A DNA stretch of 47,142 bases. It comes from an uncultured Prevotella sp. Lineage in GTDB: Bacteria; Bacteroidota; Bacteroidia; Bacteroidales; Bacteroidaceae. The stretch is taken from contig CAJOLE010000006.1 of the NCBI GenBank assembly GCA_905235325.1, positions 1 to 47,142 of the forward strand, written 5' to 3'. Numbering within the stretch: position 1 is the first letter of the stretch; every line of letters begins with the position of its first letter. The translations under genes were made by a program, and so were the position numbers. Positions 1 to 47,142 of the stretch are shown here, piece by piece. The notes under the pieces are model-generated. The model was not told where the DNA came from and made no database searches. It worked only from the letters and a program-made list of their open reading frames with translations.

Positions 1-351
1 ACCGCTACTGGTGGCAGTGGAGCCCCAGGCATTGGCGGTGCCGGTTCTGCTAAGTGCGGCGACATCACCATCACGGGCGGCACCATTACTGCAACCGGAG
101 GCCAGTCTTCGCCGGGCATCGGCGCTGGCGACCAAGCCACATGTGGCAACATCACCATTACCAATGGTGTGACCAAAGTAGAAGCCAAGGGCGGCTATAT
201 GGCTTATTACAGCATTGGATTAGGTGCAACAAGCAAAGGTTGCGGCACCATCACCATCGGCGGCATTCTGTACTACGATGGCACAAACTACTTAAGCGAA
301 GCGCTGCAGAATGCTCTGAAGGCCAAACCTTTCATTTATCCTGCTGAATAG
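1..351 (+). CDS. C-terminal part of a glycine-rich repeat surface protein (5' end outside window)
   Basis: Frame 1 is open from the first base to the TAA at 349-351, giving 116 residues with no start, so the gene begins upstream of the window. The visible part has about three degenerate repeats of roughly 30 residues built on GIGxG...CGxITIxGG (for example PGIGAGDQATCGNITI), each with one cysteine. They are followed by a short non-repetitive tail ending in KPFIYPAE. Repeats of this kind occur in large secreted or surface proteins of Bacteroidales and are predicted to form stacked beta structure; that is family knowledge recalled, not tested here. No sortase motif or type IX tail is seen. Function is unknown; adhesion or glycan binding is only a guess. 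A small peptide gene follows 32 nt downstream. Confidence 0.7.
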   Translation, partial: TATGGSGAPGIGGAGSAKCGDITITGGTITATGGQSSPGIGAGDQATCGNITITNGVTKVEAKGGYMAYYSIGLGATSKGCGTITIGGILYYDGTNYLSEALQNALKAKPFIYPAE

Positions 352-383
352 ATAAATCATTACAATAAAGGACATAACAGATT

Positions 384-524
384 ATGAAAAAGAAAATTTA
401 TAAAGAGCCGATGATTACTATAGTCGAGATGGAACAAAGATCACCAATTCTTGCTGGCAGCTACAGCGCTGAGATTGAATCTTTACGTGATGACTATGGT
501 AAAGCTGAAGAATGGGTATGGTAA
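384..524 (+). CDS. 46-residue small peptide with a central ILAGS motif
   Basis: An ATG at 384 opens a 46-codon frame ending in TAA at 522-524. The 5' side has a purine-rich AAAGGA at 366-371, 12 nt before the start, which could act as a ribosome-binding site. The peptide begins MKKKIYKEPMITIVEM, has ILAGS at residues 22-26, and ends in an acidic tail with EEWVW. Short proteins with a lysine-rich start, a KxYxxP segment, an (I/L)LAGS motif and an acidic, tryptophan-containing tail are something I recall as common and mostly unannotated in Prevotella, often beside surface proteins. It has no hydrophobic signal peptide. The Ala-Gly before Ser resembles a double-glycine-type leader cleavage site, but no peptidase or exporter gene is in view. 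Function unknown. Confidence 0.6.
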   Translation: MKKKIYKEPMITIVEMEQRSPILAGSYSAEIESLRDDYGKAEEWVW

Positions 525-573
525 ATTAAGGAGACCTGATGTTAGGCGTCAGGTGATCTAAAGAAAAACAAAG

Positions 574-622
574 AGTGAAGAGTGAAAGATTTTATATTTT
601 TCACTCTTCACTTTTCACTTTT
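574..622 (+). terminator. Perfect 14-bp hairpin terminator
   Basis: Bases 574-587 pair perfectly with 599-612 across an 11-nt loop, and T-rich sequence follows. It would end transcription of the repeat protein and small peptide. A smaller 6-bp hairpin (534-539 with 549-554) lies between the peptide stop and this one. The rest of the 525-846 gap holds only the sigma-factor promoter. Confidence 0.75.
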
Positions 623-724
623 GATTGTTATCGTGCTTTTGATACGTTCCTACGGCGCGGCGGTAAATACTCAGTTCACCCTATAGTGCATGAGAAGTTA
701 CTACCCGAAAGAAAAACTATAAAA

Positions 725-768
725 GTTGTTAAATATTGAACAACGTATCAGTATTTTTCGTAACTTTG
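725..768 (+). promoter_or_regulatory. Promoter of the primary sigma factor gene with an overlapping inverted repeat
   Basis: TAACTTTG at 761-768 matches the Bacteroidetes -7 consensus TAnnTTTG, and TTG at 736-738 lies 22 nt upstream as a weak -33 box. An inverted repeat GTTGTT (725-730) / AACAAC (739-744) straddles the -33 box and could be an operator. The transcript leader would be about 70 nt. Confidence 0.6.
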
Positions 769-846
769 CGTCGCTTTAGAGGTATTATGGTATATATTGA
801 CTTGATTTTCAAGTATTTAACAAGGAAAGTTTAAGGGTAATTCAAC

Positions 847-1719
847 ATGAGACAACTCAAAATTCAGAAGAGTATCACCAATCGTTCGAGTGAGGCTCTC
901 GACAAGTATCTGGTGGAAATTGGTCGTGCACCGCTTATTAGCATCGACGAGGAAATCGAGCTGGCACAGAAGATCCGCAAGGGCGGCCCCGAAGGGGAGC
1001 GCGCCAAGGACAAGCTCGTCACCGCAAACCTGCGCTTCGTCGTTTCCGTCGCCAAGCAATACCAGCACCAGGGGCTGACGCTGACCGACCTCATCGACGA
1101 GGGCAACATCGGCCTGATTAAGGCTGCCCAGAAGTTCGACGAGACGCGCGGTTTTAAATTCATTTCCTACGCCGTCTGGTGGATTCGCCAGTCTATCCTG
1201 CAGGCCATTGCCGAGCAGAGCCGCATCGTCCGTCTGCCGCTGAATCAAGTTGGCTCGCTTAACAAGATTAACCACGAAATCAACAAGTTCGAGCAGGAGC
1301 ACCAGCGCCACCCGTCAGTTCAGGAGCTGGCAGAGGCAACAGCCATCGACGAGGAAAAGATCGGGCAGTCGATGCAGGCCGACAGCCACCACGTGTCGAT
1401 TGACGCTCCCTTCCAGGATGGCGAGGACAACTGTATGCTCGACGTGATGGCATCGGGCGACGACTCTCGTACCGACCGCCACGTGGACCACGAGTCGATG
1501 GCTCAGGAGCTGAACACCGTACTGAACAAGGTGCTGAAGGAGCGCGAGATTACCATCATCCGCGAGTGCTTCGGCATCGGCTGCCACGAGAAGGGCCTCG
1601 AGGAGATTGGCGACCAGCTGGGGCTTACCCGTGAGCGCGTCCGCCAGATTCGCGAAAAGAGCATCGCCAAGCTCCGCGATTCAGGCAATGCGAAGATTTT
1701 GATGAAGTATTTGGGCTAA
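847..1719 (+). CDS. rpoD: Primary sigma factor RpoD/SigA (sigma-ABfr type)
   Basis: This 290-residue sigma-70 protein directs RNA polymerase to housekeeping promoters. It lacks region 1.1 and starts almost directly at region 1.2 (SSEALDKYLVEIGRAPLIS, about residues 14-32), as expected for the short Bacteroidetes primary sigma. Region 2 (about 58-130) has the core-binding and -10 recognition helices, including DLIDEGNIGLIKAAQKFD and FISYAVWWIRQSI. Region 3 spans about 135-200. Region 4 near the C-terminus has the helix-turn-helix LEEIGDQLGLTRERVRQI. The ATG at 847 gives the expected full length. It stands alone in its transcription unit, with a promoter about 80 nt upstream and a different promoter right behind its stop codon. 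Confidence 0.97.
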   Translation: MRQLKIQKSITNRSSEALDKYLVEIGRAPLISIDEEIELAQKIRKGGPEGERAKDKLVTANLRFVVSVAKQYQHQGLTLTDLIDEGNIGLIKAAQKFDETRGFKFISYAVWWIRQSILQAIAEQSRIVRLPLNQVGSLNKINHEINKFEQEHQRHPSVQELAEATAIDEEKIGQSMQADSHHVSIDAPFQDGEDNCMLDVMASGDDSRTDRHVDHESMAQELNTVLNKVLKEREITIIRECFGIGCHEKGLEEIGDQLGLTRERVRQIREKSIAKLRDSGNAKILMKYLG

Positions 1720-1754
1720 AAATTTTGCGGCTTCAAAATTTCTCAGTAATTTTG
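1720..1754 (+). promoter_or_regulatory. Promoter of the DUF5686 gene, with inverted repeat over the -33 box
   Basis: TTTG at 1724-1727, a 19-nt spacer and TAATTTTG at 1747-1754 form a full Bacteroidetes promoter. AAATTTTG (1720-1727) and CAAAATTT (1734-1741) are a perfect 8-bp inverted repeat overlapping the -33 box; it could be an operator or a weak terminator for rpoD. The predicted start of transcription falls at or within a few bases of the GTG start codon at 1760. Confidence 0.6.
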
Positions 1755-1759
1755 TCGTC

Positions 1760-3790
1760 GTGAAATGCCATAAGTGGATAACCGTTATCGTGCTGGGCAT
1801 ACTCATCGGTATGCCCGGCACTTTGTTTTCGAGGAGCCCTATCGACTCGCTCGTTCTACAGCGTTTATTCAACTACAGCCGCAACTTCACGCCTAACGGC
1901 GTTGAAGGACACACGACAAACGTCTACATCAAGAGCAACTTCAACGTATGGCGGCGCAACCCGACACTGTGGCTCGTGCCGACGATGTACTCCATAGCAG
2001 ACGGGAAACGCTACCTCATCTCTGAGTCATACAACAAACTGAAGTTCAACGACATCAACGACTACAAAACGAAGCGCCAGGTAAGCTACAGCACCATACG
2101 CCACAACCGCAAGGCACTGCCGACCATCGTGGAGTACATAACGCCAAACATCTACGATGTCTGCCTCTATGGCGACCATATCCTGTCGCCCTTCAACTAT
2201 TACAACCGCCACTACTACCGCTACAACATACTGCCCAGCATCAACAACAGGGTCATCATAGAATTCAAGCCCTGTCTGCCCGACAACACGCAACTGGTCA
2301 AAGGCCATGCCTACGTCGACATCATGACAGGCCGCGTACACAAGGCCATCTTCAAGGGAGAGTTCGACATGATAACCTTCCGGACAGAGACCACACAGGG
2401 AGACGAGGGCATCCGTTCGCTGCTGCCAAAGGAGTGCAAGACCAACGCGATCTTCTATTTCATGGGCAACAAGATATTCTCTACGCTTGAGGCTTACTAC
2501 GACTGCCCTGCCAACCTCCCCGACTCCATCAACGACATCTTCAGCCTGGAGATAATGGACTCCATACGCCCTGTTCCGCTGACAAATCAGGAGAGGTACA
2601 TCCTCCAAGAATACGCCGAGCAGCACAAGCCCGTCACGATACAAGAGGAGGACACCGTAGAGAAGAAATTCAACTTCGCCAAGGACGTGCTGCAGGATGC
2701 CATAGGCGACAACCTCATCACCAGCATACGCTACCGTACAGACCGTGCCTACCTGAAAATCTCGCCCATCCTGAACCCTCAGTACATCAGCTACAGCAGC
2801 TCTAACGGTATCTCCTATAAAATCAAGCTCGGCGCAGAGTACTACTTCAACTCCCACCGATACTTTGAGTTTAGGCCGCGGTTAGGCTACAACTTCAAAT
2901 ACAAGAGGCCCTACTTCACCCTACCCCTTTACTTCAACTACAACCCCAAACGGAACGGACAGGTACAGGTTGCCTACGGCAACGGCAACCGCATCGGCAA
3001 TACTTATATTACTGATGACATCAGACATGAGCAGGGCGACTCAGTCGACTTGAGCGACGATTTGCATCTTTTCGACGACGACTACCTGACCGTGTCCAAC
3101 AACGTGAAGGCCTTCGACTGGCTCGAGATAACCAGCGGATTCACCTATCACTACCGCAAAGCCTACCGTCCAAGAGAGCTTATGAAATACGGTAAGCAAC
3201 AGGCGTTCAAAAGCTTTGCGCCAATGCTTTCTGTAAAGTTGTCACCCTGGCGCAAGGGCCCTACGCTGACCGTCGACTACGAACGCGGACTCAATGGCAT
3301 CCTCAACTCCGAACTCGACTACGAGCGGTGGGAGTTCGACGGCTCCATCAAGTACGATTTCTATCCGCTCAGGAAGTTCAATGCCAAACTGGGCTTTGGT
3401 TTCTACAGCCGCAAGAAAGACAGTTACTTCGTCGACTACCTCCACTTCCGCGACGACAAGCTGCCCGAAGGCTGGGACGACGACTGGACGGGAAACTTCC
3501 AGCTGCTGGAAAGCCGCTGGTATAACGAGTCGAGCTACTACGCACGGGCCAACATCAGCTACGAGTCGCCCTTCATCATCATGTCATGGTTTCCGCTCAT
3601 CGGCCATTTCTTCGAGAAGGAGCGCTTCTATCTCAGCGCGCTGAGCCTCGAACACACACGGCCTTACTACGAAATTGGCTACGGCTTCACTACCCGGCTC
3701 TTGTCGATAGGCATCTTCGCCAGCTTCCTGCGGACAGAGTACCAGGACTTTGGCTGCAAATTCACCTTTGAACTCTTCAGACGATGGTAA
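1760..3790 (+). CDS. DUF5686-like outer-membrane beta-barrel protein
   Basis: This 676-residue protein starts with GTG and a hydrophobic export signal (ITVIVLGILIGMPGTLF, residues 7-23). Residues about 30-310 form a soluble part with many tyrosines (WLVPTMYSI, NYYNRHYYRYN). From about residue 320 the sequence alternates aromatic and polar residues as in beta-barrel strands and ends in FELFRRW, a C-terminus suited to barrel assembly. The arrangement resembles DUF5686 proteins of Bacteroidetes; usual members carry an N-terminal carboxypeptidase-regulatory-like domain, which I do not see, and this one is shorter. Its role is unknown. The stop overlaps the start of the helicase gene (ATGGTAA), so the two are probably translationally coupled although no functional link is known. 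An ATG at codon 18 would remove most of the signal, so GTG is preferred. Confidence 0.75.
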   Translation: MKCHKWITVIVLGILIGMPGTLFSRSPIDSLVLQRLFNYSRNFTPNGVEGHTTNVYIKSNFNVWRRNPTLWLVPTMYSIADGKRYLISESYNKLKFNDINDYKTKRQVSYSTIRHNRKALPTIVEYITPNIYDVCLYGDHILSPFNYYNRHYYRYNILPSINNRVIIEFKPCLPDNTQLVKGHAYVDIMTGRVHKAIFKGEFDMITFRTETTQGDEGIRSLLPKECKTNAIFYFMGNKIFSTLEAYYDCPANLPDSINDIFSLEIMDSIRPVPLTNQERYILQEYAEQHKPVTIQEEDTVEKKFNFAKDVLQDAIGDNLITSIRYRTDRAYLKISPILNPQYISYSSSNGISYKIKLGAEYYFNSHRYFEFRPRLGYNFKYKRPYFTLPLYFNYNPKRNGQVQVAYGNGNRIGNTYITDDIRHEQGDSVDLSDDLHLFDDDYLTVSNNVKAFDWLEITSGFTYHYRKAYRPRELMKYGKQQAFKSFAPMLSVKLSPWRKGPTLTVDYERGLNGILNSELDYERWEFDGSIKYDFYPLRKFNAKLGFGFYSRKKDSYFVDYLHFRDDKLPEGWDDDWTGNFQLLESRWYNESSYYARANISYESPFIIMSWFPLIGHFFEKERFYLSALSLEHTRPYYEIGYGFTTRLLSIGIFASFLRTEYQDFGCKFTFELFRRW

Positions 3791-6700
3791 AACCCCTAAC
3801 CGTTTACAAAGCTTCGGCAGGCAGCGGCAAGACATTTGCTCTCGCCGTGCAGTACATCAAGCTCGTGGTGCAGAATCCGCAGTCGTACCGCAACATCCTC
3901 GCCGTCACCTTCACCAACAAGGCGACCGAAGAGATGAAGACGCGCATTCTCAGCCAGCTCTACGGCATCTGGAAACAGCTGCCCGACTCCGACGTCTATA
4001 CGCAGGAGGTGTGCCGCAAGCTCGACGCATCGCCGGCCTTCGTCAGCGAGCGGGCAGGCATCGCGCTCTCGCTGCTGCTGCACAACTACAACCACTTCCG
4101 CGTGATGACCATCGACACGTTCTTCCAGAGCGTGCTGCGCAACCTGGCCCGCGAGCTCGACCTCACCGCCAACCTCCGCGTCGGGCTGAACGACGTGCAG
4201 GTAGAGGAGATGGCCGTCGACGAGATTATTGACAACCTGAAGACCACCGACGTGATGCTCGTCTGGATCATGCGCTACATCATGGAGAACATCTCCGACG
4301 ACCGGTCGTGGAACGTCATCGGCCAGATCAAGCAGTTCGGAAAGACCATCTTCCAGGACAACTACAAGAACATCAGCCGCGAGCTCAGCGAGAAGCTCCA
4401 GCAGGAGGACTTCTTCGACCGATACACCAAGACGCTGCGCGACGTCCGCGACGCCGCTAAGGAGCATATGCTCACCATTGCCGACTCCTTCTTCTGCACA
4501 CTCGAGGAGGAAGGCCTCACCTGCGACGACCTCGCCAACAAGCGGCGGGGCATTGCCGGCTTCTTCTTCAAGCTCAAGGAAGGCTGCTTCGACGAGAGCA
4601 TCGTCAACGCGACGGTGGCCAAGTGCATGGACGACCCGACGAAGTGGTACACCAAGACGCATCCGCGCGGCGAAGCCATCCACGCCCTGGCCGACAGCCA
4701 GCTCATCCCCACCCTGCGACTTGCCGTCGACGAGCGCCCCCGCTACTGGAAACTCTGTCAGTCGGCGGTGCTCACGCTGCGCCATCTCAACCAAGTGCGC
4801 CTGCTCAGCAGTATAGAAAATAAGGTACGCGAGCTGAACGACGAGGCCAACCGATTCCTGCTCAGCGACACGCAGAAGCTGCTGAACGCACTCATCAGCG
4901 AGCAGGACTCGCCGTTCATCTTCGAGAAGATCGGCGCCCAGCTGCAGCACGTCATGATCGACGAGTTCCAGGACACGTCGACCGTCCAGTGGCAGAACTT
5001 CCGTGTACTGCTGCTCGAGACGATGAGCCATCGCGACAGCGAGAACCTCATCGTCGGCGACGTCAAGCAGAGCATCTACCGCTGGCGCAGCGGCGACTGG
5101 CGGCTGCTGAACGACATCGAGCAGCAGTTCAGCCAGGAGATGATCCATACCGAGCCGCTGAAGACCAACCGCCGCTCCGAACGCAGGATCATCGCCTTCA
5201 ACAACGCCTTCTTCGCCGAGGCCGCCCGCATGGAATATGAGAAACTCATGGAGCAGCCCGAGGCCGACCAGCTGCAGCGCGCCTATCACGACGTCGAGCA
5301 GCTGATTCCCGACGGCAGGCCCGAGGCCGGCTTCGTACACGTCGCACTGCTGCCCGCCGACAACTATCAGGAGCAGACGCTGCAACGGCTGGCCGACACC
5401 GTGGCGCGACTCATCAGTGATGGCATCCCGCAGACGAAGATGGCCATCCTCGTGCGCGTCAACAGCTACATCCCCATCATTGCCAACTACTTTGCCGAAC
5501 AGCTGCCCGAGGTCAGCATCGTCAGCGACGAAGCCTTCCGGCTCGATGCGTCGCCCTCGGTGAACATCATCGTCCAGGCCCTGCGGCTGCTCAGAAACCC
5601 TGACGACCAGCTGGCACGCGCCTTCCTCGAGAAGAGCTGCGGCGACATCTCGGTGCTCGGACAGATACCCGCCGAAGAGTCGCTCTACGAGACGGTCGAA
5701 CAGTTGTTCGCCGGCCTGCACCTTGACCGCTTCGACGAGCAGAGCGCCTACGTCTGCGCCTTCTTCGACCAGCTCCGCAAGTACACGTCGGAGAACGCGG
5801 CCACCGTCGACGACTTCCTCAAGCTGTGGGAGAGCGACATCTGCCACAAGACCATCCAGAGCGACGTCACCAACGGCGTGCGCATCATCAGCATCCACAA
5901 GTCGAAGGGACTGGAGTTCGACTATGTGCTCAGCCCCTTCTGCGACTGGCAGATGGAGAAGGCCGGCAACGTCCTGTGGTGCTATCCCGACGAGCCGCCG
6001 TTCAGCGACCTGCCCATTGCGCCCATCGACTACAGCAAGAGCGGTATGCTGGGCACTATCTACGACGACGACTACCACCACGAGCACCTGCAGAACATCG
6101 TCGACAACCTCAACCTGCTCTACGTCGACTTCACCCGTGCCCGTCGCGGCCTCTTCGTCTTCGGCCGCCGCGGAGCCAGGAACTCGCGGTCGGAAATCAT
6201 CGAGCAGGTGCTGCCCGCACTGACGCTCGAAGGCGGCAGACTCACCGCCGACGACGACCCGTCGGCACCCGTCGTCTATGAATACGGAACGCTGCCGCCA
6301 CCCGCCCCCGCCGGCACGACGCAGCAGAAGCCGGCTGCCAACGACAACCCGTTCCTCCAGCCCTCGGCCCCCTGCCCCGTCGCTATTGCCGCCCACCCCG
6401 TGAAGGCCGTCTTCAGGCAGAGCAACCAGAGCCGCGACTTCATCAGCGGCGACGACGAGCAGGCCACCGCCGCAAGCTACATACAGCTGGGCAACGTGCT
6501 TCACCGCATCTTCTCAACCATCCGTACCGCCGACGACATCGACGCAGCCCTGCTCCAGCTGGAGCAGGAAGGCATCGTCTACGACGACCTCATCACCGTC
6601 GGGCGGCTGCGGCTGATGCTCCGCAAGCGGCTTGAGCACCCGCAGGTGGCCGACTGGTTCTCAGCCCGCTGGACGCTCTTCAACGAGTGTACCATCCTCA

Positions 6701-6915
6701 GTGTCGATGCCGACGGCCACGCCGTCGAGCGCCGTCCCGACCGCGTCATGACCGACGGCACGCAGTGGATCGTCGTCGACTTCAAGTTCGGCCGTCCGCG
6801 CGACGAATATCACAGTCAGGTGAGAGAATACATGCAGCTTCTCGGGCAGATGGGCCACACCAACGTCCGAGGCTACCTGTGGTATGTCTATAGCAACAAG
6901 ATTGAAAGCGTATGA
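3784..6915 (+). CDS. addA: AddA/RecB-like UvrD-family helicase-nuclease
   Basis: A 1043-residue superfamily 1A helicase with a C-terminal RecB-type nuclease, expected to unwind and resect double-strand breaks for RecA loading together with the next gene. Visible motifs: Walker A KASAGSGKTF near residues 9-18; motif Ia VTFTNKATEEM near 40; motif II IDEFQD near 391-396; motif III VGDVKQSIYRWR near 425; motif IV TNRRS near 461; motif V HKSKGLEFDYV near 704; motif VI LYVDFTRARRGL near 778. The nuclease shows RRPDRV followed by VVDFKFG near 997-1003, the Asp and Asp-x-Lys metal ligands. The start ATG at 3784 lies inside the previous stop and the stop overlaps the next start by 4 nt (ATGA). RecB would be the alternative name, but the AddB-like partner and the lack of RecC/RecD favour AddA. 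Confidence 0.9.
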   Translation: MVKPLTVYKASAGSGKTFALAVQYIKLVVQNPQSYRNILAVTFTNKATEEMKTRILSQLYGIWKQLPDSDVYTQEVCRKLDASPAFVSERAGIALSLLLHNYNHFRVMTIDTFFQSVLRNLARELDLTANLRVGLNDVQVEEMAVDEIIDNLKTTDVMLVWIMRYIMENISDDRSWNVIGQIKQFGKTIFQDNYKNISRELSEKLQQEDFFDRYTKTLRDVRDAAKEHMLTIADSFFCTLEEEGLTCDDLANKRRGIAGFFFKLKEGCFDESIVNATVAKCMDDPTKWYTKTHPRGEAIHALADSQLIPTLRLAVDERPRYWKLCQSAVLTLRHLNQVRLLSSIENKVRELNDEANRFLLSDTQKLLNALISEQDSPFIFEKIGAQLQHVMIDEFQDTSTVQWQNFRVLLLETMSHRDSENLIVGDVKQSIYRWRSGDWRLLNDIEQQFSQEMIHTEPLKTNRRSERRIIAFNNAFFAEAARMEYEKLMEQPEADQLQRAYHDVEQLIPDGRPEAGFVHVALLPADNYQEQTLQRLADTVARLISDGIPQTKMAILVRVNSYIPIIANYFAEQLPEVSIVSDEAFRLDASPSVNIIVQALRLLRNPDDQLARAFLEKSCGDISVLGQIPAEESLYETVEQLFAGLHLDRFDEQSAYVCAFFDQLRKYTSENAATVDDFLKLWESDICHKTIQSDVTNGVRIISIHKSKGLEFDYVLSPFCDWQMEKAGNVLWCYPDEPPFSDLPIAPIDYSKSGMLGTIYDDDYHHEHLQNIVDNLNLLYVDFTRARRGLFVFGRRGARNSRSEIIEQVLPALTLEGGRLTADDDPSAPVVYEYGTLPPPAPAGTTQQKPAANDNPFLQPSAPCPVAIAAHPVKAVFRQSNQSRDFISGDDEQATAASYIQLGNVLHRIFSTIRTADDIDAALLQLEQEGIVYDDLITVGRLRLMLRKRLEHPQVADWFSARWTLFNECTILSVDADGHAVERRPDRVMTDGTQWIVVDFKFGRPRDEYHSQVREYMQLLGQMGHTNVRGYLWYVYSNKIESV

Positions 6916-9539
6916 AAACATTCCTCGAATACGTAGCCGAAGATATCATCCGTAAGTACGGCACAGACCTCTCGCGCACGGTGGTCGTCTTTCCCAACAA
7001 GCGCGCCTCGCTCTTCCTCAACGAGGCCCTGGTCAGGCTGGCAGGACGACCCATCTGGTCGCCCGCCTATATCACCATCAGCCAGCTGTTCCGCAGCCAG
7101 TCGGAGCTGACCGTCGCCGACCCCGTCAAGCTCGTCTGCGACCTTCACCGCTCATACGTCGACGTGACCGGCTTCGACGAGACCCTGGACCACTTCTACG
7201 GCTGGGGGCAGTTGCTGCTGACCGACTTCGACGACATCGACAAGCATATAGCGCCAGCCGACAAGGTGTTTGCCAACCTCCGCGACTACCGCGAGTTCGA
7301 CGACGTCAGCTATCTCAGCCAGGAGCAGCGCGACGCCATCCGCAAATTCTTCTCGAACTTCACCGACGACCACAACACGCTGCTCAAGGAGCGATTCCTG
7401 CGCCTCTGGGCGAGGATGGGCGACATCTACCACAACTTCAACCGACGGCTGGCCGACCAGAAGCTGGCCTACGAGGGAGCACTCTACCGACAAGTGGCCG
7501 AGCAGCTCGGCAAGCCAGCCTCCGCCGAAGGGCACTTCGAGGGGTACGACCGCTACCTCTTCGTGGGCTTCAACATGCTCCAGAACGTCGAGCAGCGCCT
7601 CTTTGCCTACCTGAAGGCCGAGGGCAAAGCCCGCTTCTACTGGGACTTCGACCATTATTATATGCACGCCGAGGCCTGCCATTTCATCAGCCAGTACCTG
7701 AGCGACTTCCCCAACGAGCTGCCTGGCGGCAACGACGACATCTACCGTAACTACCAACGCCACAAGCAGATAACATATATCGCCGCGCCGACTGAGGACA
7801 TCCAGGCACGCTACATCAGCCAATGGCTGCAGGCCGACCCACGGCGCATCAGCGACGGACACCGGACGGCCATCGTGCTCTGCAACGAAGCGCTGCTGCC
7901 CACCGTCGTCCACTGTCTGCCCGCCGAAGTCGCGAACGTCAACATCACCACCGGCTACCCCCTCCAGCAGACCTACGTGGCATCGCTCGTCGAACGGCTC
8001 ATACGCCAGCATCCGCTCAGCGACGTCATCAGCCGCGTGGCCGAACTGGCCAAGAACCCCGAGACCGCCGAAAGCCCCTTCAGGGCCGAAGCCTGCTTCC
8101 GCACCTACACACTGCTGACGCGACTACAGAACCTCATCGACAGCGGCGACCTGCAAGTGGACACCGTCACGCTGCAGCGACTCGTCGCCCAGCTCATTCA
8201 GCAGACGTCGATTCCATTCCACGGCGAGCCAGCCGTCGGACTACAGGTGATGGGCGTGCTCGAGACGCGCAACCTCGACTTCGACCATCTGCTGCTGCTC
8301 TCTGCCAACGAGGGCAATATGCCGCGAGGACTCACCGACTCGTCGTTCATACCCTACTCCATCAGGCGCGCCTTCGGACTGACGACGGCCGACCACAAGT
8401 CGGCCATCTACGCCTACTACTTCTACCGCCTGCTGAGCCGCGCCGCCGACGTCACCATCGCCTGGTCGAATGCCACCGCCGACGGCCAGGCATCGGAGAT
8501 GAGCCGCTTCATGCTTCAGCTGACGGTTGAAGACACCTACCACAAAATAGCACACATGACACTGCAAGCCGGACAAAGCGTCAGGCTGAAACGACCGCTG
8601 ACCGTCGAGAAGTCGCCGGCCGTCGTCGACACGCTGTATAGCCGCTTCACCGCCTCGATACTCTCGCCGACAGCCGTCAACCGCTACCTGCGCTGCCAGC
8701 TGCAGTTCTACTTCTGCTACGTCGAGGGGCTGCGCGAGCCTGACGACACCGAGGACGGAGTCATCGACAACCGCGTCTTCGGAAACATCTTCCATAACGC
8801 CGCCCAGATTCTCTACGAACAGCTCAGACAGCGCAGTCCCCACATCGTAGCCTCCGACCTGGAAGAACTCCTGAAGACCAAGGTCGACATTGAGCTGGCC
8901 GTTGACCAGGCCTTCAACGAGGAGTTCCACGGCCGACTGCCGCAGGGCGGCATGGCCGTCATCAACCGCGAGGTCATCGTCCACTACCTGCGCCAGCTCG
9001 TCGAGGTCGACCGCCGGCTCGCCCCCTTTACCATCATGGGCCTCGAAGACGACGTCGAGCAGGCCCTCACCATCGCCACCGCCGGCATAACCATTAAAGC
9101 CGGCGGGCGCGTCGACCGGCTCGACCGCGTCAACTTCGGCGAAAGCGAGCAGATCCGCGTCATCGACTACAAGACCAGCGCCTTCCGCCTGCACTCCATC
9201 AAGTCGATAGACGACATATTCGACCCGGCAAAGCTCCGCGACCATACCGACTATTACCTCCAGACGTTGCTCTACGCCCGCATCGTCAGGAAGAGCCAGC
9301 AGCTGCCCGTAGCGCCCGCACTGCTCTTCATCCAGCACGCGGGAACAGAGGGCTACAACCCCGTCCTGAAACTCGGCAACGAATACATCGACGACGTGGC
9401 GACGCCCGACGGCGACCGCTTCGTCACGCTGTTTATGGAGAAAGTAAACGAAATCTTCGACCCTTCACGACCCTTTACACCTACGGCCGACACCAGCCAC
9501 TGCAAGACGTGCCCATACGCACACCTCTGCCTGATTTAG
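6912..9539 (+). CDS. addB: AddB-like PD-(D/E)XK nuclease subunit with a probable Fe-S staple
   Basis: This 875-residue protein overlaps the helicase gene by ATGA and is its likely heterodimer partner. The N-terminus VVVFPNKRASLFL (about residues 24-36) takes the place of a Walker A motif and lacks GKT, so the helicase-like part is probably inactive for ATP hydrolysis. The C-terminal nuclease has VNRYLRCQLQFYFC near 588-601, the Asp-x-Lys core RVIDYKTSAF near 748-757, and a C-terminal Cys864-x2-Cys867-x5-Cys873. One upstream cysteine plus three at the end is the known AddB iron-sulfur arrangement, so a 4Fe-4S cluster is inferred. The gene ends at a convergent hairpin before the oppositely oriented tRNA operon. 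Confidence 0.85.
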   Translation: MKTFLEYVAEDIIRKYGTDLSRTVVVFPNKRASLFLNEALVRLAGRPIWSPAYITISQLFRSQSELTVADPVKLVCDLHRSYVDVTGFDETLDHFYGWGQLLLTDFDDIDKHIAPADKVFANLRDYREFDDVSYLSQEQRDAIRKFFSNFTDDHNTLLKERFLRLWARMGDIYHNFNRRLADQKLAYEGALYRQVAEQLGKPASAEGHFEGYDRYLFVGFNMLQNVEQRLFAYLKAEGKARFYWDFDHYYMHAEACHFISQYLSDFPNELPGGNDDIYRNYQRHKQITYIAAPTEDIQARYISQWLQADPRRISDGHRTAIVLCNEALLPTVVHCLPAEVANVNITTGYPLQQTYVASLVERLIRQHPLSDVISRVAELAKNPETAESPFRAEACFRTYTLLTRLQNLIDSGDLQVDTVTLQRLVAQLIQQTSIPFHGEPAVGLQVMGVLETRNLDFDHLLLLSANEGNMPRGLTDSSFIPYSIRRAFGLTTADHKSAIYAYYFYRLLSRAADVTIAWSNATADGQASEMSRFMLQLTVEDTYHKIAHMTLQAGQSVRLKRPLTVEKSPAVVDTLYSRFTASILSPTAVNRYLRCQLQFYFCYVEGLREPDDTEDGVIDNRVFGNIFHNAAQILYEQLRQRSPHIVASDLEELLKTKVDIELAVDQAFNEEFHGRLPQGGMAVINREVIVHYLRQLVEVDRRLAPFTIMGLEDDVEQALTIATAGITIKAGGRVDRLDRVNFGESEQIRVIDYKTSAFRLHSIKSIDDIFDPAKLRDHTDYYLQTLLYARIVRKSQQLPVAPALLFIQHAGTEGYNPVLKLGNEYIDDVATPDGDRFVTLFMEKVNEIFDPSRPFTPTADTSHCKTCPYAHLCLI

Positions 9540-9548
9540 ACAGGCAGA
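9526..9548. terminator. Hairpin at the convergent end of addB and the tRNA operon
   Basis: TCTGCCTG (9526-9533) pairs with CAGGCAGA (9541-9548) over a 7-nt loop that contains the addB stop codon. It sits exactly between converging units and could serve both strands, but neither side has a T-tract, so a terminator role is only likely from position. Confidence 0.4.
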
Positions 9549-9553
9549 CAAAG

Positions 9554-9624
9554 AGCGGGATACGGGAATCGAACCCGCCTCCCAGGCTTGGGAAGCCCGT
9601 GCACTACCGATGTGCTAATCCCGC
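9554..9624 (-). tRNA. tRNA-Gly (anticodon CCC)
   Basis: Read on the minus strand, a 7-bp acceptor GCGGGAT/ATCCCGC, a D arm with GCACATCGGTAGTGC, a 5-bp anticodon stem with loop UUCCCAA (anticodon CCC) and a T arm with UUCGAUU fold into a 71-nt tRNA. The CCA end is not encoded. It is the last gene of the four-tRNA unit. Confidence 0.92.
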
Positions 9625-9651
9625 TTAAAACAAAATATCCTGATTGTTTGG

Positions 9652-9724
<73 letters not shown>

Positions 9725-9733
9725 AAACCTTTG

Positions 9734-9806
9734 TACACCCGCAGGGGCTCGAACCCTGGACACCCTGATTAAGAGTCAGGTGCTCTACCAACTGAGCTAC
9801 GGGTGC
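9734..9806 (-). tRNA. tRNA-Lys (anticodon CTT), copy 2
   Basis: A 73-nt cloverleaf with anticodon stem CCTGA/TCAGG and loop CUCUUAA (anticodon CUU, reads AAG). The acceptor GCACCCG/CGGGTGT closes with a G1-U72 pair and has A73, a lysine identity base. The sequence is identical to the copy at 9862-9934, 55 nt upstream in the transcript. Confidence 0.92.
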
Positions 9807-9861
9807 ATCCGCTTGGTATGTGTCTCAAAAAGAAAGAGGATTCACCCTCCTTTTTTAGTAG

Positions 9862-9934
9862 TACACCCGCAGGGGCTCGAACCCTGGACACCCTGATTAA
9901 GAGTCAGGTGCTCTACCAACTGAGCTACGGGTGC
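9862..9934 (-). tRNA. tRNA-Lys (anticodon CTT), copy 1
   Basis: The first gene of the operon, identical over its whole length to the next tRNA-Lys. A canonical promoter lies 26 nt upstream. Two tandem identical copies point to a recent duplication or to selection for high dosage of the AAG-reading tRNA. Confidence 0.92.
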
Positions 9935-9959
9935 AACTGCCTTTTTCGATTTGCGGGTG

Positions 9960-9991
9960 CAAAGGTACACATTTTATTTCAAGTAACCAAA
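9960..9991 (-). promoter_or_regulatory. Promoter of the tRNA operon
   Basis: On the minus strand TTTG (9991-9988), a 20-nt spacer and TACCTTTG (9967-9960) match the Bacteroidetes consensus fully. Transcription would begin about 20 nt before the first tRNA-Lys. It is a good in-window example of a standard promoter with a -33 box, to compare with the promoters at 14.8, 20.7 and 40.0 kb, which lack one. Confidence 0.85.
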
Positions 9992-10119
9992 CTTTTTGAC
10001 GCTTTTCTTTAAAAAAACTTTTTGCCGTAGGTTTCATGGTGCTGTTTGTTGTCGCGCGGAAAGTGGGTATCACCGCACCACGCGGCAGCCGCAACCGCTT
10101 ATAGTTGTGATTTGCAGGA

Positions 10120-10410
10120 AACAACCTACACTTCATACACTTCCTACACCTGACCGCATATCCATACATGAACCGTAAGCTTATGCAATCAAGGCTTCAC
10201 GCCGCAAAAAAGCGGCACTTTTTACGTAAAAGGCGGCGGGTTTCGTGAAAAACCCGCCGCCTTTTAGGTAAAAAGTGCCGTCGCTTGCCGACTGTATGTT
10301 TATACACTTCCAAGGTGTAGGTTCAGGTGTCGGTCAATTCGGGAACCGACACCGAAAACCGCACTGACACTCAGACAGATAAGTCGGAAGTGTAGGGAGT
10401 GTCGGTTGTT
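10120..10410. repeat. 291-bp element bounded by 25-bp imperfect terminal inverted repeats
   Basis: Bases 10120-10144 and 10386-10410 are inverted copies matching at 22 of 25 positions, both starting from AACAACC. Inside lie a CCTACACTT-type repeat (10125-10151), a 29-bp hairpin (10214-10279), a 25-nt block shared with 24607-24631 (10310-10334), and a 9-bp hairpin (10326-10334 with 10345-10353). No coding frame is credible. There is no obvious target-site duplication. It fills most of the gap between the tRNA promoter and the end of the GH97 gene; nothing else is visible in 9992-10119 or 10411-10470. Confidence 0.5.
10214..10279 (-). terminator. 29-bp-stem hairpin, probable terminator of the GH125-GH97 operon
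   Basis: Bases 10214-10242 pair with 10251-10279 with one mismatch. On the minus strand the stem is followed by GCTTTTTTGCGG, so a U6 tract sits right behind it, about 190-260 nt downstream of the GH97 stop. The inner arm (AAAAGGCGGCGGGTTT) is the core of the tandem repeat array at 24343-24489. Confidence 0.7.
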
Positions 10411-10470
10411 ATGTTATACCACATATCATTATTCCCGGTACAGCCGTGACGCGGCATGACAGGCTCAACT

Positions 10471-12405
10471 CTATTCAATAACGGCACACCAACCGCCATT
10501 GCGCACCAGGTGGAGCTTCAGCTGAGTCTGCGGCGTCACCTGCTGGTCGACCTTCTTGTAGTCGACGGCGATGCGGTGGGCATTGCGGCCATCCTGGAAG
10601 ATGGTGGCGCGGCCTGACTTCGACAGGAAGTCGAGCGAAATGCTGAGATCCTGCGACTTGTCGCCCGTGATGGCACCGATGAACCACTTCTGGCCCTTGC
10701 GCTTGGCCACTACATAGTAGTCGCCAGCCTTAGCGGCGAGCACACGGGTGTCGTCCCACGTGGTGGGTACGGAGGAGATGAAGCGCGTACACTCATCCTC
10801 GCGCAGATAGCGCGTCGGGCTGTCGGCCAGCATCTGCACGCCGCTCTCGAAGCAGACGTAAAGGGCCATCTGGTAGGCACGCGTTCCGCCGCCCATCGGC
10901 ATGGAGCCGGTGCCGCGGTTGTCCTCGGGCTGGGCACTCTGCATGGAGCCGGGGGTGAAGTCCATCGGGCCGACGGCATTGCGCATGAAGGGCAGCCAGA
11001 TGCTGTTGGCAGGCTGGCATCCCCCACCCTGCTCCATGCCGCGCACGCCCTCGTAGGAGACGAGGTTGGGCAGGCGCTGCTCCAGTCCGGCCGGCTTGAA
11101 CGAGCCGTGGAAGTCGACGAGCAGCTTGTTCTTGGCACATTCGCGGGCCACGCGCTCGTAGAAGTTCACCATCCACTGGTCCGAGTGGTCCATGAAGTCG
11201 ATCTTCAGTCCCTTCACGCCCATGTCGGCATAGTGCTTGATGAGGTCCATGTGCTGCTCAACCGTGAGCCACGAGAGCCAGAGTATGATACCCACGTTCT
11301 TCTTGGCACCGTAGTCCACCAGCTCCTTTACGTCGATTTTGTCAGCATAGGTGAAGGGATCCTGCACGCGCTTGTTCCAGCCCTCGTCCAGGAGGATGTA
11401 CTCCACGCCGTATTTCGAGGCAGTGTCGATGATGTACTTGTAGGTGTCGTTGTTGATGCCCGTCTCGAAGTCTACGCCCCAGACGGTCCAGTGGTTCCAC
11501 CAGTCCCAGCACACCTGGCCCGGCTTGATCCACGACGTGTCGTCGAGCTCGCTCTTGCCGGCGAGCACCACTTCCATCTGGTTCTGGGCGATGTCGGCGT
11601 CGGTGCCGATGACGGCAAAGCGCCAGGGCAGCGTGCGTGTGGCACTGGTGCGGGCTATGCAGGCGCGCTCCTTGGTCACCTTCCAGCCACGGTCGCCACT
11701 GGGTTCCCACGTCTCGGGTGACTTGGGGAAGCGCGCCTCAAAGGCGTTCTGCCCGGTGGGAGCCAGGAACAGGTGGGGATAGTCGCGCACGTCGCTCTCG
11801 GAGAAGAGCACCTTCGTGCCCTTGGGTGTCTCGAAGAGCACGGGCAGATAGGTCATCTCGTCGCCGCTCTTCAGCTCGGCGGTGCTCAGGTGGGTGTAGG
11901 GGTTCTCATACGACGTGCCGAAGCCGCGAGTCTTCGAGATATGGGCGGTGAAAGCCTCGGGCAGGTTCAGCCCCAGACCCTCGCTGACCACGTCGACCTG
12001 GCCCTTACCCTTCTTGACGGTGAAGCGGTAGGCGACACCGTTGTCGTAGGCGCGCAGGTCGAGGCCGATGCCGCCCTTGAAGGCGAGCGACAGCTGGTTG
12101 GCCTTGTTCGGCACCTCGGCATACTTCAGGGGCACGACGGGCTTGACGGTCGCGTCGACCTTCGAGCGCTTGGCACTGCTCAACTTAGGGTTCTGGCCAA
12201 ACTGCTCCTTGCCTACCTGCAGGCTCAGGGCGCAGTTCTTCAGAATCTGTTCGTCACCTTGGAAGACATTCAGCGTGAGTTGCTGGCCCACAGTGACTTC
12301 CAGTTTGACATTTCCGTTGGGAGACGTGAGCGTCTCCGTCTTGTCGGCAGCAAAGGAGCCCAGCGTGAGACTCAGCAATGCCATCATGGTTAAGGATTTC
12401 TTCAT
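10471..12405 (-). CDS. Glycoside hydrolase family 97, retaining type (probable alpha-galactosidase)
   Basis: A 644-residue exported enzyme with signal peptide (residues 1-20, ending SFAA). The N-terminal beta-sandwich covers about 25-280 and the TIM barrel about 290-560, with a C-terminal sheet after it. GH97 contains inverting alpha-glucosidases (SusB) and retaining alpha-galactosidases. Here KIDFMDHSDQ puts an aspartate (D403) at the retaining nucleophile position, and E458 in YEGVRGMEQ lies 55 residues later, the same spacing I recall for the acid/base of the characterised B. thetaiotaomicron retaining enzyme. Alpha-galactosidase activity is therefore favoured but not proven. Its ATG overlaps the upstream gene's stop (ATGA), so it is co-translated with the SGNH-GH125 fusion. 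Confidence 0.9.
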   Translation of the reverse strand: MKKSLTMMALLSLTLGSFAADKTETLTSPNGNVKLEVTVGQQLTLNVFQGDEQILKNCALSLQVGKEQFGQNPKLSSAKRSKVDATVKPVVPLKYAEVPNKANQLSLAFKGGIGLDLRAYDNGVAYRFTVKKGKGQVDVVSEGLGLNLPEAFTAHISKTRGFGTSYENPYTHLSTAELKSGDEMTYLPVLFETPKGTKVLFSESDVRDYPHLFLAPTGQNAFEARFPKSPETWEPSGDRGWKVTKERACIARTSATRTLPWRFAVIGTDADIAQNQMEVVLAGKSELDDTSWIKPGQVCWDWWNHWTVWGVDFETGINNDTYKYIIDTASKYGVEYILLDEGWNKRVQDPFTYADKIDVKELVDYGAKKNVGIILWLSWLTVEQHMDLIKHYADMGVKGLKIDFMDHSDQWMVNFYERVARECAKNKLLVDFHGSFKPAGLEQRLPNLVSYEGVRGMEQGGGCQPANSIWLPFMRNAVGPMDFTPGSMQSAQPEDNRGTGSMPMGGGTRAYQMALYVCFESGVQMLADSPTRYLREDECTRFISSVPTTWDDTRVLAAKAGDYYVVAKRKGQKWFIGAITGDKSQDLSISLDFLSKSGRATIFQDGRNAHRIAVDYKKVDQQVTPQTQLKLHLVRNGGWCAVIE

Positions 12406-14510
12406 ATCTTTTTCTGAACTCTCTTTAGTACATTCAGTTTGCCGTCATCAATGAGCTTCAGGATAAGTTCGCCGAAGAGGGTGTTCTGCCAGGCAAACCA
12501 GGGGCGCGAGTAGTTGGTAGCATCGTCCTTGTTGAACGATTCGTGCATGAAGCCCGTGCCGGCATCGGTGTCGACGAGCATCTGGATGCACTCCTGTATC
12601 TCACGGTTGTCGGTAGAGGTGAAGGCACGCATCATGATGGACATCGGCCACACCATGTCGTAGCCCACGTGGGGGCCGCCGATACCCTCACCGGCCTTGC
12701 CGCGGAAGAAGTAGGGGTTATCCTCGCTGAGCACGTAGCGGCGGGTGTTCTGGTAGATGGGGTCCTTCACGCTGACATCGCCCAGATAGGCCATGGCGAG
12801 CAGCGAGGGCACGTTGGCATCGTCCATCAGGTGGTGGTTGCCGAAGCCGTCGCACTCGAAGGAATAGATCTTGCCGTACTTCGGGTGGTCGTAGATGGCA
12901 TACTGCTTCAGGGCTGTCTCAACCTCGTCGGCCAGTGCCTTGCACTCTGAGGCCAGCTGCGTGTTCTTGTTGACCTTCGTCAGGATGTCGGCTGCCTTGC
13001 GCAGAGACGTCACGGCGAAGAAGTTGGAGGGAACGAGATAGAGGAAGACCGTGGCATCGTCGCTGGGACGGAAGGCCGAGGCAATGAGTCCGCAGGGCTT
13101 CACGGGGTTGCCGTAGCCGCCGTGGCTCATGGTGTCGTACTGCTGGGCCGTGGTGCGCTGGAAGTGGTAGGGACCGTGGTCGGTCTTGCGCTGCTGCTCG
13201 CGGAAGGTCTTCAGCACGGCCTTGACGGCATTGGTCCACAGGTCGGTCTTGAAGATGGAGTCGTCGCCCGTCAGCAGCCAGTACTGATAGGCCAGGCGGA
13301 TGGGATAGCAGAGCGAGTCGATCTCGTACTTGCGCTCATGCAGGAAGGGCTTCATGTCTGTGTGGTCGCTGGCCCATGCGCTGCCCGTGGGGCCGAAGTT
13401 GAAGGCATTGGCATAGGGGTCGAGCACGATGCACTTCAGCTGGCGCAGGATGGTGCCGCGAACCATCTTCTTCACCTTCTCGTCCTTCTTGGCAAACTGC
13501 ACGTAGGGCCACACCTGGGCACCCGAGTCGCGAAGCCACATGGCGTGTATGTCGCCCGTATAGACAAAGGTGTCGTCGTCGCCGTCGTCGGTCACCGAGT
13601 AGTGGACGGTGGTGTCGAGGGTGTTGGGGAAGCAGTTGCCGAACATCCACGCCAGGTAGGGCGCATCCTTCAGCAGCTTCTGCACCTCGGCAATCTTCTT
13701 CTCAATGCTCTCGGCCACAAACAGGCGTTCGCCTTCAGCCGGACGGCGGCTCACGCGGATATTATCGGCCGGAGCCTTGATTTGCTCGGCAAACGAAATC
13801 TGATGCTGGTCCTTGCTCCCTACCAGCTGGTCGATGACGGCCTTCACCATCGGCTCCATCACGGCATAGCCGGCCTCGGTGGGGTGTACGCCGTCGTTCG
13901 TATAATCTGGGTTGAGCGCACGGTCGTCGCCGCTGACCATCTTCGAATAATAGTCGACGAAGGGAATGTTGTTACGCTCGGCATACGCCTTGATGCGGGC
14001 ATTCAGACGAGCAATCTTATCGGCACCGTCGGTGATGCGCGGATTCCACCCGAACTTGGCGGCAGGCAGCGTCGTGGTGAGGATGACCTTCATCCGGTTG
14101 GCACGGGCCAGGTCGACCATCGTCTCGATGTTGGCGAAGGTGCGGTCCTCGTTGTAGGGGCCTGTGTTCTCGGCCACGTCGTTCGTGGCCGTGTTGATGA
14201 CCACCACCTCGGGCTTCAGGTCAATCACGTCCTGGCGGTAGCGCACCACAAACTGGTAGCTGGTCTGGCCGGAGATGCCACGTCCTACATAGCCGTTCTG
14301 GCGGAAGAAGTCTGGGCGCATACGGGCCCAGTTCTCCGTAATCGAGTTTCCCATGAACACGACACGGCGCTGCTCCTGCGGCCATTGTTTCACCTCGGCA
14401 TTCTGCTCTGCATAGCGTCGCAGGTTGCCCCAATCCTTGTCATCGGCCGAAGCCGTAGTGCCCAGCAGCGTAAGTGCCAGGCCTGTCAATAAAACATTGA
14501 GTTTATTCAT
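12402..14510 (-). CDS. Two-domain enzyme: SGNH esterase fused to GH125 exo-alpha-1,6-mannosidase
   Basis: A 702-residue exported protein (signal residues 1-22). Residues about 28-230 are an SGNH/GDSL hydrolase: FMGNSITENW with Ser56, GRGISGQTS block II, NTATND block III, and Asp206/His209 in NDGVHPTEAGY. Residues about 238-702 are GH125: TGDIHAMWLRDSGAQ (D320, D328) and GFMHESFN (E657), the regions that hold the acid and base in the family. GH125 removes non-reducing alpha-1,6-mannose from fungal mannans or N-glycans; the esterase part could remove acetyl groups from the same chain. Both active sites look intact. It is the first gene of a two-gene minus-strand operon with GH97 and is divergent from the next enzyme gene. 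Confidence 0.9.
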   Translation of the reverse strand: MNKLNVLLTGLALTLLGTTASADDKDWGNLRRYAEQNAEVKQWPQEQRRVVFMGNSITENWARMRPDFFRQNGYVGRGISGQTSYQFVVRYRQDVIDLKPEVVVINTATNDVAENTGPYNEDRTFANIETMVDLARANRMKVILTTTLPAAKFGWNPRITDGADKIARLNARIKAYAERNNIPFVDYYSKMVSGDDRALNPDYTNDGVHPTEAGYAVMEPMVKAVIDQLVGSKDQHQISFAEQIKAPADNIRVSRRPAEGERLFVAESIEKKIAEVQKLLKDAPYLAWMFGNCFPNTLDTTVHYSVTDDGDDDTFVYTGDIHAMWLRDSGAQVWPYVQFAKKDEKVKKMVRGTILRQLKCIVLDPYANAFNFGPTGSAWASDHTDMKPFLHERKYEIDSLCYPIRLAYQYWLLTGDDSIFKTDLWTNAVKAVLKTFREQQRKTDHGPYHFQRTTAQQYDTMSHGGYGNPVKPCGLIASAFRPSDDATVFLYLVPSNFFAVTSLRKAADILTKVNKNTQLASECKALADEVETALKQYAIYDHPKYGKIYSFECDGFGNHHLMDDANVPSLLAMAYLGDVSVKDPIYQNTRRYVLSEDNPYFFRGKAGEGIGGPHVGYDMVWPMSIMMRAFTSTDNREIQECIQMLVDTDAGTGFMHESFNKDDATNYSRPWFAWQNTLFGELILKLIDDGKLNVLKRVQKKI

Positions 14511-14785
14511 TTGTATAAAGTTTAAAATATGTACTCATCGAACTTATCTGTGCCCATGAGTCATGCCGATGCCTCTGGCAGAGTCGGCTTTAACGGGCGT
14601 GCATTGCAAGCTGAAGACAGGTACCTGCGGAGACGTGCCGGAAGCAACGGTTTTAGGCGTCGACGCTGTGGAATTAGTAGATTTTGTTTCATTGTTCTTC
14701 AGTTACCTTTTTAGTTATTTGTTGGCAAAATTAAGAAAAATATGCGAGAAAGCCATGCTGATTACCCGGTAAAAAAAGTATTTGA
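14511..14785 (-). other. Intergenic region upstream of the GH125-GH97 operon
   Basis: No gene is supported here. The only minus-strand -7-like box is TAATTTTG at 14733-14726; no -33 box lies upstream of it, so it is a weak promoter candidate and would leave a leader of about 210 nt. The regulatory box at 14786-14798 lies 52 nt upstream of it and could act in both directions. Confidence 0.35.
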
Positions 14786-14837
14786 ACACTTTTGGCAGCA
14801 GAACAAACAAAACTTAGCCGCGATTTTGATACCTTTG
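14786..14837 (+). promoter_or_regulatory. Activator-type promoter A: TTTTGGCAG box plus TACCTTTG
   Basis: ACACTTTTGGCAG (14786-14798) is followed after 31 nt by the -7 box TACCTTTG (14830-14837). There is no TTTG at the usual -33 position. The same 13-mer at the same spacing precedes the gene at 20803, and a close variant precedes the one at 39992. The layout suggests a promoter that needs an activator bound at the box. The transcript leader would be about 20 nt. Confidence 0.65.
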
Positions 14838-14864
14838 CACCATATTAGATTTATTAAGAGTATT

Positions 14865-16772
14865 ATGGAACTAAAAACCGTCGCTGCTATTGCGATTTTT
14901 ATTCTTCACTCTTTACTGCTCATCAGCCCCGCCGGAGCGCAGACCAGCCTCGTGCCTCCGACACCATCGGCTGCGCCTGACTACTACTGCACGTGGAACC
15001 TGCAGGGCTACGTTTGCAGCTATCAGAACGGTTCAGGTTCTAACGACTTGCGCGTGGAAATCAACGAGGACAACCTCTTCGGCGCACAGTATGACTATGC
15101 CGTCTGGGGGCGTGGCACACGCAAGACCGTGGGTAACGGCAACGGAGAAGGAGCGAAGAACAGCTGGACGGTCGACCCAAAATATCAGGACTGGCTGGCG
15201 CACTACCCGATGATTCATCAGGACCTAATATTTGTCATGGATGACTCCTGGGACATTCCCAAGGGTAAGCAGGACAAGGACGGGTTCTGCAGCAAGTACG
15301 GTTCGAGCAAGCGGCCCGGAGGCACCAACTACGACAATCCCTGTTTGGCACGCGTGGCTCTCGACGAGACGCGCTTCCCTTCGTTCACCAAGAGTGATGC
15401 CACGGGCAACCAGCTTGGTGACATGCAGCGGTTGCGCAAGCTGGTCGATGCCGTGAAGGCCCGTGGTTGGCGCTCACTCGGCGGATGGATCTGCGCCCAG
15501 GATCCGATAATGTTTACTAAGGAATACACGGGTAAGGACAATACGCTCTCCAACTCCAAGCAGTGGAGCGAATCCGAGGAGGAACTCTACTGGAAGAAGC
15601 GGCTGGCCGAGTCGGACAGGGCAGGCTTCAGCTACTGGAAGGTAGACTGGGGCAATAAGGACCGCAACGAGCAGTTCCGCCGCAACCTGTCGAAGTGGGG
15701 CCGCGAGGTGGCTCCAAATGTCGTCATCGAGCACGCCTCATTCCAAGACGGCGGCACCCACCACCCCGCATACATCACATTCAGCGAGACTATACGCTCC
15801 TACGACGTGAACAACAACATTGCGCAGGCACAGACTCTGCAGCGGCTCTACGACCTCGGCAAGCAGGCCGACACTGAGCGCGAGGGATGGGGAATTATCA
15901 ACTGTGAGGACGAACCCTACATTGCTGCCGGACTGGGCTGTGCCATCGGTGTCATGCGCCATCCCTACGTGGGCAGTATGCCTAATGGCAAGCCCGACAC
16001 CTATTTTGCGGACTACGGCGATGGCTCGCGACGGCTGAAGAACCGCCTGAACGAGATAGTGCGCGCCGTGCGCTGGCACCGCATCGCCTTGCCATTCACA
16101 CACAAGCACGACCAATGGTACGCCGACAGCAAGACGCTTCAGGAAAGCGGCAACGGCAAGACCTGGGATGCTCCGGCCCGCATAAGCCGCCGCCTGCCAC
16201 TGCCCGTCATCAGCGGCAGCGACGCACACCTTGACAAGCAGCCATACGTGCTGGCCTCGCTCTACGACAACGACTGCGCAGCACTGGCCATCGTCAACCG
16301 CAACATCGACGGCGTTTACCAGAGCCAGCGCGTCGACGTCAGCTTCCAGCCCCTGCGCTGGGATCGCAAGGTCGGCATCTTCGGCTACTGCCACAGCGTC
16401 ACCATCAACTACCAGCAGGGACTCCCTGACAAGCCCTTCAAGGTCTACGCCCAGGACCTCGCCTCCGACGATGCCCCCACCACCATCGCCTTCACCAGAA
16501 CGGCTGACGGACGCGGCATTACCATCGACGGCAGCGTCCTGGAGAACCTCTGCAAAGGGCACGACTATCCCTACAGCGAGGTGCAGCGCGAAGCCGGCAA
16601 GGACTACACCGACCTCTCCGACCCCGCCGTAGTACTCCTCCTCATGACCGACGAACAGACGGCATCCACGAACAACATCAAGCACAGAACGAATACAGAC
16701 AGCCGTTTTTATGACCTGGCGGGGCAGCTGTTGAGCCATCCCGCCAAACTAAACAGTAACCAGGAAATTTAA
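14865..16772 (+). CDS. Exported TIM-barrel glycosidase, clan GH-D-like (alpha-galactosidase-like)
   Basis: I place the start at ATG 14865, not at the upstream in-frame ATG 14742, because a signal peptide (MELKTVAAIAIFILHSLLLI) begins there and the -7 box at 14830-14837 lies inside the longer frame. The 635-residue product has barrel motifs FVMDDSWDIP (about 123-132), LGGWICAQDP, and YWKVDWGNKD with D261 at the end of a strand, like the nucleophile of clan GH-D enzymes (GH27/GH36), followed by VVIEHA. I cannot assign a CAZy family with certainty. The C-terminus FYDLAGQLLSHPAK begins like the secretion tail of other Prevotella enzymes but then ends in LNSNQEI without the GVYI...GKK part. The GH38 gene follows after 24 nt. 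Confidence 0.7.
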   Translation: MELKTVAAIAIFILHSLLLISPAGAQTSLVPPTPSAAPDYYCTWNLQGYVCSYQNGSGSNDLRVEINEDNLFGAQYDYAVWGRGTRKTVGNGNGEGAKNSWTVDPKYQDWLAHYPMIHQDLIFVMDDSWDIPKGKQDKDGFCSKYGSSKRPGGTNYDNPCLARVALDETRFPSFTKSDATGNQLGDMQRLRKLVDAVKARGWRSLGGWICAQDPIMFTKEYTGKDNTLSNSKQWSESEEELYWKKRLAESDRAGFSYWKVDWGNKDRNEQFRRNLSKWGREVAPNVVIEHASFQDGGTHHPAYITFSETIRSYDVNNNIAQAQTLQRLYDLGKQADTEREGWGIINCEDEPYIAAGLGCAIGVMRHPYVGSMPNGKPDTYFADYGDGSRRLKNRLNEIVRAVRWHRIALPFTHKHDQWYADSKTLQESGNGKTWDAPARISRRLPLPVISGSDAHLDKQPYVLASLYDNDCAALAIVNRNIDGVYQSQRVDVSFQPLRWDRKVGIFGYCHSVTINYQQGLPDKPFKVYAQDLASDDAPTTIAFTRTADGRGITIDGSVLENLCKGHDYPYSEVQREAGKDYTDLSDPAVVLLLMTDEQTASTNNIKHRTNTDSRFYDLAGQLLSHPAKLNSNQEI

Positions 16773-16796
16773 GTATTACTCTCAAAACTGAATACA

Positions 16797-19700
16797 ATGA
16801 AAAAAAGAATCTTTGCCACAATGGCATTGGGAATGACACTCGCCATCATGCCGGCCAGTGCCCAGCAAAAAAAAGCGTACCTCGTATCAGACGCGCACTT
16901 AGACACCCAGTGGAACTGGGACGTACAGGCCACCATCCGCAGTCATATATGGAACACGATGGTGCAGAACTTCCGGCTCTTCGAGCAGTATCCCGACTAC
17001 ATCTTCAACTTCGAAGGAGCCGTGAAGTATGCGTGGATGAAGGAGTACTACCCCTTGCAGTATGAACAACTGAAAAAGTATGTGGCTCAGGGCCGCTGGC
17101 ACATCGCCGGCTCGTCGTGGGATGCCAACGAAGTGATTCTGTGTTCGCCCGAGTCGTGGATTCGCAACATCGCCCTCGGACAGACCTACTACCGTCAAGA
17201 GTTCAACACGGAGGCCACCGATGTGTTCCTGCCCGACTGCTTCGGTTTCCCCTACACCATGCCGACGCTGATGGCCCACTGTGGCCTGATAGGCTTCTCG
17301 AGTCAGAAGCTGATGTGGCGCACGAAGCCCTTCTATGAGGGCAACAAGAAGTACCCGTTCTCCGTGGGTCTGTGGCAGGGCGTCGACGGCAGCAAGGTCA
17401 TGATGGTACACGGTTTCGACTACGGCCACAAATGGAGAGACACGGACATTTCGAAGGACGAGCAGCTCATCCGCGAGATTGGCGAGAGTCCGCTTAACAT
17501 AGCCTACCGCTACTACGGCACGGGCGACATCGGCGGCTCGCCGAACATTTCCTCCGTGCGCGCCTTGGAGAAGGGCATCAAGGGCGATGGCCCGGTGCAG
17601 ATCATCTCTGCCACCAGCGACCAGCTCTACAAGGACTTCCTGCCCTACGACAAGCATCCCGAGCTGCCTGAGTTCCGCGGCGAGCTGACTATGGACGTCC
17701 ACGGCAACGGCTGCTACACGTCGCAGGCTGCCATGAAGCTCTATAACCGTCAGAATGAGCACCTCGGCGATGCCGCCGAGCGCACCGCCGTCATGGCCGA
17801 CTGGCTGGGTGCCTACAAATATCCCATCGACCAGATGACCGAGGCTTGGCAGCGCGCCATCTGGCATCAGTTCCACGACGACGTGACGGGCACCTCTATC
17901 CCCCGTGCATACGAGTTCTCGTGGAACGACGAGCTGCTCTCGCTGAAGGAGTTTGCCGAGGTGCTGACCACCAGTGCCAGCGGCGTGGCTCGCCAGATGG
18001 ACACACAGGTCAGCGGCAAGCCCGTCGTGGTCTACAACAACGAGGCCTTCGACGTGAAGACAATCGCCGAAGCTGCGGTCAGCGGCAATGCCACCGTCAC
18101 CGGCCCCGACGGCAAGAGCGTGCCATCGCAGGTGGTAGACAGGAACGGCAAGAAGACCGTTATCTTTGAAGCCGCCGTACCCGCAACGGGCTTCGCCGTC
18201 TACAGCATCAAGGAGAGCGGCAAGGCTTCCGTGGCCAAGCCGCAGGCGCAGAAGCAGGCCGAGAACAGCCGCTACAAGATCGTCCTCGACGAGAACGGCG
18301 ACATCTCATCGCTCTACGACAAGCAGGCCAGCCGCGAGCTGGTGGCCGACGGCAAGCGCATACGCCTCGTGGTGTTCGACGACTGCACCTCGCGCTCATG
18401 GCCGGCATGGGAAATCATGAAGGCCACGCTCGACAAGGAGCCCGTCGGCATCAAGGGAGCAGACGTGACGTTCGAGAATGGCCCGCTGCGCAAGACGCTC
18501 GTCGTCCGCAAGAAGTACGGCGAGACCGACATCGTCCAGCGCATCCACCTCTACGAGGGAGCGCAGGCTCATCGCATCGACTTCGACATGGAGGTAGACT
18601 GGCGGTCGGAGAACTCGCTGCTCAAGGCTGAGTTCCCCCTGAGCGTCAGCAACCCCGAGGCCACCTACGACATCGGACTGGGCAGTGTGAAGCGCGGCAA
18701 CAACCGCGACAACCAGTTTGAAGTCTACTCGCACGAGTGGACCGACCTCACCGACCGTTCAGGCGACTACGGCGTCACCATCCTCAACAACGCCCGCTAC
18801 GGCTGGGACAAGCCCAACGACAACACCCTGCGCCACTCACTCATCTACACCCCGAAGCCCGGCGGCGGCTACCGCTACCAGGCTCAGCAGGATTTGGGCC
18901 ACCACGTGTTCACCTACAGCCTCATAGGCCACCAGGGACAGCTCAACGAGCCGGAGGCCGTCCGTCAGGCAGCCATCCTCAACAGTCCACTGAAGACCTT
19001 CGTGTCGCCCAAGCACAAGGGAACCCTCGGTCGCACGTTCTCGTTCGTCTCGTCCGACAACAACAATGTGCTTGTCCGTGCGCTCAAGCGTGCAGAAGTC
19101 AGCGACGAGTATGTCGTGCGCGTATATGAAATAGGAGGAAAGGATTCGCAGAACGCCCAGCTGACCTTCGCCGCCGACATCGCTTCGGCAGTCCAGGCCG
19201 ACGGTACCGAGAAGACCATCAACGGCAGCAAGGCCGCTTTCGCCGGCAAAAAGCTCAGCGTGAGCATCAACCCCTACGGTGTGCGCACGTATAAGGTGAA
19301 GCTCCGCAAACCCACGGCTCCCGCTGCTGTCGCCACGTCGCAGCTGCAGCTGGCCTACAACCGCCAGTGCGCTACATTCAATGAGTTCCGCAGCAATGCC
19401 AACTTCGAGGGCGGCTTCAGCTATGCCGCCGAACTGCTGCCCAAGGACGGCCAACTCACCGTGGACGGCATCGACTTCAAACTCGGCGAGCGCGACGCAC
19501 AGAATGGCCTCGCCAGCAAGGGCCAGGCCTTATCCATCAGCCAGCCGGCGACACACCTCTACCTGCTCGCAGCCAGCGACAAGGGCGACCGCAAGGGCAC
19601 CTTCACCTTCAAGGATGCCAAGAACCGCACACTCAGCAGCCCGTCGGCAGCAGTGCCCTTCTACTCAGGATTCGTAGGCCAGTGGGGCCACGACGGCCAC

Positions 19701-20390
19701 ACCAGGGGCTACCTGAAGAACGCCCGCGTGGCCTACGTGGGCACACACCGCCACTCGGCCAGTGCTGACGAGCCCTACGAGTTTACCTATATGTTTATGC
19801 TGAAGCTCGACATCCCGAAGGGAGCCACCACCGTCACCCTGCCCGACGACGAGCACATCGTCATCTTCGCAGCCACGCAGGCCAACGACGAGGAGCGTGT
19901 TGAACCCGCTACGAAACTCTTTGATGCCTCGCTGACGGCCGATACAACGGTCGATGGAGGAGAGGCTGAGGAGGCCGCCATGCCCAACCTGCTGAAGGAT
20001 GCCAAGGTGGTGGCCGTATCCGGCGAGGTGAACGCCCGCGAGGCTGCCTCGATGCTCACCGACGGCAACCCCGACACGAAGTGGTGCGACATCGGCAAGG
20101 CTCCCAACTACGTGGTCTTCGACCTCGGCGAGCAGAAGAAGGTGAGCCGCTGGCGTATGCTCAATGCCGGCAGTGAGAACACCTCCTACATCACCCGCAC
20201 AGCCCTGCTCCAAGGCCGTAACTCAGAGACCGAGGAATGGAAGACGCTCGACATGATCGACAACAACCACACCAACCTCACTGACCGCACGTTCGCCCCG
20301 ACCTCCGTGCGCTATGTGCGTCTCTTTGTCGTCAGCGCCACACAGAGCACTGGTGATGCCGTCCGCATCTACGAACTGGAAATCAACTGA
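16797..20390 (+). CDS. GH38 alpha-mannosidase with C-terminal F5/8-type (CBM32-like) domain
   Basis: A 1197-residue exported enzyme (signal residues 1-22, ending ASAQ). The N-terminal GH38 domain has the zinc site AHLDTQWNWD (H34, D36), the nucleophile D147 in LPDCFGFPYT, and HQFHDDVTGT with H357 and H360-DD. The middle and large C-terminal beta-sandwich domains follow to about residue 1045. Residues about 1055-1197 form a discoidin-like domain: AASMLTDGNPDTKWCD, YVVFDLGEQKKVSRWRM and RYVRLFVV. GH38 cleaves alpha-mannosides such as alpha-1,2/1,3/1,6-linked mannose; the binding domain probably holds the enzyme on the glycan. It is co-transcribed with the preceding glycosidase and ends at a strong hairpin. 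Confidence 0.93.
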   Translation: MKKRIFATMALGMTLAIMPASAQQKKAYLVSDAHLDTQWNWDVQATIRSHIWNTMVQNFRLFEQYPDYIFNFEGAVKYAWMKEYYPLQYEQLKKYVAQGRWHIAGSSWDANEVILCSPESWIRNIALGQTYYRQEFNTEATDVFLPDCFGFPYTMPTLMAHCGLIGFSSQKLMWRTKPFYEGNKKYPFSVGLWQGVDGSKVMMVHGFDYGHKWRDTDISKDEQLIREIGESPLNIAYRYYGTGDIGGSPNISSVRALEKGIKGDGPVQIISATSDQLYKDFLPYDKHPELPEFRGELTMDVHGNGCYTSQAAMKLYNRQNEHLGDAAERTAVMADWLGAYKYPIDQMTEAWQRAIWHQFHDDVTGTSIPRAYEFSWNDELLSLKEFAEVLTTSASGVARQMDTQVSGKPVVVYNNEAFDVKTIAEAAVSGNATVTGPDGKSVPSQVVDRNGKKTVIFEAAVPATGFAVYSIKESGKASVAKPQAQKQAENSRYKIVLDENGDISSLYDKQASRELVADGKRIRLVVFDDCTSRSWPAWEIMKATLDKEPVGIKGADVTFENGPLRKTLVVRKKYGETDIVQRIHLYEGAQAHRIDFDMEVDWRSENSLLKAEFPLSVSNPEATYDIGLGSVKRGNNRDNQFEVYSHEWTDLTDRSGDYGVTILNNARYGWDKPNDNTLRHSLIYTPKPGGGYRYQAQQDLGHHVFTYSLIGHQGQLNEPEAVRQAAILNSPLKTFVSPKHKGTLGRTFSFVSSDNNNVLVRALKRAEVSDEYVVRVYEIGGKDSQNAQLTFAADIASAVQADGTEKTINGSKAAFAGKKLSVSINPYGVRTYKVKLRKPTAPAAVATSQLQLAYNRQCATFNEFRSNANFEGGFSYAAELLPKDGQLTVDGIDFKLGERDAQNGLASKGQALSISQPATHLYLLAASDKGDRKGTFTFKDAKNRTLSSPSAAVPFYSGFVGQWGHDGHTRGYLKNARVAYVGTHRHSASADEPYEFTYMFMLKLDIPKGATTVTLPDDEHIVIFAATQANDEERVEPATKLFDASLTADTTVDGGEAEEAAMPNLLKDAKVVAVSGEVNAREAASMLTDGNPDTKWCDIGKAPNYVVFDLGEQKKVSRWRMLNAGSENTSYITRTALLQGRNSETEEWKTLDMIDNNHTNLTDRTFAPTSVRYVRLFVVSATQSTGDAVRIYELEIN

Positions 20391-20399
20391 ACAGTTAAC

Positions 20400-20439
20400 C
20401 TTCCTTTGGTCCGCGCACGATGACGTGGGCCAAAGGAAG
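20400..20439 (+). terminator. 16-bp hairpin after the GH38 gene
   Basis: CTTCCTTTGG (20400-20409) pairs perfectly with CCAAAGGAAG (20430-20439). The stem extends inward by six more pairs, two of them G-U, leaving an 8-nt loop at 20416-20423. Only a short pyrimidine run follows. It lies 10 nt after the stop codon. Confidence 0.7.
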
Positions 20440-20456
20440 TCTCTTAAAAGTATCGA

Positions 20457-20517
20457 GTCACGGCGTGTGTCCGTCCTTTCCATTCTGACCAAGCGAAAGG
20501 GGGAACATCGCCGTGAC
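20457..20517. other. Nested hairpin in the GH38-UroD-like gap
   Basis: GTCACGGCG (20457-20465) pairs with CGCCGTGAC (20509-20517), and inside it CCTTTC (20475-20480) pairs with GAAAGG (20495-20500). It may be a second terminator or a structured RNA element. The rest of 20518-20712 shows two TTTAGGCAG/ATTAGGCAG copies about 24 nt apart and no credible gene. Confidence 0.4.
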
Positions 20518-20712
20518 CGTTTTCTGTCTCTATGTACGCACCATGTCAGTCAATTTTCGCATTAGGCAGAAATGCGGACACTTTAGGCAGGAACCCAATG
20601 CCCGCCGGCGGCGATGAGCCAATGAGGGCATCAGCAAAGGGCGCGAAAGCAGGAATTATCCGTTTTCCGTCAAGTCCGAGGCTTGTATTTCAACAGAGTC
20701 CGGCTAATTGTT

Positions 20713-20764
20713 ACACTTTTGGCAGAATAGCGAACACGCATATACTCGCAAAACATTACCTTTG
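20713..20764 (+). promoter_or_regulatory. Activator-type promoter B: TTTTGGCAG box plus TACCTTTG
   Basis: ACACTTTTGGCAG (20713-20725), then 31 nt, then TACCTTTG (20757-20764). Both the 13-mer and the spacing are identical to promoter A at 14786-14837. No TTTG lies at the -33 position. The leader before the start codon would be about 32 nt. Confidence 0.65.
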
Positions 20765-20802
20765 CAGAAAACTTAAAGCTCAAAGCAATTTATAGTGAAG
20801 AA

Positions 20803-21834
20803 ATGAGAAAGACAGCAGTACTTCTTTTCCTGACGTTGGCCCTGATAGTCAACGCACAGACTCCTGCAATCCCGCCGAGCAAGAAGGCGGTGATGGACGC
20901 CTTCTTGGCCGGCAGGCTGACAAAGGAGTACGTGCCGGCCGCCTTCTTCGTACACTTCGACAGCAACCACAAGACCGGAGAGGCAGCCGTCAATGCCCAC
21001 CTGCAGTTCCTGCAGCAGACCGATGCCGACGTGCTGAAGGTGCAGTTTGAGCAGGGCCAGCGGCGCATTAACGGCCTCGACAAGCAGGCTACATGGGACA
21101 GCATACAGCCCATCGCCGAAGACTACTACCGTCCGACGCTGGAGATTGTCCGCCAGTTACACGAGCGTGTGGGGCACGACATCTACGTGATGCCCACCGT
21201 CTACTCGGCCTACCAGGTGGCGCGCCAGTCGCTGCGCGACGAGAACATCGCCCGCGCTGCCGTTGAGCGCAGGGCCGACCTGAAGCGCGTCATGGGCTAC
21301 TACCAGAAGGCCCTGCTCTGGTTTGTACGCGAATGTAAGAAGGCCGGCATCGAGGCTTTCTATATGCCCACGCAGGGCGGCGAAATGAAGTACAACGCCA
21401 TCGACGGCTTCTTCGACGACATCATCAAGCCCTTCGACCTCGAGCTCATGCAGCTATGCCGGCAGGATGCACGCCTTACCATCCTGCATATCTGCGACTG
21501 GGAGGGCACCTACGACGACCTGAGCAAATATCGCGAATACCCCGGCGACATCGTCAACACTCCGATGCACCTGAACGGCACGCCATTCACGCTGACCGAT
21601 GCCGAGAAGCTGTTCGGGCGGCCTGTCATGGGCGGTCTCAAGAAAGAAGGCATCATCGTCAAGGGCACGGCCGAAGAGGTGGCCAGCACGACCGCCTCCA
21701 CACTGCGCCAGGCGCCCCGCGGGCGCGTCATGCTCGGTGCTGACTGCACCGTTTCGGCAGCCCCCATCGCCAATATCTGCGCCGCCGTGAGCACAGCCCA
21801 TCAGTCAGCCAACAGTAAGAATATCAAACTATAA
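20803..21834 (+). CDS. Exported uroporphyrinogen decarboxylase-like protein
   Basis: A 343-residue protein of the URO-D superfamily (heme HemE and the methyltransferases MtaA/CmuA share this barrel). Family features visible are PTVYSAYQVARQ, QGGEMKY, the HICDWEG strand with HI.D, and a C-terminal GLKKEGIIVKGT ... RVMLGADCTV that resembles the closing strands of the barrel. It begins with a clear export signal (MRKTAVLLFLTLALIVNAQ), which is not expected for heme biosynthesis in the cytoplasm. It lacks the arginine-rich N-terminal motif of true HemE. It starts behind promoter B and is followed 13 nt later by a fasciclin lipoprotein, so it belongs to a glycan-type operon. Substrate unknown. Confidence 0.7.
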   Translation: MRKTAVLLFLTLALIVNAQTPAIPPSKKAVMDAFLAGRLTKEYVPAAFFVHFDSNHKTGEAAVNAHLQFLQQTDADVLKVQFEQGQRRINGLDKQATWDSIQPIAEDYYRPTLEIVRQLHERVGHDIYVMPTVYSAYQVARQSLRDENIARAAVERRADLKRVMGYYQKALLWFVRECKKAGIEAFYMPTQGGEMKYNAIDGFFDDIIKPFDLELMQLCRQDARLTILHICDWEGTYDDLSKYREYPGDIVNTPMHLNGTPFTLTDAEKLFGRPVMGGLKKEGIIVKGTAEEVASTTASTLRQAPRGRVMLGADCTVSAAPIANICAAVSTAHQSANSKNIKL

Positions 21835-21847
21835 AAATAAAACTACG

Positions 21848-23920
21848 ATGAGAAACAAGAAAAACATTTTCCACATGCTCGGTGCAGCCATCCTTACCAC
21901 GGCTTGCACCTTCATGACAACAGCCTGTACTGAGGACATCGACGAGTCGAACCTCTACGTCTCGTTAGAAGAGACCATTGAGGACTATCTGTCCACACGA
22001 CCTGAGTTCAGCAGTTTCAACCAAATTCTGCAGCGCGTGGGCTACGACAAAATTCTGTCTGCCTACGGCTCATACACTTGCTTCGCTCCCACGAACGAGG
22101 GTATCGCAGAATATGTGGACAGTCTCTGGAACGACGAAGTAAACATTGTACTGCCCCACAACGGCATGACGCAGCCCGGACTGGAAGGTCTGACAGACTC
22201 GCTCTGCCTCGACATCGCCCTGTTCCACCTCATGTCGTCGAAGACCATCGGCATTGAGATGGACAAAGGCAACACGCTCAACACGATGATGAACCGAGAC
22301 GTCACGTCGAGCATAGGCCCTGACGGAGAAATCCTGCTCAACGGCTATAGCAAGATAACCCTGATGGACGTGGAGCTTCAGAACGGTATCCTGCACGAGA
22401 TTGACCACGCTCTTCGCCGCTCGAACGCACTGGTAGCCCACGAGCTGGAGCTACACCCAGAGTTCAGCCTGTTCAGTCAGGCCCTGCAGATATGCGGACT
22501 GGGAGACACCTTGGTGAAGCAGGTGCGCACGGGCCTTATCATACCAAAGAAGGAAAGCAATGAGTACATACCCAAGGAGTGCCGCTTGGGATACACCATC
22601 CTTGCTGAGACAGACGAAGCTTTCAATCAGGCAGGAATCACCACCCTGGAACAGCTTGCCGACTCAGCCAACGCTTGGTACTCCTCCTGTGCTGCTTGGT
22701 ACGACTATCTGCGCCAAAACGGCATACAGGTCAGTACAGGAACAGACTACCGGAATCCCTGGAACACACTCAATATGTTCGTGCGATACCATATAACAGA
22801 GGTGAAAGTGCCGTATCAGAAACTCTATCAGAGGGATCATGGCGAAGCACCGGAGTTCGTACCAGTGGAGTATTACGAAACGATGTTGCCATACACACTG
22901 TTTAAGGTGAACCGAATAAACAATCAGCCCGTGGCGAACAGATGGGTGGAAAACAGCTCACTCACTGACAAGGTGGCAGCGCTCGCTTCCTCCGAAATAG
23001 CCATCCTGCGCCGCCCAGGTATCGTCATCAGCGATAAAGGCTACTCCTGTGCCAACGGCTACATACACCCCTTGACCAACGGCATCCTGCGCTACGACGA
23101 CGGCGTGCCTCATGGTGTGCTCAACGAGCGTATGCGCTTCGACGTGATGGCCATACTTCACGAAACATTGTCGAACAACATCCGCTGCGCCACTGATGCC
23201 GAACTGCGCGGAATGAACGGCGGCATAACTTGCCACAACGGACGCTTCGATGGCGACGGCACCGTACTCTTGGCCGAGAACTACTGTGGCAACCTCAGGG
23301 TGTACAACGGCAACCAGACCCTGCTCTTCTACCTCTCCGGGCAAGGTGTCTCATGGCAGAACTACCAGGGCGACGAGATGAACTGCGTGGGAGCCTACGA
23401 CTTCGCACTGCGCCTGCCGCCCGTTCCCGCCGGTATGTATGAGGTGCGAATGGGATACTCCGCCAACGGCAACCGTGGCATGATGCAGATTTACCTCGGC
23501 AACACCTCGGATCTGGCCGTCATGACCCCCGTCGACATCCCGCTCGATATGCGTAAAGAACCCAGCGACGCTGATACGGAGACCAATCCGAACCCCTTCA
23601 ACGGCTGGTGCCAGTGGGAGAATTGCGATGACAAGGGCGTGGCCACCGACATCAACATGCGGTACCTCGGCTTCATGCGCGCACCGTTAGGCTGCAGGCT
23701 TTATAACCGAGCCGACAAGTCGGGCACACAGCCTCTGCGCTCGTGCCGTCAGCCTCTGCGCCGTATCCTCTTCAGGCAGAACCTTGATCAGCGTGATTAC
23801 TGGATGCGCTTCAAGACGATGATTCCCGAGAACAAGAACACGCAGTTCCACCTGGAATACATCGAGATTGTCCCGGAGAACGTGTATAACAATGCACAGT
23901 ACGCTGAAGATATGTATTAA
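21848..23920 (+). CDS. Fasciclin-domain lipoprotein
   Basis: A 690-residue lipoprotein. Two cysteines, at TTAC and MTTAC near residues 20 and 27, could be lipobox cysteines; the second is followed by TEDIDESN, an acidic stretch that may act as surface-export signal. Fasciclin motifs occur in two copies: YDKILSAYGSYTCFAPTNEGI with a following DIALFHLM (about 68-125), and a second, more divergent one from about 195 (SLFSQALQICGLGD ... YTILAETDEAF). The C-terminal 200 residues include VPAGMYEVRMGYSANGNRGMMQIYL, a beta-sandwich of the type found in glycan-binding or DUF5108-like proteins. Such lipoproteins are common in Bacteroidetes polysaccharide loci as probable surface glycan-binding or scaffold proteins. 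It closes the operon. Confidence 0.75.
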   Translation: MRNKKNIFHMLGAAILTTACTFMTTACTEDIDESNLYVSLEETIEDYLSTRPEFSSFNQILQRVGYDKILSAYGSYTCFAPTNEGIAEYVDSLWNDEVNIVLPHNGMTQPGLEGLTDSLCLDIALFHLMSSKTIGIEMDKGNTLNTMMNRDVTSSIGPDGEILLNGYSKITLMDVELQNGILHEIDHALRRSNALVAHELELHPEFSLFSQALQICGLGDTLVKQVRTGLIIPKKESNEYIPKECRLGYTILAETDEAFNQAGITTLEQLADSANAWYSSCAAWYDYLRQNGIQVSTGTDYRNPWNTLNMFVRYHITEVKVPYQKLYQRDHGEAPEFVPVEYYETMLPYTLFKVNRINNQPVANRWVENSSLTDKVAALASSEIAILRRPGIVISDKGYSCANGYIHPLTNGILRYDDGVPHGVLNERMRFDVMAILHETLSNNIRCATDAELRGMNGGITCHNGRFDGDGTVLLAENYCGNLRVYNGNQTLLFYLSGQGVSWQNYQGDEMNCVGAYDFALRLPPVPAGMYEVRMGYSANGNRGMMQIYLGNTSDLAVMTPVDIPLDMRKEPSDADTETNPNPFNGWCQWENCDDKGVATDINMRYLGFMRAPLGCRLYNRADKSGTQPLRSCRQPLRRILFRQNLDQRDYWMRFKTMIPENKNTQFHLEYIEIVPENVYNNAQYAEDMY

Positions 23921-23933
23921 AATCATAACTGCC

Positions 23934-23975
23934 GTGGCAGGGAAGAAAGGAGAAAAAGCCTTGATTCCCTGCCAC
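23934..23975 (+). terminator. 10-bp perfect hairpin after the fasciclin gene
   Basis: GTGGCAGGGA (23934-23943) pairs with TCCCTGCCAC (23966-23975) over a 22-nt loop, 13 nt after the stop codon. No T-tract follows, so it may be an mRNA-stabilising hairpin rather than an intrinsic terminator. Confidence 0.5.
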
Positions 23976-24013
23976 AAATGTAACTTTCTGCGACTTTTGC
24001 CATTAGAAAACAT

Positions 24014-24061
24014 TTTGGGCAAGAAACAGTACACATATTACTCAGTTTATTATTAACTTTG
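24014..24061 (+). promoter_or_regulatory. Promoter D, variant of the shared TTTGGCA architecture, without a gene behind it
   Basis: TTTTGGGCAAG (24013-24023) lies upstream of TAACTTTG (24054-24061). Taking TTGGG at 24015-24019 as the box gives the same 34-nt gap as in promoters A-C, with one mismatch. No -33 TTTG is present. No open frame of useful length starts downstream. Confidence 0.4.
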
Positions 24062-24067
24062 CACTGT

Positions 24068-24298
24068 CAAAATAAAAATCCTGCGAGCATACAGGATTTC
24101 CGACGAAAGGAATTAGTCTTATTAAGGTAGAAAGACAATCAGGACGAAGAGATACAGGAAAGTATTCTTGTCATACAATAAGAGATAATGGTAGTTTTAG
24201 TTAGTAAATAAGTTTTAGTTAAGTAAGTTAGTAGTTATTAGTTAGTAGTTTTAGCGAAGTTCCCCACATGTGAATGCAGGTGACTTCGCATTTTTTTT
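24068..24298 (+). ncRNA. Candidate 230-nt non-coding transcript
   Basis: Promoter D points into a stretch without coding frames, which ends in a T8 terminator: GCGAAGT (24254-24260) pairs with ACTTCGC (24283-24289), followed by T at 24291-24298. The 3' half (24187-24253) is made of short imperfect TTAGTTAGTA-like repeats. This could be a small RNA, or the orphan leader of a lost gene. Confidence 0.4.
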
Positions 24299-24342
24299 GT
24301 GCCTGCTGTTCGACATTGGTTTGCTGAATACTTTTGCCTGAA

Positions 24343-24489
24343 ACCCGCCGCCTTTCGCGCAAGACCCGCTGCCTTTTGGCCAAAAACCGCCGCCTTTTGC
24401 GAAAGACCCGCCGCATTTCGCGCAAGACCCGCCGCCTTTTGGCCAAAACCCGCCACCTTTTGCGAAAGACCCGCCGCTTTTTGAAAATT
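24343..24489. repeat. Seven 21-bp tandem units with a 63-bp higher-order period
   Basis: Units start at 24343, 24364, 24385, 24406, 24427, 24448 and 24469, each opening with ACCCGCCGCCTTT or a close variant. Their tails cycle through three types: CGCGCAAG (units 1, 4), TTGGCCAAA (2, 5) and TTGCGAAAG (3, 6). Unit 7 is degenerate. Because 21 is divisible by three, several frames stay open and encode 7-residue repeats, which I regard as incidental. The core also forms the hairpin at 10214-10279. Confidence 0.85.
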
Positions 24490-24606
24490 CAACGACGTTG
24501 CATACTTCCGTTTTCGCTCTTGCTCCGCTACAGTCCGCAAGCGTCACTTCGGGCCGAGCGATCGCTTTCGTTGTGGTTTTCGTTTTGGTTTTCTTTCTGC
24601 CAACTG

Positions 24607-24789
24607 CCAAGGTGTAGGGTCAGGTGTCGGTTCCTGCGCCACAACCAGCCTGAAAGCCCCTTTTTCGCCCTGCATCCTTACGGTTTGACCCTATATATAT
24701 AGTTGTTATTTGTACTTTTTATCCTACACTTCCTACACTTCCTACACCTAAAAAAATTCAACAGGTGTAGGAAGTGTAGGAAGTGTAGG
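24607..24789. repeat. Composite repeat with a perfect 27-bp-stem hairpin
   Basis: The 25-nt block 24607-24631 matches 10310-10334 at 24 positions. The block 24699-24749 matches 10101-10151 with the same internal spacing. Its CCTACACTT-built part (24723-24749) pairs perfectly over 27 bp with 24763-24789 across a 13-nt A-rich loop. The same parts in a different order at 10 kb show a repeat family made of reusable modules. The rest of 24490-24946 shows no gene. Confidence 0.75.
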
Positions 24790-24946
24790 TTCTCTCCTAC
24801 TATTGTCAACTATATAGTCAATCGTACAGTCCTTCGCCCACAATCATTGCCTGAAGACTCTCCTGCCACCTACGAGCAGATGCCGACGGGCATACCCATA
24901 TAGATTGTGTCTTCTTCCATAACTGACGGTAATTTCACAGCATAAC

Positions 24947-24982
24947 AGCAGGAGGTGACGTATTCTCACGTCACCTCCTGCT
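24947..24982. terminator. Perfect 15-bp hairpin downstream of the esterase gene
   Basis: AGCAGGAGGTGACGT (24947-24961) pairs perfectly with 24968-24982 over a 6-nt loop. It is about 55 nt past the stop of the minus-strand esterase gene. No T-tract is seen on either strand. Confidence 0.55.
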
Positions 24983-25035
24983 TGGATGTTCTATATAACA
25001 AAGGTTACAGAGCCCTCCCCTGCCCCGTCCCTTGG

Positions 25036-27060
25036 CTACAGTGCCCGATGGTTGCCGATGGAGACTCCGGGCCAGTCGTCGGTGCGGAATGGTACTGCTG
25101 GCAGGCCGTCAGCGTTCTGCAGGTTGCAGATGGGGTTGATGTGCCAGGCATAGCGCACAGCGACGGGGTTGCAGACGTCGGGACTGGTGACGATGACCGT
25201 CTCGCCGTCGATGTGGGCATCGGCCCAATGCCAACGGCGGTCGCTGCCGGCAATGGCGAAGCCCTTGACGACGGTGCCGTCGGCGGGTCGCAGTCCGCGG
25301 GCGTGGTCGAAGAAGATGCGTATCTGCTGCCCCTCGATGCGATAGTCGCTGTAGACGGGGCCTGAGTACTCCAGCTGCGTCTCGCCGTAGGTCTTGGCGC
25401 GCGCCACGAGGGCGAGTCGTCGTCCGGCCTCCTGCTTGTTCTTCGGGTGGATGTCGGCCGCCTCGCCGATGTCGATGAGGCAGGCCAAGCCGGCATTCTC
25501 CACATGCTTGGCCGCCATGGCCTGTGCCTCGCGCACCTCGGCCCACTCGTCGTCGCCGGGTGTGGTCTGCAGCGTCCGGTGGTTAGCCAGCTGGGCAATG
25601 TAGAATGGGAAGTCGTAGCCCCACTTCTCGCGCCAGTCGCGAATCATGAGAGGCAGGAGTTCGCGGTACTGGTAGCCCTTGTGCTCGTTGTTGCAGCCCT
25701 GATACCAGATGGCTCCGCGTATGGCGAAGCCTACGAAGGGATTGATCATGGCATTGAAGAGCACCGAGGCCTGGTTGGGCTGGTTGGGTCGCAGGTTGGG
25801 GATGGCTGGCAGCCGGTGAATGTCGACGGTCTGCTTGTAGCGCCACTCCTTAGCGAGGCTCAGGATTTTGCCTATCTGCTCCTTGCCGCCCTTCTTCTTG
25901 AAGGTAGCGAGGAAGAGGCGCATAGCGTCACTGTAGATGCCGCCTCCGCCAATGTTGTCGATCACGCGCACCGCGATGACGTTACGTCCGCGCTTCACCA
26001 GACGGGCGGGCACGACGTAGCGGCGCTGCTGGCCGAACTCGAAGGTGCGGCCCACCTGTTCGCCGTTGAAGTAGGTGTAGTCGATGTCGTCGACCTGTCC
26101 CAAGGCGAGCAGCAGGTCTTTGCCCGTCATGTCGGCGGGAACGTCGATGGCCAGACGATACCACATGGCCCCGTCGAAGTCGGCCAGCCCCATGTCAGTC
26201 CACTCCTTAGGCAGCTTCACCGTGCTCCACGAGGAGTCGTCGAAGTCGGGAGCTGCCCAGAGGGGCTTGCCGTCGGCATAGCCCGGGTCGAGGGCAGTCT
26301 CCTGCTGCTGCCAGCGCCCCATCGTCTCGTCGTAGAAGCGTGCCTGTGCGGCGGGGTCGGTGGGAATGGCACTGACGGCGGCTGCGGCCTCGCGGATGTC
26401 GGGATGGGTGGCGAGTGCCTCGGCGCTGGTCCACGGCTCGATGAACGTGCCGCCCCAGGAGGCGTTGATGAGCCCTACGGGGACGTTGCGGTACTTATGG
26501 ATGTCGCGGCCGAAGAAGTAGCCTGCTGCGGAGAACTCCTTGACGCTCTGGGCGGAGCATACCTGCCATCCGTCGTCGGCCACCACCACGTCGCGCGAGG
26601 GCTGCGTGGCGACGTGCTGCGTGACCTGGAGCAGGCGGATGTTGGGATACTGGTTAGCCTCCTCCTTCTCCTGCTCGTAGTTGAGCACGTGGCCCCAGCC
26701 TTCGACGGGCATCTCCATGTTCGACTGTCCGGAGCAGAGCCACACCTCGCCGACCATGACGTTACGGAGCGTCACCGACTGTCCGTCGCTCACGGTGATG
26801 GTGTAGGGTCCGCCGGCGGCTGGGGTGTGCAGCGCGGTGCGCCAGCGGCCCTGGGCATCGGCGGTGGCAGTGACGGTCGTGCCGTCCCAGGAGGCGGTCA
26901 CGGTCACCTTCTTGCCAGCCTTGGCCTGCCCCCAGATGGGGGCGTCGGTCTGCTGCTGAATAACCATGTTGTCTGAGAAGAGGGGCGACAGCACGGGGCG
27001 GGCTCCTGCGGGGAGCAGGACTGCGGCTGTCAGAGTCAGGAAAAGTAAACTGCGTTTCAT
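25036..27060 (-). CDS. Sialate O-acetylesterase-like SGNH enzyme
   Basis: A 674-residue exported protein (signal residues 1-20, ending AGA). It matches the Bacteroidetes sialate O-acetylesterase family: an N-terminal beta-sandwich with SPLFSDNMVIQQ, the nucleophile motif LCSGQSNMEMP (Ser113), NASWGGTFIEPW as block II, IRGAIWYQGCNNE as block III, and ADIHPKNK near 535-540 with the catalytic Asp-x-His. A jelly-roll insert (about 275-380, including DMGLADFDGAMWYRLAIDVP and DDIDYTYFNGEQVG) interrupts the SGNH fold, as in longer family members. It should remove O-acetyl groups from sialic acids or from other sugars. It is the last gene of the minus-strand series that starts with GH76, separated from the TonB receptor by 124 bp holding a tandem repeat. 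Confidence 0.88.
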   Translation of the reverse strand: MKRSLLFLTLTAAVLLPAGARPVLSPLFSDNMVIQQQTDAPIWGQAKAGKKVTVTASWDGTTVTATADAQGRWRTALHTPAAGGPYTITVSDGQSVTLRNVMVGEVWLCSGQSNMEMPVEGWGHVLNYEQEKEEANQYPNIRLLQVTQHVATQPSRDVVVADDGWQVCSAQSVKEFSAAGYFFGRDIHKYRNVPVGLINASWGGTFIEPWTSAEALATHPDIREAAAAVSAIPTDPAAQARFYDETMGRWQQQETALDPGYADGKPLWAAPDFDDSSWSTVKLPKEWTDMGLADFDGAMWYRLAIDVPADMTGKDLLLALGQVDDIDYTYFNGEQVGRTFEFGQQRRYVVPARLVKRGRNVIAVRVIDNIGGGGIYSDAMRLFLATFKKKGGKEQIGKILSLAKEWRYKQTVDIHRLPAIPNLRPNQPNQASVLFNAMINPFVGFAIRGAIWYQGCNNEHKGYQYRELLPLMIRDWREKWGYDFPFYIAQLANHRTLQTTPGDDEWAEVREAQAMAAKHVENAGLACLIDIGEAADIHPKNKQEAGRRLALVARAKTYGETQLEYSGPVYSDYRIEGQQIRIFFDHARGLRPADGTVVKGFAIAGSDRRWHWADAHIDGETVIVTSPDVCNPVAVRYAWHINPICNLQNADGLPAVPFRTDDWPGVSIGNHRAL

Positions 27061-27095
27061 TGGGTTCTTGCTTTTTTTGTTGTTTTTTTTAGGGA

Positions 27096-27179
27096 GGGGG
27101 ATTGCGGTGATACCGCAATAAACGGGACGGGGGGACAGGGGGATTGCGGTGATACCGCAATATACGGGACGGGGGGGCG
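27096..27179. repeat. Two 42-bp direct repeats, each with the palindrome ATTGCGGT-GAT-ACCGCAAT
   Basis: The copies at 27096-27137 and 27138-27179 differ at few bases. The palindromes lie at 27101-27119 and 27143-27161 (8-bp arms, 3-nt centre). G-runs flank them. The same palindrome design is found at 31791-31809 and 41967-41985. Confidence 0.85.
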
Positions 27180-27184
27180 GGGGG

Positions 27185-29122
27185 TCAGATATCTACGTTG
27201 ACGCCGGCCATGAAGGTGGCGCGGGGCATGGGGTAGCCGGCCATGACCTCATACTTCTCGCGCAAGAGGTTCTCGCCGCGCACCCAGAGCTTGACGTTGT
27301 CGAGGGGGCTGTAGGTGACAGTGGCGTTGAGCAGGGTGAACGTCTGCTCGTCGGCACCGGTGTAGAGATGGTTGACGTACTGCAGACCGGCATTGGCGCC
27401 GAAGCGGCCCTGCTGCCAGCGGAGGCCGAGATAGTTGACGTACTTGGGTGTGCCGATCTGCTCACGGCCCTCCTGCTGGTGGATGTAGCTGAGGTTGTCG
27501 TGGACAGAGAAGCTGCGGCATATACGATAGCTGGCCTGCAGCTCGTAGCCGCTGTTCTCGAAGGAGCCGGTGTTGATGCGGCCGGGCTTGCCGTCGGGCT
27601 TGATGCCCGTGCCCACGAGGTTGTCGGCCTTGAGGTAGAAGATGTTGGCCTTATAGGAGAAGTCGCCGACGGTGTGCTGCCACGACAGCTCGTAGTTCCA
27701 CATACGCTCAGCCTCCAAGTCGACGTTGCCGTTGGTGCCGTAGAAGTAAAGCTCCATCATCGAGGGGTTGCGGAAGCCCTCGGCAGCGGTCAGCTTCAGC
27801 AAGCCGTTGCTGACGGGGCGCACGGCGAGGCCGAACTGGGGCACCCACTCGCCGCCCGTGACGTTCTGCCAGTCGTAGCGCACGCCGGCATTGGCAGTGA
27901 GCCACGCGGTGAGGTCCTGGCGGAAGTCGACATAGGCGGCCCACTCGTTGCGGTAGCTCTTGCCCGTGCCGGCCATGTAGTTGGTGGGCACCTTGGAGCC
28001 GTCGGCGCGGCTGGTGTTGTAGGCGTTGCCGTAGATGTGCTGATAGTCGGCACCGACGGTGGTGTGGTTGCCCTCGAAGAGCCGGATGGTCTCATAGAAC
28101 GAGACGCCCGTCAGCGCATCCTTCGAGCGGAAGAGATTGGCCCGCGGCTGGTTGTTGTTGGAATTGGGGCCGTAGCCGTCGTTGATCTTATGGCGTCCGA
28201 AGTTGGAGTAGACCATCAAGGCGCCGTCGAGGCCGTCGTAGTGGTTCTGCAGGCTGGCGTTGACCACGCCGCGCGTGATGTACTGGTCGGCCTCAAGGAG
28301 CGGATTGCTGACTGCACCGGGCTGCGAGGCATTGTAGTGGGTGACGTCGGCCGAGACGCGGGCCGTGAGGCTCTCGCTGAGGTCGTAGCCCAGGTTGAGA
28401 TAGCCGCCATACTGCTCGAAGCCCATGTGGGGGCGGTGGTTGTCGGAGCGGCTGTACTGGGCGGCGACGGTGCTGCTGAAGCGGCCCTGGCGCACCTGGT
28501 TGCTCAGCTCCGTCTGCACCGAGCCGTAGCTGCCGGCACCTATATTAAGAGATGTACGCACGCCGTCGTCCTGCATCTTGCGAGTGACGATGTTCACAAC
28601 GCCGCCCATGGCGTTGGAGCCGTAGAGCACCGAGGCCGGGCCGCTGACCACCTCGACGCGGTCGGCCATCATGGTCTGGTAGGCATCGCCGATGGGATGG
28701 TCGAAGATGTTAGCATACTGCGGGTGCCCGTCAATAAGCACCAGCACGCGCGAGCCGCCGGAGAGGCCGCGCAGGTTGAACGAGCCGCTGCCGCCGCCAC
28801 TGACGCCGTAGCCCATGACGCCACGGCTGCTGATGAAGAGGCCGGGCACCTCCTGCGTGAGCGTGGGGAGGACGGACTGCTGGAAATTCTCCGTCAGCTG
28901 ACTGCGGTTAACCACGGTGACGTTCATGGGCAGATGGCTCAGGGAGGTTGCCTGGCGCGTGCCGGTCACCACGACGTCGTTAATACTTCCACCGCTGACG
29001 ATGGTTGAGTCGGCCTCGGCAGCACGAAGACTACCGGAAGCCAGCAGGAGGGCAAGGCTGAGAGCCGCTGCCGGGCCTACATGAGAGATGCCGGCCCCTG
29101 CTTTGAATGATTGTTTAATCAT
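27185..29122 (-). CDS. TonB-dependent outer-membrane receptor (BtuB/FepA-like, not SusC)
   Basis: I prefer the ATG at 29122 (MIKQSFKAG..., 645 residues), because it places the signal peptide (AAALSLALLLASGSLRAAEA) correctly; an ATG nine codons upstream also exists. A TonB-box-like INDVVVTGTRQ follows. The plug domain (about 45-165) has VPGLFISSRGVMG, FNLRGLSGGSRVLVLIDG and DRVEVVSGPASVLYGSNAMGGVVNIVT. The barrel fills the remainder and ends in FMAGVNVDI. It lacks the carboxypeptidase-regulatory-like domain and the size of SusC proteins, so it fits uptake of a small ligand such as a cofactor or metal complex. It stands downstream of an ECF S component, which suggests the same ligand. The ligand cannot be read from the sequence. 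Confidence 0.88.
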   Translation of the reverse strand: MIKQSFKAGAGISHVGPAAALSLALLLASGSLRAAEADSTIVSGGSINDVVVTGTRQATSLSHLPMNVTVVNRSQLTENFQQSVLPTLTQEVPGLFISSRGVMGYGVSGGGSGSFNLRGLSGGSRVLVLIDGHPQYANIFDHPIGDAYQTMMADRVEVVSGPASVLYGSNAMGGVVNIVTRKMQDDGVRTSLNIGAGSYGSVQTELSNQVRQGRFSSTVAAQYSRSDNHRPHMGFEQYGGYLNLGYDLSESLTARVSADVTHYNASQPGAVSNPLLEADQYITRGVVNASLQNHYDGLDGALMVYSNFGRHKINDGYGPNSNNNQPRANLFRSKDALTGVSFYETIRLFEGNHTTVGADYQHIYGNAYNTSRADGSKVPTNYMAGTGKSYRNEWAAYVDFRQDLTAWLTANAGVRYDWQNVTGGEWVPQFGLAVRPVSNGLLKLTAAEGFRNPSMMELYFYGTNGNVDLEAERMWNYELSWQHTVGDFSYKANIFYLKADNLVGTGIKPDGKPGRINTGSFENSGYELQASYRICRSFSVHDNLSYIHQQEGREQIGTPKYVNYLGLRWQQGRFGANAGLQYVNHLYTGADEQTFTLLNATVTYSPLDNVKLWVRGENLLREKYEVMAGYPMPRATFMAGVNVDI

Positions 29123-29149
29123 GTTGGTTGTTTTTTTTGTATCACCCAC

Positions 29150-29240
29150 AACGCAGCCGGACTCTTCGCCTTAAGCCTCCTCACGCTTGGGAGGGCATGA
29201 CTACGAACGTGAGCGATGGGTTAGAGAAAAAAAAATTGCA
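29150..29240 (-). promoter_or_regulatory. Possible structured leader of the TonB receptor
   Basis: Two competing stems can form: 29176-29180 with 29190-29194, and CTCACG 29180-29185 with CGTGAG 29208-29213. They are mutually exclusive or form a pseudoknot, as regulatory leaders can. I found no match to the cobalamin, TPP or FMN consensus, and no TAnnTTTG promoter box here. A regulatory role is inference only. Confidence 0.25.
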
Positions 29241-29242
29241 AA

Positions 29243-29297
29243 GACGCGCCGCGGCGCGTCGTATGTGTAATGACGCGCCGCACTGAGCGACGCGTCA
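29243..29297 (-). terminator. GC-rich palindromes behind the ECF S gene
   Basis: An 18-bp perfect palindrome (29243-29260, GACGCGCC-GC-GGCGCGTC) is followed on the minus strand by TTTGCAATTTTTTTTT, a T9 tract after a short gap. A second hairpin, TGACGCG (29271-29277) with CGCGTCA (29291-29297), lies beside it. Together they fit a terminator between the ECF S and TonB receptor genes. Confidence 0.55.
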
Positions 29298-29324
29298 TGT
29301 ACCACTCAAGGAAAAAAACACCGC

Positions 29325-29846
29325 TCAGGCCGTCAGGCGACCCAGCCAGCGGATCAAGGCATAGCCCCCCACCACCTGAAGCAGCATACCGGGCAGGCCG
29401 ATGCGGAAGTCCTGGAAGCCAAGGGCCAGCGAGCCGAGGAAGGCCGACTCTACGAGAGAGCCGACGACCTGATAGGCCAAGACGACTGCTACGAGCAGAA
29501 GGATGCTGACCTGCTGCGTGCGGCGAGCCACCGCAGCGGCACAGAGAGCCAGCAGCGACGACTTGACGAGGATGGAGGGCAACACGGCAGCCGCCGGCAT
29601 TCCGAAGAGCAGATGGTTGACCACGGGCGAGGCCACGGCCACGAGCAGCCCTAACTGCCAGCCATAGAGATAGGCCCCGATGAGGGTGAAGAAATATATG
29701 GGCAGCAGCATGATGCCTCCGTTGGGAATGAGGTGACAGAGCTGCGGCAGGAGGATATTGCCCAAGGTGAAGAGGGCAGCAAAGAGCAGTGTGCGGCTCT
29801 CGCTGACAGAGAGCGTGGGCAGGGAAAGTGCTGTTGTGTGCAACAT
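29325..29846 (-). CDS. ECF transporter S component
   Basis: A 173-residue membrane protein with about five to six hydrophobic segments: LLFAALFTLGNILL, IMLLPIYFFTLIGAYLYG, LGLLVAVASPVVNHLLFG, SLLALCAAAVA, QVSILLLVAVVLAYQVVGSL and the C-terminal MLLQVVGGYALIRWL. This pattern and the LxxxSPVVNHLLFGMPA loop fit substrate-binding subunits of energy-coupling-factor vitamin transporters. The ATPases and T subunit are not in the window and would be shared modules encoded elsewhere. It follows the DUF1893 gene by 31 nt and precedes the TonB receptor, so it is probably the inner-membrane half of the same uptake route. The substrate is unknown. Confidence 0.75.
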   Translation of the reverse strand: MLHTTALSLPTLSVSESRTLLFAALFTLGNILLPQLCHLIPNGGIMLLPIYFFTLIGAYLYGWQLGLLVAVASPVVNHLLFGMPAAAVLPSILVKSSLLALCAAAVARRTQQVSILLLVAVVLAYQVVGSLVESAFLGSLALGFQDFRIGLPGMLLQVVGGYALIRWLGRLTA

Positions 29847-29877
29847 ATTAGTTTACGATTTTAGAAATAGTTATTTA

Positions 29878-30309
29878 TTACCTTTGAAATCTTGATTGGC
29901 TCATCTCGGCAAAGTGCAGCCGCAGCAACGATTCCGCCTCGGCGGGAGTGGCCGCAGGAGCCACAATCTGCTCTAACGGACAGCGGTCGTCGCCCTCGGC
30001 GATGACGATGGCATCGACCAGCGTGCCATAGTCGAAGGCCACGGTGGAAGCCTGCAACAGAGGCAGGGCCTGACGGCTGAGCACGTCGGCATAGAGCTGA
30101 CTGACACCACCACGGATGATGAGCGCGGCAGCAGCCTTGCCTATGACCTTGTCGGCCACGCGGGCTCCCCGCAACCGCTCCGGCTCATGGTCGAGCAGGG
30201 CGATAAGGTCGCGCACACCCTTCTGGCTGTGGGTGGTGACGCGACTGTCGCTGCTCTCTACCACAAGAGAGCAGCCTGTGTCGTGGAGCAGGTCTATCAG
30301 CCGGTGCAT
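29878..30309 (-). CDS. DUF1893 (TM1506-like) protein
   Basis: A 143-residue soluble protein with the DUF1893 pattern: CSLVVESSDSRVTTHSQKGVRDLIALL at the start, ARVADKVIGKAAAALII with a lysine-glycine-lysine loop (about 50-66), then GGVSQLYADVLS and VDAIVIAEGDDRCPLE. The fold is related to the nucleotide-deaminase superfamily, but I do not see a complete zinc signature (His/Cys-Ala-Glu with Pro-Cys-x-x-Cys), so deamination is not implied. The family is functionally uncharacterised as far as I know. It starts 9 nt after the alkaline phosphatase stop and is followed by the ECF S gene, which suggests a role in uptake or processing of the same compound. Confidence 0.78.
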   Translation of the reverse strand: MHRLIDLLHDTGCSLVVESSDSRVTTHSQKGVRDLIALLDHEPERLRGARVADKVIGKAAAALIIRGGVSQLYADVLSRQALPLLQASTVAFDYGTLVDAIVIAEGDDRCPLEQIVAPAATPAEAESLLRLHFAEMSQSRFQR

Positions 30310-30318
30310 ACCGGGGAG

Positions 30319-31734
30319 TTATGGAACCTGATAGCCGGCGATGCGGGCCATGGCCGGCGCAATCTCAATGTTGTCGATGCGTCCCTGGAACACATCGGTG
30401 CCCGGGCCGATGGCATAGACGGGCACGTAGCCGTTGCTGTGGCCACCGTCGGCCCAGCTGATGTGAGCCACCTCGCTGAGGATGTGCTTGCACGTCTCGC
30501 AGAGGTCGTTGATGCGGTCGTTCACCTTACCGTTCTCGCTGATGGCCTTCTCGATGTCGCCAATACGGCGGCCGATGCGCTCGCGCTGCTTATCGTTGAT
30601 CTTGATGGGGCCGTCGAGTCCGAGGATGGCCTTCAGCTGCTTGTTGATTTCCTCGCGGGTGAAGCGCTTCGGGGCTTTCTTGTAGCTCTGCTTGAGCAGC
30701 CACTTCGTCTCGTCGATGCTGCGCGTCTGGTACTTCAGCAGGTCGGTGTGGAGCTCGTAGGCGCCAGTGCCCATGACGAGGCCGCCCGTCTCGTGGTCGG
30801 CAGAGATGACGATGATGGTCTCGTCGGGGTGCTGCTCGTAGAACTCGTAGGCCACGCGGATGGCCTTGTCGAAGTCGAGCACCTCGTTGATGGCGTTGCC
30901 GATGTCGTTGCGGTGACAGGCGTAGTCGATCATGCCGCCCTCAATCTGGAAGAAGAAGCCGTTCTTCTGCTTCGACATGAGGTAGTTGATGCCGGCACGT
31001 GTAATCTGCTCCAGCGTCAGGTCGTTCTTGTCCTGATCCAGGGCGTAGGGAATGTGGTCGCTGCCCAGCTTCTCATTCTGGTAATCGCTCTGCAGCAGGA
31101 TGAGCTTGTCGGCCTTGCGACCCTTCTTCTGGTACTCCTTGTAGCCACCGGTGAGGATGGTGTAGCCCGCAGCCTTGGCCTGCTCGCGCAGCGAGGGCTG
31201 TCCATCCTTGGTGTTAGGTGTGTGGAAGTCGGCACCGGCAAAGAAGTCGTAGCCGCTCTTGCACAGGTCCTGCCCTATCTCCCAGTACATATTACGGTCT
31301 TTCTGGTGGCCATAGAACGAGGCTGGCGTGGCATGGGTGATAGCCACATTGGTGGCCACGCCCACGGCGACTCCGGCCTGCTGTGCCCAGTCAGAGATGC
31401 TGGTGCAGGGCGTGGTGAGGTCGGCCAGCACGCCGATGGCACCGTTCTTTGTCTTGTGGCCGGAGGCAAGGGCCGTGCCGCCGGCGGCGGAATCGGTCAC
31501 GCCGTTGGTGGCAGAATAGGTGTTGACCAGGCCCACCACGGGGAAGCTCGACATGAGGATGGGTTCAAAACCAATTTTCCCCTTCAGTGCGGCAAGGTAG
31601 GTCTCGGTGACGTTGATCTGGTTCACGCCCATGCCGTCGCCGATGAAGTAGAACACGTACTTCACCTGACTCTGGGCTGACAGGACGATGGCCACTAAGA
31701 GGGCGGCCATCGTCGTAAACATTCTTTTTCTCAT
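30319..31734 (-). CDS. Alkaline phosphatase, exported
   Basis: I choose ATG 31734 (MRKRMFTTMAALLVAIVLSAQ, 471 residues); a longer frame adds twelve residues before the signal and is unlikely. Metal and catalytic motifs are present: FIGDGMGVNQI with D33, the nucleophile S82 in GVTDSAAGGTALASG, HATPASFYGH, EGGMIDYACH near 290, ISADHETGG, and the late DGGHSNGYVPVYA. These are the two-zinc/magnesium sites of PhoA-type phosphatases. It should release phosphate from a periplasmic or surface ester. Within this cluster it may dephosphorylate a ligand (for example a phosphorylated vitamin) before ECF uptake, or trim phosphomannan; both are inference. Confidence 0.92.
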   Translation of the reverse strand: MRKRMFTTMAALLVAIVLSAQSQVKYVFYFIGDGMGVNQINVTETYLAALKGKIGFEPILMSSFPVVGLVNTYSATNGVTDSAAGGTALASGHKTKNGAIGVLADLTTPCTSISDWAQQAGVAVGVATNVAITHATPASFYGHQKDRNMYWEIGQDLCKSGYDFFAGADFHTPNTKDGQPSLREQAKAAGYTILTGGYKEYQKKGRKADKLILLQSDYQNEKLGSDHIPYALDQDKNDLTLEQITRAGINYLMSKQKNGFFFQIEGGMIDYACHRNDIGNAINEVLDFDKAIRVAYEFYEQHPDETIIVISADHETGGLVMGTGAYELHTDLLKYQTRSIDETKWLLKQSYKKAPKRFTREEINKQLKAILGLDGPIKINDKQRERIGRRIGDIEKAISENGKVNDRINDLCETCKHILSEVAHISWADGGHSNGYVPVYAIGPGTDVFQGRIDNIEIAPAMARIAGYQVP

Positions 31735-31790
31735 TGTATTCTTTTTTTTCTTTGGCGGGAAAACCGCCATTCACTATTTTACTTTTAGGG

Positions 31791-31809
31791 GTTGCGATGG
31801 TATCGCAAC
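31791..31809. repeat. Palindrome GTTGCGAT-GGT-ATCGCAAC
   Basis: A 19-nt element with 8-bp arms and a 3-nt centre, 9 nt beyond the stop of the GH2 gene and upstream of the phosphatase start. It has the same design as the elements at 27101, 27143 and 41967. A small hairpin GGCGG/CCGCC (31754-31768) lies between it and the phosphatase gene. Confidence 0.8.
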
Positions 31810-31817
31810 AGACGAAA

Positions 31818-33641
31818 CTATTCTTTATAGACGGGGAGCTTCGGGGCATTGGCGATGACGCTGGGAATGCGCTCGAAGATAGCCTTGATGCGGGCATTGT
31901 CGAACTTCGGCGTACGGTCGTAGTAGTAGATGCCGTTCTTCTCCTGCTCGACGTCGGTAATCTGTGTGTAGCAGAAGCCGACGACGTTGGGGCACTGCTT
32001 CAGGGCGTCGATCTCGTCCTGGAGGATGCGGTAGAAGTCGTCGAGCGTGTCGATGTTGGAGCCGTAGCCCCACGACGTGCCGCGCTCCTCGGGCTTGATC
32101 CAGGGCAGTCCGCCGAACTCGTCGAGCATATAGGGCTGGCCGTCGTACTTAGCGAGGTAGTTCTTGTCGCCCTGATTGCGGTAAGGCTCGCGACCCTTGC
32201 GGAAGGAGAGCTGGTCGATAAGTTTCTGCGGGTCGCGCTCGTAGTTGTGTACAGCCCAGATGTCGGTGCGCACATGGCCGTCGCCACTGGCATCATTGAC
32301 GGGACGGGTGGGGTCGATGGCACGGGTGATGCGGTAGACATCCTCCATCAGATGGTTATAGACGCCAGTGCCGCTGTTGCCCCACGTCTCGTTGAACGGT
32401 GTCCACGTGACGAGCGACGGGTGGTTTCGGTCGCGCTCCACCAACTCGGTCCACTCAGCAATGAAGTTGCGGGCGGCCAGGTCGTTGTTCACGTTCAGGC
32501 CCCAGGAGGCACTCTCGCCCCAGGTGATGTAGCCCAGCTTGTCGGCCCAGTAGTAGTAACGCTCCTCGAACGACTTCTGATGAAGGCGGGCACCGTTGAA
32601 GCCCACGGCCTTCGACAGCTCGATGTCGCGGCGCAGGGCCTCGTCAGTGGGTGCCGTCCAGATGCCGTCGGGATAGAAGCCCTGGTCGAGGACGAGGCGC
32701 TGGTAGTAAGGCTGGTTGTTCAGGTAGAAGTAGCCGCCGGCCACATGCACCTTGCGCATACCAGCGTAGGAGCTGATCTTGTCGATGACCTTGCCGCCGC
32801 GGCTCACCTCGTAGGTGACATCGTAGAGGAAGGGGCTTTCGGGCGACCACAGCTTGGGCTTCTTGACAGGCAGCACGACCACGGCACCATTGGTACACGA
32901 CGTAGTGGCCACGGCCACCTGCTTCTTGCCGTCGAAGACCCTGACGGTGAGCTTGTTCGTGTTGCTCTCCTTGAAGAAACGAGGATGGACGACGAGCTGC
33001 TGCTGGTCGATGTCGGGCACGGCGAAGACCGACTCCAGGCCCTCGGCATCGACGGGTTCGAGCCAGACGGTCTGCCAGATGCCGGTGGTGCGGGTGTACA
33101 TACAGCCGTTGGAGAAGAGTTCGAAGGCCTGCTTGCCGCCGGTCTGATAGCCGTCGCGCAGGTTGTCCTTCACCCATACCACGAGATTGTGGGTAGAGCC
33201 GGGCCGGGCCTGCTTGGTTATATCGAACGAGAACGACGAGCCGCTGCCGTAGTGGGTGCCCACCTCACGTCCGTCGATGAAGACGTGGGTCTCGTAGTCG
33301 GAGGCACCGAAGTTCAGGCGCACCTGCCTGCCCTCCCACTCAGCGGGGATGCTGAGCGAGCGCTGGTACCACACGGCGGGTATGAAGTCAGTGTAGGCAA
33401 TGCCGGAAAGCTTGCTCTCCGGGCAGAAGGGTACGGTAATCTTCCGGTCGAACGACTTGGCCTCCTGCCACTTGCGCTCCTGTCCGGTGCGGCCGAAGTC
33501 GAAGGCGAAGCTCCATTCGCCGTTCAAATTCTGCCAATCGGCACGCTCAAACTGCGGGCGTGGATATTCTGCACGTGGAAGTGCATAGGCTGTGCCCATC
33601 GTCAACAGCAGGGCAATCGCGGTGATGATTGTCTTTTTCAT
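31818..33641 (-). CDS. Glycoside hydrolase family 2 (beta-galactosidase/glucuronidase-like)
   Basis: A 607-residue exported GH2 enzyme (signal residues 1-20, ending AYA). The sugar-binding domain (about 35-195, WYQRSLSIPAEW, YETHVFIDGREVGTHYG) and the immunoglobulin-like domain (about 200-290) precede the barrel. The acid/base is E418 in TWTPFNETWG and the nucleophile E508 in MLDEFGGLPW. It is compact, without C-terminal accessory domains. The exact sugar (galactose, glucuronic acid or mannose) cannot be fixed; the DEFGG nucleophile motif is found in several GH2 subfamilies. It sits 25 nt behind the LacZ fusion gene, so it shares the GH76 transcript. Confidence 0.88.
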   Translation of the reverse strand: MKKTIITAIALLLTMGTAYALPRAEYPRPQFERADWQNLNGEWSFAFDFGRTGQERKWQEAKSFDRKITVPFCPESKLSGIAYTDFIPAVWYQRSLSIPAEWEGRQVRLNFGASDYETHVFIDGREVGTHYGSGSSFSFDITKQARPGSTHNLVVWVKDNLRDGYQTGGKQAFELFSNGCMYTRTTGIWQTVWLEPVDAEGLESVFAVPDIDQQQLVVHPRFFKESNTNKLTVRVFDGKKQVAVATTSCTNGAVVVLPVKKPKLWSPESPFLYDVTYEVSRGGKVIDKISSYAGMRKVHVAGGYFYLNNQPYYQRLVLDQGFYPDGIWTAPTDEALRRDIELSKAVGFNGARLHQKSFEERYYYWADKLGYITWGESASWGLNVNNDLAARNFIAEWTELVERDRNHPSLVTWTPFNETWGNSGTGVYNHLMEDVYRITRAIDPTRPVNDASGDGHVRTDIWAVHNYERDPQKLIDQLSFRKGREPYRNQGDKNYLAKYDGQPYMLDEFGGLPWIKPEERGTSWGYGSNIDTLDDFYRILQDEIDALKQCPNVVGFCYTQITDVEQEKNGIYYYDRTPKFDNARIKAIFERIPSVIANAPKLPVYKE

Positions 33642-33666
33642 ACATTATATATAATATATATACGTA

Positions 33667-39992
<6,326 letters not shown>

Positions 39993-40019
39993 ATTTACGT
40001 TGTAAGTTTTTTACGCTTA

Positions 40020-40066
40020 CAAAGGTAACAATTAACATGAGAGGCATTGTTCCTTTCCTTGCCAAA
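40020..40066 (-). promoter_or_regulatory. Activator-type promoter C: TTTGGCA box plus TACCTTTG
   Basis: On the minus strand TTTGGCAAGG begins at 40066; after TTTGG (40066-40062) come 34 nt and the -7 box TACCTTTG (40027-40020). This spacing is the same as in promoters A and B, and GAACA follows the box at the same offset as in B. No TTTG lies at -33. The box is 27 nt behind the stop of the secreted GH13 gene; the leader to the GH76 start is about 20 nt. Confidence 0.65.
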
Positions 40067-40092
40067 TTTGTAAAGATACAGGCTTTTCGCCA

Positions 40093-42018
40093 TTATTTAA
40101 CGACATATTTCCTGCCGTTTTGGATGTAGACACCCGAACGGAGGGAATGAACGACACGTCCGCTGAGGTCGTAAATGAGCGGAGACTGCGAGGTAAAAGG
40201 TGGTGTAGAGCCTGGCTGGCTGGCCTGCAAAGAAGGATGAAGGGAAGCTATGCCAGTGGTTTCACTTATCACTTGCTTGGGCGTGTCCTGTCCCTCGACG
40301 TAGTAGCCGTGGTTGACAAAACTGATGCCGTCGTAAATCTTGGTATTGCCGCCGTTCTTCGATATTATAAAATACTGTGGAGCCTCACTGACTTTTGTCA
40401 GCGTACACTTGTAGACGCTCTGGCCCGTGGCGGTCTGTCCCATCAAAGTCATGGCATCGCCTGGCCACGAGGTGTTGGTGCAGTAGGCCTCGCCACCACC
40501 GAGGGCCCCCCAGGCCCAAACGGCGTAGTCATCGGCATTAGCGGTTTCGAAGAAGATGCTGACCTCATTGACATCGTCGAGCGTGGGCACGTAGACTTCA
40601 GGTGCCGGCAGCTCTTCTTGGGAGAACCTGCCCTTGACATAGACGCGATAACCCTTGGCTTCGAGGCTGACGGTCGGCGTGGCAGTAAAGGAGGCCTGCT
40701 GCCGACTGGTACCCTTCGCAATTGTCTCACTGTTCAACCACAGGCTCCAGTCGCCGGCCTCGATGCCGGGGATGCTGACAGTGCTGTTGGCAGTAGCCAT
40801 ATTGAGCACGACGAGCACCTTCGACTCGCCGCTGGTGCGTGTAAAGGCCAGCACGTTCGTGTTGCCTGAGATCGTCATCACGTTGACATCGGCCTTGTCG
40901 GCGAGTGCGGGCACGGCGTGCTTCAAAGCGGTGAGTGTGCGCAGTGTGTTGAGCATCTTGGCATCCTTGACGTTCCAATTGATTTTGGTGTCAGCGAAAT
41001 AATCGAGAATCTGGTTACCACCCGTCTCCTGTCCGTTGTAGATGAGGGGCATACCATAGAGCGTGGCAGCCAGCACGGTGAGCGGATAGCGGTTGTTCCC
41101 ATAGAGTTTTGTCAGCGTGTTGCCGCCGTCGTTGAAGTTCACGTCGTGGTTGGTCACGTAGAGCATACGGCTGAACGGCTTGTCTTTGGAGTCGTTGACC
41201 AGGTTGTTGGCATTAACGCGGAGCGTAGCCGAATAAGTGCCGTTGGCTCCGTAATTGGCCAGTAAGGTCTGGTACCCCCATGCATAGTCATAGTCGAAGC
41301 CCACGTTCTGAAGTGTTTTTGCATCGTTGACGATGTCGGCCTCGCCAAGGAAGCTGATGGTCTTGCCAGGCTTATAGTTTTTGACAAGGGGGATGGCCGT
41401 CTGCCAGTAACTGGCGGGGATATAGGAGCTGCTGACGTAGTCGCAGCGGTAGCCGTCGATGTCTGCCTCGTCGATCCAGAACTTCAGACAGTCGTTCATG
41501 GCGTCCACCAACTGGCTGTTGCTGTAGTTCAGCTGCCACACGTCGCCGTAGTTGTTGGGGTGGATCATCTGCCCGCCGGCCTTGGCATAGTAGTCGGGGT
41601 TCGACGTCACCCAGTCGGCATTCGTCGCCGTATGGTTGGGCACCCAGTCGAGCCACACCTCCATGTTGAGGGCGTGGGCGGCGACCACGAAGGCTTTTAG
41701 GTCGGCGATGGTGCCATACTTAGGATTGGTCTTCTTGAAGTTCTTTGCAGCGTAGGGGCTGTTGCTGCTGCCGCGCTCGTAGATGGGCATGAGCCAGACG
41801 ATGTCGACGCCCAGCGTCTTCAGCTCGCCAAGTTGCTGTTGGGCTGCGGCAAAGGTGCCGGCTTGGGTAAACATGCCGATGTTCATTTCATAGATGACTC
41901 GGTGGCCTGCTTCATTCTTCACGGTGGCGTTGTTGATATTGTCCACATAGTCAGCGGCTGAGGCGGGTTGCGATAACATCGCAACCAACAGAGCAAGGAG
42001 GAAGGTATGTAATTTCAT
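40093..42018 (-). CDS. Secreted GH13 alpha-amylase with starch-binding-type module and secretion tail
   Basis: The frame extends to a TTG at 42033, but I use ATG 42018, where the signal peptide MKLHTFLLALLVAML begins (641 residues). GH13 residues are intact: D193 in DGYRCDYVSS, E226 in FLGEAD and D292 in YVTNHDVN. After the barrel and C-domain, residues about 480-580 hold a module with YAVWAWGALGGGEAYC and TSWPGDAMTL, the same type as in the lipoprotein at 43522-45255. The tail YDLSGRVVHSLRSGVYIQNG is a typical Prevotella secretion tail. It is a paralogue of the next GH13. A terminator-like hairpin separates them. It should cut alpha-1,4-glucan outside the cell. Confidence 0.9.
   Translation of the reverse strand: MKLHTFLLALLVAMLSQPASAADYVDNINNATVKNEAGHRVIYEMNIGMFTQAGTFAAAQQQLGELKTLGVDIVWLMPIYERGSSNSPYAAKNFKKTNPKYGTIADLKAFVVAAHALNMEVWLDWVPNHTATNADWVTSNPDYYAKAGGQMIHPNNYGDVWQLNYSNSQLVDAMNDCLKFWIDEADIDGYRCDYVSSSYIPASYWQTAIPLVKNYKPGKTISFLGEADIVNDAKTLQNVGFDYDYAWGYQTLLANYGANGTYSATLRVNANNLVNDSKDKPFSRMLYVTNHDVNFNDGGNTLTKLYGNNRYPLTVLAATLYGMPLIYNGQETGGNQILDYFADTKINWNVKDAKMLNTLRTLTALKHAVPALADKADVNVMTISGNTNVLAFTRTSGESKVLVVLNMATANSTVSIPGIEAGDWSLWLNSETIAKGTSRQQASFTATPTVSLEAKGYRVYVKGRFSQEELPAPEVYVPTLDDVNEVSIFFETANADDYAVWAWGALGGGEAYCTNTSWPGDAMTLMGQTATGQSVYKCTLTKVSEAPQYFIISKNGGNTKIYDGISFVNHGYYVEGQDTPKQVISETTGIASLHPSLQASQPGSTPPFTSQSPLIYDLSGRVVHSLRSGVYIQNGRKYVVK
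41967..41985. repeat. Palindrome GTTGCGAT-AAC-ATCGCAAC inside the signal-peptide codons
   Basis: The 19-nt element encodes VAMLSQP (residues 12-18) of the secreted GH13 signal peptide. It has the same arm length and spacing as the intergenic elements at 27101, 27143 and 31791. A signal peptide would tolerate such an insertion. Confidence 0.75.
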
Positions 42019-42044
42019 ATTTTCAGTTACCAATTATCAATTCT

Positions 42045-42086
42045 AAAAAAAGAGGGCTGCCCATTCTTCACAGAGCGAGCAACCCT
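42045..42086 (-). terminator. Terminator behind the GH13 lipoprotein gene
   Basis: On the minus strand AGGGTTGC (42086-42079) pairs with GCAGCCCT (42060-42053) with one G-U pair, followed by CTTTTTTT (42052-42045). It lies between the two GH13 genes and would lower expression of the downstream, secreted one unless read through. Confidence 0.75.
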
Positions 42087-42141
42087 GGTTAAAATTATAA
42101 CTCAACTTAAACAGTGTGCCTTTGTTTGATGAAGCAGGACA

Positions 42142-43515
42142 TTACTGTTGTACGTACACGGCATAGCCCTTGCCCTCCAAGGTGACGGGCGACACTGTTG
42201 AGAGGATGACTTCGACAGGGCTCTGCTCGGTGTTGCGGCTGTCTATCAACTGCGTATATTTGCTGTCGAGCGCGATTTTTGCTTCAGCTTCTTCTGTGCC
42301 CAAGTTGAATACGACGACGACATTGCCACGCTGATAGGCCAGGAGTTGTGGGTTGTTGGTCTCCAGGAACTCCACGTACGCGTCGGCAGCCAGCGAGGGC
42401 TGCGTGCGGTGAAGCTTGACGAGCGCGCTGACAAGGTTCTTCATCTTATAGTCTACCTTGTTCCACTGCACCTTCGCATCGGTGAAGTAGTTCAGCGTGT
42501 CGGGGTCGCCTATTTCCTGTCCCTGATAGATGAGGGGCATACCGTAGAAGGTGAACTGCAGGACGGTGAGCAGATAGCGGTTGTCGCCGTAGAAGTCCTT
42601 CAGCGTGTGGCCGCCGTCGTTGTAGTTCTGATCGTGGTTGGTGAGGTAGACCATACGGCGGTTCTTCACCTGCCCCGAGGCAAGGGTGAACTTATCGCAG
42701 AGGGCTTTCAGCGAGTCGCCCACGCTGCCCTCAGTACCGAACTTGCGCACCAGGTCCTCCTGGAAGTCCCAGGCGTAGTCGTAGTCGAAGCCGCAGCTGT
42801 CGATGCGGTTGTTGTACTGGTTGGTGATGTCGGTCTCGCTGAGGAACTCGACGGTCTTGCCGCTCTTGCTCTTCAGCTCGGCAATGATGTTCTGCCAGTA
42901 GCTGACGGGGATGGTGGGACTGCTGACGTAGTCGCAGCGGAAGCCGTCAACATCGCAGGAGTCCACCCAGAAGTGCAGCGCACCGTTCATCTGGCCGACG
43001 AGTCCCTCGTCCTGATAGTTCAGCTCGAAGACGTCGCCCCATCCGTGGGGATGAATCATCTGGCCCTTGGCATCCTTGGTGAAATACTCCGGATGCTCCT
43101 TCACCCAGGGGTTCTCCACGGCCACGTGGTTGGGCACCCAGTCGAGCCACACCTTCATGCCGCGCTCATGGGCAGCGGCCACGAAAGCCTTCAGGTCGCT
43201 GACCGTGCCGTAGGCAGGGTTCACGTCGTAGAAGTTCATCGAGGCGTAGGGGCTGTTCATCGTTGCGCCACGCGGATAGATGGGCATCAGCCAGAGGATG
43301 TCAACGCCGAGGGTATCGAGCCGTGCCAACTGCCCTTCGGCAGCTTTGAAGGTTCCCTCTTCGGTGAAGGCACCCACGTTGAGCTGATAGATGACGCGGT
43401 TCTCAAGCGATACGGGAGCGTTGTCGTCGGCAGGTTTCTGCTCCTTCCCAGAGTTGCAGGCTGCCAGAAGCAGCACTGCAACAAAGGAAGTGAGTAATAC
43501 TAAATTCTTCTTCAT
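42142..43515 (-). CDS. GH13 alpha-amylase lipoprotein (SusG-like)
   Basis: A 457-residue lipoprotein with lipobox LLAAC (Cys20) followed by NSGKEQK. GH13 residues are intact: D195 in DGFRCDYVSS, E227 in FLSETD and D295 in YLTNHDQN. The barrel is followed by a short C-domain ending GYAVYVQQ; no binding module is present, which differs from classic SusG with its CBM58 insert. It starts 6 nt after the stop of the binding lipoprotein gene, so the two are co-expressed. It most likely cuts starch at the cell surface. The first 200 residues of the mature part are clearly similar to the neighbouring secreted GH13 (DWVPNH, GQMIHP and CDYVSS in register). Confidence 0.92.
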   Translation of the reverse strand: MKKNLVLLTSFVAVLLLAACNSGKEQKPADDNAPVSLENRVIYQLNVGAFTEEGTFKAAEGQLARLDTLGVDILWLMPIYPRGATMNSPYASMNFYDVNPAYGTVSDLKAFVAAAHERGMKVWLDWVPNHVAVENPWVKEHPEYFTKDAKGQMIHPHGWGDVFELNYQDEGLVGQMNGALHFWVDSCDVDGFRCDYVSSPTIPVSYWQNIIAELKSKSGKTVEFLSETDITNQYNNRIDSCGFDYDYAWDFQEDLVRKFGTEGSVGDSLKALCDKFTLASGQVKNRRMVYLTNHDQNYNDGGHTLKDFYGDNRYLLTVLQFTFYGMPLIYQGQEIGDPDTLNYFTDAKVQWNKVDYKMKNLVSALVKLHRTQPSLAADAYVEFLETNNPQLLAYQRGNVVVVFNLGTEEAEAKIALDSKYTQLIDSRNTEQSPVEVILSTVSPVTLEGKGYAVYVQQ

Positions 43516-43521
43516 GGGCTT

Positions 43522-45255
43522 TTAGTTTACGCCGTTGGCAGTGACAGTGAAGAAATAGTCCTTGTCAAGCGTAATAGCCGGGAGGTCGAACTGTCCACCA
43601 CTACCATTGATGATAGGATTATAGACACTCGTTCCTGCAGGGAAGGTGAACACCTTATAGGTCACGCCGTCAATGGTCTCAGTGCCATAGACTGTCTTGC
43701 CAGGCCAGCCGCCGAAGAGTTCGGGCAGACCGTCGCCCCAAGCATACATGCCCACGTTGTCCCAACCAGTCTGGTCATTGATATACAGCTTGCGGGTGAT
43801 GTCCTCAGCGCCGTCGGCACGGGCTATCAGATAGAAGTCGTTACCTGTCTGCAACACAGGTCCGTCATACTGCGTGCCGCCATTATTATTATTGAAGATA
43901 AGGTGATATTCACCCTCGTTGTCATAGCTGAAAGCCACGTAGTCGGTACCAGCCACATTGACAGTCTGAGGTGCATTATTGCCAGGCCAGCCACCGAAGA
44001 GTTCTGGGATACCGTCCCCCCAGGCATAGAGGGCGATACCGTCCCAGCCCGTCTGGTTCTGCACATAAATATTATATTTTCCACTTGCAGGCTGTGGCTC
44101 AGGCTCAGGCGTAGAGCCACCACCCTGATAGTCCTTCGATATGACCTCGTAGCCACCGTCGAAGATGCGCAGGTAGATGTCGTGGTCGATGGTGAAGTTC
44201 AAGTCGCCGCCTTCCCACTGCACACCGCCATTGTTATTGTTGGGGATGAGGTTGACATTGAACCCGGTTCTGCCCTCGCCTAAGTCGAAGTAGATGTACT
44301 CCAGTCCGTTGATAGTCTGCGTGCCTGTGGGTGCCATACCCGGCCAGCCACCAAACAGGTCGGCAGCATCGTTCAGTCCATCGCCCCATGCATAGAGGGC
44401 CAGGTCGGTCTGACTCGACTCGTTGAGGATGAACAGGGCATAGCCGTCGTGCTTCACGGTGGGAACAACGTCTAACGGCTCCCAGCCGCTTTCGGTTAGG
44501 CGAACATAGATGTCGTGGTCGATTACCACACCTGCGCCACCCACATCGTCTACCTGCTTGTTGTTGGTCTGCACGTCGTTCAGGATAAGGTGCAGGGTCA
44601 GGCCCGTGTTCTCCTCGCCTAGGTCGAAGTACTTGTAGCGTACGCCGTTTATGAGCTGCGTGCCGGTGGGAGCCGTCTTGCCGGGCCAGCCGCCGAAGGC
44701 TTCAGCATCGCCCCAAGCATAGAGTCCCAGTGCAGGCCATCCGCTCTGGTCGTCGACGAAGAGCACAAAGCCGTCGTGCTCAATCTCAGCTTCCTTGCCA
44801 GAATCGAAGAATGCAGCCCATTGGTCAACGAAGATATTGGTGCGTGTGCCTACGTTGTAGACCTCACGGCGCACGATGGAGTCGCCGCGTGCCGACACCT
44901 CATTGCGCTGCGTAGCCGACACGAAGTGGTAGCCGTCGGCCAGCGTGGCACCGCCTTGGAACTTGGCGGGGTCGAGATAGACGGCGCGCTTGATGTTCGA
45001 CTTCTCGGTGCGCAGCAGTGCCCAGTCGGGATTGCCCACAGCTACCTCGTCGCCACCATTAAAGGCACCGGAGATATACACTTCGTCATCGGCCGACGTG
45101 CCGGTCGGCAGGATGACCTCTAACAGGATTTTGTCTGCCTGAATATCGAACATCGGCTGTTCGTGGTCGAACACGATGTCATCGTCACTGCTACAGCTTA
45201 CCAGCCCCATGAACGGGAAGAGCAGTGCCAAAAGCCATAATATATTCTTTTTCAT
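43522..45255 (-). CDS. SusE/SusF-like lipoprotein with four tandem starch-binding-type modules
   Basis: The frame reaches back to 45360, but the real start is ATG 45255: MKKNILWLLALLFPFMG, then lipobox LVSC (Cys21) and SSDDD, the surface-export signal of Bacteroidetes. The 577-residue protein has an N-terminal beta domain (about 25-155) with VYISGAFNGGDE, and four modules at about 161-262, 268-373, 393-486 and 487-577. Each module carries (L/M)YAWGD...FGGWPG and an Asn/Gln-rich HLIFNNNNGG strand, the CBM26-like pattern in which tryptophans stack on maltose units. A GGGSTPEPEPQP linker separates modules 2 and 3. It would hold starch at the surface for SusD/SusC and the GH13 enzymes. The upstream octamer repeats begin 1 nt before the ATG. 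Confidence 0.88.
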   Translation of the reverse strand: MKKNILWLLALLFPFMGLVSCSSDDDIVFDHEQPMFDIQADKILLEVILPTGTSADDEVYISGAFNGGDEVAVGNPDWALLRTEKSNIKRAVYLDPAKFQGGATLADGYHFVSATQRNEVSARGDSIVRREVYNVGTRTNIFVDQWAAFFDSGKEAEIEHDGFVLFVDDQSGWPALGLYAWGDAEAFGGWPGKTAPTGTQLINGVRYKYFDLGEENTGLTLHLILNDVQTNNKQVDDVGGAGVVIDHDIYVRLTESGWEPLDVVPTVKHDGYALFILNESSQTDLALYAWGDGLNDAADLFGGWPGMAPTGTQTINGLEYIYFDLGEGRTGFNVNLIPNNNNGGVQWEGGDLNFTIDHDIYLRIFDGGYEVISKDYQGGGSTPEPEPQPASGKYNIYVQNQTGWDGIALYAWGDGIPELFGGWPGNNAPQTVNVAGTDYVAFSYDNEGEYHLIFNNNNGGTQYDGPVLQTGNDFYLIARADGAEDITRKLYINDQTGWDNVGMYAWGDGLPELFGGWPGKTVYGTETIDGVTYKVFTFPAGTSVYNPIINGSGGQFDLPAITLDKDYFFTVTANGVN

Positions 45256-45256
45256 C

Positions 45257-45336
45257 GTTTGTGAGTTTGTGAGTTTATAAGTTTGTGAGTTCATGAGTTT
45301 ATGAGTTCGCCAGTTTATAAGTTCATAAGTTTTTAA
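45257..45336. repeat. Ten tandem 8-bp units (GTTYRTRA) directly before the SusE-like start codon
   Basis: Units such as GTTTGTGA, GTTTATAA, GTTCATGA and GTTTATGA run in register from 45257 to 45336, with unit 7 (GTTCGCCA) and unit 10 diverged. On the minus strand they form the leader up to 1 nt before the ATG. The following 45337-45372 stretch is rich in AAACTC/AAAACTA words that are complementary to the array, so a long imperfect hairpin can form between susD and the lipoprotein gene. Confidence 0.8.
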
Positions 45337-45376
45337 ACTCTCAAAAACTAACAAACTCAAAAACTCAAAAGCTTAA

Positions 45377-47142
45377 TTAGTAACCTGGATTCTGTACAAG
45401 GTTCGGACTGACGGCCAGCACGTCGGCAGGCAGCGGATACCACTCATAGTGACGGTCGCGCTTGGCGGGCATCTCGACGCCGGGGTCGCTGGTGCGTCCG
45501 AAGAACCACCACTGTCCCTGCGTGAACTTGTCGAAGCGGCGCAGGTCGGTGCGGCGGCGACGGCCCTCGCTGAGGAATTCAATGCCCCACTGCGACAGCA
45601 TCCAGTCGGCATCGAAGGCTGTAAAGCCACGGCCGGGATTATCGAGCTTGCTCTTGTCGGTGAAGTAGCGGCCCAGCACCTGGTTCACCTGATTCTTCAT
45701 GCCGTTGGCATCGCCGGCACGCAGACGGCACTCAGCCTTCATGTAGTACACCTCGGCCAGACGGAATTCCACTTCGCTGATGTCCTTGTAGCCGCCATTG
45801 CCGGTCTTCGCATAGAGCGGATACTTCATCAGGCGGTAGCCCGAGTTTGTCTCGCCCCAGCGCGACGACTGCACGTCGGCCAGTGCGTGGCCATCCTTCT
45901 CGAGGAACGTGCCCACCTGGTCGACATAAACCAGGTCCTGACCGTCGCGGTCGGCATCGGCCTTCAAAGGATCGCCCGTGCCGAAGTTGGCACGCTGCAG
46001 ACCAATGAGGAACATACCCTGACGGTTGTTGTTCAGGTAGGTGTAGGGCTGCTTGCGGCTGTCGCCGTCCTGGAAGCGCTCGTAGATGGCGCCCAGCTTG
46101 TCGTTGTAGGGAGCATCGAGGAAGCACCGGGGATTGTCGGTGCCACCGAGGGGCTGCACGGTGCCGCTGTTGTCGTAGGACGGTGCGAGGCAAACGCAGT
46201 TCCAGGCACCGATGCCATCGTAGGCATCCGTCGAGCAGTAGTCCCAAATGTTGTAAGCATAGCCCACCATGCGAGTGTTAGTCATGCGCTGGTTGGCACC
46301 CTGGCCGTCCTGCGTGCCGAAGGCGAAGATAATCTCGGGACTCGTCTCGTTGCCCAGGTCGTAGAGTTTGCGCCAGTCGCTCTCTAAGCTGTACTTGCCG
46401 TAGGCGCCGGCCAGGATCTCGTCGCAAATCTTCTCGCACTCGGTGAATTGGTCGCCCACGCCGAAGAGCACATTGGCGTTCAGGCAGACACGCGCCTTCA
46501 GCAGGCGGTTCAGGGCCTGGTTCATCACGGTGTGGGTCTCGCCCTTGCCGCTCTCCACGGGCAGGGCGGCGAGGCTCTCGTCGAGTTCCTTCACCAGGAA
46601 GTCGTACACCTTCTTCTGGCCCTCCTCGAAGCTGACGCCGTAGTCGGCCGAGGCGGTATTCATATCCTGCTCAGTATAGAGCGGAATGGCAGGTCCCCAG
46701 ATTTCATACACATTATAATATGCCCAGGCACGCAGCGTGCGAATCTCAGCCTTGTATGCTTCTGTCTTGTCACCGGCCACGTTGCCGACCGTCGACATAT
46801 CGCGCAACAGGTCGTTGCACAGACCGATGGTGGTCCATGCTTCGCTCCACGCCTGCTTGATGATGACCGACGTGGCACTCCACGAGTGCGTGCTGAGCAC
46901 GTATTTCTCGCCGTCGTCGTAGCCCCAGAGGCCACCGTTCCAGCAGCGCCAGACCAGCTGGTCGGCCGACAGTTCCTGCAGGAAGTAGAACTTCTCAGAG
47001 TAACTCTGTGCGGCATCGTTGTAGATGGATGCCACGGCACCCTTCACACTGCTCTCGTTCTGATAGAACTGCTCGGGTCCTATCTGGCTGTACACCTTCT
47101 CGTCGAGGTCGGTGCAGGCAGTGAGTCCTGCCACGAGGCAGA
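45377..47142 (-). CDS. SusD-like starch-binding outer-membrane lipoprotein (5' end outside window)
   Basis: The frame is open to the window edge, reading CLVAGLTACTDLDEKVYSQ at its start, so only part of the signal peptide is missing; LTAC is the lipobox. About 588 residues are visible. RagB/SusD features include SVKGAVASIYNDA, AEIRTLRAWAYYNVYEIWGPAIPL (the TPR-like helix pair), FRLAEVYYMKAECRLRAGDANG and the C-terminal GIEFLSEGRRRRTDLRRFDKF, ending in PNLVQNPGY. The protein caps the SusC transporter and binds starch pieces. The matching SusC gene should lie just beyond the right edge. The downstream genes (four-module lipoprotein and GH13 enzymes) make this a starch locus. Confidence 0.93.
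   Translation of the reverse strand, partial: CLVAGLTACTDLDEKVYSQIGPEQFYQNESSVKGAVASIYNDAAQSYSEKFYFLQELSADQLVWRCWNGGLWGYDDGEKYVLSTHSWSATSVIIKQAWSEAWTTIGLCNDLLRDMSTVGNVAGDKTEAYKAEIRTLRAWAYYNVYEIWGPAIPLYTEQDMNTASADYGVSFEEGQKKVYDFLVKELDESLAALPVESGKGETHTVMNQALNRLLKARVCLNANVLFGVGDQFTECEKICDEILAGAYGKYSLESDWRKLYDLGNETSPEIIFAFGTQDGQGANQRMTNTRMVGYAYNIWDYCSTDAYDGIGAWNCVCLAPSYDNSGTVQPLGGTDNPRCFLDAPYNDKLGAIYERFQDGDSRKQPYTYLNNNRQGMFLIGLQRANFGTGDPLKADADRDGQDLVYVDQVGTFLEKDGHALADVQSSRWGETNSGYRLMKYPLYAKTGNGGYKDISEVEFRLAEVYYMKAECRLRAGDANGMKNQVNQVLGRYFTDKSKLDNPGRGFTAFDADWMLSQWGIEFLSEGRRRRTDLRRFDKFTQGQWWFFGRTSDPGVEMPAKRDRHYEWYPLPADVLAVSPNLVQNPGY

What the first reader, a model, noticed from the sequence alone, without database searches (positions are those of the whole stretch)
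14786..14837. A TTTGGCA box at fixed distance from TACCTTTG links three separate glycan operons
ACACTTTTGGCAG is found 31 nt before TACCTTTG at both 14786-14837 and 20713-20764. TTTGGCAAGG stands at the same distance (TTTGG, 34 nt, TACCTTTG) at 40066-40020 on the other strand. A near match (TTGGGCA, 34 nt, TAACTTTG) is at 24015-24061. None has a TTTG -33 box, unlike the tRNA promoter in this window. GAACA follows at the same offset in the copies at 20.7 and 40.0 kb. The three genes behind it are a GH-D-like/GH38 operon, a UroD-like/fasciclin operon and the GH76 operon. This looks like the binding site of an activator of a dispersed alpha-mannan regulon; the regulator is not in the window. A Crp-like global regulator is an alternative.
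Basis: partly seen in the sequence, partly recalled or inferred. Interest (0 to 1): 0.8.

Follow-up and report, generated by a model that had tools for sequence, protein, structure and literature searches.

The report
Shared sensor switch for glycan genes
Four copies in this window and six elsewhere in the same, likely Prevotella-group, genome of one short DNA pattern stand at a fixed distance before a promoter box, half of them in front of sugar-chain-degrading enzyme genes, and they are likely the landing sites of one membrane sensor protein that is predicted to switch these scattered genes on together, probably when mannose-rich glycans are present.

Summary
In detail: TTTGGCA-N32-TAnnTTTG at 14791, 20718 and 40066(-), a near copy at 24015, none in shuffles. 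The box is part of a longer element, nACAnn-TTTGGCA-N9-ACA-N20-TAnnTTTG, whose two ACAs lie 21 bp apart. Ten such promoters stand out in the genome; five precede glycoside hydrolase genes or operons (GH38, GH76, GH92, GH2, GH28). A 21-bp direct repeat is the published architecture of hybrid two-component system (HTCS) sites (PMC3878776). One HTCS gene adjoins a site on contig C2. Only five of 397 other genus genomes hold a close relative of it; all five have sites beside it, strong in three (before GH92 and GH125 genes), weak in two. A matrix built only from other genomes' sites returns the four window sites; nothing else in the window comes near. Best reading: binding sites of this HTCS, an activator of a dispersed, probably alpha-mannan, regulon; a new member of a known kind. 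GH76 orthologs elsewhere lack the site. The 24.0 kb site precedes no ORF and may drive a small RNA. Nothing was tested at the bench.

The parts
14784..14839 (+). activator site plus promoter: ACA 14786-14788, TTTGGCA 14791-14797, ACA 14807-14809, -7 box TACCTTTG 14830-14837
   Evidence: relatives-only matrix 30.4 bits
14865..16772 (+). first gene behind the 14.8 kb site, 635 aa from the ATG at 14865; no Pfam match (scanned from the upstream ATG at 14742), no credible PDB relative
16797..20390 (+). GH38 alpha-mannosidase with F5/F8 type C domain, probably second gene of the 14.8 kb operon
   Evidence: Pfam; a 64% identical protein in G423 has its own site
20711..20766 (+). activator site plus promoter: ACA 20713-20715, TTTGGCA 20718-20724, second ACA 20734-20736, -7 box 20757-20764
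20803..21834 (+). URO-D-like protein (weak Pfam match, 24.0 against cut-off 23.9 bits)
21848..23920 (+). fasciclin-domain protein; 76% identical paralog on contig C23
24008..24063 (+). activator site plus promoter with no ORF behind it: ACA 24010-24012, TTGGGCA 24015-24021, ACA 24031-24033, -7 box 24054-24061; highest R1 score in the genome
24062..24303 (+). candidate noncoding transcript; hairpin 24254-24289 followed by T8, terminator-like
   Evidence: no ORF with ATG, GTG or TTG start over 17 aa, though one start-less frame is open for about 42 codons; hairpin -16.4 kcal/mol, z -3.79; the fixed-rule terminator scan found none; inferred
40018..40073 (-). activator site plus promoter: ACA 40071-40069, TTTGGCA 40066-40060, second ACA 40050-40048, -7 box 40027-40020
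37629..39992 (-). GH76 (endo-alpha-mannanase family) enzyme with CBM35 and ricin-like domains, first gene behind the 40.0 kb site
   Evidence: Pfam
33667..37632 (-). GH2 beta-galactosidase-type enzyme, probably same operon
   Evidence: Pfam; overlaps the GH76 gene by 4 bases
31818..33641 (-). GH2 enzyme, probably same operon
   Evidence: Pfam
12402..14510 (-). GDSL lipase-GH125 alpha-mannosidase, divergent from the 14.8 kb site, without a recognisable site on its own strand, although its orthologs have one
   Evidence: Pfam; window scans; orthologs
10471..12405 (-). GH97, next gene after GH125, no site of its own here; orthologs in G424 and G293 have one
   Evidence: Pfam

Best explanation
The TTTGGCA boxes are likely the upstream half of tandem, 21-bp-spaced binding sites for one hybrid two-component system (HTCS), which is predicted to bind as a dimer just upstream of the TAnnTTTG promoter box and to recruit RNA polymerase to ten scattered promoters, four of them in this window. 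Shown by sequence: the element nACAnn-TTTGGCA-N9-ACA-N20-TAnnTTTG, its ten copies, the lack of a TTTG -33 box, and its occurrence beside relatives of one HTCS gene in other species. Inferred: the HTCS encoded on contig C2 (17793-21917 +) senses an oligosaccharide in the periplasm through its propeller domain; its kinase phosphorylates the fused receiver; the AraC-type domain then binds the two ACA-containing half-sites on one face of the DNA. The promoter-proximal half-site takes the place of the missing -33 box, so transcription depends on the activator (class II geometry). The signal is probably alpha-mannan oligosaccharide, because orthologous HTCS genes lie near sites in front of GH92 and GH125 genes (and a susC-type gene in G362), with GH76 in the same cluster.
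For: (1) Element: 3 matches in the window against 0 in shuffles. The refined pattern has 8 genome matches at up to one mismatch against 0 for the reversed pattern; across 398 genus genomes, own included, own has 8 and the next highest 4 (G334, two of them one repeat). (2) The upstream ACA was not used to select the nine core sites and is present in 8 of 9. (3) R1, trained on the ten sites, scores them at 31-38 bits and its next own-genome match at 16 (150 of 1494 candidates scored). (4) 21-bp direct repeats are the published HTCS site architecture (PMC3878776; abstract, passages and one section seen). (5) Only 5 of 397 other genus genomes have a close relative of the C2 HTCS, and sites lie beside it in 5 of 5 (best 33.1, 31.2, 28.3, 13.3 and 12.0 bits). 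Controls: best 4.8 in 126 kb of GH76 loci, best 13.9 in about 100 kb of own non-target loci. (6) 23 of 80 HTCS loci of named genomes have a site of at least 14 bits, against 0 of 80 with the matrix reversed (29 against 8 at 8 bits). (7) At 20.6 bits or more: 9 of 14 HTCS-bearing genomes against 0 of 14 genus genomes without it (Fisher 2.9e-4). (8) Sites precede likely orthologs of window genes or of other site-bearing own genes: GH38 64%, GH97 75% and 65%, GH125 69-82%, GH92 68%, the C23 protein 77%. (9) A matrix from 19 sites of other genomes finds the four window sites at 27.6-33.5 bits; next best in the window 4.7. (10) Domains of the C2 protein: Reg_prop, Y_Y_Y, HisKA, HATPase_c, Response_reg, HTH_18.
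Against: No binding, expression or growth data. The genome holds 20 HTH_18 matches in 19 frames, among them a second HTCS on C128. G273 and G130 sites (13.3 and 12.0 bits) are below the best background hit (13.9). The G130 match has an insertion; without it the count is 8 of 14. The 14- and 20.6-bit thresholds were chosen after seeing scores. Five carriers have no match of 20.6 bits (G273, G427, G428, G429, G430). Pattern-selected loci outside HTCS neighbourhoods hold hits of 30.3 (L123, in G149), 21.1, 19.0 and 18.2 bits, and exact matches to the short pattern occur in at least four genomes without a close HTCS relative (G001, G334, G374, G385); the second exact match of G293 scores only 4.3 bits. 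DNA-binding-domain identity does not correlate with best site score over 73 HTCS loci (rho 0.03). The nearest relative (L220, 64% in the sensor) has only reversed-orientation cores next to the HTCS. The window's GH125-GH97 genes have no site on their strand. No SusC gene with a site was found in this genome (82.7% complete), and only some targets are mannan enzymes. The 19 sites of the relatives-only matrix had themselves been found with the own-genome matrix; on 134 kb of own non-target loci that matrix reaches 16.3 bits, and the C2:16120 site scores only 18.9 with it. GH76 orthologs elsewhere lack the site: 0 of 27.
Confidence: 0.78

Rival explanations
1. The sites belong to a different AraC-type regulator of this genome (the C128 HTCS or one of the shorter AraC proteins), and the association with the C2 HTCS reflects only that HTCS paralogs bind similar DNA.
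For: 20 HTH_18 matches in the genome; related sites occur beside HTCS genes with only about 30% sensor identity; no correlation of DNA-binding-domain identity with site score; some strong sites in genomes without a close C2-HTCS relative.
Against: The C128 HTCS locus (8.0 of 8.4 kb scanned) holds no site above 8 bits. Five of five genus genomes with a close C2-HTCS relative have sites beside it, two of them weak. The genes behind the strong ones are likely orthologs or family members of genes of the own regulon or window.
Confidence: 0.12
2. A Crp-like global regulator (Cur/BT4338 type) binds the box during carbon limitation.
For: Cur binds promoters of carbon utilization genes in Bacteroides (PMC10294740, passages).
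Against: The element reads as a direct repeat, not an inverted repeat; that Crp-type dimers bind inverted repeats is recalled. Sites are enriched in few genomes and track one HTCS gene, whereas sites of a global regulator would be expected genus-wide. The Cur consensus itself was not seen.
Confidence: 0.04
3. A chance set: the first three matches are coincidence enlarged by searching for more.
Against: 0 in 100 shuffles, 8 against 0 control, the unselected ACA, recovery by a matrix without own-genome sites, conservation in other species.
Confidence: 0.02
4. The 24.0 kb copy is an orphan promoter left after loss of a gene, not a small-RNA promoter.
For: The paralogous C23 locus has the same order, fasciclin then a site about 90 bp later, but with a protein gene behind it. 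No RNA family matches. The region is unique in the genome. One start-less frame is open for about 42 codons.
Against: No relic of the C23 or C134 proteins is found behind it. The site is the highest-scoring of all ten. A hairpin with T8 ends the stretch. Three other genomes have an ORF-less, weak site (17.1, 13.3, 12.0 bits) next to the HTCS gene, followed by a hairpin and T-run (two of the three folded).
Confidence: 0.45

Closest known systems
HTCS regulons of Bacteroides thetaiotaomicron, in particular HTCS_Man-1, -2 and -3 (BT2628, BT3302, BT3786), PMC3878776 (abstract, passages, one section seen)
   Same: Regulator architecture; tandem direct-repeat sites with about 21 bp spacing; alpha-mannan enzymes as targets; occasional targets distant from the regulator gene
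   Different: Here the sites are spread over six contigs, no susC/susD gene with a site was found in this (incomplete) genome, one site has no ORF behind it, and the box sequence was not compared with the published logos, which are not held
HTCS receiver/DNA-binding-domain control motif S/CHIP (PMC11253607, abstract and passages)
   Same: The C2 HTCS has the corresponding stretch in its receiver domain
   Different: It reads MHIP, outside the S/C consensus; the passages name BT2391, BT2628, BT3302 and BT3786 among HTCSs that deviate
Bacteroidota housekeeping promoter TAnnTTTG with TTTG at -33 (recalled)
   Same: The -7 box (9 of 10 sites TAnnTTTG, one TTACTTTG)
   Different: No TTTG at -33; the proximal ACA half-site lies about there instead
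FopS small RNAs of B. thetaiotaomicron (PMC11697453, start of abstract and passages)
   Same: Noncoding RNAs tied to glycan foraging; the passages mention a susCD target and growth on Man9GlcNAc2
   Different: No Rfam match to the 24.0 kb stretch and no direct comparison with FopS was made; here the RNA would be under HTCS control; unproven

Membership tests
HTCS-controlled regulon | Regulator is one polypeptide with periplasmic propeller sensor, histidine kinase, receiver and AraC-type DNA-binding domain | tested here: met
   Pfam on the 1375-aa C2 protein: Reg_prop, Y_Y_Y, HisKA, HATPase_c, Response_reg, HTH_18
HTCS-controlled regulon | Sites are direct repeats spaced about 21 bp (PMC3878776) | tested here: met
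   ACA and ACA 21 bp apart, both complete in 8 of 10 own sites (C2:16120 lacks the first, C45 reads ACC at the second); ACA/ACA (mostly GACA/GACA) in the GH92-side sites of relatives. Outside ACA the two halves differ (TTTGGCA in the first only)
HTCS-controlled regulon | Sites lie near the regulator gene and its orthologs | tested here: met
   Own C2 site 1.6 kb from the HTCS; 5 of 5 genus relatives, two weak; 23 of 80 named HTCS loci against 0 of 80 control
HTCS-controlled regulon | Regulon includes a susC/susD pair | tested here: inconclusive
   In G362 a site precedes a TonB-plug (SusC-type) gene followed by susD; in G424 a protein with nearly the same N-terminus (no Pfam run); none found in the own genome, which is 82.7% complete
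HTCS-controlled regulon | The phosphorylated DNA-binding domain binds the box and activates transcription | not testable with these tools
   needs gel shift and expression data
HTCS_Man group | Targets are alpha-mannan or N-glycan enzymes | tested here: inconclusive
   GH92, GH125, GH76 and susC/D around the G362 HTCS; own targets GH38, GH76, GH92 but also GH28, GH2 and a GH51-type gene
HTCS_Man group | Phylogenetic clade of BT2628, BT3302 and BT3786 | not tested
   those sequences were not fetched; no tree was made
Crp-like (Cur) regulon | Inverted-repeat site (recalled) | tested here: not met
   element reads as a direct repeat
ECF sigma factor promoter | -10/-7 element differs from the housekeeping box (recalled) | tested here: not met
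   TAnnTTTG kept in 9 of 10 sites, TTACTTTG in the tenth

The most novel reading that the evidence does not exclude
The same sensor also switches on a small noncoding RNA: the ORF-less site at 24008-24063 drives a roughly 240-nt RNA (24062-24303), and in three other species an ORF-less site next to the HTCS gene drives a roughly 110-140-nt RNA ending in a strong hairpin. The stretches share an unusual AGTTAGT-type repeat. The glycan sensor would then control a feed-forward RNA arm alongside its enzyme genes.
Probability: 0.3. Interest if true: 0.7.

Novelty: new member of a known kind. Interest (0 to 1): 0.5.

Why it matters
It ties scattered glycan-enzyme genes of an uncultured, likely Prevotella-group bacterium to one named sensor, so the substrate of operons of unknown purpose (the 635-aa protein, URO-D-like, fasciclin) becomes testable. 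It also gives a sequence rule for finding HTCS targets outside their own gene clusters in Prevotella and Xylanibacter, and flags a candidate HTCS-controlled RNA.

Tried and rejected
Short pattern with two mismatches: 72 own matches against 43 in the control, too noisy to use. Own hits with one mismatch to the short pattern that lack the downstream ACA (PfkB-, gyrB- and other genes: C1, C17, C26, C27 twice, C99, C124) were dropped as chance. Of the seven 2-mismatch hits to the refined pattern, C45 was kept because a GH92 gene follows and C23 because it has the upstream ACA; the other five (C8, C27, C34, C67, C80) stayed out of the model. Conservation in GH76 orthologs: 0 of 27 other-genome loci have the site within about 450 nt upstream; a first reading of those loci ignored strand and was redone. 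Rfam: only tRNAs in the window, nothing credible at 23900-24400. Similarity of the 24.0 kb stretch to the ORF-less stretches of G330 and G273 (scores 33 and 51, best of 200 shuffles 31 each) is confined to low-complexity AGTTAGT repeats and not counted as homology. Gene-relic test behind the 24.0 kb site: nothing better than E 0.69. PDB search with the 635-aa protein: nothing credible. Novelty wording rests on five literature searches; no paper on this regulon was recognised in those listings. One listed paper on PUL transcription in Xylanibacter ruminicola (PMC11107044, listing only) was not opened, and subscription journals are missing from the library. In one search the second control equals the first (both strands were scanned), so it counts once. 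In some searches only 150 of 1360-5356 candidates per genome were scored. One search printed only part of its matches. The relatives-only matrix used 19 of the 27 sites: dropped were two duplicates, five below 19 bits and, by oversight, one of 23.1 bits (L211).

Full report
What was checked. In the genome that holds the window (2.93 Mb, 181 contigs, 82.7% complete) the pattern has 4 matches and its backward control 0. The fourth lies on contig C2 before a GH2 gene. The genus is likely Prevotella in the wide sense: genus-mates G362, G293, G330 and G273 have contigs of the same lengths as named Prevotella or Prevotellaceae records found.

The refined pattern TTGGCA-N9-ACA-N20-TAnnTTTG gives 15 own matches at up to two mismatches against 2 in the control, and 8 against 0 at up to one mismatch. 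Nine sites were taken as core: these eight plus C45 (two mismatches, kept because a GH92 gene follows). They showed a second ACA exactly 21 bp upstream of the first in 8 of 9, a feature that had played no part in selection. A tenth site (C23) was added because it also has it. A sequence-only model of the ten (R1) scores them 31-38 bits, and the next own-genome match scores 16 (150 of 1494 candidates scored). That gap is partly built in, because the model was trained on them.

What stands behind the ten sites: 14.8 kb, a 635-aa protein of no family, then GH38; 20.7 kb, URO-D-like then fasciclin; 40.0 kb, GH76 then two GH2 genes; 24.0 kb, no ORF; C2:16120, GH2, a second GH2-type, a GH51-type arabinofuranosidase and GH97-GH76; C2:4002, a 1183-aa protein of no family; C45, GH92; C141, GH28; C134, a DUF4886, ricin-lectin and GDSL protein; C23, a 222-aa frame without a Pfam match followed by a 1000-aa frame with only a sub-threshold M26-type match. 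So 5 of 10 have a recognised glycoside hydrolase in the gene or apparent operon behind them, and 4 of 10 one of alpha-mannan-related families (GH38, GH76, GH92). Operon extents are inferred from spacing and strand.

Who binds. PMC3878776 (abstract, passages and one section seen) reports that predicted HTCS sites in Bacteroides are direct repeats with an average distance of 21 bp. The own genome has 20 HTH_18 matches, two of them in proteins of about 1370 aa, both full HTCSs by Pfam. One is on C2, 1.6 kb from the 16120 site. Over 398 genus genomes (own included, drawn from a larger group) only G130, G273, G293, G330 and G362 besides own have a relative of it at E 1e-200 or better, 45-54% identical. 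Exact-pattern hits of the earlier genus scan in G362 and G293 turned out to lie about 9.4 kb from those HTCS genes. Scanning the HTCS neighbourhoods with the own-genome matrix found sites beside all five: G362 33.1, 29.6 and 23.1 bits; G293 31.2 and 23.6; G330 28.3, 17.1 and 14.2; G273 13.3; G130 12.0. Controls: best 4.8 in 126 kb of GH76 loci of genus genomes and best 13.9, then 6.6, in about 100 kb of own loci without a known target. The G273 and G130 values are therefore weak on their own, although they are the same stretch as the 17.1-bit site of G330. A second control set, loci fetched because they matched the pattern, holds hits of 30.3, 21.1, 19.0 and 18.2 bits outside HTCS loci, and exact pattern matches occur in at least four non-carriers (partial listing). 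The site is thus not strictly exclusive to carriers of this HTCS.

Wider test. A scan of named genomes with the HTCS sensor alignment returned 80 loci, led by a rumen Prevotella MAG with 64% identity; four of the 80 are apparently the records of G362, G293, G330 and G273 again. 23 of 80 contain a site of 14 bits or more, 0 of 80 with the matrix read backwards; at 8 bits 29 against 8, at 12 bits 25 against 1. Many sit 130-250 bp upstream of the HTCS gene on the opposite strand in Alistipes and others, in the form GTACTTAAATGGCATGAAATCGTAC. Best site score does not correlate with DNA-binding-domain identity over 73 loci, so the box looks like a family trait of these HTCSs rather than private to the closest orthologs. 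Whole-genome R1 scans of 14 HTCS carriers and 14 genus genomes not listed as carriers gave 20.6 bits or more in 9 of 14 and 0 of 14 (highest control 19.8; Fisher 2.9e-4). The threshold was set after seeing the scores, and the G130 match is gapped. Carriers without such a match: G273, G427, G428, G429, G430.

Orthologous promoters. 19 fetched loci hold 27 sites of 12 bits or more (none in L334 and L342); 24 have an ORF behind them and 19 of these match a protein of the own comparison set. Most of these loci had been fetched because of an R1 hit or the HTCS. The 19 are: seven GH125 genes (69-82% to the window's GH125 protein), two GH97 (75%, 65%), one GH38 (64%), one GH92 close to that of C45 (68%), six further GH92 genes (about 26%), the C23 protein (77%) and one DUF4886 protein (39%). 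In six genomes (two of them nearly identical) the GH125/GH92 divergent region, aligned without reference to the own motif, shows by eye the two sites as its most conserved blocks apart from the promoter boxes. In G422, the genome with the nearest HTCS found, the C23-type site is nearly letter-perfect while the flanks differ. A matrix of 19 sites from other genomes puts the four window sites at 27.6-33.5 bits, with the next window stretch at 4.7, and the other six own sites at 18.9-41.0; 134 kb of own non-target loci reach 16.3. Those 19 had been found with the own-genome matrix, so this is not a fully independent discovery.

Negative result for conservation. GH76 relatives of the 40.0 kb enzyme occur in 28 genomes, own included. 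None of the 27 other-genome loci has the site, and none of those genomes is among the HTCS carriers. One of them, G302, is apparently the same genome as G430 (identical coordinates), which carries a more distant HTCS (L233, 34%). About ten of the 27 show TKATACAWTY at a fixed distance from TAnnTTTG instead, which looks like another regulator at the same position; this was seen by eye and not tested. The window's own GH125-GH97 genes also lack a site on their strand, although orthologs have one.

How it probably works. The HTCS would sense an oligosaccharide, phosphorylate its own receiver, and bind as a tandem dimer with the proximal half-site where the -33 box is missing (10 of 10 sites lack TTTG there, the tRNA promoter has it). 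That would make it a class II type activator. Apart from the -33 count this is inference. Alpha-mannan as the signal follows from the G362-type locus (GH125, GH92, susC-type, susD, GH76) and the published HTCS_Man regulons; it is not shown for this species.

The 24.0 kb site. It is the best-scoring of all ten and no ORF over 17 aa with ATG, GTG or TTG start follows in the next 240 nt, though one start-less frame is open for about 42 codons. A hairpin of -16.4 kcal/mol with T8 follows, although the fixed-rule terminator scan reported none. In G330, G273 and G130 an ORF-less, weak site after the HTCS gene is likewise followed by a hairpin and T-run (the first two folded). AGTTAGT-type repeats are present in all four stretches and found only twice in 220 kb of other own loci. 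An orphan promoter after gene loss is at least as likely, since the paralogous C23 locus has a protein gene at this place, but no relic was found.

Verdict.

Noticed in passing
L179, L182, L183, L188, L190, L192-L196 (GH76 promoters of other genus genomes): A different box, TKATACAWTY or close to it, stands at a fixed distance (about 36 nt after ATACA) before TAnnTTTG in about 10 of 27 GH76 loci that lack the TTTGGCA box; it may be another regulator's site at the same place.
   Followed up: partly
window 40093-47134: Sus-like starch cluster (SusD, CBM26 protein, two GH13) directly upstream of the GH76 operon, with no site of this type.
   Followed up: no
contig C2 near 21920 (L175 about 6030) and L220 6027: Cores of the element in reversed orientation right after the HTCS gene, upstream of GH3 (own) or a GH97-like gene (L220, judged by its N-terminus), in both the own genome and its nearest relative.
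   Followed up: partly
contig C23 38547-40702 (L080): Paralogous locus: fasciclin gene (76% identical to the window's) with a weak site before it and a strong site about 90 bp after it.
   Followed up: partly
L123 (G149:C6:3018-3063, -): A 30.3-bit site in a genome where no close HTCS relative was listed; the regulator there is unknown.
   Followed up: no
window 24340-24490: Degenerate array of CCGCCGCCTTTTGC-like units behind the 24.0 kb stretch, of unknown nature.
   Followed up: no
window about 45230-45330: Short-unit repeat of the type GAGTTTGTGAGTTTATAAGTTTGTGAGTT near a TAnnTTTG match.
   Followed up: no
L215 about 14620-14680, L217, L218: The ORF-less site near the HTCS gene lies in a long inverted repeat (AATTTGTGCCAA...TTGGCACAAATT), which could be two opposed half-sites.
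   Followed up: no
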